This document shows, piece by piece, positions 1-64,000 of a DNA stretch of 64,000 bases (its first letter is position 1; every line of letters begins with the position of its first letter). A program made the position numbers and the translations under genes. The notes under the pieces were generated by a model. It searched no databases. It saw nothing but the letters and a program-made list of their open reading frames with translations, and had not been told where the DNA came from. This DNA comes from Chitinophaga caseinilytica. Lineage in GTDB: Bacteria; Bacteroidota; Bacteroidia; Chitinophagales; Chitinophagaceae. The stretch is taken from assembly GCF_038396765.1 (NCBI RefSeq), contig NZ_CP150096.1, positions 4,385,001-4,449,000 of the forward strand. The letters are read 5' to 3'.

Positions 1-828
1 GCGAAGGGTAGTGGCCACATCAGCATGCCGCCCGCGGGAAATATTGTGGCTGTCCATCGCTTTGGTCAGCAGCCAGTAGCATTGCGCGTTGAAGCGGCGG
101 ACGAGCTTATCGCCCTGGTACACGATATAGGAAGACGCTTTAAAATTATCGGTTTTCTCGTTGTCGGGGTCGGTTTGGGCCTTCATGAAGGTCTGATAGT
201 TCCGGTAGGTGAGCATCCCGATGGCGCGGGCGGCTTTGAGCCCTTTGGCGCCCGCATCCCTGCGCGGTTCTTCCCAGCTCCCGTCTGCCTCGATGGCCAG
301 GCGCTGGGAGGTGTGAACGGCGATGCCCCAGGCGCTTTCGGCCGCGCCGGTGCAGAGGAGGAACAGCCGCCCGATGCGCTCCGGCTCCATGAGCGCCCAT
401 TCCAGCACCTGGTAGCCGCCCATGCTGCCGCCCGCCAGCAACCCGATCCGGTCGATGCCGAGATGTTTGCGGAGGAGGATGTGCGCATGCACGATGTCGC
501 GGATCGTTACCTGGGGGAACGTCCGGAACCAGGGCTCCCCGGTGGCCGGGTCGGTGCTCAGCGGCCCGGAACTGCCGTAGCAGGACCCTAAAATATTGGC
601 GCACACGATGAAATGCCGCGCCGGGTCTATCACCTTGCCATCGCCCACCAGGCCCGTCCACCAGTCGGCCACATCCGAATTCGCGGTAAGGGCATGGCAG
701 ATCCAGACCACATTATCTCCCGTGGGGCTTTTGGTCCCGTAAGTATGATAGGCGATCTCGATCCCCGGCAATACCGCGCCGGATTCCAGCCTGAACGGCT
801 GCTGGCTGTGAAAGGTCTGCAATGACAA
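1..828 (-). CDS. metX: Homoserine O-acetyltransferase (partial, C-terminus beyond window)
   Basis: Alpha/beta-hydrolase-fold acyltransferase that activates homoserine with acetyl-CoA for methionine synthesis. The minus-strand frame is open from 828 to base 1 (276 codons; the family is about 350). Visible motifs are ANILGSCYGSSGP near residues 77-89, the nucleophile elbow AGGSMGGYQ with Ser135, and AMDSHNISRGR near the window edge, matching the MDTHDVGRGR-type motif of MetX. The catalytic Asp and His would lie outside the window. There is no ATG in frame: an in-frame TAG lies at 853-855 and the only plausible starts are TTG at 828 or TTG at 822. A good promoter lies just upstream (848-879), which supports the TTG start. 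It is divergent from osmC-metZ, and metZ uses its product. Family assignment is firm; the exact start is uncertain by two codons. Confidence 0.9.
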   Translation of the reverse strand, partial: MSLQTFHSQQPFRLESGAVLPGIEIAYHTYGTKSPTGDNVVWICHALTANSDVADWWTGLVGDGKVIDPARHFIVCANILGSCYGSSGPLSTDPATGEPWFRTFPQVTIRDIVHAHILLRKHLGIDRIGLLAGGSMGGYQVLEWALMEPERIGRLFLLCTGAAESAWGIAVHTSQRLAIEADGSWEEPRRDAGAKGLKAARAIGMLTYRNYQTFMKAQTDPDNEKTDNFKASSYIVYQGDKLVRRFNAQCYWLLTKAMDSHNISRGRHADVATTLR

Positions 829-847
829 CGGTGTAAAAAATTTTGCG

Positions 848-879
848 CAAACCTACAAAAGTCGACGCCCATTTACAAA
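848..879 (-). promoter_or_regulatory. Bacteroidota-type promoter for metX
   Basis: On the minus strand, TTTG (876-879 on the plus strand as CAAA), then 20 nt, then TAGGTTTG (848-855). This matches the Bacteroidota consensus TTTG-N19..21-TAnnTTTG at every fixed base. Transcription would begin around 843, giving a leader of about 15-20 nt before the TTG start. Confidence 0.7.
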
Positions 880-931
880 TCCGGGCTGACGAACCCCGTT
901 TGTCATCCGTATGTTATTCATAGAGATATTT

Positions 932-939
932 TATCTTTG
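932..939 (+). promoter_or_regulatory. -7 box for osmC-metZ
   Basis: TATCTTTG fits TAnnTTTG exactly. Predicted start of transcription is near 944, leaving a leader of about 45 nt before osmC. I see no good TTTG at the -33 position; the nearest is at 899-902, 29 nt away. Confidence 0.45.
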
Positions 940-988
940 AAGCGCAGCATATCTGCTAATTTTACATCAAACCGAACAAACAAGAGAT

Positions 989-1408
989 ATGAAGATCGCT
1001 TTACAACGCATTGACGACGGGTTTAACATGGAAGCCGTGGACGAGCAGGGCCACAAGGTATTAATGGACTCCTCCGTAGAAAACGGCGGTAAAAACAACG
1101 GCGTTCGCCCCATGCAGATGTTGCTCATGGGCCTCGGCGGCTGTTCCGCCATCGACGTGGTGATGATCCTCAAGAAACAGCGCCAGGAAATCACCGACTT
1201 CCGCATCGAGATCGATGCAGACCGGGAGAAGGGCAAAGAACCGTCTCTGTGGGAAAAAGCACATATCGTATTTCATATCGCAGGCAAGGTGGACGCCGAC
1301 AAGGCCGCCCGCGCGGTGGAACTGTCCATGAACAAATACTGCTCCGTCGCCGAAACCCTCCGTCAGGGCAACACACAGCTGACCTGGGAAGTAAAACTGA
1401 ATGCCTGA
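989..1408 (+). CDS. OsmC family peroxiredoxin-like protein
   Basis: 139-residue OsmC/Ohr superfamily protein, expected to be a cytoplasmic thiol-dependent peroxidase. The two redox cysteines of the family are present: Cys52 in GLGGCSAIDVV, at the start of the long central helix, and Cys118 in NKYCSVAETL. The size is normal. It starts at an ATG about 45 nt downstream of a TAnnTTTG box and ends 13 bp before metZ on the same strand, so the two are probably cotranscribed. It is not clearly Ohr rather than OsmC, so no gene symbol is given. Its position inside a methionine-synthesis pair suggests a link between sulfur flux and thiol or peroxide stress, which is inference only. Confidence 0.88.
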   Translation: MKIALQRIDDGFNMEAVDEQGHKVLMDSSVENGGKNNGVRPMQMLLMGLGGCSAIDVVMILKKQRQEITDFRIEIDADREKGKEPSLWEKAHIVFHIAGKVDADKAARAVELSMNKYCSVAETLRQGNTQLTWEVKLNA

Positions 1409-1421
1409 CACCAACTGAACA

Positions 1422-2615
1422 ATGAAAAAGAGAAAAATCAAACCGACCTACCGGCCCGAGACCCGGGCCATTCGCATACAACCCGGCAGAACGCCGAACA
1501 TGGAACACAGCAGCCCGCTTTACCTGACTTCCAGCTTCTGTTATGAAGATTCGGAAGCCATGCGGGCCGCGTTCGCCGACGAAACGGACGCTTATATCTA
1601 CTCCCGTTTCAGCAACCCGACCGTAGAAGAGTTTTCCCAGCGCATGAGCGCGCTGGAAGGAGCGGAGAGCGGTTTCGCCACCGCATCCGGCATGAGCGCC
1701 ATTTTCGGCAGCTTCATGGCTTTCCTCAAAGCCGGCGATCACCTGCTGAGCAGCGCGTCCATCTTCGGCTCCACGCATACGGTCATCACGAAGTTCCTGC
1801 CCAAATGGAACATCCAGCATACGTATTTCGACGTCACCCGGCCCGAAACCATCGAAGCGCTCATCCAGCCCAATACGAAAATGATCTTCATCGAAACGCC
1901 CTCCAACCCGGGCCTCGACGTGATCGACCTGGAACTGGTATCGAAAATTGCGAAGAAGCACAATGTGCTCCTGAACGTCGATAACTGCTTCGCCACGCCC
2001 GCCATTCAACGGCCGCTGGAACTGGGCGCCGACCTGGTCACCCATTCGGCTACCAAGTGGCTCGACGGGCAGGGACGCGTGCTGGGCGGCATTGTGCTGG
2101 GTAAAAAGGAATTGGTGGACGAAGTGTACGCCTTTTGCAGAAGCACCGGCCCGTCGCTGAGCCCGTTCAACGCCTGGGTATTGGCCCGGAGCCTGGAAAC
2201 GCTGCACGTTCGTATGGAGCGCCACGCGTCCACGGCGCTGTCGCTGGCGGAGGCGCTGGAAGGCAACGAGCATGTGGAATGGGTGAAATATCCCTTCCTG
2301 GCTTCCCACCCGCAATACGAGATCGCGAAGAAACAGATGTCTTCCGGCGGAGGGATCGTTTGCTTCGAGATCAAGGGCGGACTGGAACGCGGCCGCCGTT
2401 TCCTCGACCAGCTGGAGCTCCTGAGCCTCACGGCCAACCTGGGAGACAGCAGGAGCATCGCTTCACATCCCGCATCTACCACACACGCCAAGCTCAGTGA
2501 GGCGGAAAGGCTCAAAGTAGGCATCACGCCGGGCCTCATCCGCATTTCCTGCGGCCTGGAACATAAAGACGATATTATGGAAGACGTGCTGCAGGCGCTG
2601 GAAGCCAGCCGCTAA
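1422..2615 (+). CDS. metZ: PLP-dependent O-acyl-homoserine sulfhydrylase (MetZ-like Cys/Met metabolism enzyme)
   Basis: 397-residue fold-type I PLP enzyme of the Cys/Met metabolism family. Visible motifs: YSRFSNPT at 60-67, the ETPSNP substrate loop at 158-163, NVDNCFATP around 185-193 with the PLP-binding Asp187, and SATKWLDGQGR with the Schiff-base Lys212. The WLDGQGR sequence is more like O-succinylhomoserine sulfhydrylase (MetZ) than cystathionine gamma-synthase. Because metX, an acetyltransferase, is divergently transcribed next door, the likely substrate is O-acetylhomoserine plus sulfide, giving homocysteine. Cystathionine or methionine gamma-lyase activity cannot be excluded from motifs alone. 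Cys189 stands where relatives often have Thr (DNTFATP), a small oddity. Confidence 0.85.
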   Translation: MKKRKIKPTYRPETRAIRIQPGRTPNMEHSSPLYLTSSFCYEDSEAMRAAFADETDAYIYSRFSNPTVEEFSQRMSALEGAESGFATASGMSAIFGSFMAFLKAGDHLLSSASIFGSTHTVITKFLPKWNIQHTYFDVTRPETIEALIQPNTKMIFIETPSNPGLDVIDLELVSKIAKKHNVLLNVDNCFATPAIQRPLELGADLVTHSATKWLDGQGRVLGGIVLGKKELVDEVYAFCRSTGPSLSPFNAWVLARSLETLHVRMERHASTALSLAEALEGNEHVEWVKYPFLASHPQYEIAKKQMSSGGGIVCFEIKGGLERGRRFLDQLELLSLTANLGDSRSIASHPASTTHAKLSEAERLKVGITPGLIRISCGLEHKDDIMEDVLQALEASR

Positions 2616-2746
2616 CGCACGGAAGCATACGCTCACGTTCCCCACCTTCAGCCACAAACTCGCAGAAACCGTTTTTTTTGTGATTTTGTGGCTGAATTAT
2701 GTAAATTCCTTTCCGATTACCTGAATTTTCTCATAAATCCACCCGC

Positions 2747-3103
2747 ATGCGCTTTGTGCTCGCTATCCTTCTGACGGCCCTGCTGGGCTACATCCTCGGA
2801 CTTTTCCTGCCCTGGTGGGCTATTGCCGTGGCGGCGTTCATCGTGGCGCTCGTTTGGCAACAGCGGCCCGGAAAGGCTTTCCTCAGCGGCTTTTTCGCCA
2901 TTTTCCTCCTGTGGGGCGTATTGGCGCTGGTGGCGGATATCCGGAACGATCATATCCTGGGGAACCGGATGAGCGAGCTGATCGCCGGGAGCAAAATGCC
3001 CATGGTGCTCGTAGCGGTATCGGCGCTCATCGGCGGGCTGGTGGCGGGCATGGGCGCGCTTTCCGCGAGCGTGTTGCGCCCTGCGCCCAAAAAAGCGGCC
3101 TGA
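2747..3103 (+). CDS. Small integral membrane protein, unknown function
   Basis: 118 residues, very hydrophobic, with about four predicted transmembrane segments (roughly 3-19, 22-40, 45-65 and 84-109) and short charged loops (QQRPGK, RNDHILGNR). A basic tail (RPAPKKAA) ends the protein, suggesting an inside C-terminus. I do not recognise a named family. It lies between metZ and the DUF5686 gene with its own flanking gaps (131 and 79 bp), so it is probably a separate transcription unit. The 2616-2746 gap contains a T-rich stretch (2672-2694) but no convincing hairpin terminator. Confidence 0.7.
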   Translation: MRFVLAILLTALLGYILGLFLPWWAIAVAAFIVALVWQQRPGKAFLSGFFAIFLLWGVLALVADIRNDHILGNRMSELIAGSKMPMVLVAVSALIGGLVAGMGALSASVLRPAPKKAA

Positions 3104-3170
3104 TCTGCTCTTGTGTGTTAAAGTTTGTCTAAAAGCCCGGGAAAGGGTAGCCGCGTGTAGGGCCAACCGT

Positions 3171-3178
3171 TACATTTG
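3171..3178 (+). promoter_or_regulatory. -7 box 4 nt upstream of the DUF5686 gene ATG
   Basis: TACATTTG matches TAnnTTTG and is followed by only ACAC before the ATG at 3183. If active it would give a leaderless transcript. No TTTG is visible at the -33 position. Confidence 0.4.
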
Positions 3179-3182
3179 ACAC

Positions 3183-5678
3183 ATGATGAAAATTGTACTC
3201 CCGTTTTTGCTGATCCTGTTTGTGCTACCTGCCTCCGGCGTCCAGGTCCGCGGCGTCGTCACCAATCGCCAGGGCGAACCGCTCCCGTTCGCCACCGTCA
3301 TGATCAAAGGCACCACCCTCGGCACCACCTCCAACGCCATGGGCGCTTATGTGCTGGATGTGCCATCCGGCAGCCATGTCATCGTGTGCCAATATATGGG
3401 CTACAAGAAGGAAGAGAAGCGCGTGGAAGCGGGCAACGAGCCCCGGGAACTGAATTTCTCGCTGGAACCGGTGAGCCTCCAGATGAAGGAAGTAGTCGTA
3501 AAATCGGGCGGGGAAGACCCTGCATACGCCATCATCCGGCAAGCCATCAAAAAAAGACCGTATTACCTCTCGCAAGTGAAGAACTTTACCTGCGAATCCT
3601 ATATCAAAATGCTCGCCCGGATGCGGAACATGCCCAAACGGTTCTTCGGTACGAAAGTAAACCCGACGGACATTGGCGTGGATTCCTCCGGCAAAGGGAT
3701 CGTGGCGCTCACCGAATCCCTCACCAAAATCGCCTGGCGCGATCCCGACATGAAGCTCGAAGTCATCTCCAGCAGGTCCAGCGGCGGTGGGCTCGGGTTC
3801 GACATCCCCACCGTCATCAATTTCTACAAAAACAACGTGGAAGCCATGCAGACGCAGGTAGGGCCGCGGGGATTCATTTCCCCCATTTCCGACAACGCGC
3901 TGTTTTATTATAAGTACCGGCTGGAAGGGACTTTCGTGGACGACGGCAAGCTGGTCAACAAGATCCTCGTCATCCCGCGCCGCAAATACGAACCGCTTTT
4001 CGCCGGGCATATTTATATCACGGAAGACGACTGGCGCATCCACAGCACCGACCTCATGCTCACCAAAGAGTACCAGCTGGAGCTGATAGACACGCTCGTG
4101 ATCCGGCAAACCCATGTGCCCGTGGCGCCTGACGTCTGGCGCACGAAAGACCAGGTCGTGTACCTCGCCGCGAAACTTTTCGGGTTCGACATCACCGCCA
4201 ATTCCGTGAACGTATATTCCAAATACGACCTCAATCCCGTGTTCCCGAAAGGTTACTTCAACAAAGTGATCATGAAATACGACAAGAACGCCGAATGGCG
4301 GGATAAGCCGTATTGGGACAGTGTTCGCCCGTTGCCGCTGGAAGCCGACGAGCAGCGGGATTTCCATGTGAAAGACAGCACCGCCCGCGCCCGCCGCGAT
4401 TCTGCGAAGGGCCGTATGCAGCTGGATTCCCTGCGCGCCAGGCCCCAACCCGTGAAAGTGATGGACGTGGTGTGGGGAGGCGTGAACCATCGCTGGTGGT
4501 TCCAGGGAGATACTTCGGTGCAGTCGCACAGCCTGCACATTCCCGGACTGATAAAAGGCCTGAGTTACAACACCGTGGAAGGGGTGGCTTTGCAAATCAA
4601 TCCCGGAGTTACATTCTCTTTGCCCCACCGGCGATACCTGACCTGGCTGTCCAACGTCCGGTACGGGTTCTCGAACACGCACCTGCAGGCCAGCACAGGC
4701 CTCACGCTCACGCGGGTGCCCGACGGCGGCATCGGGGCGAGGAATACATGGTCGGTCGGCGGCGGGAAACGCATCACCCAGTTCAACCGCGCCAACCCGA
4801 TCGGGCCGGTGATGAATTCGCTCTACACTTTGTTGCTGAGCGAGAATTACATGAAATTGTACGAAAGCCGCTTCGCATCGTTGGGTTTCAGCAGGGTATA
4901 CGAAAGTTCGTTCGCGTTCAGCCTGAGCGCGCTGTACGAAAACCGCAACGCCGTGGAGAACTCAACCGATTTCGCGCTCTTCAACCGCGACCGGAACTAC
5001 TTCACGCCCAACCATCCTGATGATCTGGCGCACATTCCTTTCGGCAACGAAAAAGTGCTCACCATCGGCGGAAATGTCAGCTTCCAGCCGGGACAAAAAT
5101 ATATCGAGTACCCGCGGGGCAGGAGGGCCATCGGTTCCAAATACCCGACCCTGTCTGCCGGCTACCGCAAAGGCTTCATCGACGCGAATTTCGATAAATG
5201 GAACTTCGACGTGAAAGATGAAATGAATTTCAAGCTGTTGGGAGAATTGAAATATCATGTGGGATTAGGCGGTTTCCTCAATTCCCAATCCGTTTCCATC
5301 CCCGACATGCAGCATTTCAACGGCAACCAGACCTTCCTCAACATCCGCTACCTCAGCAGCTTCCAGCTGGCGGGGTATTACGAATACAGCACCACGGCCG
5401 ATTTATTCGCCACGGCCAACGTGGAGCATCATTTCAACGGGCTGCTCACCAACCGCATCCCGCTGTTCAACCGGTTGAAGTGGCACCTGGTGGCGGGGAG
5501 CAATGCGTTTTACGTGAACAAGAACAATAACTACGTGGAGGTTTTTGCCGGACTGGAAAATATCTTCAAAGTGCTGCGGGTAGATGTGGTGGCCGGGTAC
5601 CAAAGTCAGACGGACACGCGGATCGGCGTGCGGCTTGGGTTTGGAGGGATCCTCGGCGGAGCTTTCAAGGTGGAATAG
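3183..5678 (+). CDS. DUF5686 / carboxypeptidase-regulatory-like domain outer-membrane protein
   Basis: 831 residues. An N-terminal signal peptide (about 1-19, hydrophobic core LPFLLILFVLPASG) is followed by a carboxypeptidase-D regulatory-like beta-sandwich (about 22-100, typical pattern VRGVVTNRQGEPLPFATV and YMGYKKEE). The long remainder has the alternating aromatic/polar strands of an outer-membrane beta-barrel and matches my recollection of the Bacteroidota DUF5686 family, ending in a strand-like FGGILGGAFKVE. Such proteins resemble TonB-dependent receptors but lack a clear plug, and their substrate is unknown. The gene stands alone and is closed by a strong terminator 20 bp downstream. 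Confidence 0.85.
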   Translation: MMKIVLPFLLILFVLPASGVQVRGVVTNRQGEPLPFATVMIKGTTLGTTSNAMGAYVLDVPSGSHVIVCQYMGYKKEEKRVEAGNEPRELNFSLEPVSLQMKEVVVKSGGEDPAYAIIRQAIKKRPYYLSQVKNFTCESYIKMLARMRNMPKRFFGTKVNPTDIGVDSSGKGIVALTESLTKIAWRDPDMKLEVISSRSSGGGLGFDIPTVINFYKNNVEAMQTQVGPRGFISPISDNALFYYKYRLEGTFVDDGKLVNKILVIPRRKYEPLFAGHIYITEDDWRIHSTDLMLTKEYQLELIDTLVIRQTHVPVAPDVWRTKDQVVYLAAKLFGFDITANSVNVYSKYDLNPVFPKGYFNKVIMKYDKNAEWRDKPYWDSVRPLPLEADEQRDFHVKDSTARARRDSAKGRMQLDSLRARPQPVKVMDVVWGGVNHRWWFQGDTSVQSHSLHIPGLIKGLSYNTVEGVALQINPGVTFSLPHRRYLTWLSNVRYGFSNTHLQASTGLTLTRVPDGGIGARNTWSVGGGKRITQFNRANPIGPVMNSLYTLLLSENYMKLYESRFASLGFSRVYESSFAFSLSALYENRNAVENSTDFALFNRDRNYFTPNHPDDLAHIPFGNEKVLTIGGNVSFQPGQKYIEYPRGRRAIGSKYPTLSAGYRKGFIDANFDKWNFDVKDEMNFKLLGELKYHVGLGGFLNSQSVSIPDMQHFNGNQTFLNIRYLSSFQLAGYYEYSTTADLFATANVEHHFNGLLTNRIPLFNRLKWHLVAGSNAFYVNKNNNYVEVFAGLENIFKVLRVDVVAGYQSQTDTRIGVRLGFGGILGGAFKVE

Positions 5679-5698
5679 CAACGACTTGTATAAAGACG

Positions 5699-5742
5699 AA
5701 GGCTGTCTGCCCGATTGCCGGGAGACAGCCTTTTCTTTTTTT
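5699..5742 (+). terminator. Rho-independent terminator after the DUF5686 gene
   Basis: GGCTGTCT (5701-5708) pairs with AGACAGCC (5723-5730), with further GC pairing towards the loop, followed by TTTTCTTTTTTT (5731-5742). Confidence 0.85.
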
Positions 5743-5772
5743 AGCTTGCCAAAGGATATCGTTGGGAAGCGG

Positions 5773-5916
5773 TTAAGCGCGGACGCGGAGTGCTTTCCGC
5801 CGGCCGTTGCCTGCCGCTTTTTTAAGTTTTACTTCGCTGTGTGCATGATAAGCTGCAATGCGGTAAAGACAAAACAAAACAATGGCGCTGATGAGGTAAA
5901 CTGCGTAAATACTCAT
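5773..5916 (-). CDS. Possible 47-residue single-span membrane protein
   Basis: Short minus-strand ORF in the otherwise empty 5679-6224 gap. ATG at 5914-5916 and TAA at 5773-5775. The translation begins MSIYAVYLISAIVLFCLYRI and continues into a strongly basic tail (VKLKKAAGNGRRKALRVRA). One clear transmembrane helix (about 3-21) followed by nine Lys/Arg residues fits an N-out/C-in micro-membrane protein. It has no recognisable family, no exact TAnnTTTG box and no obvious terminator of its own on this strand. The hydrophobic-then-basic layout is the only evidence that it is real; chance remains possible. Confidence 0.42.
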   Translation of the reverse strand: MSIYAVYLISAIVLFCLYRIAAYHAHSEVKLKKAAGNGRRKALRVRA

Positions 5917-6114
5917 ATAGGTTACTGTTTAGGGTTAAGAAAAACGGGGCAGCACGGGATCATTCTCACATTCATATATCCCTTTTTCCAAAAGCGTGCC
6001 ATAATTTAACTGCCACTTACCCGCATTCATCGGATACGAATAATGTATTTGACGAATGTGATTTGAAACACAGCTGATTGCTACCCCGTCGCCCGCCGGC
6101 GAAAAAAATTTCCG

Positions 6115-6224
6115 TACCTTTGCGCCGGCTGCAACCTGTCAGGTTAAACGGCAGGAAGCTCCAAATTGATAATCAATTATTTAAAGAATTTTGTTCGACC
6201 GGCGTTCGTCCTTAAAATTCTCTT
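6115..6224 (+). promoter_or_regulatory. Promoter box and about 95-nt leader of trhO
   Basis: TACCTTTG at 6115-6122 matches TAnnTTTG. The leader holds two perfect dyads: AACCTG-T-CAGGTT (6133-6145) and AATTGA-TAA-TCAATT (6164-6178). It does not match any riboswitch class I can recall. The rest of the gap (5917-6114) is AT-rich and holds nothing I can name. Confidence 0.5.
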
Positions 6225-7265
6225 ATGGCACTACACAACAGAGTATCAGCCACCGAGTTAAAGCAACGGTTGGCCGCGGAAACCTTCCGCCGCGTTACGG
6301 TATCGTTTTACCAGTACGCCAAAATTTCCGATCCGCAGATTTTCCGGGATGACTTGTACCTGGCCCTGAACGAACTTGGGGTGTTTGGCCGTATTTACGT
6401 GGCCAGCGAAGGCATCAATGCGCAGATCAGCATCCCCGAGCACAACTACGAAGCTTTCCGCGATCATTTGTATTCCATCCCTTTCCTGAACGGCATCCGC
6501 CTCAACATCGCGGTAGACGATAACGGGAAATCTTTCTGGGTATTGAAGATCAAGGTGCGGGAAAAGATCGTGGCCGACGGGATCGACGATCCCACCTTCG
6601 ATATGGACAACCGCGGCAAGTACCTCGACGCCCGCGCGTTCAACGAACTGGCAGACGACCCCGATACCGTGATCATCGACATGCGCAACCACTACGAATT
6701 CGAAGTAGGCCATTTCGACAAGGCGCTCGAAGTGCCGTCAGACACCTTCCGCGAACAGCTCCCCATGGCCGTGGATATGATGAAAGACAATAAAGACCGG
6801 AACATCATCATGTACTGCACCGGTGGCATCCGCTGCGAGAAAGCCTCCGCGTACATGCTTCATCATGGCTTCAGCAACGTCTTCCACCTCGAAGGCGGCA
6901 TCATCGAATATTCCAACAAAGCCCGCGAACAAGGGCTGCCGAATAAATTCCGGGGCAAGAACTTCGTGTTCGACGACCGCCTCGGCGAGCGCATCTCCGA
7001 CGAGATCATCTCCCAATGCCACCAGTGCGGCGAGCCCTGCGACGAGCACATCAACTGCGCCAACGAAGGCTGCCACCTCTTATTCATCCAATGCGAAAAA
7101 TGCGCGGAAAAGTACAGCAAATGCTGCAGCGACGCCTGCGCCGAAGTGATCGCCCTGCCCGAAGAGCAGCAGGCTGAAATGCGCAAGGGGATCGATAAAG
7201 GCCTGATGCTTTTCAATAAACGCAGGAAGCGGCGCCTGCCTTCGGCCGGGGATTCAACGCTTTAG
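6225..7265 (+). CDS. trhO: tRNA uridine(34) hydroxylase, rhodanese family (TrhO)
   Basis: 346 residues, the usual length of the YceA/TrhO (UPF0176) family, which installs 5-hydroxyuridine at the wobble position of tRNA using oxygen. An N-terminal acylphosphatase-like domain (about 20-115, SFYQYAKI and SEGINAQIS) precedes a rhodanese domain (about 130-235) with catalytic Cys198 in [12 protein letters not shown] and family-typical Cys204. The C-terminus has a cysteine cluster ([30 protein letters not shown], about residues 265-305), a likely zinc site seen in the long form of the family. The stop lies inside the convergent LytTR regulator gene (12 bp overlap). Its leader is unusually structured. 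Confidence 0.93.
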
Positions 7266-7946
7266 ATAGCGGTTCTGCAGGATTTTTTCCATGACTTCGT
7301 CGCGCAGCGCGCGGCTCACGGGCACTTCGTGCGCGCCCACGGAAATCGTATTGCCTTCGATGCTGTCGATTTTCGAGGCGGCCACGATATAGGATTTGTG
7401 CACCTTGATGAACTGCTCCGCCGGCAGGTATTCTTCCACCGCCCTGAACGTGAGGTAAGTGATGTATTTCCGTTGCGTGGTATGCACGGCGATGTAGTTT
7501 TGCAACGCTTCCACGACAAGCACATCCGCCAACCGTATCTTCTCGATCCGGTGTTCGCACTTGATATAGAAATGGTCGGACGCCTCCGCTTTCAATTGCG
7601 CTTTAGCCTTGTTCGCCGCCTTGAGGAAACGCTCGAAGGAAACGGGCTTCAGCAGATAGTCGAGCACATCCAGCTCAAAGCCTTCCAGCGCATGATCGGG
7701 ATAAGCGGTGGTGATGACGGTGAGGGGCTTTTGCGGCAGGGTGCGCAGGAATTCCAGTCCGCTGAGCCGTGGCAAACGGATGTCGAGGAAGAGGAGATCC
7801 ACTGGCTGGCGGTGGAGGAAATCCGCCGCTTCGGGCGCGCTGCCGCATTCTCCCGCCCATTCCAGGAAACTGACGTCGGCGATATATTCGCGGAGGCCCT
7901 GTCGCGCCAGGGGTTCGTCGTCCACGACGAGGCATTGTAATTTCAT
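7254..7946 (-). CDS. LytTR family response regulator
   Basis: 230 residues. A receiver domain (1-120) has the acidic pocket VVDDEP (Asp9, Asp10), phospho-acceptor Asp55 in LLFLDIRLP, the conserved Thr80 and Lys100 in DYLLKPVS. A LytTR DNA-binding domain follows (about 127-228, patterns [11 protein letters not shown] and [11 protein letters not shown]). The gene overlaps the sensor-kinase gene upstream by 4 bp (ATGA), so translation is coupled. It is the response half of a LytS/LytT-type pair; the target genes are not evident. The 3' end overlaps trhO tail-to-tail by 12 bp. Confidence 0.95.
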
Positions 7947-8965
7947 ACCTGCAAGGTTAAGGTGACCGCAAAATGCTGCGTGCCCGGCACGATGCTGAGC
8001 GCGTGTTTCCCGTTATACAAAAGTTCCAGCCGCCGCTTTACGTTGCTGAGCCCGATGCCGCCCGGAGCGCCCTGCGGCCGGGGCTCACAGGTATTTTCCA
8101 CCGTGAACGTGAAGCGCCCGTTTTCCCTTTCCATCTGGATATGAACCGCATTCGACGCACGATGCGAAATGTGCTTGAAGGCGTTTTCCACGAAGGGCAT
8201 GAGCAGAAGCGGAGCAATGTCGAAATCCTTCACCCCGTCGCCCTTCCCGAAATGAATCTCGTACTGCGCGCCATGGCGGAGCCTTTGCAGGGCGAGGTAA
8301 TTCTCCAGGCAGGAAATCTCTTTCGCGATGTCGATCTTTTCGGTATTGCATTCATAGAGCTGGTAACGAAGCAGATCGGAAAACCGGAGGAGCGTTTCCC
8401 GCGCCAGCGTATTTTCTTTATGAATGAGAAAATAGATCGTGTTGAGGGAATTGAAGAGCGAATGCGGGTTGATCTGGGAACGGAGGAACTGCAATTCCTG
8501 TTCGGCCCCTGCGCGCAGGGCGCTCTGCAACCGGTGAACGGTCCGGATCTGATCGATGTAGAACTTGATCCCCGCCGCCGCGCCCACCATGAAAAACAGG
8601 GGGATGTACACGTCGTACAACTGGCTGTTCAAAGTAGCGTTCGGCCAATGTGTGATGGTGGAAGCATAAGGCCGCAGGATCATGTTCAGCACTTCGATCA
8701 CCACAAACCCCGTAACGGCCACCAATGCAATGAAACTCGCGGCAAAGGCAACATAACGCTTCGTATAGAGGAACTTCGGGATCAATACGTAATTGGAGAA
8801 ATACACCGCGCCCGCCAGCGACAGCACCTTGAGCAGCCCCGCAAGCACGGTAGGCGTGAGGTCGGGGTAATCGTCTATCCGCAATGTGATCCACACCACA
8901 AAGAACGCGACCCAGAAGAATACGTGATGCAGCCGCAGCCGGGTGATTGTTTTCAGGATATCCAT
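7943..8965 (-). CDS. LytS-like sensor histidine kinase (HisKA_7TM-less, inner membrane)
   Basis: 340 residues. Four hydrophobic segments occupy the N-terminal half (about 13-30, 42-62, 72-97, 118-135). A short coiled linker leads to the His_kinase box QINPHSLFNSLN with phospho-acceptor His168, then an HATPase domain with N-box LLMPFVENAFKH (about 254-265) and G-box GGIGLSNVKRRL (about 302-313). Most relatives have PHFLFN; here the Phe is Ser169, from codon TCG. It is translationally coupled to the LytTR regulator. No extracellular sensor domain is visible, so the signal is probably sensed in the membrane. Confidence 0.93.
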   Translation of the reverse strand: MDILKTITRLRLHHVFFWVAFFVVWITLRIDDYPDLTPTVLAGLLKVLSLAGAVYFSNYVLIPKFLYTKRYVAFAASFIALVAVTGFVVIEVLNMILRPYASTITHWPNATLNSQLYDVYIPLFFMVGAAAGIKFYIDQIRTVHRLQSALRAGAEQELQFLRSQINPHSLFNSLNTIYFLIHKENTLARETLLRFSDLLRYQLYECNTEKIDIAKEISCLENYLALQRLRHGAQYEIHFGKGDGVKDFDIAPLLLMPFVENAFKHISHRASNAVHIQMERENGRFTFTVENTCEPRPQGAPGGIGLSNVKRRLELLYNGKHALSIVPGTQHFAVTLTLQV

Positions 8966-9054
8966 ATCGCCGTTAATATAAATGTACGCAATTTGACCGG
9001 GACCGGAATTACACGAAATGCGCGGTAAACCGGACGAAATGCATCATTCCCAAC

Positions 9055-9084
9055 GGAAAAGGCGGCCCCCTGTCAAGGGCCGCC
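9055..9084 (-). terminator. Terminator of the minus-strand signalling operon
   Basis: On the minus strand, GGCGGCCC (9084-9077) pairs with GGGCCGCC (9068-9061), followed by TTTTCC. It sits 33 bp past the stop of the last lipoprotein gene and before the LytS gene. Confidence 0.75.
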
Positions 9085-9116
9085 ATGCCTGGAAATGGAA
9101 ATCCAGGGGCAGGGTT

Positions 9117-9959
9117 TTACCAGGTAGTCTGGAACAAAGGCTGGTCGTGGTACTTGTCCCTTCTCGGAACAGGATCTTCCGGTCCGCCCATCTTCAGAAT
9201 GGATGTAATGAATTTGTATACCGGCAGCCCGTCGGCCGTTGGCGGCCGGTTGGCGTAGATGGATTCGCTGTAGCCTTTCGTCCGCGTAAACGGCGTGGGG
9301 AAGATGACGATATCCTGTATAATGGCGTCGTTAGACGGATCGATCAGTTTGAACAGATAAGTGGTGTTCCGCCCATACACGGTCATGGGCAACTCCAGGT
9401 ACGGGGAGAATTCCCCCCGCTTCAGGCGCAGTTCGCCAAACGGCGTTTCTTCCGCAGCGATGGGGCGCACGCCCAGGTTCACGCGGTAAAAGACCATTTT
9501 CACTTCTTCGGGCAATTGCGTATCGTAGTAATAATAACGGATCTTTCCGGCGGAAGGCTGCGAAGGGTCGGCCTCCGTTCCGGAACCGGCGCCCTGGTAA
9601 ATCCGGGGCTTTTCGTCCGGACTGATCGCCAGCAACTGGTAGCTCGTTTTTCCATTGACCATCACCGAAGTGTCGAGCACGGTACTGTCTGTTCCGGTCA
9701 CTTTCAGCACCAGGTGCTTCAATCCCTGGCTCGGCCCGGGGATGAGCTTGCTGGCGAAATTCTGTCCCTGGTTGAACAGCAGGCTATCGGTAACCACCGT
9801 TCCATCCACGATCACCTGGAACGCGGTTTCCGCGTGGGGGGTAAAGAACCAGGACAGCGTCAGCTGGTAGAACTCGGGCTGCGGTACCGCCTCGCCGTCT
9901 TTCTGACAGGCAGCCAGGCACAGGAAAGGCAGCAGCAGGAAAAGGATGTATTTTTTCAT
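9117..9959 (-). CDS. Predicted surface lipoprotein, last gene of the TonB receptor operon
   Basis: 280 residues from the ATG at 9959, which starts a classic lipoprotein signal (MKKYILFLLLPFLCLAAC, lipid Cys at residue 18, then QKDGE). A longer frame to 10025 is open but its extra 22 codons are made of the upstream hairpin, so I reject it. The mature part looks all-beta with Asp/Thr-rich strands; I do not recognise the family. It follows the beta-helix lipoprotein on the same strand with a 78-bp gap containing a hairpin. By position it may be a surface partner of the TonB receptor. Confidence 0.72.
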   Translation of the reverse strand: MKKYILFLLLPFLCLAACQKDGEAVPQPEFYQLTLSWFFTPHAETAFQVIVDGTVVTDSLLFNQGQNFASKLIPGPSQGLKHLVLKVTGTDSTVLDTSVMVNGKTSYQLLAISPDEKPRIYQGAGSGTEADPSQPSAGKIRYYYYDTQLPEEVKMVFYRVNLGVRPIAAEETPFGELRLKRGEFSPYLELPMTVYGRNTTYLFKLIDPSNDAIIQDIVIFPTPFTRTKGYSESIYANRPPTADGLPVYKFITSILKMGGPEDPVPRRDKYHDQPLFQTTW

Positions 9960-9984
9960 GTGTCGTATTGTCGGAATGGGAAAG

Positions 9985-10010
9985 AAAGGGCGGACGTGCA
10001 TCCGCCCTTT
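9985..10010 (-). terminator. Intra-operon hairpin between the two lipoprotein genes
   Basis: AAAGGGCGGA (9985-9994) and TCCGCCCTTT (10001-10010) form a perfect 10-bp stem with a 6-nt loop. On the minus strand it is followed by CTTTCCC rather than a clean T-run, so it may be a leaky terminator or an mRNA 3' stabiliser. Confidence 0.6.
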
Positions 10011-10037
10011 CCGGTTATTCATCATGCGGATGATTTT

Positions 10038-11438
10038 TTAGAAACGGATCCAGGAATCTCCCAGCCAGTAATTACCGGAAGCGTCCAGGGCACCACCTTT
10101 ATACGTGGTGGAATTGTAAGCGAAAGCGCAGTTCAGGGGCGACAGGCCACAGAAGTTCGTGCCGTTGCTCGTCGGTGCCCCGGCAGGCGCCAGCGAAGCC
10201 GTCAGCGCGTCGAAGTACTCGGCGAAGATGGCCGGGAACGCGTCTGTCAGGTTCAGGCCGGCCACGGTGTTGCTCGTGGTGGAAGCATGCGGCGTGAAAG
10301 TGGCGAATGCAGTTACACAGGCCTGTACGGCGTTGTTGAAGAAGTAGCTGGAATCGGTACGGGTACCGCACAGCACGCTGTTGTTGTAAGAGTTGATCGT
10401 CGGGGTAGATTCCAGGCGAACAGCGGTGGGGTAACCGTAAATGATGGAGTTGCGCATGGCGAACAGCGAGTTGTTGCGGAAACGGGCGCCGTTCAGCAGC
10501 TGGTTGGCGCTGGTTACGGTGCAGTTCGGAGCGCCTACGATCGTCATGTTGCTGATAACCGGACGGCTGTAGCAGCTGGAAACCTGGCCGCCGTCTGATT
10601 CGATACCGTTGGAGTTGTTGGCCGCATACTCTACGGAAGGCTTGATCACGGAAACGATAAACTGGAGGTTGCCTTTGTAACCGAAGTCGAAATCGAACTG
10701 ATCGTCGTTGTTGGCCAGTGCCAGCAGGTATTTGCCGTTCACGTTGCCACCGAAGATCTCGAATCCGTCGTCGGCGCCATACATCACCTCTACGTGATCG
10801 AGCGTTGTACCGCAACCTACGCCGCCCAGGGTAAGGCCGTTCAGCTCATTACCTTCCTGGATAACGGCGCCGGCATACTCGATGCGGATGTAAGAAAGGG
10901 TACCGGAATTGTCGCTGGCGATATTGCCGCCATAGGTATAGTCGATACCTGCGGGAACGATCACGGGATTGATCCCTTCGATCTGTGCGGTACCGGTGGT
11001 GGTGCACACCAGCGCGTCGCCCAACACCACTACACCGCCCCAGTCGCCGGGGGCTTTGGTAGTTTCGTTGGAAGTGAACACGATGGGGCAATCTGCCGTA
11101 CCGGCGGCGTTGATCGTAGCGCCACGGGTAACGATGAGCGCGGAAGCGTCGCTCGCAGTGGCTTTTTTCACGCCTTTAATTACCGTACCGGGCTGAATGG
11201 TGAGGGTACCATTCTTCACCCAGGTTTTGCCGTCCAGGATGTAGCAGGTATCTGCATACAGGGTACGGTTGCCGCTGATAACATCGGGGAGGTCTTTGGG
11301 AGCGGTTTGACAGGGTTCGCAAACGGCAGCGGCGGTACCGGCCAGCAGGGAACGGTCGTCCTGCGGCTTTTGACCGTCTTTTTTACATGCAGCAAATGCG
11401 GTAGCTGCCAGGGCCATCAATAAATAGTGCTTTTTCAT
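10038..11438 (-). CDS. Predicted beta-helix lipoprotein next to the TonB receptor
   Basis: 466 residues beginning with a lipoprotein signal (MKKHYLLMALAATAFAAC, Cys18). The mature protein is Gly/Asn/Thr-rich with regular short strands (for example GTLTIQPGTVIKGV, GDWGGVVVLGDA, LNGLTLGGVGCGTTLDHVEV), the look of a right-handed parallel beta-helix. It contains several cysteines that could pair. Comparable Bacteroidota lipoproteins lie beside TonB receptors with FecR/ECF regulators; the ligand is unknown. It occupies the place where SusD would be expected, but has no SusD features. Start is the ATG at 11438, 56 bp after the receptor stop. Confidence 0.78.
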   Translation of the reverse strand: MKKHYLLMALAATAFAACKKDGQKPQDDRSLLAGTAAAVCEPCQTAPKDLPDVISGNRTLYADTCYILDGKTWVKNGTLTIQPGTVIKGVKKATASDASALIVTRGATINAAGTADCPIVFTSNETTKAPGDWGGVVVLGDALVCTTTGTAQIEGINPVIVPAGIDYTYGGNIASDNSGTLSYIRIEYAGAVIQEGNELNGLTLGGVGCGTTLDHVEVMYGADDGFEIFGGNVNGKYLLALANNDDQFDFDFGYKGNLQFIVSVIKPSVEYAANNSNGIESDGGQVSSCYSRPVISNMTIVGAPNCTVTSANQLLNGARFRNNSLFAMRNSIIYGYPTAVRLESTPTINSYNNSVLCGTRTDSSYFFNNAVQACVTAFATFTPHASTTSNTVAGLNLTDAFPAIFAEYFDALTASLAPAGAPTSNGTNFCGLSPLNCAFAYNSTTYKGGALDASGNYWLGDSWIRF

Positions 11439-11494
11439 GGTGCAATTTTGATGTCGTTAACTTGTCGGGTTTATCATGATGAATAACTGCGAAA

Positions 11495-14400
11495 TCATAA
11501 CCGGTAACTCACCGTCATCGACCAGTTGGTCCCCTTGCGCGTCCGCTTTAGCTTCCAGTCGGAATCGGGGTTGTATCCCATTCCCTTCGGATCGTCGGTA
11601 TTGCTGTACTCGATATTCGGCGGGCTTTGCGGTGGACGGGCGTCCGGATATTTATTGAAATAATCGATATAGTATTGATTGAGGACATCGGCCACGTTCA
11701 GCCTGATTTCCATCCGCTGTTTCAACAGGCGGGCGTTCAGTTGCAGATCGAGCTGGTTGCGGGGATTTTCGTACGTGTCGTCATAATCGTCCAGCCCCGC
11801 GAAAATCACCCTTCTGCCGAACCGGTTGAACGTGACGTTTGCGCCGAAATACGTGCCCTGCCAGGAAAGCCCGGTGTTGATGATGTAGGGAGAAAGCCCC
11901 TGCAGCGGGCGTTTCCGCTCGTTCTTCGTGGAGTCGGTAGAAGGCTTCGGCGGATGCCCGGCCGCCACCAGCTGGATGTTCTCGTTGTCATAGGTCACCT
12001 TACTGTCCATCACCGTGAGGTTGGCGGTCAGGAACAGGTTTTTCCAGAAACCGGAGGTTTTGCTGATAAAGGAAAAGGAATGCCGGTAATCCAGTTCCAG
12101 CCCTTTATTGACGGCACTTTCCAGGTTGAAGTAGAAAACGCCGTAGCGGTTGTCTGCAGAAACGTAACTGACGGTTTCCACCGGTTTATCGTATTTCTTG
12201 TAGAATACGGTGAGCGCCAGTACTTCCACCGGGCTGGGATACCATTCGAACCGCAGGTCGGCGTTATGCGCCCGGCTGTATTCCAGCCCCTGGATGCCTT
12301 TCACGTCTTGCCGGAGCTTAAGGTCGTAATACATGAAGGACGCGCGTTCGCGGAAATCGGGGCGGGCGAGCGTTTTGCTGTAAGCGCCGCGGATATTGAG
12401 CTGGGGCGTTAACTGGTATACGATATTGACGGAAGGCAGCCAGTCGGTTTCGCGGTAGCTGATGGTGGTGTCTTTAGCCCTGACCGTGCTGCCCTGGACG
12501 ATGCGCGTATAGGTATGCACGTCCATTTTACTGCTTTCCATCCTTACGCCGGCGATGACGCGCAGTTTCGGCAACGGTGTTACGTCGGCCATGAGGTATC
12601 CGGCATGCAGCGCCTGTTTTCCGTCGTAGTGGTCTGCCGCATCAAGACCGGAAGTGGTGGTGGGGAAATAGGTGAAATATCCCGCGCGGAAATTTTCCGG
12701 TTTGAACACTTCATAATCCGGCTTTCCATACCCCAGCGAGTCGGCGATCCGGATCCGGTCGGGGTTGTTCATCCCAACGGAAGTGGGCGCCAGCATCACC
12801 TGTGCGTATTCCGCATTCCGGAAAGTGCCCCAATACCCGGTTTTGATCTTCTGCGCCCGCCCCGCGAACTGGAAGGGGAAGGTGAGATCGCCACCGATGT
12901 TCCTTTTCTTTTCCTGTAGCCGGTTGGCATAAAGGCCGCCTTCCTTGATGGTGGATGTCTGCAGGCGGGAATATTGGTACATGAGCAGGGGGAGGCCTGT
13001 TTTTGGATCGATGCCCAGGCTGTCGCCCACGGAATACCGGGTGTCCGGCTGTTCCTTGTTCACGGTGGCATGGTCGGCGAACCAATTCAGTTTGAGGTGC
13101 TGCCCCAGTTTATGCTCGCCTTCGAGGCGCGTCTGGAAAAGGCGCCCCGCTTCCACGATGGAGATGTATTCGTGCGAGCGCCCGGCGCGACTTTTATCTT
13201 CCGCTACCTGCACGATGTTCTCATGGGTAAATCGGTTATTGTACACATTCCGCCACACTAGTTTGTGCTTCGGTGTCTGAAAAGCCAGGTTTCCCAATGC
13301 TCCCACGGCGGAGATAAAATTGAATTGGCGGCCGTTGTCGACGATAGTGGGGCTTTGCCGGAACCAGGCATCGAAGGTCTCGATGTTTTCTTCATGACGG
13401 TACGTGCCGGCCAGTACGAGCCCCAACGTCCTGTTCCCTGAAAAACGTTTGCTGCCGCCCATCGACAGCTGGTACTGCTGCATGGGCTTGGCGGTAAAAC
13501 TGCGGAGGCCGTAGAAGTTGGGGATTTTTCCGTTCATGGCGTTCAGCCCTGCCTGGTCACTCTTTTCGGAAAGCTTCGCGAATTCCGTACTGCTCCATTG
13601 CCGGTCGAACCAAAGGCGCTCCTTGCCCGGCGCGCCCCAATAATCGCTTTGGAGGCGGCGCGTGCTGAGAAATTCCTTCCCCGTGCTTTGCGAATTGAAA
13701 CCCGTACCGGCCAGCACCTGCAAAAAGGGCGACGCCGGAATGTCGAGCGTATTGACCTGTACGAGGCCGCCGGTGAACTCGCCGGGCAGATCGGGCGTGG
13801 CGGTTTTGTTGACCACCACATTGTCTATCAGATTGCTGGGAATGATGTCAAAAGAAAAATTGCGGCGGTTGGGCTCCGTACTGGGGAGGGAAGACCCGTT
13901 CAGCAACATGTTGTTATACCTTTCGCTCATCCCGCGGACGATAACGAATTTATTATCCTGCACGGTAAGCCCGCTGATGCGCTTGAGCACCTGGCCCACG
14001 TTGTTGTCGGGCGTCCGGCGGATCTGTTCCGCGCTGATCCCGTCGCTCACGGCGGCGTTATTTTTCTGCCTGGCGTATAGGGATGAAATAGATTCCTTAT
14101 TGGCGGACGAAACCACTTCCACGCCGCGCAACGTGCCTTTGGCGGGCTGCAGCGTCAGGTTGAGGGTGCGCGTCTGGCCGGCGGCCACGTTCACGTCATT
14201 GATCTTCTTGGGTTGATAGCCGATGTAGCGGACCTGCAGCGCGTACGATCCTTCCGGCAATTCGAACAGGAACTTCCCGGCGATGTCGGTGACCTGGCCC
14301 GTGTTGCCCGCCATGATGGTGGCACCCGCCAGCGGATCGCCGGAACCGGCGTCTACCAGCACGCCAGACAACCTGCCGGTAGCTTGTTTCGCCGGCACGG

Positions 14401-14731
14401 CCTTCCTGGCGATGATTACCGACCGCCCGTCGATCTTGAACCCGTAAAGCGTGGGCGCCAGGGCTTCACGGAGCGTTTGCTGCAGGGTGGCCTGCCGGAG
14501 GTTGACGGTCACGGGGGCGCGGAGATCCACTTCATCCTGAAAGTAATTAAACGTGTACCCGGTCTTGCTTTCCAGGTAGTTGAACAAATCCTTCAGGGTG
14601 GATTTTTCCAGCTTCACATCGATTTTCTGCTCCGACTGCCAGGCGAATGCGAAAGCCGGCAGCAACGACAGGACCAGGGCAAGGAAACCCCTGTTCCCCG
14701 CACGGAGGAAAAATGGTACAAATGCATTCAT
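11495..14731 (-). CDS. TonB-dependent receptor with N-terminal STN signalling domain
   Basis: 1078 residues. Signal peptide about 1-31, STN (secretin/TonB short N-terminal) domain about 35-110 (KIDVKLEKSTLKDLFNYL through VIIARK), carboxypeptidase-regulatory-like domain about 118-197, plug about 210-330 (LKRISGLTVQDNKFVIVRGM) and a long beta-barrel ending in the aromatic-rich strand SMTVSYRL. The STN domain is the part that in FecA-type systems contacts a FecR anti-sigma across the periplasm, and FecR is the gene directly upstream (20-bp gap). The transported ligand cannot be told; a siderophore-like or glycan ligand are both possible. The barrel resembles CirA/FecA-like receptors more than SusC. 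Confidence 0.92.
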   Translation of the reverse strand: MNAFVPFFLRAGNRGFLALVLSLLPAFAFAWQSEQKIDVKLEKSTLKDLFNYLESKTGYTFNYFQDEVDLRAPVTVNLRQATLQQTLREALAPTLYGFKIDGRSVIIARKAVPAKQATGRLSGVLVDAGSGDPLAGATIMAGNTGQVTDIAGKFLFELPEGSYALQVRYIGYQPKKINDVNVAAGQTRTLNLTLQPAKGTLRGVEVVSSANKESISSLYARQKNNAAVSDGISAEQIRRTPDNNVGQVLKRISGLTVQDNKFVIVRGMSERYNNMLLNGSSLPSTEPNRRNFSFDIIPSNLIDNVVVNKTATPDLPGEFTGGLVQVNTLDIPASPFLQVLAGTGFNSQSTGKEFLSTRRLQSDYWGAPGKERLWFDRQWSSTEFAKLSEKSDQAGLNAMNGKIPNFYGLRSFTAKPMQQYQLSMGGSKRFSGNRTLGLVLAGTYRHEENIETFDAWFRQSPTIVDNGRQFNFISAVGALGNLAFQTPKHKLVWRNVYNNRFTHENIVQVAEDKSRAGRSHEYISIVEAGRLFQTRLEGEHKLGQHLKLNWFADHATVNKEQPDTRYSVGDSLGIDPKTGLPLLMYQYSRLQTSTIKEGGLYANRLQEKKRNIGGDLTFPFQFAGRAQKIKTGYWGTFRNAEYAQVMLAPTSVGMNNPDRIRIADSLGYGKPDYEVFKPENFRAGYFTYFPTTTSGLDAADHYDGKQALHAGYLMADVTPLPKLRVIAGVRMESSKMDVHTYTRIVQGSTVRAKDTTISYRETDWLPSVNIVYQLTPQLNIRGAYSKTLARPDFRERASFMYYDLKLRQDVKGIQGLEYSRAHNADLRFEWYPSPVEVLALTVFYKKYDKPVETVSYVSADNRYGVFYFNLESAVNKGLELDYRHSFSFISKTSGFWKNLFLTANLTVMDSKVTYDNENIQLVAAGHPPKPSTDSTKNERKRPLQGLSPYIINTGLSWQGTYFGANVTFNRFGRRVIFAGLDDYDDTYENPRNQLDLQLNARLLKQRMEIRLNVADVLNQYYIDYFNKYPDARPPQSPPNIEYSNTDDPKGMGYNPDSDWKLKRTRKGTNWSMTVSYRL

Positions 14732-14751
14732 GCGTAAATTCTGTTTTTAAA

Positions 14752-15753
14752 TTATGGCAGGTGAGAAATGGCGGTGATGATGATAAGACTGTCTTGTTGC
14801 CGGTACCGGAAGCGCCCCATGCTGCCCAATACCCGGAGCATGTCGCCGTGCCGCTGGTCGCGGAACGAGGCTTTGACGGGGCGCATGAGCAGCCGTTTGT
14901 CTTTCGTGTAATATCGGTACCCGAAAGCGTGTTCCAGTTCGTCGAGGGCTTCGCCGAGCGTTTCCCCGTCGAAATGGAATTCCCGTTGCTTCCAGCTGCC
15001 GGGTTTGCCGGAGGGCTTGCCTGGCACGAGTTTCCCGTCGTGCTTCGACCAAATCCCCGTTTTACCGGGCGTCAGGATGAGGGAAATGCTTTTATGCCGC
15101 ATGGCCACTTTTCCCGTGGCAACGGATACGCTGGCGCCGGGATCGTTATGGTAATTGCGCATGTTGAAGGAAGTGCCAAGCACATCCACTTTCACACTGT
15201 CCATTTCCGCGCGGAAAGGGCGGGAAGGATCGATACCCGCTTCCACGAAAATCTCACCTTCCAGCAGGCGCAGGGCGCGGTGGCGGGCATCGAAGGTTTC
15301 CGGGACTTCCAGCGTGGTGGCGCCGTTTATCCAGATCCGCGTTTTGTCGGACAGTGTCACGAGCCGGTGCTCACCCGCACCGGTGCTGAACTGCATCCAG
15401 CGTGTTTGTACGGCCACGGCCTGCTGGCTTTCTTCTATACTTTGCCACCAGGTCAGGGTGGCCAAAGTGCCCGCAACAACGAACAGCAGCGCGCAGGCGG
15501 CCCGTAACCAGGTCATGCGACGGACCCTGGCCCTGGGCCTTACCTGTGCCATAATGCTGCTGTACACTTCAATCTGCTCGCTTTCCGGAACGAAGGCAGG
15601 CACGGTTTCCGTCCATTCCCTTTCCGGGAAAATGAGGTCCAGCTCATCGTCTTCCAGCGCCTCCAGCCGCTCCAGCAAAGCCTTTCTCGCGGCTTCGCCG
15701 AGCGTTCCGCCGGATAGCGAGCGGAGATATATGCGGATCTGTTGTGCGTTCAT
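14752..15753 (-). CDS. FecR family anti-sigma factor
   Basis: 333 residues. A cytoplasmic sigma-binding region (about 1-78) is followed by one transmembrane helix (about 81-102, WLRAACALLFVVAGTLATL), a periplasmic FecR beta domain (about 115-215, GEHRLVTLSDKTRIWINGATTL, DSVKVDVLGTSFNMR) and a C-terminal STN-like DUF4974 region (about 255-333). It lies between its sigma factor (44-bp gap) and its receptor (20-bp gap), the classic order for cell-surface signalling. Activation in this family requires proteolysis of the anti-sigma, which is relevant to the S41 protease at the head of the operon. Confidence 0.92.
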   Translation of the reverse strand: MNAQQIRIYLRSLSGGTLGEAARKALLERLEALEDDELDLIFPEREWTETVPAFVPESEQIEVYSSIMAQVRPRARVRRMTWLRAACALLFVVAGTLATLTWWQSIEESQQAVAVQTRWMQFSTGAGEHRLVTLSDKTRIWINGATTLEVPETFDARHRALRLLEGEIFVEAGIDPSRPFRAEMDSVKVDVLGTSFNMRNYHNDPGASVSVATGKVAMRHKSISLILTPGKTGIWSKHDGKLVPGKPSGKPGSWKQREFHFDGETLGEALDELEHAFGYRYYTKDKRLLMRPVKASFRDQRHGDMLRVLGSMGRFRYRQQDSLIIITAISHLP

Positions 15754-15797
15754 GACAGTAATACGCTAATAGGGAAGGGTGACAGACATTTTCCGTG

Positions 15798-16352
15798 TTA
15801 CCATAACGTTAAGTCGCCGGCAGACCGCAGCAGCACCAATACATACAATACCTGGACATCCAGCCGGGTGCGCAGCAGCTTACGGATTTCGTTGACATGG
15901 CGCTCCACGGTTTTGGCGGAGATGCCTTCCATTTCCGCGATCTGGCGGTAGGTGAGGCCATCGTCCCAATGCATGCGGAAACACCGCTGTTTGGCGGTAT
16001 GGAACGTGCGCAGGGTGCTTTCGTAAATGGCGAGGTAATCTTTTTCCAGCAGGGAAGAAGCGGTGCTGTCGGCCGCGGAAGTTTCATCGTGCCTTTCGCC
16101 GAGCTCCTGCATGGGCAGCCGGCGCGCCCGGAAATGGGAGATCATCGTATTCCTGACGATCGTGAACAGCAGCGCATCCGGCGGCTCGGGCGTCGTGAGG
16201 CGGTCCCAGTGCTTCCATAGCTTGATGTACACTTCCTGCGCGATGTCGTCGGCATGCATATTCGCCCCGATCACAGTGGCCAGGTAGGCTTTTACGCGCG
16301 GATAGGTACGTTGGAAGTACTGTCGGAAAATGATGTCTTTCTCTGCAGGCAT
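15798..16352 (-). CDS. ECF RNA polymerase sigma-70 factor
   Basis: 184 residues from the ATG at 16352 (MPAEKDIIFRQYFQ). An in-frame TTG at 16361 would overlap the S41 stop as TTGA and give 187 residues; I prefer the ATG. Region 2 spans about 20-85 (ADDIAQEVYIKLWKHWDRL) and region 4 about 125-175 with a helix-turn-helix (LTYRQIAEMEGISAKTVERHVNEIRKLL). It is expected to be held by the FecR-type anti-sigma encoded next and to transcribe the receptor genes. Five bp separate it from the S41 protease gene. Confidence 0.92.
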   Translation of the reverse strand: MPAEKDIIFRQYFQRTYPRVKAYLATVIGANMHADDIAQEVYIKLWKHWDRLTTPEPPDALLFTIVRNTMISHFRARRLPMQELGERHDETSAADSTASSLLEKDYLAIYESTLRTFHTAKQRCFRMHWDDGLTYRQIAEMEGISAKTVERHVNEIRKLLRTRLDVQVLYVLVLLRSAGDLTLW

Positions 16353-16357
16353 GCGTT

Positions 16358-17740
16358 TCAATCTTGGTGGATGATGGGGAAGGATGCACCGGCGGCTTGG
16401 ATATGCGGGCTACTGTAAACCGCTTTCATGGAAGCGTTCCGCGCATCTGGCGGACTTCGGTAGCGGCCGGGATAAATGAGCGACAGCGCCTTCCCGGTCA
16501 GCGCGTCTTCCGCGGCAGCCATGGGCGCCAGCGGCAGGTGCTGTAATTCGTTCACTTTGTATGTTGGTAAAATCCCGTCATGGTACGCGCCTTCTCCGCG
16601 CGCATTGAATAACCGGTAAGCGATGAGTTGGATTTTCCAGGGCACCTGGCTGCTTGACAGGATGAACCCGGCCAGGTCTTTCCCGAAAGTGGTATCGCCG
16701 ATGTGTATCACTTCCGTCCAGGGTTTGAGGTTATTGATGAGCAGTTCGGCGGAGGAAACGGTGGCGCGGGTGGTGAGGATGAAAACCCTCCTGAGCGGGA
16801 GCCTCGCAGCTTCCAGCGTTTCCATCGTGCTGCCGGCCGCCTGGCCGGATGTGCGCAGTATCTCAGCCAGCGTGCGCGAAAACCGCCCCGTCAGCCGGTT
16901 CCCTTCAAATTTGATATAGGTATCGCTGCCCCGGAGCGCGGGCGCCAGGAGGGCAGACAGCTTGGCGCAGGTGGCCACGGAGCCGCCGTCGTTGTACCGC
17001 AGGTCGAGAATGAGCTCCTGCGCGCCGGTGTTCCTTATTTTCCGGAAGGTTTCCAGGAGCGAAGGGTCGCCGTATTCCTGGAAGGAACGGTACGCAAGAT
17101 AGATGGTGCGCACGCCATCATGCAGAAAAGTTACCGGCGACGACAGCAGCGCGCTGCCACCAGGCAAAGGCGCCAGTTGACGGGGCGTCATTTCCATTAG
17201 TACGCCGCCCTCCGCTTTCGCCGGGGTGATCGATACATCGCCGGATGAAGCCTGTAATACAGCCGCTTCACGACTGCGGATGGGCGAACCGTTCACTGCC
17301 AGGAAATAATCGCCGCGACTGAATCCCGCCCGTTCCGCCGCGCTGCCGCTGCTGACGTACAACATCACACCCGTCAGTCCTTTCGTCCAGCCAGGATGTT
17401 GTATCAGCGCAAAATGAATACCATAATGGTAAAAAGTGCCCTCGGGAACGGGGAGGCCCGGCTGCCGCACGATCCACGAAAAGGGATCGGATGGGTTTCG
17501 CAATGCATGGAAAAATGCAGGCGGCGCCAGTTGCATTTCCGGATTGGCGGGCAGCTGTTCCGACCATAAATAAAACCGGCGCATACTGTCCAGTATCCAT
17601 TGGTTATAACGGTGAATGGAATCCCGTTCCGCCGGCGCAGGCAGATCGCCTTTGCGCCCGCAGCCGGTCCAGAGCAAGACCAGGATAACGAGGCAACGGA
17701 TGGGAAGGGGCGGTTTCAATTTGCGGGTTCGTTTCTCCAA
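16358..17740 (-). CDS. S41 family peptidase lipoprotein at the head of the sigma operon
   Basis: 460 residues from a TTG start (an in-frame stop lies two codons upstream; a second TTG is at 17719). The N-terminus is basic then hydrophobic with lipobox LLWTGC (Cys27). An N-terminal S41 helical region (about 40-100) precedes a PDZ-like domain (about 118-185, GVMLYVSSGSAAERAGFSRGDYFLAVNG) and an S41 catalytic core (about 210-400). The expected catalytic residues are visible: Ser329 or Ser330 in TRATVSSAELL and Lys354 in TTFGKDLAG; LDLRYNDGGS (245-254) is typical. It should be a periplasm-facing or surface serine protease. Placement 5 bp before the ECF sigma gene suggests a role in anti-sigma cleavage (inference). 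Confidence 0.87.
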   Translation of the reverse strand: MEKRTRKLKPPLPIRCLVILVLLWTGCGRKGDLPAPAERDSIHRYNQWILDSMRRFYLWSEQLPANPEMQLAPPAFFHALRNPSDPFSWIVRQPGLPVPEGTFYHYGIHFALIQHPGWTKGLTGVMLYVSSGSAAERAGFSRGDYFLAVNGSPIRSREAAVLQASSGDVSITPAKAEGGVLMEMTPRQLAPLPGGSALLSSPVTFLHDGVRTIYLAYRSFQEYGDPSLLETFRKIRNTGAQELILDLRYNDGGSVATCAKLSALLAPALRGSDTYIKFEGNRLTGRFSRTLAEILRTSGQAAGSTMETLEAARLPLRRVFILTTRATVSSAELLINNLKPWTEVIHIGDTTFGKDLAGFILSSSQVPWKIQLIAYRLFNARGEGAYHDGILPTYKVNELQHLPLAPMAAAEDALTGKALSLIYPGRYRSPPDARNASMKAVYSSPHIQAAGASFPIIHQD

Positions 17741-17837
17741 AAATTAAGAACTCCCGCAGCAATGCCAATTTTACGAGGTTAAGTTTTAATTAAGGTTGAC
17801 GGTGGGAATCCCCGCTTACTGAAAGCCAATATTTTGC

Positions 17838-17869
17838 AAAAAAATCCTCCCCAGCCAAGGCGGGGAGGA
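17838..17869 (-). terminator. Terminator of the ABC-F gene
   Basis: On the minus strand, TCCTCCCC (17869-17862) pairs with GGGGAGGA (17852-17845), followed by seven T. It lies 25 bp past the ABC-F stop. The remaining 17741-17837 stretch is AT-rich and should carry the S41-sigma operon promoter, though no exact TAnnTTTG is present. Confidence 0.9.
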
Positions 17870-17893
17870 CCGTTATATTTTAAAAGCAGTGGG

Positions 17894-19831
17894 TTATCCC
17901 TGGATTTTATCTTCCAGCTCCATCGCCTTTTCGAAAGCCGTCTCATATTCGCCGGTTGCTTTCGCCAGCTCGGCAGCCGCCGATTTGTAACTGATTTCGG
18001 TGGATTTGAACTTCACTTTGTCTGCGTAAATGTCCGGGTTGGCCATGTCCGCTTCCAGTTTTTCTACTTTTGATTTCAGATCGCTCAGCTGCTTTTCCAG
18101 GTTCTGCACCTGGCGCTGCTGTTTCTGGAGCTCTTTCTTCAGGTTATTATCGACCGGTGCTTTGGGCTGAACCGGGGCGGGAGCGGGAGCGGCTTTCTTT
18201 TCCTTTTCAGCTTTCACGGGTTGCGCATTAGCGGCCATGCGTTTCTTCCATTCTTCCCATTCGCCGTACGTGCCGTCGAATTCCTTGATCTCGCCATCCA
18301 CGATCTCCCAAATTTTATTCGCCGTTTTGCTGACGAAATAACGGTCGTGGCTCACCAGCACGAGGCTGCCTTCATACTTGCCCAGTGCATCGATGAGCAT
18401 GTCTACCGAGTTCATGTCCAGGTGGTTCGTAGGTTCGTCGAGCAGCAGGAAATTCGCCTTGCTGATGATCACCTTGGCCAGCGCCACGCGCGCTTTTTCA
18501 CCACCGGAAAGGATGCGGATCTTTTTGAAAACATCGTCGCCCTGGAACAGGAATGCCCCCAGCAGACCGCGGAGCTCCATTTCCGTGTTGCCGCTGGCGC
18601 AGCTTTTCAGCTCTTCCAGTATCTCGTTGTCCAGATGCAGGGATTCCAGCTGGTGCTGCGCGTAGAAGCTTGGTACCACGTTATGCCCGGGAATGCGTTC
18701 CCCGTCGAAGCTGTCCGTTCCCGCGATCACGCGCAGGAGGGTCGATTTACCTTTACCGTTGGCCCCGATCAGCGCGATCTTGTCGCCGCGGTTGATTTCG
18801 GCGCGGGCGTTCTGAAGGATGCGCAACGGGCCGTATGCTTTAGACACGCCGTTGAGTGTGCAGAGTATTTTGCCGGGGATTTTGTCTACGCTGAAGTTCA
18901 TCCTGATTTTCGACGGACCGTTATCTACCTGCTCCACGCGCTCCAGTTTATCGAGGCGTTTCATGATCGATTGTGCCTGCGCGGCCTTGGAGGCTTTGGC
19001 CTTAAACCGTTCGATGAAGCGTTCCTGCTGGCGGATGTAATCCTGCTGGTTCTCGAATGCGCGCTGTTGCAGCTCGCGGCGGAGTGCCTTTTCTACTTCA
19101 TAATCCTCGTAATTGCCGGCGTAGTGGTGCAGTTCCTGCTGGTACAGCTCCACGATCTTATTCACCATGCGGTCGAGGAAGAAACGGTCGTGCGATACGA
19201 TGATCACGGCGCCGTCGTAATTGCTGAGATATCTTTCCAGCCATTCGATGGAGGGAAGGTCGAGGTGGTTCGTCGGTTCGTCGAGCATCAGCACGTCCGG
19301 CTGTTGCAGGATGAGTTTGGCCAGCAGCACGCGCATGCGCCATCCGCCGGAAAACTCGCTGTAGGGCCGCTCCAGGTCGGCGGTGGAAAAGCCGAGGCCT
19401 TCCAGTACGGTAGCGGTTTTGTGACGGATGTTGTAGCCGTCGAGGATATCGAATTCATGCAGTTTTTCGCTATACGCCATCAGGAGGGCTTCGTCTTCGG
19501 AATTTTCCAGTTGCCGGGTCATTTCCTCGAGCTCCTTTTCGACTTTCACCGCTTTTTCGAAGGCGGTCATGCCCACGTTCAGGATGGATTCGTCGGATTC
19601 GAAGCTGAGCAGGTCCTGGTTGAAGAACCCGATGGTCGTGTCTTTCCCTTTATTGAGACTGCCTTTTGAAATGGTGTATTCTCCGTTGATAATGCGCAGC
19701 AGCGTGGATTTGCCGGTCCCGTTGAGGCCGATGAGGCCGACCCGGTCGCCGGGTACGATGTGCCAGGTGCTGTCTTCTACGATGGTCCTTGCGCCGAATT
19801 CGAAAGTAATGTCCTGCAGTGCGATGAGCAT
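17894..19831 (-). CDS. ABC-F family ATPase
   Basis: 645 residues with two ABC nucleotide-binding domains and no membrane segment, as in ribosome-associated ABC-F proteins. First Walker A GLNGTGKS (35-42), first signature SGGWRMRVLLAK and Walker B DVLMLDEPTNHLD; second Walker A GANGKGKS, signature LSGGEKARVALAK and Walker B NFLLLDEPTNHLD. An inter-domain linker rich in Glu/Lys/Arg/Gln (about 235-300) is the P-site tRNA-interaction motif region of the family, and the C-terminus has a charged coiled coil (about 555-645). Likely role is translation-factor activity on stalled ribosomes; antibiotic resistance is possible for ABC-F members, but nothing here specifically indicates it. Confidence 0.93.
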   Translation of the reverse strand: MLIALQDITFEFGARTIVEDSTWHIVPGDRVGLIGLNGTGKSTLLRIINGEYTISKGSLNKGKDTTIGFFNQDLLSFESDESILNVGMTAFEKAVKVEKELEEMTRQLENSEDEALLMAYSEKLHEFDILDGYNIRHKTATVLEGLGFSTADLERPYSEFSGGWRMRVLLAKLILQQPDVLMLDEPTNHLDLPSIEWLERYLSNYDGAVIIVSHDRFFLDRMVNKIVELYQQELHHYAGNYEDYEVEKALRRELQQRAFENQQDYIRQQERFIERFKAKASKAAQAQSIMKRLDKLERVEQVDNGPSKIRMNFSVDKIPGKILCTLNGVSKAYGPLRILQNARAEINRGDKIALIGANGKGKSTLLRVIAGTDSFDGERIPGHNVVPSFYAQHQLESLHLDNEILEELKSCASGNTEMELRGLLGAFLFQGDDVFKKIRILSGGEKARVALAKVIISKANFLLLDEPTNHLDMNSVDMLIDALGKYEGSLVLVSHDRYFVSKTANKIWEIVDGEIKEFDGTYGEWEEWKKRMAANAQPVKAEKEKKAAPAPAPVQPKAPVDNNLKKELQKQQRQVQNLEKQLSDLKSKVEKLEADMANPDIYADKVKFKSTEISYKSAAAELAKATGEYETAFEKAMELEDKIQG

Positions 19832-19853
19832 GTTGAAATCGATATTAAACCCG

Positions 19854-19861
19854 CAAAGATA
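19854..19861 (-). promoter_or_regulatory. -7 box for the ABC-F gene
   Basis: TATCTTTG on the minus strand, 22 bp before the ABC-F ATG. It faces away from the box for the DUF3347 gene in the same 71-bp divergent gap. Confidence 0.5.
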
Positions 19862-19877
19862 GTCAAATTATTCCATC

Positions 19878-19885
19878 TATATTTG
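19878..19885 (+). promoter_or_regulatory. -7 box for the DUF3347 lipoprotein gene
   Basis: TATATTTG, 17 bp before the chosen ATG. A second, out-of-frame ATG lies at 19899. Confidence 0.5.
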
Positions 19886-19902
19886 TTGAAAACAAGGAAT
19901 GT

Positions 19903-20487
19903 ATGGGCAGCAAATTATGGTCGGGGGGATGGATGATACTGTTGGCCGCCGCGGCCTGCACGCAACCTGTGAAAGCGCCGGCCGGCGAAGGGGAGAACCC
20001 GGTCGTGGAATTCAGGGGGATCACCGTCCCTGCGGTGCTGAAAGACTCGCTGCGCGGGGTGATGGACGGGTACAAAGTTTTGTCAGACGCCCTGGCCAAA
20101 GAAGACACGCTGCTGGCCGACGCGGCGGCAAGGCTCATGCGCCAGCGGCTCGATAGCCTCCCTTTATACCGCTCCGGCCTGGATTCTGCACATGCCGGCG
20201 CCCTGGAACTGAATGCGGGCAGCATTTCGGCGGAGTTGACGGCCATGGTACTGGAAGATGGTGGACTGGAAGGCCGGCGGCAGTCGTTCTGGATGGCTTC
20301 CGAGCTGTTGTACGACCTGCTGCAGCAAACGGGGCCGGTCAATGGGGTGAAATATCATTACTGGTGCGGGGAGGCTTTCGGTGGAAAGGGGGCTTTCTGG
20401 CTGGGAGATTCCGCGGCGCTCGCCAATCCCTACGGCGGGAAGGCGGATTGCGCCGAGCCGAGGGATACGATCGGTCAATGGCGCTGA
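19903..20487 (+). CDS. DUF3347 domain lipoprotein
   Basis: 194 residues. Lipoprotein signal with lipobox LAAAAC (Cys19). The mature part has a helical region (about 40-130, YKVLSDALAKEDTLLADAA) and the DUF3347 C-terminal signature KYHYWCGEAFGGKGAFWLGDS followed by NPYGGK and a final Cys (about 150-186). DUF3347 proteins are found in Bacteroidota, often beside or fused to copper/zinc efflux components, and the Cys/His pattern suggests metal binding. Here it stands alone, about 4.4 kb from the metal-efflux cluster. It ends 3 bp before the convergent SMUG2-type gene. Confidence 0.75.
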   Translation: MGSKLWSGGWMILLAAAACTQPVKAPAGEGENPVVEFRGITVPAVLKDSLRGVMDGYKVLSDALAKEDTLLADAAARLMRQRLDSLPLYRSGLDSAHAGALELNAGSISAELTAMVLEDGGLEGRRQSFWMASELLYDLLQQTGPVNGVKYHYWCGEAFGGKGAFWLGDSAALANPYGGKADCAEPRDTIGQWR

Positions 20488-20490
20488 TCA

Positions 20491-21180
20491 TCAGATATCA
20501 AACGCTGTAAGATATTTATCAATATATTCCTGTTTGCTTTTCAGTTTGTATTGCATAACGAACCGGGGATGTTCCAGCGGGATGAGCTTTTTGAAGAACC
20601 CTTCCGCCGCGTTCACCTGTTGCACGAAAGCGGCATTTTTACCCGTCCCCAATACGTAGGCTACATCCCGGTTGAGCCCGAATTCCACCTGTTTCCGGAG
20701 GCTATCCACCATAAAACCGTACACCGCCGCGGTGAGGGCTTTGCTGTCATAATAATTGTAATTCACTTCCTTGCCGCCGGGTTGCCGGATGGTGAAGCCC
20801 AGCGGGCACATCGAGCCGATGTAAAAATCCCGGTAAAACGCCTCCGGCCCGCCATATGCGGCGATCACATCGTACACGAACACGGAAGAAACTTCATAGG
20901 ATTTGAACCCGGGGTACGAAATGCCGCAGGGGTCTGCCAGGCGTTTGGAATCCGTGAAAGGCACGCCGGAAAGCGCGGCGCCGAAGCGGCCGGGGTTGAT
21001 GCCGATGATCATCCGCCGCTGGTGGGTTTCCCCGTAAAACTTCCGGTAGAACGCTTCCATCACGGGGATGACGGAGGGGTTCTCGGCGAAGGGGTTCATG
21101 ATCCGGATGCCCGGCGGCAACTTGCCATGATAGGAGAGATGCGTGTTGAAGTGAATGATCTTGTCGGCCATCGTTTTCAT
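20491..21180 (-). CDS. SMUG2-type uracil-DNA glycosylase family protein (DUF4918)
   Basis: 229 residues from the ATG at 21180. The frame is open to 21288 but the extra 36 codons include the promoter. Motif [23 protein letters not shown] (the active-site region, about residues 57-78, with GINPG typical of SMUG-like glycosylases) and the C-terminal PLEHPRF region (substrate-recognition loop) place it in the uracil-DNA glycosylase superfamily, SMUG2/DUF4918 branch. Expected to excise damaged or deaminated bases from DNA. A TAnnTTTG box ends 4 nt before this ATG; if that gives a leaderless mRNA the start is this ATG, otherwise the ATG at 21171 is an alternative. Confidence 0.85.
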
Positions 21181-21184
21181 GCCG

Positions 21185-21192
21185 CAAAAATA
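21185..21192 (-). promoter_or_regulatory. -7 box 4 nt upstream of the SMUG2-type gene ATG
   Basis: TATTTTTG on the minus strand followed by CGGC and the ATG at 21180. No TTTG seen at the -33 position. Confidence 0.45.
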
Positions 21193-21272
21193 GGGAAACG
21201 GGATTTGTTGGCCGGCAGCCGGGAAAAACGCCCGGGAACGGGGCGCCTGCAGGGTTATTTCAGCCCGATTAT

Positions 21273-21364
21273 CGTAATTCGCATGCATTCATATCCCGCT
21301 GATTTAAATCAACTCATGCGGATTTTCAAATTCGTTGCGGATTTCGTAATTTCGCATGCATTTT
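21273..21364 (+). repeat. Short repeat cluster upstream of thrS
   Basis: CGTAATTCGCATGCATT at 21273-21289 recurs as CGTAATTTCGCATGCATTTT at 21345-21364. Between them are the 12-bp palindrome TGATTTAAATCA (21300-21311) and two copies of GCGGATTT (21318-21325, 21336-21343). It fills most of the gap between the divergent SMUG2-type gene and thrS and may hold thrS control sites. No exact TAnnTTTG for thrS is present; TTTATTTG at 21363-21370 has one mismatch. Confidence 0.55.
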
Positions 21365-21381
21365 ATTTGAGAAAAGGATTT

Positions 21382-23325
<1,944 letters not shown>

Positions 23326-23424
23326 TCCTTTTGTTCTTAATAAAACAATTTTAACCAATGTGTGGTATGCCGGTTTTAAACAGTCCACCGTCAGCACCAT
23401 TCTCTTTTAACAACAAACATTTTA

Positions 23425-24192
23425 ATGCAACAAGGACCAAGACCAAATTTCAGGGGCAGAAACCCCAACTTCAGAAGAGAACAACAACAGGAACACCGTA
23501 CCAACAGGATGATCCGCGTTCCGGAAGTAAGGCTGGTAGGCGACAATGTTGAGCCGGGTGTTTACAGCACGGAAGAGGCGCTTCGTATGGCGCAGGACCA
23601 GCAGCTCGACCTGGTGGAGATTTCCCCCAACGCCGCGCCTCCTGTTTGCCGGATCATCGACTATAATAAATTCCTCTACGAGAAAAAGAAGAAGGAAAAG
23701 GAAATGAAGGCCAACGCTCACAAGAGCGAGGTTAAGGAAATCCGCTTCACGCCCAATACCGACGATCACGACTTCGACTTCAAGGCCAAGCACGCCGAAA
23801 AATTCCTCAAGGAAGGCAACAAGGTTAAAACTTATGTGCAGTTCAAAGGCCGCGCCATCATGTTTAAGGAGCGCGGAGAACTGATCCTGCTGAAGTTTGC
23901 CGAGCGCCTCGCCGAAGTGGGCGCCCTCGAAGGCATGCCCCTCATGGAAGGCAAGCGCATGATCGCCATCTTTGCTCCCAAATCCAGCAAGAAGGCCACC
24001 AAAGCGCCCAAAGAGCCGAAAGAAGGCGGCGATCGCCCGGAGCGTCCCGAACGCCCTGAACGCCCCGAGCGTCATGACCGCGACCAGGCTCCGCAGCAAC
24101 CGCAGCAGCCTCCCGTACGCCGGCCCATCGAGATCAAGTACGCCACTCCGGCCCCCAAGCCGAATACGGACACGAACAACAGCGGCAACTAA
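23425..24192 (+). CDS. infC: Translation initiation factor IF-3 with long C-terminal tail
   Basis: 255 residues, compared with about 175-200 in most bacteria. A disordered Arg/Gln/Asn-rich N-terminus (about 1-27) precedes the IF-3 N domain (about 28-98, IRVPEVRLVGDNVEPGVYST and DLVEISPNAAPPVCRI), the Lys-rich linker and the IF-3 C domain (about 100-188, VKEIRFTPNTDDHDFDFKAKH). The last 65 residues are an extension with a tandem RPE pattern (four copies near 214-225) followed by a Gln/Pro-rich stretch. The usual partners rpmI and rplT do not follow; a terminator and a convergent gene do. Confidence 0.95.
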   Translation: MQQGPRPNFRGRNPNFRREQQQEHRTNRMIRVPEVRLVGDNVEPGVYSTEEALRMAQDQQLDLVEISPNAAPPVCRIIDYNKFLYEKKKKEKEMKANAHKSEVKEIRFTPNTDDHDFDFKAKHAEKFLKEGNKVKTYVQFKGRAIMFKERGELILLKFAERLAEVGALEGMPLMEGKRMIAIFAPKSSKKATKAPKEPKEGGDRPERPERPERPERHDRDQAPQQPQQPPVRRPIEIKYATPAPKPNTDTNNSGN

Positions 24193-24214
24193 TCATTGCC
24201 TGTAAGAGATATCT

Positions 24215-24260
24215 GGCTGACCGGAGCGCACCACGCATTCCGGTCAGCCTTTCTTTTTCT
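24215..24260 (+). terminator. Terminator of thrS-infC, overlapping the end of the convergent gene
   Basis: GGCTGACCGGA (24215-24225) pairs with TCCGGTCAGCC (24239-24249), followed by TTTCTTTTTCT. The right arm and T-run lie inside the last codons of the HEAT-like gene on the other strand, where they encode its GKKK-type tail. Confidence 0.9.
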
Positions 24261-24780
24261 CCGGCTTCGATAAAGCCTGCAGGGTTTTCTTTGCCCGGCT
24301 CACAAAGCCCGGTGTTGCCCCTTCCCGCAGCTGGTCTTCGATCAGCAGCACAATCTCATTCTTTATATCAGGATAAGTAATCGCCAGATTGGCCAGCACC
24401 GTCATAGAAAACGCGCGTACGGCCACCGTTTCCTCCACGTCTTCCAGCAACCGGAAACAAACGTCCATCACCGGGCCGTGCAGGCGTTCGGGTACTTCCA
24501 CATATTGCAGGATGCGCACCACATTTCGTTTAACCGATACCGGTATGCCGGCATCGTCCATCCGGCGGACCATCGCTTCCAAATGGGGCTCCACCAGCCT
24601 GGGGTATTTCTCCGCCACCAGGCGCAGGGGCCAGGCGGCGCGCTGGACCACACGGTATTCGTCGTGCAGGAAAAGCCCGATCAATTCGTTCAGCCGTGCC
24701 TCACTTTTACCGATGTACGCGGCAATGGCTTCCGTCTGAGCCCGGGAATGCGCTTCCAGCAGCATCGATCTGATTGTCAT
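24244..24780 (-). CDS. HEAT-repeat-like helical protein, unknown function
   Basis: 178 residues from the ATG at 24780 (MTIRSMLLEAHSR); the frame is open to 24804 but the extra codons contain the promoter box. The sequence is all-helical with repeated pairs of amphipathic helices (YRVVQRAAWPLRLVAEKYP, VKRNVVRILQYVEVPERL, VAVRAFSMTVLANLAITYP), the pattern of HEAT or adenylate-alkylation-repair type solenoids. Probably a cytoplasmic protein-protein interaction module. I know of similar Bacteroidota hypothetical proteins but no defined role. The lysine-rich tail (KPEKKKG) is encoded by the thrS-infC terminator. Confidence 0.75.
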   Translation of the reverse strand: MTIRSMLLEAHSRAQTEAIAAYIGKSEARLNELIGLFLHDEYRVVQRAAWPLRLVAEKYPRLVEPHLEAMVRRMDDAGIPVSVKRNVVRILQYVEVPERLHGPVMDVCFRLLEDVEETVAVRAFSMTVLANLAITYPDIKNEIVLLIEDQLREGATPGFVSRAKKTLQALSKPEKKKG

Positions 24781-24784
24781 TTCA

Positions 24785-24792
24785 CAAAGGTA
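24785..24792 (-). promoter_or_regulatory. -7 box 4 nt upstream of the HEAT-like gene ATG
   Basis: TACCTTTG on the minus strand followed by TGAA and the ATG at 24780. The -33 position has no TTTG. Confidence 0.45.
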
Positions 24793-24853
24793 ATTACGCG
24801 GCAATTAACTCTTTTTCGTTTTCTTTGTTCTACCAACAACAAATCCGACCCAA

Positions 24854-25828
24854 TTGATCAGGAAGGAACTACGGATCATTCTGCTTTCGCTGGGCGTGAG
24901 CCTGGTGCTGACCGTCGCCAAGTTTGCGGCGTATTTCCTCACGCACTCTGTTGCCATACTTTCCGATGCGCTGGAATCCATCATCAACGTGGTGGCCGGC
25001 GCTTTCGCGTGCTACAGCATATACCTGGCGGGCAAACCCAGAGACGAAAACCATCCATACGGCCATGGTAAAGTAGAATTCTTCTCGATCGGCTTCGAAG
25101 GCGCCATGATCTTCATCGCCGGCGTGCTCATCCTCTACAAGGCAATACAGTACTTTATTGCACAACCACAACTCGAGCAAATCGACAACGGATTGTGGAT
25201 GATCGGCGGCACCGCGGCGGCGAACATGGCGATGGGGCTTTACCTCATCCGCTCCGGCAAAACCCTCGGCTCCATCACGCTTTCGGGGAACGGGCAGCAT
25301 TTGCTGACAGACGCGTACAGCTCCCTGGCCCTCATCGCAGCCTTGCTGGTATTAAAGTTCACGGGTTTCATGTGGATAGACCCGCTCGTGTCGGTTGTGG
25401 TGGCGGGATTGATCCTGCGGAAAGGGTACCAGCTCATGCGGCAATCCATCAGCGGGCTGATGGACGAAACGGATATGAAGGTGGTAGACAAAGTGGCGGA
25501 AATCCTGAACCGGAACCGCCGTCCTGCCTGGATCGACGTGCATAATATGCGGGTACAGCAATACGGGAACAACTATCATATCGACTGCCACGTAACCCTG
25601 CCCTGGTACCTGGAGCTGAGCCAGGCGCACGAAGAGCTGAAACGCATGGAAGATTGCGTGAAGCGGGAAATGGACGCCCACGAAGTGGAATTCTTCATCC
25701 ATGCAGACCCCTGCGTCCCGGAAAGCTGCCGCCACTGCGGGATTGAAGTATGCCCCGTCAGGAAACACCCTTCCGAAGGCCGCATCGAATGGAACCGCGC
25801 CAACGTACTCCCCAACCGGAAACATTAG
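24854..25828 (+). CDS. Cation diffusion facilitator (CDF) family metal exporter
   Basis: 324 residues from a TTG at 24854; an in-frame TAA at 24806-24808 and no ATG between make this the only good start. About six transmembrane helices fill residues 5-205. The family motifs are present: SDALES (Asp38) in helix 2, HPYGHGK after it, and HLLTDAYSS (His149, Asp153) in helix 5, the transport metal site. A cytoplasmic ferredoxin-like domain (about 215-285) is followed by a Cys-rich tail with spacing Cys-x4-Cys-x2-Cys-x4-Cys, probably a metal-sensing or docking site. It heads a cluster with a two-component system (30-bp gap) and a CzcCBA-type pump, so zinc, cobalt or cadmium export is likely. Confidence 0.9.
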   Translation: MIRKELRIILLSLGVSLVLTVAKFAAYFLTHSVAILSDALESIINVVAGAFACYSIYLAGKPRDENHPYGHGKVEFFSIGFEGAMIFIAGVLILYKAIQYFIAQPQLEQIDNGLWMIGGTAAANMAMGLYLIRSGKTLGSITLSGNGQHLLTDAYSSLALIAALLVLKFTGFMWIDPLVSVVVAGLILRKGYQLMRQSISGLMDETDMKVVDKVAEILNRNRRPAWIDVHNMRVQQYGNNYHIDCHVTLPWYLELSQAHEELKRMEDCVKREMDAHEVEFFIHADPCVPESCRHCGIEVCPVRKHPSEGRIEWNRANVLPNRKH

Positions 25829-25858
25829 TCATTCCCACTTTTTTCCTAGATTAGCACC

Positions 25859-26548
25859 ATGCAAAGGATACTGATCGTTGAAGATGAAGTGAAAGTCGCC
25901 AACGCCGTGAGAATGGGGCTGGAGGAAAACGGATTCGAGGTGGAAGTGGCCTACGACGGGCGGATGGGCAAAAGTCTCGCCACCAGCGGCGATTACGACC
26001 TCGTCATTCTCGACCTTAACCTCCCTCACCATAACGGTTACGAAATCTGCGAACTGATCCGCCGGCGGAACAACAAGGTAGCCGTCATCATGCTGACCGC
26101 CTTCGGCGGGATGGACGACAAGATGCAGGCCTTTGAACTGGGGGCAGACGATTACCTCGTCAAACCCTTCGATTTCCGCGAGCTGCTGGCGCGCATCCGC
26201 GTGTTCCTCAAAAGGGCCGGAGCAGAAGTGCCCACCCATCGCAACGACAAAATCTCCATCGGCGACCTGGAAATCGACCGGGAGCGGAAAGAAGCCTGGC
26301 GCGCCGGTAAAAAAATCCCCCTCACCGCCAAAGAATACCAGCTGCTCGAGCTGCTGGCACTTCATAAAGGAAAAGTCATCTCCAAGATGACGATCGCCGA
26401 AAAAGTCTGGAACATCGATTTCGACACCGGCACCAACGTGATAGAGGTATACATCAACTTCCTCCGGAAAAAAATCGATAAGGATTTCGACGTTAAATTG
26501 CTGCACACCAAAACGGGGATGGGTTATTTCCTGTCCGACGAACCCTGA
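25859..26548 (+). CDS. OmpR/PhoB-family response regulator of the metal-efflux cluster
   Basis: 229 residues. Receiver domain (1-118) with Asp9 in IVEDE, phospho-acceptor Asp52 in LVILDLNLP, Thr in IMLTAFGG and Lys in DDYLVKPFDFRE. Winged-helix DNA-binding domain (about 130-226, KKIPLTAKEYQLLELLALHKGKV and TNVIEVYINFLRKKI). It follows the CDF gene by 30 bp and is 6 bp before its sensor kinase. Regulators of this family bind direct repeats about 11 bp apart; such an array lies just upstream of the efflux pump genes (27927-27977). Confidence 0.95.
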   Translation: MQRILIVEDEVKVANAVRMGLEENGFEVEVAYDGRMGKSLATSGDYDLVILDLNLPHHNGYEICELIRRRNNKVAVIMLTAFGGMDDKMQAFELGADDYLVKPFDFRELLARIRVFLKRAGAEVPTHRNDKISIGDLEIDRERKEAWRAGKKIPLTAKEYQLLELLALHKGKVISKMTIAEKVWNIDFDTGTNVIEVYINFLRKKIDKDFDVKLLHTKTGMGYFLSDEP

Positions 26549-26554
26549 CGCCGC

Positions 26555-27931
26555 TTGAAGATCAAATATAAAATAGCTATTTACTATACGCTGTCGGCCG
26601 CCTTCCTGCTGATCGCATTCGCCGTACTGGCATATTACTTCTCCGCCAAATCGCGGCGCGACGAGTACCTCGAGCGCCTGGAATACCGCGCGCGCTCCAT
26701 CGGCAGCGTCATCATCGAAAACGACCAGGTACAGATCGGGCTGCTGCGCAAACTCGATAAAACGACTTTCCAGGACCTTTACCAGGAAACGATCCTCGTG
26801 TATAACGAGAACTACGACCTGCTCTATACGAACGTGAAAGATACGGCGGTGCGCATCCCTCGGGCGCTGCTGGACCAGGTCAAACAACAGGGCTCGCTGA
26901 TCCGCAACCAACAGGAAGGGGAACTGGCCGGGTTGCATTACACCGAAGACAACATCAGCGTGCTGGTGCTCGTCTCTTCGTTCGACAAATACGGGTTCCA
27001 GAACCTCCAGAACCTGCGGCGCATCCTTATAATAGAGCTCATCGTGGGAGTGGTGCTGCTGGTGGGCGTGGGGTATTTCTTCGCAAGGAAGATGGTGCAG
27101 CCCATCGACCGGCTCGTGGAACAGGCGGATTCCATCAACGCCAATAACATGCAGGATTCGCGGGTGGAGATCAAGGGGAGCGACGAGATCGCGCAATTGG
27201 GCGCGAATTTCAATACCATGTTACAACGCTTAAGTCATTCGTTCGACCTCCAGAAAAGTTTCGTGAGCAATGCCAGTCATGAGCTACGGACCCCGTTGGC
27301 GGCGATCATCAGCCAGTTGCAGGTAACGCTCGCCAAGGAGCGTACCGGGCCGGAATACGAAGCCGTGCTGGAATCCGTGCTGGAAGATGCGGAGGGATTG
27401 AGCGAACTGACGAACGGGCTGCTGCAGCTGGCGCAGTCTGAAATGAACCGCCACGAGTTCGCGTTCACGCCCGTTCGGGTAGACGAGCTGTTGTGGGATA
27501 CGGCGGATTTCGTACGGCGGAAATGGAAATCCGTCGGCAAGGTAGACATCCAGTTCCTCCGCGAGCCGGAGCAGGACGAGATGATCACCTGCAACGGGAA
27601 CGAGGCGTTGTTGCGCATTTTGTTCATCAACCTGCTCGACAATGCTTGCAAGTTTTCCGAAGACGCCTCCGCCCGGGTGATCCTCGATTTTAACGAACGG
27701 TACATTTTAGTACATGTAAAGGACCACGGCCCCGGGATCCCTCCCGGCGAGCAGGAAAAAATATTCGAGCCCTTCTTCCGCGGCACCAATGCGGTACAGG
27801 CGCGGGGCCACGGGCTGGGCCTCTCTATCTGCCGGCGCATTACCGATCTGCACGACGGGCGGCTGACCGTGTTCTCCATCCCCGGAGAAGGCAGTACGTT
27901 TACCGTACAATTGCCACATATTATCGTTTAA
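26555..27931 (+). CDS. HAMP-containing sensor histidine kinase of the metal-efflux cluster
   Basis: 458 residues from a TTG start 6 bp after the regulator stop (MKIKYKIAIYYT). Two transmembrane helices (about 9-30 and 156-178) bracket a periplasmic sensor of about 125 residues. A HAMP domain (about 178-232) leads to a HisKA domain with His242 in SNASHELRTPLAA and an HATPase domain with N-box LLRILFINLLDNACKF and G-boxes HGPGIPP and HGLGLSICRRI. The layout is that of CusS/CzcS-like kinases. The periplasmic domain has no obvious Cys/His cluster. The stop codon is part of the first TTTAA step of the array before the pump genes. Confidence 0.93.
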   Translation: MKIKYKIAIYYTLSAAFLLIAFAVLAYYFSAKSRRDEYLERLEYRARSIGSVIIENDQVQIGLLRKLDKTTFQDLYQETILVYNENYDLLYTNVKDTAVRIPRALLDQVKQQGSLIRNQQEGELAGLHYTEDNISVLVLVSSFDKYGFQNLQNLRRILIIELIVGVVLLVGVGYFFARKMVQPIDRLVEQADSINANNMQDSRVEIKGSDEIAQLGANFNTMLQRLSHSFDLQKSFVSNASHELRTPLAAIISQLQVTLAKERTGPEYEAVLESVLEDAEGLSELTNGLLQLAQSEMNRHEFAFTPVRVDELLWDTADFVRRKWKSVGKVDIQFLREPEQDEMITCNGNEALLRILFINLLDNACKFSEDASARVILDFNERYILVHVKDHGPGIPPGEQEKIFEPFFRGTNAVQARGHGLGLSICRRITDLHDGRLTVFSIPGEGSTFTVQLPHIIV

Positions 27932-27977
27932 TGCTGTTTTTAATTCTTTTTTAATCCGCTTTAAAGGCCGGTTTAAT
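27927..27977 (+). promoter_or_regulatory. Five helically phased TTTAA steps upstream of the efflux pump
   Basis: TTTAA at 27927, 27939, 27950, 27960 and 27972 (start positions), spacing 12, 11, 10 and 12 bp; four of the five read TTTAAT. They occupy almost the whole 53-68 bp gap between the sensor kinase and the pump. Phased direct repeats are the binding pattern of OmpR/PhoB-type regulators, so this is a candidate operator for the neighbouring regulator. Confidence 0.6.
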
Positions 27978-27999
27978 TCCCGGTATGGAGCTTTGTGTC

Positions 28000-29265
28000 A
28001 TGAAATGGCTCATAGTTCTCCCGATGATTTTTGTCCTGACCCTGAAAGGATTTTCCCAGGAGGCCCGCTCCCTTACACTGCAACAGGCCGAACAGGAATT
28101 CCTGCAGCGCAACTTCCGGCTACTGGCCGAACGGTACCGCGTCAATGCCGCGGAGGCGCTCGTGGACCAGGCGAAAAAATGGGATAACCCCACGCTTTCA
28201 GGGACCTTAGGCTTCGGATCCCTGGACAAGGTACAGCCTTTTCATATCGGCGGCGGTGGACAGCTCGAGGGCTCAGTGGAACAGATCATCCAGATGGCAG
28301 GCAAACGCAACAAACAGGTGCAACTGGCCCGTTGGAACGCAGCTACGTCTGCCGCCGCTTTCTCCGAGCTCATGCGGACGCTCCGCCTGGAGCTGCGCAG
28401 CAGTTTTTATCAATTGTATTTCCTGAAAGAGTCCGAAAAGACGCTGCGCAACCAGCTCAGCAATCTCCAGCGCATCCTGGAAGCTTATCGCAGCGCAGAC
28501 GCCAGCGGGAGCGTGGCCCACGCCGACGTGATCCGCCTCCAAGCCCTCCAGGTAGGTATCGCCAACGACTATACGGATTTGCGCCAGCAGGAAATGGACG
28601 CCTCCCTGCGCCTGCAGCTCTTGTTGGGCAGTAAGGAGCCCGTGACGCCCGAGGCTGGCCCGGACGTGCTGCAACGCTATGTATTGGGCGGGTACGACCT
28701 CGCCACCCTGACAGATACCGCACTGGCCAACCGGCCCGACCTTCAGGTGGCGGACCGCAGGCTGGAAGCGGCCAAAATGAACAACCGCCTACAGAAAGCG
28801 CTGGCCGTTCCCGATCTGCACCTCGGCGCGGCTTACGACCGGCAGGGGAGTTACACCAATAATTTCATAGGGCTTACGGTAGGGGTAGACCTTCCGTTGT
28901 GGAACCGCAACCAGGGCAACATCCGCGCTTCGGCGCAGGAAGTGAAAGCTCAGGCCGCGGAGCTGGACGAGCAGAAACTGACCGTTTCCGCCGAAGTGGC
29001 GAACGCGCTGGAAAAAATCCAGTTCCTGGAAAAGGGGACGGAATGGCCCGACCTCAAATCGTTCAACGCCGAATATACCCGCCTCATTGAAGAAGTGGCG
29101 GCGAACTTCCGGAAAGGGAACATCTCGCTCCTGCAGTTCATCGATTACTTCAACAGTTACAGCGAACACATCCTGCACGCCAACAAATTCCTCAGCGACC
29201 GCGTGCTGGCGTACGAAGAGCTGAACTACACAACCGGCACGCAATTATTCAACAATCCGCAATGA
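28000..29265 (+). CDS. TolC-family outer-membrane efflux protein (CzcC-like)
   Basis: 421 residues from the ATG at 28000 (MKWLIVLPMIF), with an alternative ATG at 27985 adding five residues. Signal peptide to about residue 19, then the long heptad-bearing helices and paired repeats typical of outer-membrane efflux proteins (LTLQQAEQEFLQRNFRLLAE; the second half has ALANRPDLQVADRRLEAAKM). It should form the outer-membrane channel of a tripartite RND pump with the two genes that follow. The stop overlaps the adaptor start by 4 bp (ATGA). Confidence 0.9.
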   Translation: MKWLIVLPMIFVLTLKGFSQEARSLTLQQAEQEFLQRNFRLLAERYRVNAAEALVDQAKKWDNPTLSGTLGFGSLDKVQPFHIGGGGQLEGSVEQIIQMAGKRNKQVQLARWNAATSAAAFSELMRTLRLELRSSFYQLYFLKESEKTLRNQLSNLQRILEAYRSADASGSVAHADVIRLQALQVGIANDYTDLRQQEMDASLRLQLLLGSKEPVTPEAGPDVLQRYVLGGYDLATLTDTALANRPDLQVADRRLEAAKMNNRLQKALAVPDLHLGAAYDRQGSYTNNFIGLTVGVDLPLWNRNQGNIRASAQEVKAQAAELDEQKLTVSAEVANALEKIQFLEKGTEWPDLKSFNAEYTRLIEEVAANFRKGNISLLQFIDYFNSYSEHILHANKFLSDRVLAYEELNYTTGTQLFNNPQ

Positions 29266-30356
29266 CTCGCATGAAAACATATACGATCCCCCTGTTGCTG
29301 GCCGCTGCCGCCGCTTTTGGCGGATGCAGGCACTCCCAGGCGGAAGACACCGAAAAAGCCACCTTCGCGCTCAGCGACACGATGCTGGCCACCATCAAGA
29401 TCGACACCACGGCCGTAAAACCCGTGGAAAACGAACTGCGCCTCTCCGGCAAAGTGACGCCAGACCTCAGCAAAGTGCTCAAATTATACCCGATCGTGAG
29501 CGGCTATGTGAAAGACATTAAAGTGCAGCTGGGCGATTACGTGAAAAAAGGACAGGTACTCGCCGTGATCCAGAGCGGTGAGATTGCCGATTACGATAAA
29601 CAGCTCGCCGATGCGTACTCCGACCTCGCCATCGCCGAAAAAAGCCTCAAAGTAGCGCAAGACCTCTACCAGAGCCAGCTTTCCACGCAAAAAGACGTGG
29701 TGAACGCCGAAGAAGAACGCAATAAAGCCCGCGCGGAAATCGGAAGGCTCAACGAGCTGATGAAACTCTACCGCAAAGGCAGTGGCTCCACCTCCATCGT
29801 AACAGCCCCCATCAGCGGATATATCATCGAAAAGAATATCAACAACGGGATGGAGCTCCGGGCAGACAACAGCGCGCATATGTTCACCATCTCCGAGCTG
29901 GACGAAGTCTGGATCATGGCCAACGTCTTCGAGACAGACATCGCCAGGGTACAGGAAGGATACCCGGCGGATGTGACCACCATCAGCTATCCCGACCAGA
30001 CTTTCCACGGCAAGATCGATAAAGTGTACAACGTGCTCGATCCGGATACCAAAACCATGCAGGTCCGCATCCGGCTGAACAACGAAGGCATGCTCCTCAA
30101 ACCGGAAATGTTCGCCACCGTGCTGCTCAAATACCGCGAAGGCGCCGAATTGCCCGCCATTCCCAGCTCGGCCGTCATTTTCGATAAGGGCAAGAATTTC
30201 GTGATGGTGTTCCGCGACCGGAACAATATCGATACCCGCGAGGTGAAAGTTGCCAAATCGCTCAATGATATCACTTACATCAGCCGCGGGCTGCAACCCG
30301 GCGACAAAGTGATTTCCCATAATCAACTGCTTATTTACGACGCCCTGAACGACTAA
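29262..30356 (+). CDS. RND efflux periplasmic adaptor (CzcB-like lipoprotein)
   Basis: 364 residues. Lipoprotein signal with lipobox AFGGC (Cys22). Membrane-fusion-protein layout: barrel-sandwich/lipoyl half (about 70-95, PIVSGYVKDIKVQLGDYVKKGQ), alpha-helical hairpin (about 105-165, LAIAEKSLKVAQDLYQSQL), second lipoyl half (about 180-205, ISGYIIEKNINNG), beta-barrel and membrane-proximal domain. No N-terminal or C-terminal His-rich metal site is visible. Start overlaps the TolC-family gene by 4 bp and the RND gene follows after 4 bp. Confidence 0.92.
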   Translation: MTRMKTYTIPLLLAAAAAFGGCRHSQAEDTEKATFALSDTMLATIKIDTTAVKPVENELRLSGKVTPDLSKVLKLYPIVSGYVKDIKVQLGDYVKKGQVLAVIQSGEIADYDKQLADAYSDLAIAEKSLKVAQDLYQSQLSTQKDVVNAEEERNKARAEIGRLNELMKLYRKGSGSTSIVTAPISGYIIEKNINNGMELRADNSAHMFTISELDEVWIMANVFETDIARVQEGYPADVTTISYPDQTFHGKIDKVYNVLDPDTKTMQVRIRLNNEGMLLKPEMFATVLLKYREGAELPAIPSSAVIFDKGKNFVMVFRDRNNIDTREVKVAKSLNDITYISRGLQPGDKVISHNQLLIYDALND

Positions 30357-30360
30357 CCGC

Positions 30361-33300
30361 ATGAACAAATTCATTAGAAATATCGTAGGATTTTCGCTCA
30401 GGAACCGGTTTTTCGTGTTCTTCATGCTGGCGGTGCTCACCGTTGGCGGCGTTGTCGCCTATCTGCATACGCCCATCGAAGCTTTCCCGGACGTCACCAA
30501 CACCCAGATCGTCATCGTATCGGAATGGAACGGCAGGAGCGCGGAAGAAGTGGAACGCTTCGTGACCACGCCCATCGAAATATCCATGAACGGCGTCCAG
30601 AAAAAGACGAGCGTCCGCTCCATCACCATGTTCGGCCTGTCTGTCATCAAGATCATTTTCGACGACGATGTGGAAGATTTCTTCGCCAGGCAGCAGGTCA
30701 ATAATATGCTCCGGAACGTATCGCTCCCAGAAGGCGTGGAGCCCGAAGTGCAGCCGCCGTACGGCCCCACGGGCGAAGTGTTCAGGTATTGGCTGAAAAG
30801 CCCCCATCGCGATTCGCGCAGCCTGCTCACTTACCAGAACTGGGTGATCGACCGTCAGCTGCGGAGCGTGCCTGGCGTGGCCGATGTTGTTGCCTTCGGC
30901 GGACAGGAGAAGATTTACGAGATCACCGCCGATCCCATCAAGCTTGCCAAATACGACATTACGCCCCTGGAACTTTACCAGGCCGCGGCGCAAAGCAATA
31001 TCAACGTGGGCGGCGACGTGATCGAGAAGAACGGCCAGGCGTATGTGGTGCGCGGCATCGGGCTGCTCGACAATATTCAGGACATCGAAAACATCATCAT
31101 CGAAAACGTGGACGGAACGCCGATCCTCGTCAAAAACGTGGCGAACGTGCGCGAAGCGTCGCTCCCCCGCGTGGGCCAGGCCGGCCTGAACGAAATGGAC
31201 GATATCGTGGAAGGGATCGTGGTGATGCGGAAAGGGGAGAACCCTTCCGAAGTGCTGGCGCGGATCAAGGATAAAGTACAGGAACTGAACGATAAGGTGC
31301 TGCCCGGCGACATTAAAATGGAAACCTTCTACGACCGCGACGTGCTCATGAAATATTGCACCGAAACGGTGATGCACAACCTGCTGGAAGGGATCATTTT
31401 CGTGACGGTGATCGTGTTCCTCTTCATGGCCGACTGGCGAACGACGCTCATCGTGGGGATCATCATCCCGCTGGCGCTCCTGTTCGCCTTCATCTGCCTG
31501 AAATTGAAAGGCATGAGCGCCAACCTGCTCAGCATGGGCGCTATCGACTTCGGGATCATTATTGACGGGGCCGTGGTGATGGTGGAAGGGATATTCGTGA
31601 TGCTCGACCATCGGGCCAAGCAGTTCGGGATGGAGAAATTCAACCGGATGGCCAAGCTGGGATGGATCAAAAAGACCGGCGGAGAACTGGGCAAGGCCGT
31701 TTTCTTCTCCAAACTCATCATCATCATTTCCCTGCTGCCCATTTTCTCTTTCCAGAAAGTGGAAGGGAAGATGTTCTCTCCCCTGGCCTGGACGCTGGGA
31801 TTTGCGCTGCTCGGTGCGCTGCTGTTTACGCTGACGCTCGTGCCGGTGCTCACGTCCATCCTTTTGAACAAGAACGTCCGCGAGAAGCACAACCCCGTGG
31901 TGAACTTCTTCAACCGCATCGTGATGGGCGGTTTCAACTGGACGTATTCCCATAAGAAATTGTCGCTGCTACTGGCGGTATTGTTCATGGGGGCCAGCTT
32001 CGGTTCCGCGAAATTCCTTGGCTCAGAGTTTCTTCCGCAGCTCAATGAAGGGGCGCTGTGGGTGGAAGCGAAGCTCCCCATGAGCATGTCGCTCAATGAA
32101 ACCGTGCAGTTCGTCCATAAATTCAGGAAAGAGCTGGGCAGCTTCCCGGAAGTGAACGGGGTGCTGTCGCAAACGGGCCGTTCCAACGACGGTACCGACC
32201 CCAGCGGGTTTTATTACGTGCAATGCCAGGTGAATCTGAAACCCAAGAAGGAGTGGGGCCGCAAGATCACGATGGACCAGCTCGTCGAGGAAATGGACAA
32301 GCGCCTCCGGCAATACCAGGGCGTGGTGTACAACTACTCGCAGCCCATTATCGACAACGTGGCCGAAGCCGTGGCCGGCATCAATGCCAGCAACGCGGTG
32401 AAGATTTACGGGGACGATCTCAATGAGCTCGACCGGATCGCCAACCAGGTGATCACGCAGATCCAGGATGTGCGGGGGATCAAGGACGTGGGGATTCTGC
32501 GGAACATCGGCCAGCCAGAAATGAGCGTCCGCCTCAGCGACACCAAAATGGCGCTCTACGGTGTGAAAACGGCAGACGCGCAGGCCGTGATCGAAATGGC
32601 CATCGGCGGTAAAACGGCGACGCAGCTGTACGAAGGCGAGCGCAAGTTCGACGTGCGCGTGCGGTACGACGCCGATTACCGGAAAGACGAGGTAGACCTG
32701 CAGAACCTCATGGTGCCCGCCATGAACGGGAAGAAGATACCCTTGAAAGAGATCGCTACCATTTATACGCAAACCGGTCCGGCGTTCATTTACCGCGACA
32801 ATACCAAGCGGTTCATCGGGGTGAAGTTCTCCGTCCGCGACCGCGACCTGGGCAGTACCATCGCCGAGGCGCAGGCCAGGGTGAACAAGGGCATCCAGTT
32901 GCCGAAAGGGTATTCTATCGGGTGGACGGGCGAGTTCGAGAACCAGGTGCGGGCTACGAAGACCCTGGGGCAGGTGGTGCCCGTCAGCCTCATCGCCATC
33001 TTTATCATCCTGTTCATTATGATGGGCAGTGTGAAAGACGCGGGGCTCATTCTCATGAACGTGCCGTTCGCGCTCATCGGCGGGATCCTGGCGCTGCATG
33101 TATCCGGCATCAACTTCGGGATTTCGGCGGGGGTTGGTTTCATTGCGCTGTTCGGGATATGTATCCAGAACGGGGTGATCCTCATCTCGGTGTTCCACAA
33201 GAACCTCCAGGCCAGGATGCCCCTGAACGATGCGATACGCCACGGCGTGGAAGAGCGCATCCGGCCGGTGGTGATGACCGCCCTCATGGCCGCGATCGGG

Positions 33301-33462
33301 CTCATCCCGGCGGCGGTGAGCAGCGGCATCGGGTCGGAAACCCAGAAACCGCTGGCCGTAGTGGTGATAGGAGGGCTAATCACGGCTACCGTGCTCACGC
33401 TCCTCATCTTCCCCCTCATTTTCTACTCCGCTTACCGGAGGAGATACGCAAAAACGCTTTGA
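30361..33462 (+). CDS. czcA: Heavy-metal RND efflux pump, CzcA family
   Basis: 1033 residues, close to the family's usual 1040. Twelve transmembrane helices in the RND order (first at about 13-30, then a cluster at 340-540, another single at about 535, final cluster at 865-1030), with two large periplasmic loops. The helix 4 proton/metal motif reads DFGIIIDGAVVMVEG with Asp396, Asp402 and Glu409; the DFGxxxDGAVxxxE form is that of the zinc/cobalt/cadmium group rather than the copper/silver group (CusA). The residue after Glu409 is Gly, where Asn is usual. It is the inner-membrane engine of the pump; the exact metal is not proven by sequence. Confidence 0.93.
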   Translation: MNKFIRNIVGFSLRNRFFVFFMLAVLTVGGVVAYLHTPIEAFPDVTNTQIVIVSEWNGRSAEEVERFVTTPIEISMNGVQKKTSVRSITMFGLSVIKIIFDDDVEDFFARQQVNNMLRNVSLPEGVEPEVQPPYGPTGEVFRYWLKSPHRDSRSLLTYQNWVIDRQLRSVPGVADVVAFGGQEKIYEITADPIKLAKYDITPLELYQAAAQSNINVGGDVIEKNGQAYVVRGIGLLDNIQDIENIIIENVDGTPILVKNVANVREASLPRVGQAGLNEMDDIVEGIVVMRKGENPSEVLARIKDKVQELNDKVLPGDIKMETFYDRDVLMKYCTETVMHNLLEGIIFVTVIVFLFMADWRTTLIVGIIIPLALLFAFICLKLKGMSANLLSMGAIDFGIIIDGAVVMVEGIFVMLDHRAKQFGMEKFNRMAKLGWIKKTGGELGKAVFFSKLIIIISLLPIFSFQKVEGKMFSPLAWTLGFALLGALLFTLTLVPVLTSILLNKNVREKHNPVVNFFNRIVMGGFNWTYSHKKLSLLLAVLFMGASFGSAKFLGSEFLPQLNEGALWVEAKLPMSMSLNETVQFVHKFRKELGSFPEVNGVLSQTGRSNDGTDPSGFYYVQCQVNLKPKKEWGRKITMDQLVEEMDKRLRQYQGVVYNYSQPIIDNVAEAVAGINASNAVKIYGDDLNELDRIANQVITQIQDVRGIKDVGILRNIGQPEMSVRLSDTKMALYGVKTADAQAVIEMAIGGKTATQLYEGERKFDVRVRYDADYRKDEVDLQNLMVPAMNGKKIPLKEIATIYTQTGPAFIYRDNTKRFIGVKFSVRDRDLGSTIAEAQARVNKGIQLPKGYSIGWTGEFENQVRATKTLGQVVPVSLIAIFIILFIMMGSVKDAGLILMNVPFALIGGILALHVSGINFGISAGVGFIALFGICIQNGVILISVFHKNLQARMPLNDAIRHGVEERIRPVVMTALMAAIGLIPAAVSSGIGSETQKPLAVVVIGGLITATVLTLLIFPLIFYSAYRRRYAKTL

Positions 33463-33492
33463 TTATTTATTTCACCATAAAAAACAAACACA

Positions 33493-33690
33493 ATGAAAAA
33501 GATCATGTTTCTGATGGCCGCCGCGATGATCGTTACTGGTGGCATGACAGCAGCTTTCGCACAGGAAAAACCCGCCGCTAAAACAGAGCAGTCGGCCAAA
33601 CACGCCGCGAAAGCAGAAAAAATGGAACACAAGAAAACCGCGAAACACCATCACGCGGAAAAAAAGCAGACAGTTAAGAAAGCTGGTTGA
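33493..33690 (+). CDS. Small secreted His/Lys-rich protein
   Basis: 65 residues. Signal peptide 1-23 (MKKIMFLMAAAMIVTGGMTAAFAQ), then a mature region of about 42 residues that is almost only Lys, Ala, Glu, His and Thr (KHAAKAEKMEHKKTAKHHHAEKKQ), with five His including HHH. It lies 30 bp after czcA on the same strand and before two hairpins, so it is probably the last gene of the pump operon. A periplasmic metal buffer or chaperone is a reasonable guess from composition and position; similar Lys/Ala-rich secreted peptides of unknown function are common in Bacteroidota. Confidence 0.7.
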   Translation: MKKIMFLMAAAMIVTGGMTAAFAQEKPAAKTEQSAKHAAKAEKMEHKKTAKHHHAEKKQTVKKAG

Positions 33691-33724
33691 TAGGCCAGTC
33701 ATAGGTTTTAGTTCGCATAAATAG

Positions 33725-33767
33725 GTTGATAGCATTCACCGGTGGAAGTTTTTCCACCGGTATCAAC
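33725..33767 (+). terminator. Long hairpin after the His-rich peptide gene
   Basis: ACCGGTGGAA (33738-33747) pairs with TTCCACCGGT (33752-33761); outer arms GTTGATA (33725-33731) and TATCAAC (33761-33767) extend it. No T-run follows directly. Confidence 0.6.
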
Positions 33768-33774
33768 ATCCTCT

Positions 33775-33815
33775 CCGCCCTGCCTGATCAATAGCCAACG
33801 CAGGGCGGATTTTTC
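33775..33815 (+). terminator. Rho-independent terminator ending the metal-efflux operon
   Basis: CCGCCCTGC (33775-33783) pairs with GCAGGGCGG (33800-33808), followed by ATTTTTC. It is the second of two hairpins within 90 bp. Confidence 0.8.
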
Positions 33816-33900
33816 ATTTGTGAAAATACTATCACTTAAAGAGAAGATACGGTTCACTCATTTACGTGGTTGTCACTACTTTAGTTAAGCATCCCAAGTG

Positions 33901-34503
33901 ATGAACACGTCAACCACACACGAACAGGAATTACTGATACGGTTATCGGAGGGAGACGGCGCCGCCTTCGCCGAACTATTCCACGAATACAGGGACCGTA
34001 TTTACGCTACGGCCGTCAGGCTGATGGGCAGCCACTCCCATGCGGAAGAGATCGTACAGGAAGTATTCATGAAAATCTGGCTCAACCGGAGCGCCCTTCC
34101 CCAGGTCACCTTTTTCCGCGCCTATCTTTTCACCACCGCACGCAATCATATATTCAACAGCCTTAAACAGCTGGCCCGCGAACGCACGGCCGACATCCTC
34201 CATGCCGAGCCCGCATGTAAAGGCACCGAAGAACGGGTGCTGGGCCGCGACTTCGAGCGGGTGCTCCAGAACGCCGTTCGCCAGCTGCCGCCCCAACAGG
34301 AGCGGGTATACCATCTCAGCAAGGTAGAAGGGCGCCCCCGGCATGAAGTGGCACACCTGCTGCAACTGTCTCCCGAAACCGTGAAAGTGCACCTGGCCCG
34401 CGCCATGCGCTCCATCCGCGAATATTGCACCGCCCGGATGGACATTCCCGGCCTCATCCTCTCCTCGGCTTTCGCTTCGGAATTATTTTTTATGGTCGTG
34501 TAA
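33901..34503 (+). CDS. ECF RNA polymerase sigma-70 factor of the fucosidase locus
   Basis: 200 residues from the ATG at 33901 (a GTG lies one codon upstream). Region 2 about 25-95 (GSHSHAEEIVQEVFMKIWLNR), region 4 about 130-182 (LPPQQERVYHLSKVEGRPRHEVAHLL and SPETVKVHLARAMRSI). A hydrophobic C-terminal extension of about 20 residues (IPGLILSSAFASELFFMVV) follows, common in sigma factors of SusC/D loci. It precedes the FecR gene by 47 bp. It probably drives the SusC-to-fucosidase genes when the glycan is sensed through SusC. Confidence 0.93.
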   Translation: MNTSTTHEQELLIRLSEGDGAAFAELFHEYRDRIYATAVRLMGSHSHAEEIVQEVFMKIWLNRSALPQVTFFRAYLFTTARNHIFNSLKQLARERTADILHAEPACKGTEERVLGRDFERVLQNAVRQLPPQQERVYHLSKVEGRPRHEVAHLLQLSPETVKVHLARAMRSIREYCTARMDIPGLILSSAFASELFFMVV

Positions 34504-34550
34504 CCCATCCTTATTTTCCTATTGTCTCATTACTACACAAGCAAGCATTC

Positions 34551-35693
34551 ATGAAAGCTTCGAGATTCGCGCATTTGTTCCATAAGTATCGGTCTGGGCA
34601 GGCTACGCCGGAAGAGGAAAAGGAATTCCTCGATATGGTGGCGGCTTCCGGCCACGACGACGAGCTGAAGGAAGCGATCGGCGGGATGCTCGAAAACGGG
34701 CTGGACGAAGATGCCGCCATGCCGGAAGAAAGCGCGGATAAAGTATTGGGCGAAATCCTCCGGGACGAAGCGCCCCGCCGCAAGACGCGCATTTTCACCT
34801 GGGCCGCCGTGGCCGCGGGGCTGCTGATGCTCCTGGGCATCGGGTTCCTCCTGAAAACGCAGCGCAACGGTCAGTCGGGCGCCGGGGCCGCGCACGTCCA
34901 GATTTCGCCGGGGAAAGACCGCGCCACCCTGGTGCTGGACGATGGCCGGGAGATCGACCTGGAGCGCGCCGGCAACGACACCATCGGCGTGCAGCAGGGG
35001 CTTTTGGCACAGGTGAACGGGAACGCACTCCATTATGATACTACCACCGCCGAGCCGCCTACCATCAATACCATCCGCACCCCGCGGGGCGGCCAGTTCA
35101 GGGTGGTTTTGCCCGACGGGTCGAGGGTATGGCTCAACGCCGCCTCGTCTATCCGATTCCCGACGGTGTTCAACGCCGGCGAAAGGAGGGTGGAAGTGGA
35201 AGGGGAAGTGTATTTCGAAGTGGCGAAACGGCCGCAGCAGCCTTTCATCGTGCAGGCAGACGGGATGGACGTTCAGGTGACCGGTACGCATTTCAACGTC
35301 ATGGCCTATTCCGACGAATCCAACATCGAGACCACGCTGCTCGAAGGCGGTGTAAAGGTATTCGGCGGCGGATCGGAAGCCACGCTGGTACCGGGGCTCC
35401 AGGCCGTGATGAACAGGAAGGAAAACGACATCAAAGTAAGAAAAGCAGATACCGACCGGGTAATTGCCTGGAAGGAAGGAAGATTCGAATTCAGGGGTAA
35501 TATTCGTGGCATCATGCGGCAAATTGCACGATGGTACGACGTAGACATTATTTACAAAGGAAATACCGATGGCAAGAATTTCGGCGGCGCCATATCAAGG
35601 ACGGAAAAAATTGAAGACGTCCTGAAAATGCTGGAATTGACCGGTAGCATACAATTTGAGATCAACAATAATACCGTAACAGTAATTCCTTGA
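34551..35693 (+). CDS. FecR family anti-sigma factor of the fucosidase locus
   Basis: 380 residues from the ATG at 34551 (MKASRFAHLFHKYRSG). The frame is open to 34425 but that part overlaps the sigma gene. Cytoplasmic sigma-binding region (about 1-80), transmembrane helix (about 84-102, FTWAAVAAGLLMLLGIGFLL), FecR domain (about 165-270, GGQFRVVLPDGSRVWLNAAS; VTGTHFNVMAY) and C-terminal STN-like DUF4974 domain (about 305-380). It is paired with the ECF sigma gene upstream and with an STN-bearing SusC downstream (132-bp gap). Confidence 0.93.
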   Translation: MKASRFAHLFHKYRSGQATPEEEKEFLDMVAASGHDDELKEAIGGMLENGLDEDAAMPEESADKVLGEILRDEAPRRKTRIFTWAAVAAGLLMLLGIGFLLKTQRNGQSGAGAAHVQISPGKDRATLVLDDGREIDLERAGNDTIGVQQGLLAQVNGNALHYDTTTAEPPTINTIRTPRGGQFRVVLPDGSRVWLNAASSIRFPTVFNAGERRVEVEGEVYFEVAKRPQQPFIVQADGMDVQVTGTHFNVMAYSDESNIETTLLEGGVKVFGGGSEATLVPGLQAVMNRKENDIKVRKADTDRVIAWKEGRFEFRGNIRGIMRQIARWYDVDIIYKGNTDGKNFGGAISRTEKIEDVLKMLELTGSIQFEINNNTVTVIP

Positions 35694-35825
35694 TCACCTA
35701 ACATGAGTACGTAAGAGAATTTCACACAACAAAAGTAACCGACGGAGATACTGGAAAACCGCCACCCGGACACCGGGCAGGGTTCCTGTTGCCTCCTCAT
35801 TCCGAGCAACCAAAATTAATCCTTT

Positions 35826-38800
35826 ATGCAACGACTACGCTTCGTTCAGAAGACGTTGCTGTGGCTGTGCTTTGCCCTTTCCCTCCAGTTCCAGGCCAGG
35901 GCATACGCACAACAGGTAACGATCCACGTTAAGAATTCATCGCTGGAAGATGTGATGAAACAAATCCGCCAGCAAACCGGCTTCCTCTTCGTTTATGACC
36001 TCGACATGCTGGGAGACGCCCGCAACGTGACGGCAGACGTATCTGCCGCACCGCTGGAAAAAGCCCTGAGCGCGGTGTTCGACGGACAGCCCTTTTCCTT
36101 CGCGATCGTCGATAAGACGGTGGTGCTGAAGAAAAAAACGGCCGCGACACCCACCGCCGCCAGAACCGCCCGGTTCATGAAGCTCCGCGGCATGGTGTCT
36201 GACGAAAGCGGACAGGTGCTCCCCGGCGTCACCGTCCACAACAGGCAAAACAAAGCCAATGCGTTGACAGACGCGCTCGGCACTTTCACCATCGATGCGG
36301 AGAAAGGCGACTCCCTGATCTTTACCATGATCGGGATGCAGCCGTTTACCGAAGTGGTGCGCGAAGAAAAGCTCCTGAAGATCACGCTCAAACAGAAAGT
36401 TTCGGACGTGGGCGAAGTAGTGGTAGTGGCTTACGGAACGCAGAAGAAAAGCAGCATGGTGAGCGCGGTGACCTCTATCAACCCCAAAGAGCTGAAAGGC
36501 CCTACCAGCAACCTCACCACCATGCTCGCAGGCCGGTTGAGCGGCGTGATCTCGTACCAGCGGAGCGGGGAGCCCGGGCAGGATAATGCCAGCTTCTTCA
36601 TCCGCGGCATCACCACCTTCGGTACCGGTAAAGTAGACCCGCTCATCCTCATCGACGGCATGGAATCGACCACCACCGACCTGGCGCGCCTCCAGCCCGA
36701 CGATATCTCCGGATTCTCCATCCTCAAAGACGCTACGGCTTCCAGCCTTTACGGCGCCCGCGGGGCCAACGGCGTAGTGCTCGTGAGCACCAAAAGCGGC
36801 GCGGAAGGGAAAACCCGGTTCCTCGTGCGTTTGGAAAACTCTTTGTCGACCAACACCCGCAACTTCAAATTCGCCGACAATATCACTTATATGAAACTGG
36901 CGAACGAAGCCGTGCTCACCCGCGACCCCCTGGGCGATCTGCCGTATACCCAGGAAAAGATCGAGCGCACGGCGGCGGGAGACGATCCGCTGCTGTACCC
37001 GAACAATAACTGGATCAAGCAGCTCATCAAACCGTCTACCAACAACCAACGCCTCAACTTCTCCATGAACGGGGGCGGAAAGGTAGCACAGTATTACATC
37101 GCCGGTACCTACAACATCGATAACGGTGTACTGAAGGTAGACAAGCTGAACAATTTCAACAGCAACATCAAACTGCGCAACTATTCCATCCGTTCCAACA
37201 TCAATATCAACCTGACGCCCACCACGGTCGGCATCGTTCGTACCTACGGGCAGTTCGACGACTATAACGGCCCCATCGGCGGCGGCGCCACGCGGTTCTC
37301 GCAGGCGGTTTGGGCCAACCCGGTTGATTTCCCGGCCGTGTACCCCAAAGAATACGCGCCCCAGCTCAACCACCCGCTCTTCGGCAGCGCCGTGATGCGC
37401 GGCTACGGCAGCACGCCCGGCGACGGTGGCAACCTGTTCTTTAATCCCTATGCCCTTTCCGTTTCCGGTTACCAGGAATCCAACACCTCCAACCTGCTCG
37501 CCCAGCTGGAAATCCGCCAAGACCTCAAGTTCGTAACGCCCGGCCTGCAGGCACGCGTCATGGCCTATACCGAGCGATACGCCTCCTTCCAGGTGCAGCG
37601 CGGCTATACACCGTTCTACTACAAACTGCAGCCCGGCATCGACGGCGACGCCCCGCGGCTGCAGCCCCTCAACACCAATGGCACCGAGTACCTGAGCTAT
37701 TCCCCAAGCGATAAAGTCACCGGCACAACATCCTACCTGGAAGCAGCCGTGAATTACAACAGGAACATCAACAAGCACACCTTTTCCGGGATGCTGATCA
37801 CCATTTTCCGCGGGTACCTCACGGGCAACGGGCGCACGCTGCAAACCTCGCTGCCATACCGGAACCAGGGCGTGAGCGGGCGTTTCACGTACGACTACGA
37901 CGACCGTTACATGCTGGAGGCCAACTTCGGGTACAATGGCTCCGAACGTTTCGCGGCGAGCCACCGGTACGGGTTCTTCCCATCGGTAGGCGCAGCCTGG
38001 AACGTATACCAGGAAAAGTTCTTCGAACCGTATGTGCACCTGGTAGACAAACTGAAGATCCGCGGTACCTATGGCCTCGTGGGCAACGACCAGATCGGTG
38101 GCGAGCTGGACCGGTTCTTCTACCTGTCTGACGTAAACATGAACGACGGCAGCCGCGGCGCCACTTTCGGCGAGCGGTACGGGGTATTCAAACCCGGCGT
38201 TTCCGTTCGGCGGTACGAAAACAAATTCATCAGCTGGGAGAAATCGCAGAAAGCCAATATCGGGATCGAGCTGGGCTTGTTCAACGCCCTGAACCTGCAG
38301 GCAGATATCTTCCGTGAGCACCGTTCCAACATCCTCATGCAGCGGAATACGCTGCCCTCTACGCTCGGCCTCAATGCTCCCATAAGCGCCAACGTGGGTG
38401 AGGCGGAAGGGAAGGGGATCGACCTTTCGCTCGATTACAATTTCAAATTCAAACGCAACGCCTGGCTCCAGGTGCGCGGTACGTTCACTTTCGCGCAGAG
38501 CAAACTGCTGGTGAACGAAGAGCCCAAGTATAAGGATAACGAAGCGTACCGCTCGCAGGTGGGCCAGCCGCTCAGCCAGCGTTGGGGCTATATCGCGGAA
38601 AGATTGTTCGTAGACGATCAGGAAGTGCTGAACTCTCCCCAGCAGAATTTCGGGCAGCGGGTGTATGGCGGTGATATCAAGTACCGCGACGTAAACCGCG
38701 ACGGCGTCATCAACTCCGCAGACGCAGTGCCCATCGGCCTCCCGCAGACGCCGGAGATCACTTACGGTTTCGGTTCTTCCATGGGCTGGAAAACGTTCGA

Positions 38801-39239
38801 CTTCAGCTTCTTCTTCCAGGGATCGGCACGCTCATCTTTCTGGATCGATTCCTACATCACTACGCCTTTCGTACAGAACGGCGGCGGCCAGCACGGTTTG
38901 CTGAAAGTGATCGCGGAAGACCACTGGAGCGAAAGCAACCGCAATCTTTACGCTTTCTGGCCCCGCCTCAGCAATTACTTCGTGCAGAATAACTACCAGT
39001 CTTCTACCTGGTGGATGCGCAGCGGCGATTTCCTGCGGCTGAAATCCGTGGAGCTCGGCTTTACGCTGCCCGACCGGATGCAGAAGCGCCTGAAGATGAC
39101 CAACACCCGTATCTACGCCAACGCCATGAACCTGTTCGCCATCAGCAAATTCAAACTGTGGGATGTGGAAATGGGCGGCAACGGACTGGGTTACCCGGTT
39201 CAGCGCGTCGTAAATGCCGGCATCAGCCTCGGATTCTAA
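35826..39239 (+). CDS. SusC/RagA-family TonB-linked outer-membrane protein
   Basis: 1137 residues. Signal peptide about 1-28 (cut near ARAYAQQ), STN signalling domain about 30-103, carboxypeptidase-regulatory-like domain about 118-200, plug about 215-330 (VVVVAYGTQKKSSMVSAVTSI; FSILKDATASSLYGARGANG, the SusC signature) and a TonB barrel ending RVVNAGISLGF. It imports oligosaccharides together with the SusD protein that follows 22 bp later. The STN domain links it to the FecR/sigma pair upstream. The 35694-35825 gap before it may carry the sigma-dependent promoter, but I cannot name the element. Confidence 0.95.
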   Translation: MQRLRFVQKTLLWLCFALSLQFQARAYAQQVTIHVKNSSLEDVMKQIRQQTGFLFVYDLDMLGDARNVTADVSAAPLEKALSAVFDGQPFSFAIVDKTVVLKKKTAATPTAARTARFMKLRGMVSDESGQVLPGVTVHNRQNKANALTDALGTFTIDAEKGDSLIFTMIGMQPFTEVVREEKLLKITLKQKVSDVGEVVVVAYGTQKKSSMVSAVTSINPKELKGPTSNLTTMLAGRLSGVISYQRSGEPGQDNASFFIRGITTFGTGKVDPLILIDGMESTTTDLARLQPDDISGFSILKDATASSLYGARGANGVVLVSTKSGAEGKTRFLVRLENSLSTNTRNFKFADNITYMKLANEAVLTRDPLGDLPYTQEKIERTAAGDDPLLYPNNNWIKQLIKPSTNNQRLNFSMNGGGKVAQYYIAGTYNIDNGVLKVDKLNNFNSNIKLRNYSIRSNININLTPTTVGIVRTYGQFDDYNGPIGGGATRFSQAVWANPVDFPAVYPKEYAPQLNHPLFGSAVMRGYGSTPGDGGNLFFNPYALSVSGYQESNTSNLLAQLEIRQDLKFVTPGLQARVMAYTERYASFQVQRGYTPFYYKLQPGIDGDAPRLQPLNTNGTEYLSYSPSDKVTGTTSYLEAAVNYNRNINKHTFSGMLITIFRGYLTGNGRTLQTSLPYRNQGVSGRFTYDYDDRYMLEANFGYNGSERFAASHRYGFFPSVGAAWNVYQEKFFEPYVHLVDKLKIRGTYGLVGNDQIGGELDRFFYLSDVNMNDGSRGATFGERYGVFKPGVSVRRYENKFISWEKSQKANIGIELGLFNALNLQADIFREHRSNILMQRNTLPSTLGLNAPISANVGEAEGKGIDLSLDYNFKFKRNAWLQVRGTFTFAQSKLLVNEEPKYKDNEAYRSQVGQPLSQRWGYIAERLFVDDQEVLNSPQQNFGQRVYGGDIKYRDVNRDGVINSADAVPIGLPQTPEITYGFGSSMGWKTFDFSFFFQGSARSSFWIDSYITTPFVQNGGGQHGLLKVIAEDHWSESNRNLYAFWPRLSNYFVQNNYQSSTWWMRSGDFLRLKSVELGFTLPDRMQKRLKMTNTRIYANAMNLFAISKFKLWDVEMGGNGLGYPVQRVVNAGISLGF

Positions 39240-39261
39240 CGTGGACAAAAACTGAAATGTC

Positions 39262-41118
39262 ATGAAGAAACTCATATATATCGCCGGTTGCCTGCTCATG
39301 CTGTCTGCCTCCGGTTGCAAAAATTTCCTGGACGTAGTGCCCGACAACGTGCCTACGATCGACAATGCCTTTACCATCCGGCAGGAGGCCATGAAATATC
39401 TCTTCACCTGCTACAGCTACCTGCCCCGCAGCAGCGATCCCAGCTCCAACCCCGGCATCTCCGGCGGCGACGAATTCTGGATGATCAGGCCGTATGCGAT
39501 AGACGACCGGGCTTTCCAGCTGGCGATGGGGTACATGTCGCCCTCGGCGGTATACCTTAGCGGCTGGGGCACCAATTACCGCGCCCTGCGCGACTGCAAC
39601 ATTTTCCTGGAAAACATCGGGAAAGTGGTAGACATGCCCGATTACGAGCGCATGCGCTGGATCGCGGAAGTGAAGTTCCTGAAAGCATACTATCACTGGC
39701 TGTTGTTCCGCCAGTACGGCCCCATTGCGCTGGTAGACAAAAACCTGCCCACATCCGCCACGCACGAGGAATATAAAGTGCGCCGCACGCCGGTGGATTC
39801 CGTTATCAGCTACATCTCCAACCAGATGCTGGAAGCGGCGCAAAACCTGCCCCCGGAAATCGCGGACCGGTCGTCGGAACTGGGGCGCATCACGCAGCCC
39901 GCCGCACTGGCCCTCCGTGCCCGTGTGCTGTTGACGGCCGCCAGTCCGCTTTTCAACGGCAATCCCGACCACGTGCTGCCCGGAAAGGAAAACGAACAGC
40001 TCTTCTCCACCACGTACGACGCCACCAAATGGGAGCGTGCCGCCGAGGCCTGCAAGATCGCCATCGAAAATGCGCACAGGAACAAACACAAACTCTATAC
40101 TTTCAGCGATATCGGCACCACGCTTTCCGATACGATGACCTCCCAGATGAGCATCCGCAACGCAGTGTGCGAAGACTGGAACCCCGAAATCATCTGGGGC
40201 AATTCGAACTCCTCTTCCTGGAACATCCAGCGCATCTGCATGCCGCGCCTCGATCCCGACAGGCTGGCCAACGAACAGGTGCTGGGCTCCTATGCGCCGA
40301 CCCTCAAAATCGCGGAGCAATTCTATACCGATCACGGCGTGCCCATCAATGAAGACAAAAACTGGGACTACGCGGGCCGGTACAAGCTGCGCAAAGCCAC
40401 CGCGGCCGAAAAGGAACTGATCCAGGAAGGATATACCACCGCCAGCCTGCACTACAACCGCGAATTGCGGTTCTATGCTTCCCTGGGCTTCGACGGCGGG
40501 GTTTGGTATATGAAAAACAAAACCTTCCATATCGAGAATAAACTCGGTCAATGGCAAAGCCGGAAGAACATCTATGACTACAACGTAACCGGTTATTACG
40601 CCAAGAAGCTCATCCACTGGAAAAACGAGATCCAGGCCGAGCAGAGCGTGCATATCGAACAGTACGCCTGGCCGGAAATGCGGTTGTCTGACCTCTACCT
40701 CATGTATGCCGAAGCGCTCAATGAATCGAAAGGCCCCGTTGCCGAGGCGCTCGAATACGTCAACCGCGTTCGCGCCCGCGCGAAGCTGCCGACCGTTCAG
40801 GACGCCTGGACCAACTGGTCCCGCAATCCCACAAAATACACGACCAAAGAAGGCCTCCGCGCCATCATCCACCAGGAAAGGCTCATCGAGCTCGCGTTCG
40901 AAGGCGCCCGGTTCTGGGACCTCCGCCGCTGGAAAACCGCTACCGAAGAACTGAACAAACCCGTCATGGGATGGGACATGCTCCAGGAGAAAGCGGAATT
41001 CTATTACCGCCCGCGCCTCATCTGGCGCCAGGCTTTCCAGATGCGCGATTACCTCTGGCCGATCTATGAAAATGACCTCCTCATGAACGAAAACCTGGTG
41101 CAGAACCCGGGATGGTAA
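39262..41118 (+). CDS. SusD/RagB-family outer-membrane lipoprotein
   Basis: 618 residues. Lipoprotein signal MKKLIYIAGCLLMLSASGC with lipid Cys19. The N-terminal SusD-like region (about 20-200, KNFLDVVPDNVPTIDNAFT; YLSGWGTNYRALRDCNIFLENI) with TPR-type helices is followed by the RagB/SusD C-terminal region (about 330-618, MRLSDLYLMYAEALNES, RLIELAFEGARFWDLRRWKT). It forms the lid of the SusC channel and binds the glycan at the cell surface. Ends 14 bp before the next lipoprotein gene. Confidence 0.95.
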   Translation: MKKLIYIAGCLLMLSASGCKNFLDVVPDNVPTIDNAFTIRQEAMKYLFTCYSYLPRSSDPSSNPGISGGDEFWMIRPYAIDDRAFQLAMGYMSPSAVYLSGWGTNYRALRDCNIFLENIGKVVDMPDYERMRWIAEVKFLKAYYHWLLFRQYGPIALVDKNLPTSATHEEYKVRRTPVDSVISYISNQMLEAAQNLPPEIADRSSELGRITQPAALALRARVLLTAASPLFNGNPDHVLPGKENEQLFSTTYDATKWERAAEACKIAIENAHRNKHKLYTFSDIGTTLSDTMTSQMSIRNAVCEDWNPEIIWGNSNSSSWNIQRICMPRLDPDRLANEQVLGSYAPTLKIAEQFYTDHGVPINEDKNWDYAGRYKLRKATAAEKELIQEGYTTASLHYNRELRFYASLGFDGGVWYMKNKTFHIENKLGQWQSRKNIYDYNVTGYYAKKLIHWKNEIQAEQSVHIEQYAWPEMRLSDLYLMYAEALNESKGPVAEALEYVNRVRARAKLPTVQDAWTNWSRNPTKYTTKEGLRAIIHQERLIELAFEGARFWDLRRWKTATEELNKPVMGWDMLQEKAEFYYRPRLIWRQAFQMRDYLWPIYENDLLMNENLVQNPGW

Positions 41119-41132
41119 AACCTTCAAACCGC

Positions 41133-42299
41133 ATGATCATGAAAATGACATATATCCTGCTGACAGCGGCCTTCCTGGCCGCAGCCTGCGGAAAAGAAAC
41201 CCACGAGCCCGTGAACCCCAAAGGTGGCAGCCCGGCCACCATCAGCAACGTGCAGGTCGAAAACCTCAACGGTTCGGCTAAAATCACCTACAGCCTGCCC
41301 GATGACAACGACGTGCTCTACGTAAAGGCGACCTACGAAATGCGCCCGGGCAAAACACGCGAAGTGAAAAGCAGCTACTACAACAACTTCCTGTTGGTAG
41401 ACGGTTTCGGCGACACGCTCAAACACCAGATCAAACTCACCGTCGTAACCCGCAGCTCCGTGGAATCGGCGCCGGTAAACGTGGAAGTGGAGCCCAAACT
41501 CCCGCCGGTACTCATGATCAGGAGAACGTTCAAGGTCCGTGAAGACTTCGGCGGCGTGAACCTCACCTTCACCAACGATACCCGCGCCGAAATCGCCATC
41601 GTGGCCATGACAAAGGATTCCACCGGAAAGATGAAGGAATTCAACACCTTTTACACGAAATCTGTCGGCACGAATTACTCGCTCCGCGGATTCGAAGACA
41701 CCAAACGCGAATTCCGCTTCTTCGTCCGCGACCAATACGGCAATTACAGCGACACGCTCACGGGCGACTGGGTGCCGATGTACGAAAAGCAGCTCGACCG
41801 CAGCAAGTTCCGTGAAGTCATCCTCCCGGGAGACATCCCAGACGGATGGCAATTCTATCCCATCCCCAACCTCTGGGCCGGCACCATGTGGCATAGCGCC
41901 GACAAGCTCGACGGCATGCCGATGTGGATCACGTTCGACCTCGGCGTAGTGGCGCAACTGAGCCGTATCGGCCTGTGGCAGCGGCCCAACGAATGGTTGT
42001 ACATGCAAAACAACGTCCGCCAGATCGAGATCTGGGGCATGGCCACCACGCCGCCGGCAGACGGCAGCTGGAACGGCTGGACGCGGCTCCTGGAACACAC
42101 GCTCATCAAACCCTCCGGCCTGCCTGTTGGCCAGCTTTCGCAGGAAGACAGGGACAAAGGCGCCGCCGGCGAACAAATGAACGTGCCGCTCACCATGCCC
42201 AAAGTGCGATACATCCGCGTGAAAATCCTCCGTACCTGGACAGATGGCGGATACGCCGCCAACATCCAGGAAATGCGCTTCTGGGGAAATGACAAGTAA
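41133..42299 (+). CDS. Surface lipoprotein with DUF4959/DUF5126/DUF5000-like domains
   Basis: 388 residues from the ATG at 41133; an ATG at 41112 overlaps the susD end. Lipoprotein signal with lipobox LAAAC (Cys19 from this start). An N-terminal fibronectin-like domain (ISNVQVENLNGSAKITYSLP, DUF4959-like) and a second beta domain (about 115-230, RRTFKVREDFGGVNLTF, DUF5126-like) lead to a discoidin-like C-terminal domain (about 240-388, MPMWITFDLGVVAQLSRIGLW; QEMRFWGN, DUF5000-like). This arrangement is standard for proteins encoded after susD and suggests glycan binding at the surface. Domain names are from recollection. Confidence 0.82.
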   Translation: MIMKMTYILLTAAFLAAACGKETHEPVNPKGGSPATISNVQVENLNGSAKITYSLPDDNDVLYVKATYEMRPGKTREVKSSYYNNFLLVDGFGDTLKHQIKLTVVTRSSVESAPVNVEVEPKLPPVLMIRRTFKVREDFGGVNLTFTNDTRAEIAIVAMTKDSTGKMKEFNTFYTKSVGTNYSLRGFEDTKREFRFFVRDQYGNYSDTLTGDWVPMYEKQLDRSKFREVILPGDIPDGWQFYPIPNLWAGTMWHSADKLDGMPMWITFDLGVVAQLSRIGLWQRPNEWLYMQNNVRQIEIWGMATTPPADGSWNGWTRLLEHTLIKPSGLPVGQLSQEDRDKGAAGEQMNVPLTMPKVRYIRVKILRTWTDGGYAANIQEMRFWGNDK

Positions 42300-42317
42300 T
42301 CCGTAAAACCGAACAAC

Positions 42318-43511
42318 ATGCGAAATCCAATCATCATCATACTGCTCGCAGCGGCCGTTTTCACCGCCTGCCGGAAACAGGACGATTACAAGAAATACCT
42401 GGAAGGAGGGGAGATCCTCTACACCGGGAAAGCCGATTCGATGCGCGTCCACGCAGGCCGGAACCGCGTCCAGGTATCGTGGCTGCTCATCGCCGACCCG
42501 AAAATCGCTTTCAGCAAATTATACTGGAACAACCGGAGAGACTCCGCCACCGTGCCCGTCAACCGCACGAAAGGGATCGACACCATCCGGTTTGTGGTAG
42601 ACAAGCTCGACGAGCGCACCTACGAATTCGAAGTCGTGAATTACGACAAAGCCGGCAACCCGTCTGTCACCAGCCGCGCCTCCGGCGTATCTTACGGCAA
42701 CATGTACGAAACCGCCCTGCTGAACCGCGCGTTCGCTGAAATGGAAGCGCTGTCCGACAAAGTGATCATCCACTGGAACGATGTAGACACGCTCGACGGG
42801 ATCCATTCCATCCAGATCCGATACACGCATCAGAACGGTACCGTGCGCGACACTATCGTCCGCAGCTGGACCAAGGAAATGGTGACCGTACTGCCGAAAG
42901 TGGCGCCCAACTCCGAGTTCAGTTATCGCACCCGTTATCTGCCCGATTCCCTGGCCATCGATACCTTCCTCACCGTTTTCGACAAGCGTACCATCGGCGA
43001 GCTCGATGTTACCGCCGATTACATTAAAAATCCCGGTAAGCCATTCCTCCGCAACGATGCAGGCAGTAGCCGGTTCTCCGTGCTGGCAGACTGGCAATCG
43101 AACGACGAAGCGACGAAGAACGGGAATGCCGATGAGATCGATGGGGCGGCCAAACGTTACCTGACGCTCTGGATCTGGGGGAACGGGCCGATCATCAACG
43201 GAAAGATCTGGCAGGCGGTACAATTGCCGAAAGGGACCTTCCGGCTCGAAGCCTTCCAGCAGAACATCGACGGCACCCTGGAAGCCACGTATTTCACCGT
43301 TGCGGCCGGTAGCGGCGGATTGCCGAACGTGGAACAGATCAACACGGCCATCACGTCCAAAAAACTGAGCGATAACAGCGACAAACACCACGTCCTGACC
43401 TTTACGCTCAACCAGCCCGCCACCGTCAGCCTCGGGTTCGTGGGCACTTATATCAATCCCGCGGAGCAGACGCTCCGTGTCGAACAGATCAAATTATACC
43501 AGACCAAATAA
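42318..43511 (+). CDS. DUF4998/DUF5013-like surface lipoprotein
   Basis: 397 residues. Lipoprotein signal MRNPIIIILLAAAVFTAC (Cys18). An N-terminal region begins DDYKKYLEGGEILYTGKADS, the DUF4998 signature, and contains two fibronectin-like domains (about 30-225). The C-terminal half (about 235-397) resembles the DUF5013 jelly-roll type carbohydrate-binding region (KRYLTLWIWGNGPIINGK; LPKGTFRLEAF). Probably a second surface glycan-binding protein of the locus. It sits 18 bp after the preceding gene and 14 bp before the fucosidase gene. Confidence 0.82.
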   Translation: MRNPIIIILLAAAVFTACRKQDDYKKYLEGGEILYTGKADSMRVHAGRNRVQVSWLLIADPKIAFSKLYWNNRRDSATVPVNRTKGIDTIRFVVDKLDERTYEFEVVNYDKAGNPSVTSRASGVSYGNMYETALLNRAFAEMEALSDKVIIHWNDVDTLDGIHSIQIRYTHQNGTVRDTIVRSWTKEMVTVLPKVAPNSEFSYRTRYLPDSLAIDTFLTVFDKRTIGELDVTADYIKNPGKPFLRNDAGSSRFSVLADWQSNDEATKNGNADEIDGAAKRYLTLWIWGNGPIINGKIWQAVQLPKGTFRLEAFQQNIDGTLEATYFTVAAGSGGLPNVEQINTAITSKKLSDNSDKHHVLTFTLNQPATVSLGFVGTYINPAEQTLRVEQIKLYQTK

Positions 43512-43525
43512 TCAATCCGGGAACA

Positions 43526-44872
43526 ATGTTTCAGCAATTCAGAAACGCGGCCCTGTGCCTCCTGCTACTGGCGGGAGGCGCACAGGCGCAGCAACAGCAG
43601 ATCGGCAGGGAAACGCCGGCACAGAAAGAGAAACGCATGGAATGGTGGACGAACGACCGCTTCGGGATGTTCATCCACTGGGGGCTGTACGCCATGCCCG
43701 CCAGGCATGAATGGGTGCGCCATTACGAATGGATCCAGGACGGCGATTACCGTAAGTATTTCGAACTGTTCAACCCAGACCTGTTCGACCCGAAGCTTTG
43801 GGCGAAACAGGCAAAGGCAGCGGGGATGAAGTACGCCGTGCTCACCACCAAGCACCACGAAGGCTTCTGCATGTTCGATTCCAGGTTCACCGATTATAAA
43901 GTCACCAACACGCCCGCGCGCCGCGACCTCGTTCGCCAGTTCGTGGATGCATACCGGGCAGAAGGCCTGAAAGTCGGGTTTTATTATTCGCTGATCGACT
44001 GGCACCATCCGCAATTCACCATCGACGGTATGCATCCGCACCGCCCGCGCGATGGTTCCGATTCCGTGTACGCCGTGCTGAACAAAAACCGCGACATGGC
44101 CACGTACCGCCAGTACATGCGCGACCAGATCACCGAACTGCTGACGCAATACGGAAAGATCGACGTGCTGTGGCTCGACTTTTCCTATCCCGGCAAGCAC
44201 GGCAAAGGGAAAGACGACTGGGGAAGCGTGGAGCTCCTGAAGCTCATCCGCAAGCTGCAACCCGGCATCATCGTCGATAACCGCCTCGATCTTGGAATGT
44301 ATTCCGACGGACAGGATTTCGAAACACCCGAGCAGGTAAGCGTGGAAGAACTGGCCAAGTACCACGGCAAAGCCTGGGAAACCTGCCAGACCTTTTCCGG
44401 CTCCTGGGGTTACCACCGCGACGAGAACACCTGGAAAAGTACCCGCGAGCTCCTGCGCCTGCTGATCGGCTCCGTGTCTAACGGCGGCAACCTGTTACTG
44501 AACGTAGGCCCCACCGCCCGCGGCGAATTCGACGAGCGCGCGCAGGACGCCCTTGCCAACATGGGCAAATGGATGCGCAGCAACAACAAGGCCATCTATA
44601 ACTGCACCTTCGCACCGGAAGGCTTCAAAACGCCTGCAGGCACCATGCTCACGTACAATCCGAAAACGAAGCGGATGTACGTCCACATCATGGAATACGG
44701 CAAAACCCTCGTGCTGCCCGCGTATAAAGGCAAAGTGAAGTACGCCCAGTTCCTGCACGATAATTCGGAAGTCCGTTTCGACAAATCCGATAACGACGAT
44801 GTGGTGCTCGCGCTCCCGGAACGCAAGCCCAACCAGGAAATCCCGGTGGTGGAGCTGGTGCTCAACAACTGA
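43526..44872 (+). CDS. Alpha-L-fucosidase, glycoside hydrolase family 29
   Basis: 448 residues. Signal peptide about 1-21 (ALCLLLLAGGAQAQ), then a GH29 catalytic barrel (about 30-345) and a C-terminal beta domain. GH29 signatures: RFGMFIHWGLYAMPA (45-59), YAVLTTKHHEGFCMFDS (103-119) and the catalytic nucleophile Asp218 in VLWLDFSYPG. The acid/base residue lies in the more variable later part. It should release alpha-L-fucose (or a related sugar) from the glycan bound by this locus. No lipobox, so it is periplasmic or exported. It is the only clear glycosidase in the locus. Confidence 0.92.
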   Translation: MFQQFRNAALCLLLLAGGAQAQQQQIGRETPAQKEKRMEWWTNDRFGMFIHWGLYAMPARHEWVRHYEWIQDGDYRKYFELFNPDLFDPKLWAKQAKAAGMKYAVLTTKHHEGFCMFDSRFTDYKVTNTPARRDLVRQFVDAYRAEGLKVGFYYSLIDWHHPQFTIDGMHPHRPRDGSDSVYAVLNKNRDMATYRQYMRDQITELLTQYGKIDVLWLDFSYPGKHGKGKDDWGSVELLKLIRKLQPGIIVDNRLDLGMYSDGQDFETPEQVSVEELAKYHGKAWETCQTFSGSWGYHRDENTWKSTRELLRLLIGSVSNGGNLLLNVGPTARGEFDERAQDALANMGKWMRSNNKAIYNCTFAPEGFKTPAGTMLTYNPKTKRMYVHIMEYGKTLVLPAYKGKVKYAQFLHDNSEVRFDKSDNDDVVLALPERKPNQEIPVVELVLNN

Positions 44873-44936
44873 TCTTACATCCGTTTTTCGATAACCAACA
44901 AATGCCTAAGTAGGGTATTTCCATGCCAGACACGAA

Positions 44937-44970
44937 AACGCCCCCAGGTGAGAACCTTGGGGGCGTTTCT
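44937..44970. terminator. Bidirectional terminator between the fucosidase and serine hydrolase genes
   Basis: AACGCCCCCAGGT and ACCTTGGGGGCGTT pair (one bulge) around a GAGA loop. A T-run follows on the plus strand (TTTCT) and TTTTCG on the minus strand. Confidence 0.8.
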
Positions 44971-44989
44971 ATTTTGAATTACTGGAGGC

Positions 44990-46195
44990 TTACTCTTCGC
45001 CGGCTTCTTCACCGTCGCCATGGCCCAGCACCTGCCGCAGCGGGCGAACGGCCTGGTAAATGCCGCGGTTATAACGGTTGCCGAGGATCACGAGGGTAGT
45101 GCTGTCCTGCACAAAACGGTAGAACACGGTATTGTTGCCATGCCACCATCCGTTGTGGTACACGATCTTGCGGGCACTGTCGGGATACGTCATGAGGCGC
45201 CAGCCGAGGCCGTAGTTGCGCACGCCGGGCTTTTCGTTGGAATACGGCTTGTAGGCTTCCGCGAGCGTTTCAGGCTTGAAAAGCTTCCCGGAATAGATGG
45301 CCTGGTCCCACTTCAGCATATCACGGACGGTGGAGTAGATGCCTTTGTCGCCCGTAACGCCGTCGAAACTATTATCCGCTTCCGGACGCCAGTTGGAAAG
45401 GTGGGAAACGGTTTGGCCGGTCCGCGGCGCGAGGGTAGGGTTTGCCACGAAAGTGTGCGTCATTTCGAGGGGGCCGAAGAACGTCTGCTGGAGGTAATCC
45501 GCATATTTCTGGCCACTCACTTTTTCGATGATGGCAGACAGGATGAGATAATTGGTGTTGCAATAGCTGAAATGCCGGTCGGGCTGGTATTGCGACGCCG
45601 GTTTGTGGACGATCATGAGGTTGATGACTTCCTCGTTGGTAAGGAAATGCGTTTTGTCTTTATTCAGGCTGTCGCAGAAGTAAAGATAATTGGGAAGCCC
45701 GCTCCGGTGGTTGAGCAGGGTGCGGACGGTGACGCCGAGGTACGGAAAATCCGGCCACCATTTGGTGACGGGGTCTTCGAGCGACAATTTCCCTCTTTCC
45801 ACGAGCGACAGTACGGCCATACCGGTGAAGGTTTTGGAGACGGACGCGAGTTGGAAGGAGGAGGAGTCGGATACCGGGATTTTGGTGGCGTGGCTTTCGA
45901 GGCCCTGGTAGTGTTCGTAGAGCACTACGCCTTTTTTGGCGACGAGCACGGCGCCGCTGAAAGAGGAGGCTGGCAGGCGATGTCTGATCAGGTCTTCCAC
46001 TTCCCGGCTGATCCGCTTGTTGCGGGGATCGGCGAGAATGGCTTGTACCGCTTCTTCGGAGAGCCCGAGGGTGTATTCAGACGTTTTGGCCGGAGCCTTC
46101 TTTTCATCTTTCCGGCTGGCGGAGCTGCTGCTGCAACCGGAATATATAAATAAGCCAGATATGGCTAATAACACAATTGCCTTCGACCCGTTCAT
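44990..46195 (-). CDS. Beta-lactamase-fold serine hydrolase lipoprotein
   Basis: 401 residues from the ATG at 46195; the frame is open to 46240 but this start gives a clean lipoprotein signal (MNGSKAIVLLAISGLFIYSGC, lipid Cys21). The penicillin-binding/class C beta-lactamase core has the catalytic tetrad pattern SVSK (Ser118, Lys121), YCN (Tyr211, Asn213) and an HNGWWHG stretch in the KTG position. Such proteins include D-aminopeptidases, esterases and peptidoglycan hydrolases, and the sequence does not point to a true beta-lactamase. A Ser/Lys-rich linker (about 22-40) tethers the domain to the lipid. It ends in a Glu-rich tail (HGDGEEAGEE). Confidence 0.85.
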   Translation of the reverse strand: MNGSKAIVLLAISGLFIYSGCSSSSASRKDEKKAPAKTSEYTLGLSEEAVQAILADPRNKRISREVEDLIRHRLPASSFSGAVLVAKKGVVLYEHYQGLESHATKIPVSDSSSFQLASVSKTFTGMAVLSLVERGKLSLEDPVTKWWPDFPYLGVTVRTLLNHRSGLPNYLYFCDSLNKDKTHFLTNEEVINLMIVHKPASQYQPDRHFSYCNTNYLILSAIIEKVSGQKYADYLQQTFFGPLEMTHTFVANPTLAPRTGQTVSHLSNWRPEADNSFDGVTGDKGIYSTVRDMLKWDQAIYSGKLFKPETLAEAYKPYSNEKPGVRNYGLGWRLMTYPDSARKIVYHNGWWHGNNTVFYRFVQDSTTLVILGNRYNRGIYQAVRPLRQVLGHGDGEEAGEE

Positions 46196-46338
46196 TTCAA
46201 TGCTGCTGGTATATGTTGATTGATATCGATTTCTTAACAATTTTCATGCCCGAACAGGCATAATCCGCGAAAATAATTTAAAAAATACGAATTGAGGGGG
46301 GCTTTTTTTGCGTAATGTCGAATTCCGGAGGGCCTTTA

Positions 46339-46369
46339 TTTGATTTCTACTCAAACTAGGCTAAGTTTG
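46339..46369 (+). promoter_or_regulatory. Bacteroidota-type promoter for serA
   Basis: TTTG (46339-46342), 19 nt, TAAGTTTG (46362-46369): all fixed positions match. Transcription would begin near 46375, giving a leader of about 68 nt. Confidence 0.7.
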
Positions 46370-46380
46370 TGCCACTTTTT

Positions 46381-46410
46381 GATGACAAATCCATCACCGG
46401 AAATGTCATC
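46381..46410 (+). promoter_or_regulatory. Dyad in the serA leader
   Basis: GATGACA (46381-46387) and TGTCATC (46404-46410) form a 7-bp inverted repeat with a 16-nt spacer inside the predicted 5' leader. It could be an operator or an mRNA hairpin; no known class is recognised. Confidence 0.45.
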
Positions 46411-46442
46411 GCATTGTAATCAGCAGATATATATCCAACACC

Positions 46443-47681
46443 ATGAGCCAAAAGAAATTAACGAGTTACCCAAAAGAGAAGATCAATATCCTTTTGCTGG
46501 AAAACATCAGTGACGCCGCGGTGGCAGAGTTCAAGGAGGCGGGGTATGTGAATACCCGGAAAGTCACGGGAGCCCTCAGCGAGGAAGACCTGATCCGCGA
46601 AGTGAAAGACGTTCATCTGCTGGGCATCCGCTCCAAGACCCAGGTCACCGCCAAAGTGCTCGAGGCCGCCAAGAAGCTCCAGGGCATCGGCTGCTTCTGT
46701 ATCGGCACCAACCAGGTAGACCTGAAAAGCGCCACCGAGCATGGTGTGGCCGTTTTCAACGCTCCGTATTCCAACACCCGCTCCGTAGCGGAACTGGTGA
46801 TCGGCCTGTCGATCCTGCTCATCCGCCGCATCCCCGACAAAAACGCCGCCGCCCACAAAGGCATCTGGATGAAAGAAGCCACCGGCAGCTATGAGCTCCG
46901 CGGCAAAACCATCGGTATCGTCGGCTACGGCAACATCGGCAGCCAGGTGAGCGTGCTCGCGGAAGCACTGGGCATGAACGTCCTCTATTACGACGTGGAA
47001 ACCAAACTGCCCCTGGGCAACGCCACACAGATCCGCACCATCAAAGACCTGTTCTCACAGTCAGACATCATTTCCCTGCACGTACCGTCTAACCGCAGCA
47101 CGGCAGATATGATCAATAAAGAAACCCTCAAGCACGTCAAAAAAGGCGCGATCTTCCTCAACTACGCACGCGGCGAAGTAGTGGTGCTCGAAGACCTCCG
47201 CGATGCGCTCGAAAAAGGGCAGCTGTCCGGCGCAGCGGTAGACGTGTTCCCGGTAGAGCCGGAAAAGAACGGCGCCGCCTTCACAACGCCGCTCCAGGGC
47301 CTGGCCAACGTGATCCTCACCCCGCACATCGGCGGCAGCACCGAGGAAGCGCAGCACAACATCGGGCTGGACGTGTCCTCCAAAATGCTGAATTACCTCG
47401 AAAAAGGCGCCAGCTTCGGTTCGCATACCGTGCCGGCACTGAGCGTTCCCGCCATCGAGAACACCCATCGCATCCTGCACATCCACAAAAACGTGCCGGG
47501 CGTACTGTCGGAAATCAACAGCGCGCTGTCGTCCAAAAACATCAACATCGTGGGCCAGTACCTCAAAACCAACGACCAGATCGGTTACGTGGTGCTGGAC
47601 GTGGATTCCAAGCTTTCCCAGGAAGCGTTTTCCCTCCTCAAGGATGTAAACCATACGATCAAGACCCGCATGCTGTATTGA
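46443..47681 (+). CDS. serA: D-3-phosphoglycerate dehydrogenase with ACT domain
   Basis: 412 residues, the E. coli-like length. First step of serine synthesis: oxidation of 3-phosphoglycerate with NAD. Rossmann motif IVGYGNIGS (159-167), catalytic residues Arg243 (NYARGEVV), Glu272 (VFPVEPEK) and His295 (LTPHIGGST), and a C-terminal ACT domain (about 335-412, IHKNVPGVLSEINSAL) that in this class binds serine for feedback inhibition. It has its own promoter and strong terminator and is therefore a single-gene unit. Confidence 0.96.
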   Translation: MSQKKLTSYPKEKINILLLENISDAAVAEFKEAGYVNTRKVTGALSEEDLIREVKDVHLLGIRSKTQVTAKVLEAAKKLQGIGCFCIGTNQVDLKSATEHGVAVFNAPYSNTRSVAELVIGLSILLIRRIPDKNAAAHKGIWMKEATGSYELRGKTIGIVGYGNIGSQVSVLAEALGMNVLYYDVETKLPLGNATQIRTIKDLFSQSDIISLHVPSNRSTADMINKETLKHVKKGAIFLNYARGEVVVLEDLRDALEKGQLSGAAVDVFPVEPEKNGAAFTTPLQGLANVILTPHIGGSTEEAQHNIGLDVSSKMLNYLEKGASFGSHTVPALSVPAIENTHRILHIHKNVPGVLSEINSALSSKNINIVGQYLKTNDQIGYVVLDVDSKLSQEAFSLLKDVNHTIKTRMLY

Positions 47682-47704
47682 TCCTGCCGGTCTCAACGAT
47701 ACCA

Positions 47705-47735
47705 GGCCTCCCGGCGTTCCGGGAGGCCTTTTTTT
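47705..47735 (+). terminator. Terminator of serA
   Basis: GGCCTCCCGG (47705-47714) and CCGGGAGGCC (47719-47728) form a perfect 10-bp stem with loop CGTT, then seven T. Confidence 0.95.
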
Positions 47736-47799
47736 ATGCGGAAATATTTGGTGAGGATTCCGAAAGAAAGCGCAACTTTGCGGCATATTTCAGACAAGT

Positions 47800-48156
47800 A
47801 TGTCCAAATTGATAAAACTGGAGGAAGTGGCGATGTTCCTGCTCGCCATGCTGATGTTCGAACAACAGTGCACGTTATCGTGGTGGTGGTTTTTCGGTTG
47901 CCTTTTATTGCCCGACCTGAGTATGCTCGGGTACCTGGGCGGCCCGCGCACCGGCGCCTGGGTGTACAATTTCTTCCATCATAAGGGTGTTGCCCTGCTG
48001 GCTTACTTTGCCGGCACCTGGTTCGCTTTCGAGCCCCTGGCGTTTGCAGGGATCGTTTTATTCGCCCATTCCTCGCTCGACCGTGTGTTCGGTTACGGCC
48101 TGAAACTGGCTACCGGCTTCCAGGATACGCACCTGGGAAGGATCGGGAAGAAGTAA
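47800..48156 (+). CDS. DUF4260 family membrane protein
   Basis: 118 residues with three to four hydrophobic helices and the DUF4260 patterns LLLPDLSMLGYLGGPRTGAW (about 45-64), VYNFFHHK and FAHSSLDRVFGYGLKL followed by FQDTHLGRIGK at the C-terminus. The family is conserved but uncharacterised; its conserved Asp, His and Arg residues on helix ends hint at a catalytic or binding role in the membrane. It stands alone between serA and two minus-strand lipoprotein genes. Confidence 0.85.
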   Translation: MSKLIKLEEVAMFLLAMLMFEQQCTLSWWWFFGCLLLPDLSMLGYLGGPRTGAWVYNFFHHKGVALLAYFAGTWFAFEPLAFAGIVLFAHSSLDRVFGYGLKLATGFQDTHLGRIGKK

Positions 48157-48202
48157 TCATGTTGGATTAGAAATAAAGCTGTCTGCCCGCTACCGGCAGG
48201 CA

Positions 48203-48598
48203 CTATTTCACATATAACGAATCGATCAAACCCGCCGCCGACCCGTCGTAGAAGCGGAAGTACTTGGGCCCGGGAGCACCGATGGCCAGGGAAAGCATAT
48301 GGCTGCGGGGAGTTGCCGATTGGCTGCAATCGGGCGTTTCGGCATTCCGACCCGCCAAACTGGAAATGACCAGCGTGTCGCCGTAAGTAATGGAGTGCAG
48401 CAGGGCGATGTCTTCACAGGCGCCGGCGAGCACCGTCACCTGCAGGCTCACCGCTTCGCCGCGGCGGATCGTGTCTGGCCCTTCCATGCGGGTTACGACC
48501 AGCTGGCGGACGACCCGCTCGGTTTCGGTTTCCTTGTCACATCCCCAAACGAACATCAATAAGGCCGCGACGAGCCCTGGCAGGAAGGTTTTCTTCAT
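48203..48598 (-). CDS. Small lipoprotein, paralogue of the neighbouring 48629-49027 gene
   Basis: 131 residues. Lipoprotein signal MKKTFLPGLVAALLMFVWGC (Cys20). The mature part is a predicted single beta-sandwich (VVTRMEGPDTIRRGEAVSLQVTVLAGACEDIALL) ending IDSLYVK. It shares the plan of its upstream neighbour: PDT followed by a verb-like strand, a central xxCexl cysteine, a second cysteine, a GPKYFRFYD/GKQFLILEA strand and an identical-style DSxYVK end. I do not recognise the family. It may be cotranscribed with its neighbour (30-bp gap). Confidence 0.72.
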   Translation of the reverse strand: MKKTFLPGLVAALLMFVWGCDKETETERVVRQLVVTRMEGPDTIRRGEAVSLQVTVLAGACEDIALLHSITYGDTLVISSLAGRNAETPDCSQSATPRSHMLSLAIGAPGPKYFRFYDGSAAGLIDSLYVK

Positions 48599-48628
48599 CA
48601 GGATTAATTCTACCTAAATATGCAATTT

Positions 48629-49027
48629 TTATTTGACATATACAGAATCCATTAGTTGCCCGTTTTCCGCCTCCAGGATGAGGAACTGCTTTCCCGGCGA
48701 CTTATACCGCCATTTCATGGTACCGATAACCTCCGGCAGCGAAGTATCGCACGACCGGCCCCGGTTCTCCCGTTCCGCCAAAACCCTGAACCAGGTCGTA
48801 TCCGGCGCATAGCGGCCGGCGTTGGCGGCGATCGTGAGCCGCTCGCAATTCGCGACCCTCGCCGCAACCGTTATATCAAAGGAAACATTCATGGCAACCG
48901 TATCCGGACATTCGAAGCGCAGCACCCGTGCCGGCCGCGACGTTCGTTTGAATGCGGGTTTGGAGCAGGTCCACGACATGAACAACGTGGCGCCGGCAAG
49001 CAGCACGGCGATCGGGGCTATTTTCAT
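48629..49027 (-). CDS. Small lipoprotein downstream of the giant adhesin gene
   Basis: 132 residues from the ATG at 49027 (MKIAPIAVLLAGATLFMSWTC); seven extra codons upstream are open but add a poor N-terminus. The lipobox MSWTC (Cys21) is weak but position and charge fit. The mature region is a beta-rich domain (RVLRFECPDTVAMNVSFDITVAARVANCERLTI) ending MDSVYVK, like the next gene. It lies 111 bp past the giant gene, beyond a terminator, on the same strand. Function unknown. Confidence 0.68.
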   Translation of the reverse strand: MKIAPIAVLLAGATLFMSWTCSKPAFKRTSRPARVLRFECPDTVAMNVSFDITVAARVANCERLTIAANAGRYAPDTTWFRVLAERENRGRSCDTSLPEVIGTMKWRYKSPGKQFLILEAENGQLMDSVYVK

Positions 49028-49076
49028 ACAGCATGAAATGATACCCATCTAAAACGTAACCACTTACATAATGTTA

Positions 49077-49112
49077 CAGAAAAAGAAGAAGGCCGCCCGG
49101 AAGGACGGCCTT
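49077..49112 (-). terminator. Terminator of the giant adhesin gene
   Basis: On the minus strand, AAGGCCGTCC pairs with GGGCGGCCTT (49112-49089, one mismatch, TTCC loop), followed by CTTCTTTTTC. Confidence 0.8.
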
Positions 49113-49138
49113 TTCTATTCATATATTCCTGTCAAAAA

Positions 49139-52100
49139 TTACCGGATCACGGTCACATCGCCTTTGATGATGAAGGCAGGGCCGAAGGTGGTCCGCTTGT
49201 AGGTGAGCCACCATACGAAGGTGCCTACATCCACAGGGCGGCCTTTGTACGTTCCGTCCCAACCCTGGTGCTGATCTTTGCTGATGTACACCAGTTCACC
49301 CCAGCGGTTGAAGATGCGCAGTTCGTATTCGTACATCGGGCCTCTCAGTACGGGGCGGAAGAGATCGTTCTTGCCGTCGCCGTTGGGAGAGAAGGCATTC
49401 GGTACTTCAGGCTTGCTGTCGCAATCTTTCACATCGATGGTGATTTCGTCCGTACTGCTGCCGCAATCGTTGAAGGCGGTCACGGTGTAGGTACCGGGCT
49501 CTTTCACTTCGATGGAAGCCGTGGTGGCACCAGTGCTCCAGAGGTAACGGCTGGCGTTCGTAGCGTTGGCTTTCAGCATGAAGCGGCGGCCGCGGCAGAT
49601 GATCGTATCGTTGCCCAGGTTCACCGTCGGCGGGCCGGCGATAGATACCTTGATGCTGTCGGTTTTGTAGCGGTCGCAGTACTTATCGAGTACGCCGAGT
49701 ACGTAGGTGCCGGGCTGGGTGATGGTTTTGATCGGATTGAGGTCGCCATCGTTCCAGCGGTACACGTTCACGTCAGGATGTCTTGCGTCTACGAGGATGC
49801 TGCTGCCGGGGCACATGTAGCGGTCGGGGCCGAGCTCGAGCTTCATGTCCGGGCGCTCGCTCACTCTCACGGCTTCCTTCACCACGCAATTGTCCCTGAA
49901 CACTGCCACCTGGTAAGTACCGGCCCTGCTCACTACGATGGAGTTGCTGGTTTCACCGGTAGCCCACTGGATGCGGCCTGCGTTGGTGTTGACGGTCAGC
50001 ATAACTGACTGGCCGGGGCAGATAGACGTGTCTCTGCTGAGGGTTACGTCTGGCGGCGGGTTCACCGTTACGTTCACGGTATCGATGGTGATACATCCGA
50101 GTTTGGTGACGCGTACCCAGAAGCGTTCCTGCGTGCTCACCGTGATGATGGGCGAGGTGGCGCCGGTGCTCCAGAGGTAGGTAGCGTTGCCTTCCACGGT
50201 AGCGTCCAGTTTAACGGACTGGCCGCGGCAGATGGTGGTGTCTTTCAGATCGATGAGCGGCATCGGGATCACACCCACTTCGATGGAATCGGCCGCTTCG
50301 CACATACCGTTGCTTACGGTCACTTTGTAGGTGCCTGCGCGGGTGATGCGGATGCGCTGGGTGGTTTCTCCGGTCGACCATCTGATCTGGTACCCGAAGT
50401 TGGCCGGGCCCGCATCCAGTACCATGCCGTTACCGCCGCATAGGCTGGTATCGCTGCCCAGGTTCACCACAGGCATTTGCAGGTAGTTGATGGTGTAGGT
50501 CACCGTATCGGACACACAACCGGTGATACCGTCGCGCACCACGAACGAGGCCGAAGTAGCGCCGTTCACGTTGAAGCGCGGGTTGCTGGAGGTCATCGGA
50601 ACGCTTACCGCATTGGCTGGCGTTACGCCTACCAGGGTGTATACCGGTCTGTTCACGTCGCCTTTGGTTTTCAAGGTGATGAACGGATTGGTAGAGCAGT
50701 TCGTGAACACTTCCGCCTGCAGTTCCGGTTTCGGACAGGGCAGTACGTGGATCTGCTGGATCACGTCGTCTGCCGCGTTGCCGCAATTGTCGGTCACTTT
50801 CCATCTTCTCGTGATGATATAACCGGCACACAGGTCAGGCGTATACGGGTCGATGGTGTATTGCACCTGTTTGGGGAAGCCTTCCGAGCAGTTGTCGGTC
50901 GCCGTCAGTGCGATCGGGGCTGTCGGGATGGCTTGTCCGCAGGTCAGCGTAATGTCTGCCGGGGGAGCGGCGATCACGGGTTTCACCGTGTCGATCACCA
51001 TGATTACCTGGCGCATTTCGTTGGCGTTGCCACAGTTGTCTACCGCCGTCCAGATATTAACGATCCGGTAAGAGCAGTTGCCCGGTACTGTTTCGCGGAA
51101 AGATCTGAACCTTACGGTTACACCGCCGCTGGGCGTACAGTTGTCGGTAGCGTTGATGCTCACCGGCGCGGGGAGCGCGTCGCACATCACCGTCGTATCT
51201 GCCGGTGCGGCCATGGTGAACGTCGGTTTGGTGGTATCCATCACCGTGATCACCTGCGTAGCGATGGCTACGTTGCCACATTCGTCGATGGCTTTCCAGG
51301 TGCGGGTCAGGCGGTAATTGTCGGCGCAACGGGTAGAAAGCGGGCGCTTGCTGAAGCTGTACTCGATCCGTACGTTGTTGCCGGAACAATTGTCGGTTGC
51401 GGTCATAACCGGTACCGAGGGCACTTCGCTGCAAGACAGCGTAATGTCGGTCGGCGGCAGGGTGGTGAAGACCGGCGCAGTGGTATCCTGTACCGTGATC
51501 GTCTGCGTTACCGTGGTTGCGTTGCCGCATTCGTCGGTAGCCGTCCAGGTGCGGATCAGGCGGTAGTTGTTCGCACAGGCGCCGGGGATGTCTTCGCGGC
51601 GTTCGTATTTCACGATGCGCACGTTCGCAGCGGGCGAGCAGTTGTCGGTGGCCGTCAGGTCCGGTTGAACCGGGATGGCGCTGCACTCAACCGTCGCATT
51701 TGCGGGAACAGGCATGTTGAACACGGGTTTGGTGTTGTCCACAACGGTCAGTACCTGCGTCACGGTGCGGGAGTTGCCGCATTCGTCGGTAGCCGTCCAG
51801 GTGCGGATGAGGCGATAGTTGTTCGCGCAGGCACCGGGGATGTCTTCGCGGCGTTCGTTCTTCACGATCGTCACGTTGGTACCGGAGCAGGCGTCGTTCG
51901 CCGAAAGGTCGGACTGTGCCGGGATGGCGTGGCACTCAACCGTAGCGTCTGCCGGAGTGGGCGTAGTGAATACCGGTGCGGTGGTATCTCTCACCGTCAG
52001 TACCTGCTGCACCGTGGTGCTGTTGCCGCACTCGTCGGTAGCGGTCCAGGTACGGATGAGGCGGTAGTTGTTCGCACAGGCGCCGGGGATGTCTTCACGG

Positions 52101-55100
52101 CGTTCGTTTTTCACCACCGTCACATTATTGCTGGCAGAGCAGTTGTCGGTTACGTTGAGGTTCGGCTGAACCGGGATGGCGCTGCATTCTACCGTAGCGT
52201 CTGCCGGCGTGCTGCCTACGAAAGTGGGACGGGTGGTGTCCTGAACGGTCAGCACCTGCGTCACCGTGCGGGTATTGCCGCATTCGTCGGTCGCGGTCCA
52301 GGTACGGATCAGGCGATAATTGTTCACGCATGCACCGGCGATGTCTTCGCGGCGTTCGCTCTTCACGGTCCTGATGGCGCTGGTAGCGGTACAGTTGTCG
52401 GTTACCGACAGGTCGGGCTGCGTCGGGATGGCGTCGCAATTCACCGTTACGTCGGCCGGTACCGGCATCGTGAAGTTCGGGCGTGTGGTATCCTGTACCG
52501 TGATCACCTGTGTCAGCACAGCGCTGTTGCCGCATTCGTCGGTAGCCGTCCAGGTGCGGATGAGGCGGTAATTGTTGGCGCATGCTCCGGCGATGTCTTC
52601 GCGGCGCTCGTTCTTCACGATGGTCACGCGGTTTTGTGCGGAGCAGTTGTCGGTAGCCGTGATATCAGGCTGTGCCGGCACGGCGTTACAATCTACGGTC
52701 GCATCCAGGGGAACCGGCAGGGCAAACACCGGTTTGGTCGTATCCTGTACCGTTACCACCTGGCGCACGGTGCGGGCGTTGCCGCAGGCGTCGGTAGCCG
52801 TCCAGGTGCGGATGAGGCGGTAGTTGTTGGCACATGCACCGGCGATGCTTTCACGGGTCTCGTTTTTCACAACTGTCACGTCGCTGGCGGCGGAACAGTT
52901 GTCGGTAGCCGTGAGGTCGGGCTGAACGGGGATGGCGTCGCAATTCACGGTCGTATCTGCCGGTGTGGGCATCATGAACGTGGGACGGGTGGTGTCTCTC
53001 ACCGTGATCACCTGGATCACTTTGGTGATATTGCCGCATCCGTCGTTGGCCGTCCAGGTGCGGAGCAACCTGTAATTATTGGCGCAGGCGCCGGGGATGT
53101 CGATATGTTCTTCTTCGAACTGAACATTGATGATACCTGCACAATTATCGCTGGCCGTGATCACGGGGCGCGCCGGGATGGCGTCGCAATTCACCGTGGT
53201 ATCAGCCGGGATCGGGGTGGTGAACACCGGCTTGGTACGGTCTGCCACGATGATGGTCTGCGTGAGCGTGGTGCTGTTGCCGCATACATCGGTGGCCGTC
53301 CAGGTACGGATGAGGCGATAAGTGTTGGCGCAGGTGCTGTCGATGCGCTGTTCGTTTTTCACGACGGTCACATTACCGGCGCAGTTGTCGGTGGCCGACA
53401 GGTCGGGCTGTGCGGGCACCTTGTCGCACTCTACCGTTGCGTTGGCAGGAGCGGAGCTGGTGAACACGGGGGCCGTGGTGTCTTGTACCGTTACGGTCTG
53501 CGATACGGTATTGAAGTTGCCGCATTCGTCGGTGGCCGTCCAGGTGCGGATCAGTTCGTAGTTATTGATGCAAGCGCCCGGGATATCGCGGCGGGTTTCG
53601 CTGAAGCGAACGGTCACGTTGTTGCCGGTGCTGCAATTGTCGGTAGCGTTCATGTTCGGTGCGGCGGGCACTTTATCGCAATCCACAGTGGTGTCAGCAG
53701 GTGCTGCGCTGGTGAACACGGGCGCTTTGGTGTCTACTACGGTGATGGTCTGCGTCACGGTCTGGGCGTTCCTGCACTCGTCGATCGCCGTCCAGGTGCG
53801 GATCAGCAGATAGTTGTTGGCACAGGCGCCGGGGATCGGGTTCCTGTTTTCGTTCTTCAGCACGGTCACTTTACCGGCCGGGCTGCAATTGTCGATGGCC
53901 GTGAGGTCGGGTTGTGCCGGGATCTCGTCACAATTCACCGTTACATCTGCAGGCGTAGGCATGGTGAACACGGGAGCGGTCCTGTCTTCTACGGTCAGCG
54001 TCTGCACGAACGTGGCGCTGTTGCCGCAGAGATCGGTAGCCGTCCAGGTGCGGCGCAGGCGGTAATTGTTGGTGCAGGCGCCGGATGTGCGGATGGTATC
54101 CACTTTCAGGGAAACGGTCACCTGGTTGCCCATGCTGCAATTATCCGTTGCGTTCACCGCAGGGGTGGCAGGGATGGCGTCGCAGCTCACGGTAGCGTCT
54201 GCAGGCTGTCCGTTCGGGAAGGAGAATACCGGTTTGGTGGTATCCTGTACGGTCACCAGCTGAACGTGTGTGCTGAAATTGCCGCAAAGGTCAGTGGCGG
54301 TCCAGGTACGGCGCAGCTGGTAGTTGCTGATGCAGGCGCTGTTTGCGCGGAGGGTATCGGTCTTCAGGTCGATGGTCACCATGTTGCCGGGCGTACAGTT
54401 GTCGGTTGCGGTCGGCATCGCGGCGGCAGGTACGGCGTCGCAGTTCACGGTTACGTTGGCAGGACGGCTCACCCAAACCATCACAGGCTTGGTGGTATCC
54501 TGTACGGTAACGGTCTGAACGTGCGAGATCGCGTTGCCGCAAAGGTCGGTAGCGGTCCAGGTGCGGCGCAGCTGGTAGCTGTTCACGCAGGCGTTGGAAG
54601 CGCGCACCGTATCCTGGCGGTAATCCATATCGATCTGGTTCACCGGTGTACAGTTATCCGTTGCCATAGCGGTTGCTGCGGCCGGGATGGCGTCGCAGTT
54701 CACGGTTACGTCGGCAGGACGGGCACCGGTCCATACCAGCACGGGGCGGGTAGTATCGCGGACGGTCACGGTCTGCACATGCGTAGCCACGTTGCCGCAA
54801 AGGTCGGTGGCGGTCCAGGTGCGGCGGATGGTGTAATTGCTCACACAAGCGCCCGGAGCGCGGGTGATCACGGAATCCATCACCAGTGTGATCTGGTTGG
54901 CAGGCGTACAGTTATCCGAAACGGTCGGTACCGGCCTAGCAGGAAGTGCGTCGCAATTGGCGGTCATATCCGCAGGCAATCCGCCCGTCCAGGTAAATTT
55001 CGGCATGGTCGTATCCTGTACGGTGATCAGCTGTTCCCAGCTGGTGCTGTTATTGCACAGGTCGGTAGCCGTCCAGATACGGCGGATGGTATAGCTGCTG

Positions 55101-58100
55101 ATGCAGGCGCCCGGAGCGCGGGTGATCACGGAGTCGCGGCGGATCGAGATCTGGTTGCCGGGCGTACAGTTATCGGTAGCGCTCGGCATCACTGCGCCGG
55201 GGATGTTATCGCAGTTCACCGTTACGTTGGCAGGAGCCGCGCCGTTCCACACGAGGGTGGGGCGGGTGGTGTCCTGAACGGTGATCAGTTGTTCGTGGGT
55301 GGATGCGTTGCCGCAGAGGTCGGTAACGGTCCAGATACGGCGGATCGTGTAATTGCTCACACACATGCCGGATACGCGGGTAATCACGGAATCGCGGCGG
55401 ATGGTGATCGCGTTGGCAGGCGTACAATTGTCCGTAGCCGTCGGCATCACTGCTGCAGGGATAGCGTCGCAATCTACGGTGATGTTGGCAGGACGGGCAC
55501 CGTTCCAAACGATGTTCGGGCGGGTGGTATCCTGAACGGTCACCAGTTGCTGGTGCGTATTCATGTTGCCGCAGAGGTCGGTGATCCTCCATCTCCGCAT
55601 GATCTGGTAGTTGCTTACGCAGGCACCGGGGGTACGGATGATGGTGGAGTCGTACACCATTGTAATTTGATTGGCCGGCGTACAGTTGTCGGTAGCGAGC
55701 GGGATCGCCCTGGCGGGGATGGCATCGCAATTCACCGTGATGCTGGCCGGTACGGTACCGTTCCATACAAATACAGGGCGCGTAGTGTCCTGTACGGTGA
55801 TGAGCTGCTCGTGGCGGGCCACGTTACCGCAGAGGTCGGTAGCCGTCCAGATACGGCGGATCGTGTAGTTGCTGATGCAACCCGTGGTCGGGCGCGTCAC
55901 TACGGAATCGCGGCGGATCGTGATCGCGTTGGCAGGCGTACAGTTATCGGTTGCCGTCGGCATTACTGCACCAGGGATGTTGTCGCAGTTCACGGTTACG
56001 TTGGCAGGAGCGATTCCAGCCCAAACCATCGTCGGACGGGTAGTGTCCTGCACCGTGATGAGTTGTTCCCAGGTAGTGCTGTTATTGCAAAGATCGGTAG
56101 CGGTCCAGATACGACGGATCGTATAGTTGCTGATGCAACCCGTAGTCGGGCGCGTCACAACGGAATCGCGGCGGATCGTGATCGCATTCGCAGGCGTACA
56201 GTTGTCGGTAGCCGTCGGCATCACCGCGCCGGGGATATTATCACAATTCACGGTGATATTGGCAGGACGGGTTCCAGCCCAAACCAGCATCGGACGGGTA
56301 GTGTCCTGAACGGTGATCAGTTGCTCCCAGGTGGTGCTGTTGTTGCAGAGATCGGTAGCCGTCCAGATTCTGCGGATCGTGTATTTGCTGATGCAATCGG
56401 CAGGATTGCGGGTGATCACGGAATCGCGGCGGATGGTGATCGCGTTGGCAGGCGTACAATTGTCCGTAGCCGTCGGCATCACTGCGCCAGGGATATTATC
56501 ACAGTTCACCGTTACGTTGGCAGGACGGGTGCCAGACCAAACCAGCGTCGGACGGGTGGTGTCCTGCACGGTAATCAGTTGTTCCCAGGTAGTGCTGTTG
56601 TTGCAGAGGTCGGTAGCCGTCCAGATACGGCGGATCGTGTAGTTGCTCGTGCAACCCGTGGTCGGGCGCGTCACTACGGAATCGCGGCGGATCGTGATCT
56701 GGTTAGCCGGCGTACAATTGTCGGTAGCCGTCGGCATCACCGCAGCAGGGATGTTGTCGCAGTTCACCGTTACGTTGGCAGGACGGGTGCCAGCCCAAAC
56801 CAATGTCGGGCGGGTAGTGTCCTGCACCGTGATGAGCTGCTCGTGTGAAATGGCGTTTCCGCACAGATCGGTAGCCGTCCAGATGCGGCGGATCGTGTAG
56901 TTGCTCATGCAACCCGTGGTCGGGCGCGTCACAACAGAATCGCGGCGGATCGTGATCCGGTTACCAGGCGTACAATTGTCGGTAGCGGTCGGCATCACGG
57001 CGCCGGGGATGTTATCGCAGTTCACGGTGATGTTGGCAGGACGGGCGCCGGTCCACACGAGGGTGGGGCGGGTCGTATCCCGCACCGTTACCAGTTGAAC
57101 ATGCGTATCGGTGTTACCGCACAGGTCGGTAGCGATCCAGGTGCGGCGGATCTGGTAGTTGGAGATGCAGGCGGTGCTTGTACGGAGCGTGTCGAGGCGG
57201 ATGGTGATCGCCACCTGGTTCGCAGGCGTACAGTTATCCGTAGCGGTAGCGGTTACTGTGGCGGGAACCGCGTCGCAATTCACCGTCGTATCGCGCGGAG
57301 CGCCATTTACGAAGGCAAGTACCGGGCGGGTAGTGTCTTGTACGGTGATGAGCTGTTCATAACGGGCCACGTTACCGCAGAGGTCGGTGGCCGTCCAGAT
57401 ACGGCGGATCGTGTAGTTGCTGATGCAACCCGTGGTCGGGCGCGTCACTACGGAATCGCGGCGGATCACGATCACGTTGGCTGCCGTACAATTGTCAGTA
57501 GCCGTCGGCATTACCGCGCCAGGGATATTATCACAATTCACGGTGATATTGGCAGGCCTTGTTCCAGCCCAAACCATCGTCGGGCGGGTGGTATCCTGCA
57601 CTGTGATAAGTTGCTCCCAGGTGATGCTGTTGTTGCAAAGATCGGTAGCGGTCCAGATACGACGGATCGTGTAGTTGCTCGTGCAACCCGTAGTCGGGCG
57701 CGTTACAACGGAATCGCGGCGGATCGTGATCGCATTCGCAGGCGTACAGTTGTCGGTAGCCGTCGGCATCACCGCACCAGGGATATTATCACAATTCACG
57801 GTGATATTGGCAGGACGGGTTCCAGCCCAAACCAGCGTCGGACGGGTAGTGTCCTGCACAGTGATCAGTTGCTCCCAGGTAGTGCTGTTATTGCACAGGT
57901 CGGTTGCCGTCCAAATGCGGCGGATCGTGTATTTGCTGATGCAATCTGCAGGATTGCGGGTGATCACCGAATCGCGGCGGATAGTGATCGCATTGGCAGG
58001 CGTACAGTTGTCGGTAGCCGTCGGCGTCACTGCGCCAGGGATGTTATCACAGTTCACCGTTACGTTGGCAGGACGCGTTCCAGCCCAAACCAGCATCGGA

Positions 58101-61100
58101 CGGGTAGTATCCTGCACGGTGATCAGTTGCTCCCAGGTGGTGCTGTTGTTGCAAAGATCGGTTGCCGTCCAGATGCGGCGGATCGTGTATTTACTGATAC
58201 AATCGGCAGGATTGCGGGTGATCACGGAATCGCGGCGGATGGTGATCGCGTTGGCGGCCGTACAGTTATCGGTAGCCGTCGGCATCACCGCGCCAGGGAT
58301 GTTGTCGCAGTTCACGGTTACGTTGGCAGGACGGGTACCAGCCCACACCAGCGTCGGACGGGTAGTGTCCTGCACAGTGATAAGCTGCTCGTGTGAAATG
58401 GCGTTACCGCACAGGTCGGTAGCCGTCCAGATGCGGCGGATCGTGTAGTTGCTCGTGCAACCCGTAGTCGGGCGCGTCACAACGGAATCGCGACGGATCG
58501 TGATCCGGTTGCCGGGCGTACAATTGTCGGTAGCGGTCGGCATCACCGCGCCGGGGATGTTATCGCAGTTCACAGTGATGTTGGCAGGTGCGGTAGTCGC
58601 CCAAACGAGTCGGGGGAGGGTGGTGTCCTGTACCGTGATCAGCTGGATGTGCGTATCGGTGTTACCGCACAGGTCGGTAGCGATCCAGGTGCGGCGGATC
58701 TGGTAGTTGGAGATGCAGGCGGTGCTTGTACGGAGCGTATCAAGGCGGATAGTGATCGTCACCTGGTTCGCAGGCGTACAGTTATCCGTTGCAGTTGCCG
58801 TTACAGTGGCAGGAACCGCATCGCAGTTAACCGTCGTATCGCGCGGAGCGCCATTTGCGAAGGCAAGCACCGGGTTGGTGGTATCCTGCACGGTGATCAG
58901 TTGCTCCCAGGTAGTGCTGTTATTGCACAGGTCGGTAGCCGTCCAGATGCGGCGGATGGTATAGTTGCTGATGCAACCCGTGGTCGGGCGCGTCACTACG
59001 GAATCGCGGCGGATAGTGATTGCGTTTGCAGCCGTACAGTTGTCGGTAGCCGTCGGCATCACCGCGCCAGGGATATTATCACAATCTACAGTGATATTGG
59101 CAGGACGGGTACCAGCCCAAACCAGCGTCGGGCGGGTGGTATCCTGCACCGTGATCAGTTGTTCCCAGGTGGTGCTGTTGTTGCAAAGGTCAGTAGCTGT
59201 CCAGATACGACGGATCGTGTAGTTGCTCGTGCAACCCGTGGTCGGGCGCGTTACAACGGAATCGCGGCGGATCGTGATCGCATTCGCAGGCGTACAGTTG
59301 TCGGTAGCCGTCGGCATTACAGCGCCAGGGATATTATCACAATTCACAGTGATGTTGGCAGGACGGGTTCCAGCCCAAACCAGCGTCGGACGGGTAGTGT
59401 CCTGCACAGTGATCAGTTGCTCCCAGGTAGTGCTGTTATTGCACAGGTCGGTGGCCGTCCAGATTCTGCGGATCGTGTATTTACTGATGCAATCGGCAGG
59501 ATTGCGGGTGATCACGGAATCGCGGCGGATCACGATCGCATTTGCAGGTGTACAGTTGTCGGTAGCCGTCGGCATTACAGCGCCGGGGATGTTATCACAA
59601 TTCACGGTGATATTGGCAGGACGGGTGCCGGCCCAAACCAGCGTCGGACGGGTAGTATCCTGCACGGTGATCAGCTGTTCCCAGGTGGTGCTGTTATTGC
59701 AAAGATCGGTTGCCGTCCAAATTCTGCGGATCGTGTATTTACTGATGCAATCGGCAGGATTGCGGGTGATCACCGAATCGCGGCGGATGGTGATCGCGTT
59801 GGCGGCCGTACAGTTATCGGTAGCCGTCGGCATCACCGCGCCAGGGATGTTGTCGCAGTTCACGGTTACGTTGGCAGGACGGGTGCCAGCCCACACCAGC
59901 GTCGGACGGGTAGTGTCCTGCACAGTGATAAGCTGCTCGTGCGAAATGGCGTTACCGCACAGGTCGGTAGCCGTCCAGATGCGGCGGATCGTGTAGTTGC
60001 TCGTGCAACCCGTAGTCGGGCGCGTCACAACGGAATCGCGGCGGATCGTGATCGAACCGGCAGGCGAACAGTTGTCGGTAGCGGACGGCATCACGGCGCC
60101 GGGGATGTTGTCGCAGTTCACAGTGATGTTGGCAGGTGCGGTAGTCGCCCAAACGAGTCGGGGGAGGGTAGTGTCCTGTACCGTGATCAGCTGGATGTGC
60201 GTATCGGTGTTACCGCACAGGTCGGTAGCGATCCAGGTGCGGCGGATCTGGTAGTTGGAGATGCAGGCGGTGCTTGTACGGAGCGTGTCGAGGCGGATGG
60301 TGATCGCCACCTGGTTCGCAGGCGTACAGTTATCCGTTGCAGTTGCCGTTACAGTGGCAGGAACCGCATCGCAATTCACCGTCGTATCGCGCGGAGCGCC
60401 ATTTGCGAAGGCAAGCACCGGGTTGGTGGTGTCCTGAACAGTGATCAGTTGCTCCCAGGTGGTGCTGTTATTGCACAGGTCGGTAGCCGTCCAGATGCGG
60501 CGGATCGTGTAGTTGCTGATGCAACCGGTGGTCGGGCGTGTCACAACGGAATCGCGGCGGATAGTGATTGCGTTGGTAGCCGTACAGTTGTCGGTAGCCG
60601 TCGGCATCACCGCGCCAGGGATGTTATCACAATCCACGGTGATATTGGCAGGACGGGTACCAGCCCAAACCAGCGTCGGGCGGGTGGTATCCTGCACCGT
60701 GATCAGTTGTTCCCAGGTGGTGCTATTATTGCAAAGGTCAGTAGCTGTCCAGATACGACGGATCGTGTAGTTGCTCGTGCAACCCGTGGTCGGGCGCGTC
60801 ACAACAGAATCGCGGCGGATCACGATCGCGTTGGCAGCCGTACAATTGTCCGTAGCAGTAGGCATCACCGCACCAGGGATATTATCACAGTTCACCGTTA
60901 CGTTGGCAGGACGCGTTCCAGCCCAAACCAGTGTCGGACGGGTAGTATCCTGAACGGTGATCAGTTGCTCCCAGGTGGTGCTGTTGTTGCAGAGATCGGT
61001 TGCCGTCCAGATACGGCGGATCGTGTATTTGCTAATGCAATCGGCAGGATCGCGGGTGATCACCGAATCGCGGCGGATCACGATCGCGTTGGCAGCCGTA

Positions 61101-64000
61101 CAATTGTCCGTAGCCGTAGGCATCACCGCGCCAGGGATGTTATCACAGTTCACCGTTACGTTGGCAGGCCGTGTTCCAGCCCAAACCAGCGTCGGACGGG
61201 TAGTGTCCTGCACCGTGATCAGTTGTTCCCAGGTAGTGCTGTTATTGCAAAGATCGGTAGCTGTCCAGATGCGGCGGATCGTGTATTTGCTGATACAATC
61301 GGCAGGATTGCGGGTGATCACCGAATCGCGGCGGATCACGATCGCGTTGGCAGCCGTACAATTGTCCGTAGCCGTCGGCATTACTGCGCCAGGGATATTA
61401 TCACAATTCACCGTTACGTTGGCAGGACGAGTGCCAGCCCAAACCAATGTCGGGCGGGTAGTATCCTGAACGGAGATCAATTGCTCCCAGGTAGTGCTGT
61501 TGTTACACAGGTCGGTAGCTGTCCAGATGCGGCGGATCGTATACACTCCGGCGCAATCTGCAGGATCACGGGTGATCACAGAATCACGGCGGATCACGAT
61601 CGCGTTAGCGGCCGTACAGTTATCAGTAGCCGTCGGCATCACCGCGCCAGGGATGTTATCGCAGTTCACCGTTACGTTGGCAGGCCGTGTTCCAGCCCAA
61701 ACCAGCGTCGGACGGGTGGTATCCTGCACGGTGATCAGTTGCTCCCAGGTTGTGCTGTTATTGCAAAGATCGGTAGCCGTCCAGATACGGCGGATCGTAT
61801 AATTGCTCGTGCAACCCGTAGTCGGGCGCGTCACAACGGAATCGCGGCGGATCGTGATCGCGTTGGCAGCCGTACAATTATCGGTAGCCGTCGGCATCAC
61901 TGCACCGGGGATGTTATCGCAGTTCACGGTAACGTTGGCCGGAGCCGCACCGGTCCACACGAGGGTGGGGCGGGTGGTGTCCTGCACCGTGATCAGTTGC
62001 TCCCAGGTAGTGCTGTTGTTGCAAAGATCGGTAGCCGTCCAGATACGGCGGATCGTGTAGTTGCTCGTGCAACCCGTGGTCGGGCGCGTCACAACAGAAT
62101 CGCGGCGGATGATGATCGCGTTGGCAGCCGTACAATTATCGGTAGCCGTCGGCATCACTGCGCCAGGGATGTTATCGCAGTTCACCGTTACGTTGGCAGG
62201 GCGGGTGCCAGCCCAAACCAATGTCGGGCGGGTGGTGTCCTGCACCGTGATCAGTTGCTCCCAGGTAGTGCTGTTGTTGCAGAGATCGGTTGCCGTCCAG
62301 ATACGGCGGATCGTGTATTTGCTGATGCAATCGGCAGGATCGCGGGTGATCACCGAATCGCGGCGGATTACGATCGCGTTGGCAGCCGTACAATTGTCCG
62401 TAGCCGTCGGCATCACTGCGCCAGGGATATTATCACAGTTCACCGTTACGTTGGCAGGACGGGTTCCAGCCCAAACCAGTGTCGGGCGGGTAGTATCCTG
62501 CACGGTAATCAGTTGCTCCCAGGTGGTGCTGTTATTGCAAAGATCGGTCGCCGTCCATATACGACGGATCGTGTATTTGCTGATGCAATCGGCAGGATTG
62601 CGGGTGATCACCGAATCGCGGCGGATCACGATCGCGTTGGCAGGCGTACAATTGTCCGTAGCCGTCGGCGTCACCGCACCGGGGATATTATCACAGTTCA
62701 CCGTTACATTGGCAGGACGGGTGCCAGCCCAAACCAGCGTCGGACGGGTAGTGTCCTGCACCGTGATCAGTTGCTCCCAGGTGATGCTGTTGTTGCAAAG
62801 ATCGGTAGCTGTCCAGATGCGGCGGATCGTGTATTTGCTGATACAATCGGCAGGATTGCGGGTGATCACCGAATCGCGGCGGATCACGATCGCATTGGCA
62901 GCCGTACAATTGTCGGTAGCCGTCGGCATCACCGCGCCAGGGATGTTATCGCAGTTCACGGTTACGTTGGCAGGACGCGTTCCAGCCCAAACCAATGTCG
63001 GGCGGGTAGTGTCCTGTACCGTGATGAGTTGTGTATGGGTGGAAGCGTTACCGCAAAGGTCAGTCACCGTCCAGTTGCGGCGGATCGTGTATTTACTGAT
63101 GCAATCGGCAGGATTGCGGGTGATCACGGAATCACGTTTGATCGTGATCGCATTCGCAGCAGCGCAGTTGTCGGTAGCAGTGGGGTTGATCGCTCCGGGG
63201 ATGTTGTCACAATTCACCGTCACGTCTGCAGGCGCAGCACCACTCCAGATGATCGTCGGCGGAACATTGTCCACCACCCTCACGATCTGGATCCTTTCCG
63301 ATTTGTTGCCGCAGGCGTCGGTCGCCGTCCAGGTACGTTTCAGCCAGTAAGTGTTCTGGCAGGAGTTGGCCACCCCGGTCCTGATGGTATCCTGGGTATA
63401 ATCCAGTCTTACGGTCACCCCGGCAGGCAGACAGTTGTCGGTCACCGTGGGCGTCACCGCAGCAGGAATGGCGTTACAGCTTGCATTCAGCGTATCAGCC
63501 AATCCAGGGCTCCACGTCATGGTGGGTTTCGATGTATCCACCACCGTGATCCGCTGGGTATGAATCGCTTCGTTATTACAATTGTCTTTCGCCGTCCAGG
63601 TGCGGATCAGCACATAATTATTCACGCAGGTACCGGTAAACGATGCGTCACGAACGGTATTCACCGTCACGGTCACCGCCGCGTCTGCCGTACAATTATC
63701 CGTTGCGGATGCCGTGATGGCCGCCGGGATCGCCGAGCAGCTCACCGTCGTATCCACAGGGGCGCGGCCGCCGGGGAATTGCAGCACCGGCTTCTTCGTA
63801 TCCGTCACCGTGATGGTCTGGGAAGTGGTCACTTTCAATCCGCAAGGGTCTTCGGCCGTCCAGGTACGGGTGATGGTCATGCCGCAGGTGTTGTTCACCG
63901 TAACATCGGCATGCGTGATGGTAAGCGTCAGTCCCAGCGGATGCTGGAACGTAGGTGTGCCGAACAGTGTCGTATAATCGAACGTTTTGTCGCACTCGCG
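49139..64000 (-). CDS. Giant cysteine-rich HYR/Ig-like repeat protein with T9SS type B sorting domain (5' end beyond window)
   Basis: At least 4,953 codons; the frame is open to base 64000 with no stop, so the N-terminus and signal peptide lie outside. In protein order: about 52 HYR-like repeats (64000 to 50738), one transitional module (about 88 residues, CPKPELQAEVFTNC), five Ig-like units of about 70 residues with STGET/STGAT patterns (50471-49425), and a final domain (about 95 residues, VPNAFSPNGDGKNDLF; LRIFNRWGELVY; GWDGTYKGRPVDVGTFVWWL) that is the gliding-motility-associated CHU_C C-terminal domain, the signal for type IX secretion (type B). Each HYR repeat has about four Cys (VNCD, DNCT, xxC near residue 55, DLC), so over 200 in all, suggesting disulfide-stabilised rods outside the cell. 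Likely a surface adhesin or a SprB-like gliding filament; the ligand is unknown. A possible GTG at 63898 is not the true start. Confidence 0.93.
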   Translation of the reverse strand, partial: RECDKTFDYTTLFGTPTFQHPLGLTLTITHADVTVNNTCGMTITRTWTAEDPCGLKVTTSQTITVTDTKKPVLQFPGGRAPVDTTVSCSAIPAAITASATDNCTADAAVTVTVNTVRDASFTGTCVNNYVLIRTWTAKDNCNNEAIHTQRITVVDTSKPTMTWSPGLADTLNASCNAIPAAVTPTVTDNCLPAGVTVRLDYTQDTIRTGVANSCQNTYWLKRTWTATDACGNKSERIQIVRVVDNVPPTIIWSGAAPADVTVNCDNIPGAINPTATDNCAAANAITIKRDSVITRNPADCISKYTIRRNWTVTDLCGNASTHTQLITVQDTTRPTLVWAGTRPANVTVNCDNIPGAVMPTATDNCTAANAIVIRRDSVITRNPADCISKYTIRRIWTATDLCNNSITWEQLITVQDTTRPTLVWAGTRPANVTVNCDNIPGAVTPTATDNCTPANAIVIRRDSVITRNPADCISKYTIRRIWTATDLCNNSTTWEQLITVQDTTRPTLVWAGTRPANVTVNCDNIPGAVMPTATDNCTAANAIVIRRDSVITRDPADCISKYTIRRIWTATDLCNNSTTWEQLITVQDTTRPTLVWAGTRPANVTVNCDNIPGAVMPTATDNCTAANAIIIRRDSVVTRPTTGCTSNYTIRRIWTATDLCNNSTTWEQLITVQDTTRPTLVWTGAAPANVTVNCDNIPGAVMPTATDNCTAANAITIRRDSVVTRPTTGCTSNYTIRRIWTATDLCNNSTTWEQLITVQDTTRPTLVWAGTRPANVTVNCDNIPGAVMPTATDNCTAANAIVIRRDSVITRDPADCAGVYTIRRIWTATDLCNNSTTWEQLISVQDTTRPTLVWAGTRPANVTVNCDNIPGAVMPTATDNCTAANAIVIRRDSVITRNPADCISKYTIRRIWTATDLCNNSTTWEQLITVQDTTRPTLVWAGTRPANVTVNCDNIPGAVMPTATDNCTAANAIVIRRDSVITRDPADCISKYTIRRIWTATDLCNNSTTWEQLITVQDTTRPTLVWAGTRPANVTVNCDNIPGAVMPTATDNCTAANAIVIRRDSVVTRPTTGCTSNYTIRRIWTATDLCNNSTTWEQLITVQDTTRPTLVWAGTRPANITVDCDNIPGAVMPTATDNCTATNAITIRRDSVVTRPTTGCISNYTIRRIWTATDLCNNSTTWEQLITVQDTTNPVLAFANGAPRDTTVNCDAVPATVTATATDNCTPANQVAITIRLDTLRTSTACISNYQIRRTWIATDLCGNTDTHIQLITVQDTTLPRLVWATTAPANITVNCDNIPGAVMPSATDNCSPAGSITIRRDSVVTRPTTGCTSNYTIRRIWTATDLCGNAISHEQLITVQDTTRPTLVWAGTRPANVTVNCDNIPGAVMPTATDNCTAANAITIRRDSVITRNPADCISKYTIRRIWTATDLCNNSTTWEQLITVQDTTRPTLVWAGTRPANITVNCDNIPGAVMPTATDNCTPANAIVIRRDSVITRNPADCISKYTIRRIWTATDLCNNSTTWEQLITVQDTTRPTLVWAGTRPANITVNCDNIPGAVMPTATDNCTPANAITIRRDSVVTRPTTGCTSNYTIRRIWTATDLCNNSTTWEQLITVQDTTRPTLVWAGTRPANITVDCDNIPGAVMPTATDNCTAANAITIRRDSVVTRPTTGCISNYTIRRIWTATDLCNNSTTWEQLITVQDTTNPVLAFANGAPRDTTVNCDAVPATVTATATDNCTPANQVTITIRLDTLRTSTACISNYQIRRTWIATDLCGNTDTHIQLITVQDTTLPRLVWATTAPANITVNCDNIPGAVMPTATDNCTPGNRITIRRDSVVTRPTTGCTSNYTIRRIWTATDLCGNAISHEQLITVQDTTRPTLVWAGTRPANVTVNCDNIPGAVMPTATDNCTAANAITIRRDSVITRNPADCISKYTIRRIWTATDLCNNSTTWEQLITVQDTTRPMLVWAGTRPANVTVNCDNIPGAVTPTATDNCTPANAITIRRDSVITRNPADCISKYTIRRIWTATDLCNNSTTWEQLITVQDTTRPTLVWAGTRPANITVNCDNIPGAVMPTATDNCTPANAITIRRDSVVTRPTTGCTSNYTIRRIWTATDLCNNSITWEQLITVQDTTRPTMVWAGTRPANITVNCDNIPGAVMPTATDNCTAANVIVIRRDSVVTRPTTGCISNYTIRRIWTATDLCGNVARYEQLITVQDTTRPVLAFVNGAPRDTTVNCDAVPATVTATATDNCTPANQVAITIRLDTLRTSTACISNYQIRRTWIATDLCGNTDTHVQLVTVRDTTRPTLVWTGARPANITVNCDNIPGAVMPTATDNCTPGNRITIRRDSVVTRPTTGCMSNYTIRRIWTATDLCGNAISHEQLITVQDTTRPTLVWAGTRPANVTVNCDNIPAAVMPTATDNCTPANQITIRRDSVVTRPTTGCTSNYTIRRIWTATDLCNNSTTWEQLITVQDTTRPTLVWSGTRPANVTVNCDNIPGAVMPTATDNCTPANAITIRRDSVITRNPADCISKYTIRRIWTATDLCNNSTTWEQLITVQDTTRPMLVWAGTRPANITVNCDNIPGAVMPTATDNCTPANAITIRRDSVVTRPTTGCISNYTIRRIWTATDLCNNSTTWEQLITVQDTTRPTMVWAGIAPANVTVNCDNIPGAVMPTATDNCTPANAITIRRDSVVTRPTTGCISNYTIRRIWTATDLCGNVARHEQLITVQDTTRPVFVWNGTVPASITVNCDAIPARAIPLATDNCTPANQITMVYDSTIIRTPGACVSNYQIMRRWRITDLCGNMNTHQQLVTVQDTTRPNIVWNGARPANITVDCDAIPAAVMPTATDNCTPANAITIRRDSVITRVSGMCVSNYTIRRIWTVTDLCGNASTHEQLITVQDTTRPTLVWNGAAPANVTVNCDNIPGAVMPSATDNCTPGNQISIRRDSVITRAPGACISSYTIRRIWTATDLCNNSTSWEQLITVQDTTMPKFTWTGGLPADMTANCDALPARPVPTVSDNCTPANQITLVMDSVITRAPGACVSNYTIRRTWTATDLCGNVATHVQTVTVRDTTRPVLVWTGARPADVTVNCDAIPAAATAMATDNCTPVNQIDMDYRQDTVRASNACVNSYQLRRTWTATDLCGNAISHVQTVTVQDTTKPVMVWVSRPANVTVNCDAVPAAAMPTATDNCTPGNMVTIDLKTDTLRANSACISNYQLRRTWTATDLCGNFSTHVQLVTVQDTTKPVFSFPNGQPADATVSCDAIPATPAVNATDNCSMGNQVTVSLKVDTIRTSGACTNNYRLRRTWTATDLCGNSATFVQTLTVEDRTAPVFTMPTPADVTVNCDEIPAQPDLTAIDNCSPAGKVTVLKNENRNPIPGACANNYLLIRTWTAIDECRNAQTVTQTITVVDTKAPVFTSAAPADTTVDCDKVPAAPNMNATDNCSTGNNVTVRFSETRRDIPGACINNYELIRTWTATDECGNFNTVSQTVTVQDTTAPVFTSSAPANATVECDKVPAQPDLSATDNCAGNVTVVKNEQRIDSTCANTYRLIRTWTATDVCGNSTTLTQTIIVADRTKPVFTTPIPADTTVNCDAIPARPVITASDNCAGIINVQFEEEHIDIPGACANNYRLLRTWTANDGCGNITKVIQVITVRDTTRPTFMMPTPADTTVNCDAIPVQPDLTATDNCSAASDVTVVKNETRESIAGACANNYRLIRTWTATDACGNARTVRQVVTVQDTTKPVFALPVPLDATVDCNAVPAQPDITATDNCSAQNRVTIVKNERREDIAGACANNYRLIRTWTATDECGNSAVLTQVITVQDTTRPNFTMPVPADVTVNCDAIPTQPDLSVTDNCTATSAIRTVKSERREDIAGACVNNYRLIRTWTATDECGNTRTVTQVLTVQDTTRPTFVGSTPADATVECSAIPVQPNLNVTDNCSASNNVTVVKNERREDIPGACANNYRLIRTWTATDECGNSTTVQQVLTVRDTTAPVFTTPTPADATVECHAIPAQSDLSANDACSGTNVTIVKNERREDIPGACANNYRLIRTWTATDECGNSRTVTQVLTVVDNTKPVFNMPVPANATVECSAIPVQPDLTATDNCSPAANVRIVKYERREDIPGACANNYRLIRTWTATDECGNATTVTQTITVQDTTAPVFTTLPPTDITLSCSEVPSVPVMTATDNCSGNNVRIEYSFSKRPLSTRCADNYRLTRTWKAIDECGNVAIATQVITVMDTTKPTFTMAAPADTTVMCDALPAPVSINATDNCTPSGGVTVRFRSFRETVPGNCSYRIVNIWTAVDNCGNANEMRQVIMVIDTVKPVIAAPPADITLTCGQAIPTAPIALTATDNCSEGFPKQVQYTIDPYTPDLCAGYIITRRWKVTDNCGNAADDVIQQIHVLPCPKPELQAEVFTNCSTNPFITLKTKGDVNRPVYTLVGVTPANAVSVPMTSSNPRFNVNGATSASFVVRDGITGCVSDTVTYTINYLQMPVVNLGSDTSLCGGNGMVLDAGPANFGYQIRWSTGETTQRIRITRAGTYKVTVSNGMCEAADSIEVGVIPMPLIDLKDTTICRGQSVKLDATVEGNATYLWSTGATSPIITVSTQERFWVRVTKLGCITIDTVNVTVNPPPDVTLSRDTSICPGQSVMLTVNTNAGRIQWATGETSNSIVVSRAGTYQVAVFRDNCVVKEAVRVSERPDMKLELGPDRYMCPGSSILVDARHPDVNVYRWNDGDLNPIKTITQPGTYVLGVLDKYCDRYKTDSIKVSIAGPPTVNLGNDTIICRGRRFMLKANATNASRYLWSTGATTASIEVKEPGTYTVTAFNDCGSSTDEITIDVKDCDSKPEVPNAFSPNGDGKNDLFRPVLRGPMYEYELRIFNRWGELVYISKDQHQGWDGTYKGRPVDVGTFVWWLTYKRTTFGPAFIIKGDVTVIR
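49425..50471 (-). repeat. Five Ig-like units before the C-terminal sorting domain
   Basis: Units of 68-72 residues share the plan LGxDTxxCxGxxxxLDA ... YxWSTGxTT ... IxVxxxGTYxVxV ... C. They resemble SprB/PKD-like stalk domains and are much more diverged than the HYR array. Confidence 0.8.
50738..64000 (-). repeat. Tandem array of about 52 HYR-like repeats, period about 258 bp
   Basis: Most units are exactly 86 codons (258 bp); the ones nearest the C-terminus are shorter (about 80-84). A typical unit runs TRPTLVWAGTRPANVTVNCD ... TATDNCT ... IRRDSVITR ... YTIRRIWTATDLCNN ... EQLITVQDT. Three forms of the middle are reused: ITRNPADCISKY, VTRPTTGCTSNY and LRTSTACISNY. Units 4-35 from the left edge are close to identical; units 36-52 and the first three are diverged. 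Confidence 0.92.
55784..60427 (-). repeat. Higher-order repeat: three tandem copies of a 1,548-bp six-domain block
   Basis: Copies at 58880-60427, 57332-58879 and 55784-57331. Each begins with a LAFxNGAPRDTTVNCDAVPA domain, then a domain ending CGNAISHEQ, then four ordinary domains. The landmark of the first domain (GRTWIATDLCGNTDTH region, plus-strand anchor positions 57159, 58707, 60255) recurs at exactly 1,548 bp (6 x 258). The domain after the last copy, starting at 55783, is a diverged relative. Confidence 0.88.

Follow-up and report, generated by a model that had tools for sequence, protein, structure and literature searches.

A giant gene of Chitinophaga caseinilytica, predicted to encode a surface protein, is organised over part of its repeat array as a higher-order repeat in which a block of six neighbouring domains recurs head to tail. 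To judge from the related species compared, gene lengths often differ by block-sized amounts, which suggests a protein that lengthens and shortens by large steps of fixed size, in the fashion of satellite DNA. The gene lies on the minus strand and extends past the edge of the window, by which we mean the whole 64,000-nucleotide stretch analysed (NZ_CP150096.1, positions 4,385,001 to 4,449,000). Cutting the minus-strand protein at the conserved Cys gave 50 units.

49139..64000, minus strand: in-window part of the giant gene; frame open on to window coordinate 66163 (5674 aa stop to stop)
50942..63739, minus strand: array of 50 HYR_4C-like units (Pfam PF23237), units 3-35 being exactly 258 bp
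49160..49405, minus strand: C-terminal T9SS type B sorting domain (TIGR04131 / CHU_C PF13585)
55730..60889, minus strand: higher-order repeat region, units 12-31; 20 units, or 3 1/3 copies of a six-unit, 1548-bp block
55784..60427, minus strand: three 1548-bp copies of the preliminary description, approximately units 14-31
60116..60373, minus strand: unit 14, first copy of a distinctive marker domain that recurs every six units (14, 20, 26)
58568..58825, minus strand: unit 20, second marker copy
57020..57277, minus strand: unit 26, third marker copy; 86-87% identical to units 14 and 20
60890..62953, minus strand: units 4-11, homogenised without a clear block; 78-94% mutual identity
50942..55729, minus strand: units 32-50, older flank; 91-97% identical to positional counterparts in C. 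rhizosphaerae, with lower mutual likeness

In profile searches, the array protein matched HYR_4C with 852 bits against a curated cut-off of 27 (47 stretches, E 1.5e-263), and the sorting domain matched TIGR04131 at residues 4866-4937 with 51 bits against a curated cut-off of 35. By eye, the start of the N-terminal region (P0001) resembles a signal peptide; the only match of this region, to Ig_7, was sub-threshold. The product is thus predicted to be secreted by the type IX system and displayed on the surface. The C. caseinilytica copy has a frame break in its 5' part, and relatives carry long intact frames. The predicted structure of three units had a mean pLDDT of 90.7. A sequence search of solved structures gave a best E of only 0.27, and among 50 of the 1057 Foldseek matches, query TM-scores were 0.24-0.43 and cadherin-type repeats predominated, with SraP, a chitinase and a repeat of an RTX adhesin also present. 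These matches support nothing beyond a generic Ig-like stalk, a role that is putative.

Units 3-35 are all 86 aa long, while units 1-2 measure 87 and 89 aa and units 36-50 measure 80-86 aa. Self-identity of 49139-64000 over lags 50-6999 was highest at 1548 bp (0.597, against 0.587 at 258 bp), in agreement with the preliminary description of three head-to-tail copies (4644 bp = 3 x 1548). The peak at six units that it had anticipated among lags 1-12 was also found: identity among units 3-35 was 0.852 at lag 6 and 0.812 at lag 12, compared with 0.738-0.780 at lags 1-5 and 7-11, and among units 14-31 the corresponding values were 0.905, 0.861 and 0.734-0.785. For either range the lag-6 excess was reached by none of 5000 permutations of unit order, and an any-lag form of the statistic likewise gave 0/5000. 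Eight exact tracts of at least 80 bp occur at lags 1-12, seven of them at lag 6 and one at lag 12.

Some details of the preliminary description changed. The six-domain period stands, but the repeat is larger than the three copies proposed, and its domains are not equally different from one another: unit 14 is 61-65% identical to units 15-19, whereas units 16 and 17 share 89%. The sequence just 5' of the three copies had been thought to hint at an older, eroded copy. Units 12 and 13, however, are 93-94% identical to units 18 and 19, a similarity like that of the remaining lag-6 pairs (83-98% in this region; 98% for units 14 and 20, with a dS of 0.06), and hence do not represent an eroded older copy.

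Variation in protein length, which had been expected between strains, is borne out between species. C. caseinilytica has 50 units and C. rhizosphaerae 44, both with a period of six, and 'C. pinensis isolate 3' has 52 units and C. deserti 59, both with a period of seven, so that the differences are exactly six and exactly seven (the counts for C. rhizosphaerae and C. deserti lean on draft assembly, since both are scaffolds and, in the C. deserti gene, 1085 bp recur unchanged at lag 7). The site of the six-unit gap is ambiguous, with placements after units 8-18 scoring 0.8968-0.8984, and two-gap alignments score slightly above one-gap alignments in both species pairs (0.8992 vs 0.8984; 0.8995 vs 0.8989). 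The difference may be a gain in C. caseinilytica or a loss in C. rhizosphaerae, dS being 0.06-0.28 between units 12-17 and 18-23, and 0.08-0.33 between flank orthologues. Three further species encode proteins of 4667, 5275 and 5883 aa, with steps of 608 aa and 1.90, 2.93 and 3.91 copies of a repeat unit that comprises seven domains and measures 1827-1830 bp (609-610 aa). Four genes (G007, G064, G066, G088) have equal lengths yet 0.57-1.82 detected block copies, and a fit over nine genes came to 465 aa for each detected copy rather than 608.

The C-terminus of the gene was found in all 79 genomes of the genus. Gene pieces were fetched from 63 of these, picked mainly for long frames (16 were left out), to give a set of 68 that includes one from outside the genus (G025); five fetched loci (L035, L037, L046, L050, L054) are absent from later tables. 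The length survey covers 49 measurable genes, after removal of 11 cut at the 5' end, five without a recognisable start (G000, G014b, G062, G078, G084), G014c, G010a (skipped) and G071 (without repeat windows). A crude higher-order-repeat criterion was passed by 25 of the 49; G048 fell below its 40% threshold (0.35), yet is part of the ladder comparison. Where highly repetitive relatives matched unrelated Pfam families, no stretch passed, and these matches were set aside as repeat artefacts.

Altogether 51 pairs were compared. All 16 close pairs (C-terminal identity at least 0.85, common modal period) differed by an integer number of blocks to within 34 aa, nine of them by at least one block, although these pairs are not independent and the pair criteria were fixed after the lengths had been seen. 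Two of these 16, G082/G063 and G014a/G070, pair single-contig genomes and are one and two blocks apart with residuals of -5 and +3 aa. At identities of 0.81-0.84, eight of 11 pairs lay within 20 aa of whole blocks; the three that did not all involve G002, which is 3.44-3.47 blocks from G082, G052 and G063. The remaining 24 pairs, with identities below 0.67, fell within 50 aa of whole blocks but are too distant to weigh. The multiples seen for G018a and G043 concern a period of only two domains, for which a one-block difference carries little weight.

An ordinary monomeric array, grown mostly by single domains, could show a lag-6 peak after a one-off duplication of no lasting role. The lack of a clear block in units 4-11 would fit this, as would two length differences that are not whole blocks: G018a and G019a, whose C-termini are 99.8% identical, are 1501 aa apart, no multiple of the 443-aa block of G019a, and between G024 and G083 the difference is roughly five units, with no clear block. 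Among 23 genes chosen for constant unit length and compared with 12 shuffles each, three peaked at one unit above all shuffles (G020, G073, G078) and six peaked within the shuffles (G015, G024, G044, G076, G085, G096). However, the other 14 exceeded all 12 of their shuffles at a modal period of at least two units, and some clades form length ladders. In G082 and G052, moreover, block copies are ~98% identical in DNA, against ~41% for the best match no further away than one domain. We therefore regard predominantly monomeric growth as improbable.

It is still less probable that the three copies are a misassembled repeat. Genes of this kind do break assemblies (two G003 contigs end within the array, and a G067 contig begins inside the gene), and the 5' frame break of the C. 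caseinilytica copy could be a sequence error. But the source genome is a single contig, and differences of 2-17% between lag-6 copies show that a single copy was not read three times over; the six-unit period recurs in the separate draft assembly of C. rhizosphaerae, and blocks are also present in single-contig genomes of other species.

At fourfold-degenerate sites, identity was 0.808 at lag 6 and 0.722 at lag 12, compared with 0.553-0.642 at other lags up to 15 (0/5000 permutations), which shows shared descent and, with the peak at all sites, upholds the initial view of a monomer and a higher-order unit within a coding sequence. A functional need for the six-domain order, with similar domains recurring every six without block duplication, would fit the low dN at lag 6 and a marker domain clearly unlike its neighbours, but protein selection as the sole cause is rejected on this silent-site peak, and with a period that differs between relatives (six against seven) and across the genus, the idea has hardly any credence left. 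For lag-6 pairs, dN is 0.005-0.124 and dS 0.06-0.54, which suggests purifying selection.

By unit distances, the array is homogenised in a lineage-specific way: for 24 of the 50 units, all within 4-30, the nearest unit lies in the same gene when the alternative is C. rhizosphaerae, and for 34 of 50 this is so when the alternative is C. deserti. Homogenisation is uneven across the array. Unit 26 is an exception, with a dS of 0.23 to its C. rhizosphaerae counterpart versus 0.38 and 0.46 to units 14 and 20, and dS for the unit-13 type within the C. caseinilytica gene is 0.24-0.76.

We consider it very probable that the gene encodes a predicted type IX-secreted stalk protein that alters its length by block-sized recombination steps. 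A giant surface stalk, built mainly of Ig-like HYR_4C domains, would have undergone tandem duplication of one block of neighbouring domains. The block copies would then contain most of the long identical stretches of the gene, so that homologous recombination would mostly align in block register, and whole blocks (six domains in C. caseinilytica) would be gained or lost with the frame kept. Recombination and conversion within the array would continue to homogenise it, while both ends would diverge like ordinary orthologues. Of the proposed in-frame growth by unequal recombination, the multi-domain steps are seen (six and seven units); recombination itself is a mechanism we infer, and length change may confer an advantage.

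More tentatively, with somewhat less than even confidence in the whole, the length of this genus-wide gene may be quantised and self-locking. Once a block is duplicated, long identical stretches would almost all fall in block register, and recombination would mostly involve whole blocks. Each Chitinophaga lineage would have its own block (~2-9 domains) and some clades their own length ladder, and in lineages such as those of G082 and G052 the block would let neighbours stay different while the array stays recombinogenic. If so, differing neighbours could lessen the misfolding to which identical adjacent domains are prone. Through this gene, evolution in the style of satellite DNA is linked to a conserved coding sequence of bacteria, and one locus in dozens of species with differing block sizes offers many natural replicates. 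With these, comparisons between species and laboratory evolution of environmental bacteria can address what determines step size in repeat-protein expansion and why multi-domain steps are frequent.

SprB-type gliding adhesins are very large, repetitive T9SS clients with a type B sorting domain. For SprB-like adhesins an adjacent PorP/SprF-family gene serves as a criterion, and none of the eight genome-wide PorP_SprF matches in a profile search adjoins the giant gene (4434139-4452722). Alpha-satellite higher-order repeats combine a monomer with a higher-order unit and have a homogenised centre, diverged edges and lineage-specific homogenisation. The giant gene shares these traits, its block copies being more alike than the monomers within a block, but alpha-satellite is non-coding centromeric DNA, whereas the gene keeps its frame and a low dN. 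Judged by titles and abstract openings, none of the papers listed, from a literature mostly outside subscription journals, describes a bacterial surface gene with higher-order repeats. The cited account of nebulin and similar proteins describes expansion by fixed multi-domain units (seven in nebulin) with duplications mid-array (PMC1553488), in a eukaryotic muscle protein, whereas the gene here is bacterial and without introns. NBPF/Olduvai triplets, as outlined in PMC11675761, share the arrangement of monomers in higher-order units, with copy number differing among related species, but are primate genes with ~1.6-kb monomers. On our reading the protein is like the Periscope Proteins (such as SasG, Aap, Rib and Sgo_0707), but with a multi-domain step. 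In the sources cited these are bacterial surface proteins whose tandem folded domains are highly identical in DNA and vary in number, with recombination proposed (PMC8201768; PMC9704523). The giant protein, predicted to lie on the surface, is likewise made of tandem folded domains; in Periscope Proteins, on these accounts, the step is one repeat unit, and repeat number varies between strains, whereas in the T9SS-type giant gene the step appears to be a block of several distinct domains (~4-7 in several clades), and repeat number varies between the related species compared.

In the giant protein of the source genome (G000), Pfam recognises HYR_4C in 47 stretches as well as a CHU_C sorting domain, and NCBIfam recognises a T9SS type B sorting domain. 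Splitting it at a conserved cysteine gave 50 units, of which all of units 3–35 are 258 bp long. The features discussed here are as follows (other G numbers denote other genomes, and L numbers fetched gene loci).

Giant gene of G000 and its features
G000:C1:4385001-4449000: the window; the genome is one contig of 6,517,700 bases
Window 49139 to window-coordinate 66163, minus strand: giant open frame, 5674 aa between stops
Window 55730-60889: higher-order region, units 12–31, 3 1/3 copies, delimited by lag-6 pair identities
Near L010:1737-2163 (about 4450737-4451163 in the genome, beyond the window): frame break, where the 5' frame and the giant frame overlap

A preliminary description had proposed a six-unit block in three copies and predicted that units six positions apart (lag 6) would be most alike. 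This proved right: mean unit identity was 0.852 at lag 6 and 0.812 at lag 12, against 0.738–0.780 at lags 1–5 and 7–11, and the lag-6 excess was reached by none of 5000 permutations of unit order. Because lag-6 identities are high from pair 12/18 (93%) through 14/20 (98%) to 25/31 (83%), with only 68% at 26/32, we assign units 12–31 to the region; the three copies were thus correctly seen, but the block had been drawn one third of a copy too short. The adjoining piece, previously taken as a hint of an older, eroded copy, is no less well preserved than other parts of the block, as pair 12/18 illustrates.

The lag-6 likeness reflects shared descent and not protein selection. At fourfold-degenerate codons of units 12–31, identity was 0.808 at lag 6, 0.722 at lag 12 and 0.553–0.642 at the remaining lags 1–15, and again 0/5000 permutations matched the lag-6 excess. 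Low dN (0.005–0.124) relative to dS (0.06–0.54) suggests purifying selection on lag-6 pairs. The G000 gene holds eight exact tracts that are 80 bp or longer at lags 1–12 (seven at lag 6, one at lag 12), and the gene of C. deserti carries one identical lag-7 tract of 1085 bp. Bacterial homologous recombination requires long identical stretches; since such tracts sit at the block lag, recombination would favour the block register, and the step size of length change would perpetuate itself. We therefore infer block-register recombination in the array.

The N-terminal part matches Chitinophaga rhizosphaerae T16R-86 (93%), 'C. pinensis isolate 3' (65%) and C. deserti XJ-2 (64%). In G000, the start whose sequence looks, by eye, like a signal peptide sits in another frame than the giant frame, whereas the C. 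rhizosphaerae copy (draft) is an intact single frame of 5723 aa; the G000 gene is consequently either broken, or frame-shifted in translation, or holds a sequence error. Just downstream lie two small minus-strand ORFs of 131 and 139 aa (window 48203-48598 and 48629-49048), both with lipoprotein-like starts by eye. Four more type B sorting-domain genes occur on G000:C1 (1414758, 2803159, 3306808 and 4270036; frames 3930–5324 aa), three of them with a PorP/SprF match right behind.

In each of two species pairs, the members differ by a single block of that pair's own type, as unit counts, register shifts and DNA differences all correspond to six or seven units. Against the 50 units of G000, C. 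rhizosphaerae has 44, with a period of 1548 in both; units 1–3 are in register, 25–27 and 30–50 are offset by six, best matches between these are mixed, and over the whole gene the two DNAs differ in length by 1541 bp (1548 less 7). 'C. pinensis isolate 3' and C. deserti (draft) share a period of 1806 (7 x 258) and have 52 and 59 units, with units 35–52 offset by seven and a DNA difference of 1803 bp. The gap position is ambiguous in the pair alignments, two-gap solutions scoring slightly higher.

The array centre has been renewed within each lineage while the edges are older, because many central units are closest to their own gene and units 32–50 match their positional counterparts in C. rhizosphaerae (91–97% identity). 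Compared with C. rhizosphaerae units, 24/50 G000 units, all within 4–30, have a nearer match elsewhere in their own gene; with C. deserti, 34/50 do. For unit-13-type units, dS is 0.10–0.18 within C. rhizosphaerae, 0.24–0.76 within the G000 gene and 0.46–1.07 between the two, and flank orthologues give 0.08–0.33. Unit 26 is an exception: its dS to one C. rhizosphaerae unit, 0.23, is lower than to units 14 and 20 of its own gene.

The 599-aa C-terminal part was present in 79/79 genus genomes searched, with only a partial match in G006. In the wider family, 23/147 sampled genomes matched, three of them Chitinophaga; the other 20 aligned with part of the query at 39% or less, and their frames are 450–1950 aa long. 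A gene resembling serA was found at 14/35 compared loci and one resembling ispE at 7/35; many of these loci stop short of the flank. Gene pieces came from 63/79 genus genomes, mainly those with long frames, and periods were measured as the lag of the best match for each 150-bp window. In 49 genes the 5' end was complete, a start could be recognised and there was a modal lag. A block, defined by a single lag above 420 bp that accounts for 40% or more of the repeat windows in a gene having 45 or more of them, was found in 25/49. Its length is 1071–1074 bp in G082 and G052 (copies ~98% identical, best nearby match ~41%), 1815 bp in G070, 1209 bp in G001, 1275 bp in G093 and 1329 bp in G019, from which we estimate about 2–9 domains per block. 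Among 23 genes picked for constant unit length, 14 had a modal lag of at least two units above all 12 shuffles, three peaked at one unit above all 12, and six never exceeded the shuffles. At the corresponding gene of G082 (L085), G070 (L107), G020 (L047) and G079 (L082), the amplified repeat is not HYR_4C but a different Ig-like or Pfam-unnamed one. Close relatives G067 (L095) and G084 (L112) (C-termini 89%) amplified other seeds: a 531-bp unit resembling G000 units 1–2, with a 1593-bp block, and a 267-bp unit, respectively. Two draft contigs of G003 (L027, L028) stop inside the array, which may therefore be longer than draft genomes suggest.

Lengths form ladders in some clades. Where C-terminal identity was 0.85 or higher and modal lags agreed within 1.2%, criteria chosen after the lengths were seen, the length difference came to within 34 aa of a whole number of blocks in 16/16 pairs; these pairs lack independence, and seven of them differed by zero blocks. 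At identities of 0.81–0.84, 8/11 pairs fit whole blocks within 20 aa, the remaining three, all involving G002, giving 3.44–3.47 blocks. G048, G050 and G053 measure 4667, 5275 and 5883 aa with 1.90, 2.93 and 3.91 block copies; gene copy G014a and G070, 5269 and 6484 aa with 4.01 and 5.95; G063 and G052, 5186 and 5533 aa with 6.61 and 7.66 (G014, G070, G063 and G082 are single-contig genomes). Against the ladder, however, G007, G064, G066 and G088 are equal in length yet show 0.57–1.82 detected copies, older ones perhaps lying under the 80% threshold; a nine-gene fit gave 465 aa per detected copy; G018a and G019a, whose periods are unlike, are 1501 aa apart; and G024 and G083 differ by about five units.

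An AlphaFold2 model of units 13–15 (30 sequences; mean pLDDT 90.7, pTM 0.63) consists chiefly of beta strands. Among 50 of 1057 Foldseek matches, with low TM-scores throughout, the top ones were mostly cadherin-type extracellular repeats; others were SraP and a repeat from an RTX adhesin. The model fits a stalk of Ig-like domains whose orientation is uncertain.

The nearest known concept to this block-repeat gene is that of the Periscope Proteins (PMC8201768; PMC9704523). Domain repeats are also reported to expand often by several domains at once, seven in nebulin (Bjorklund et al. 2006, PMC1553488). Judged by titles and abstract openings, the papers listed in the literature searches include no report of block-sized length ladders in a bacterial surface gene.
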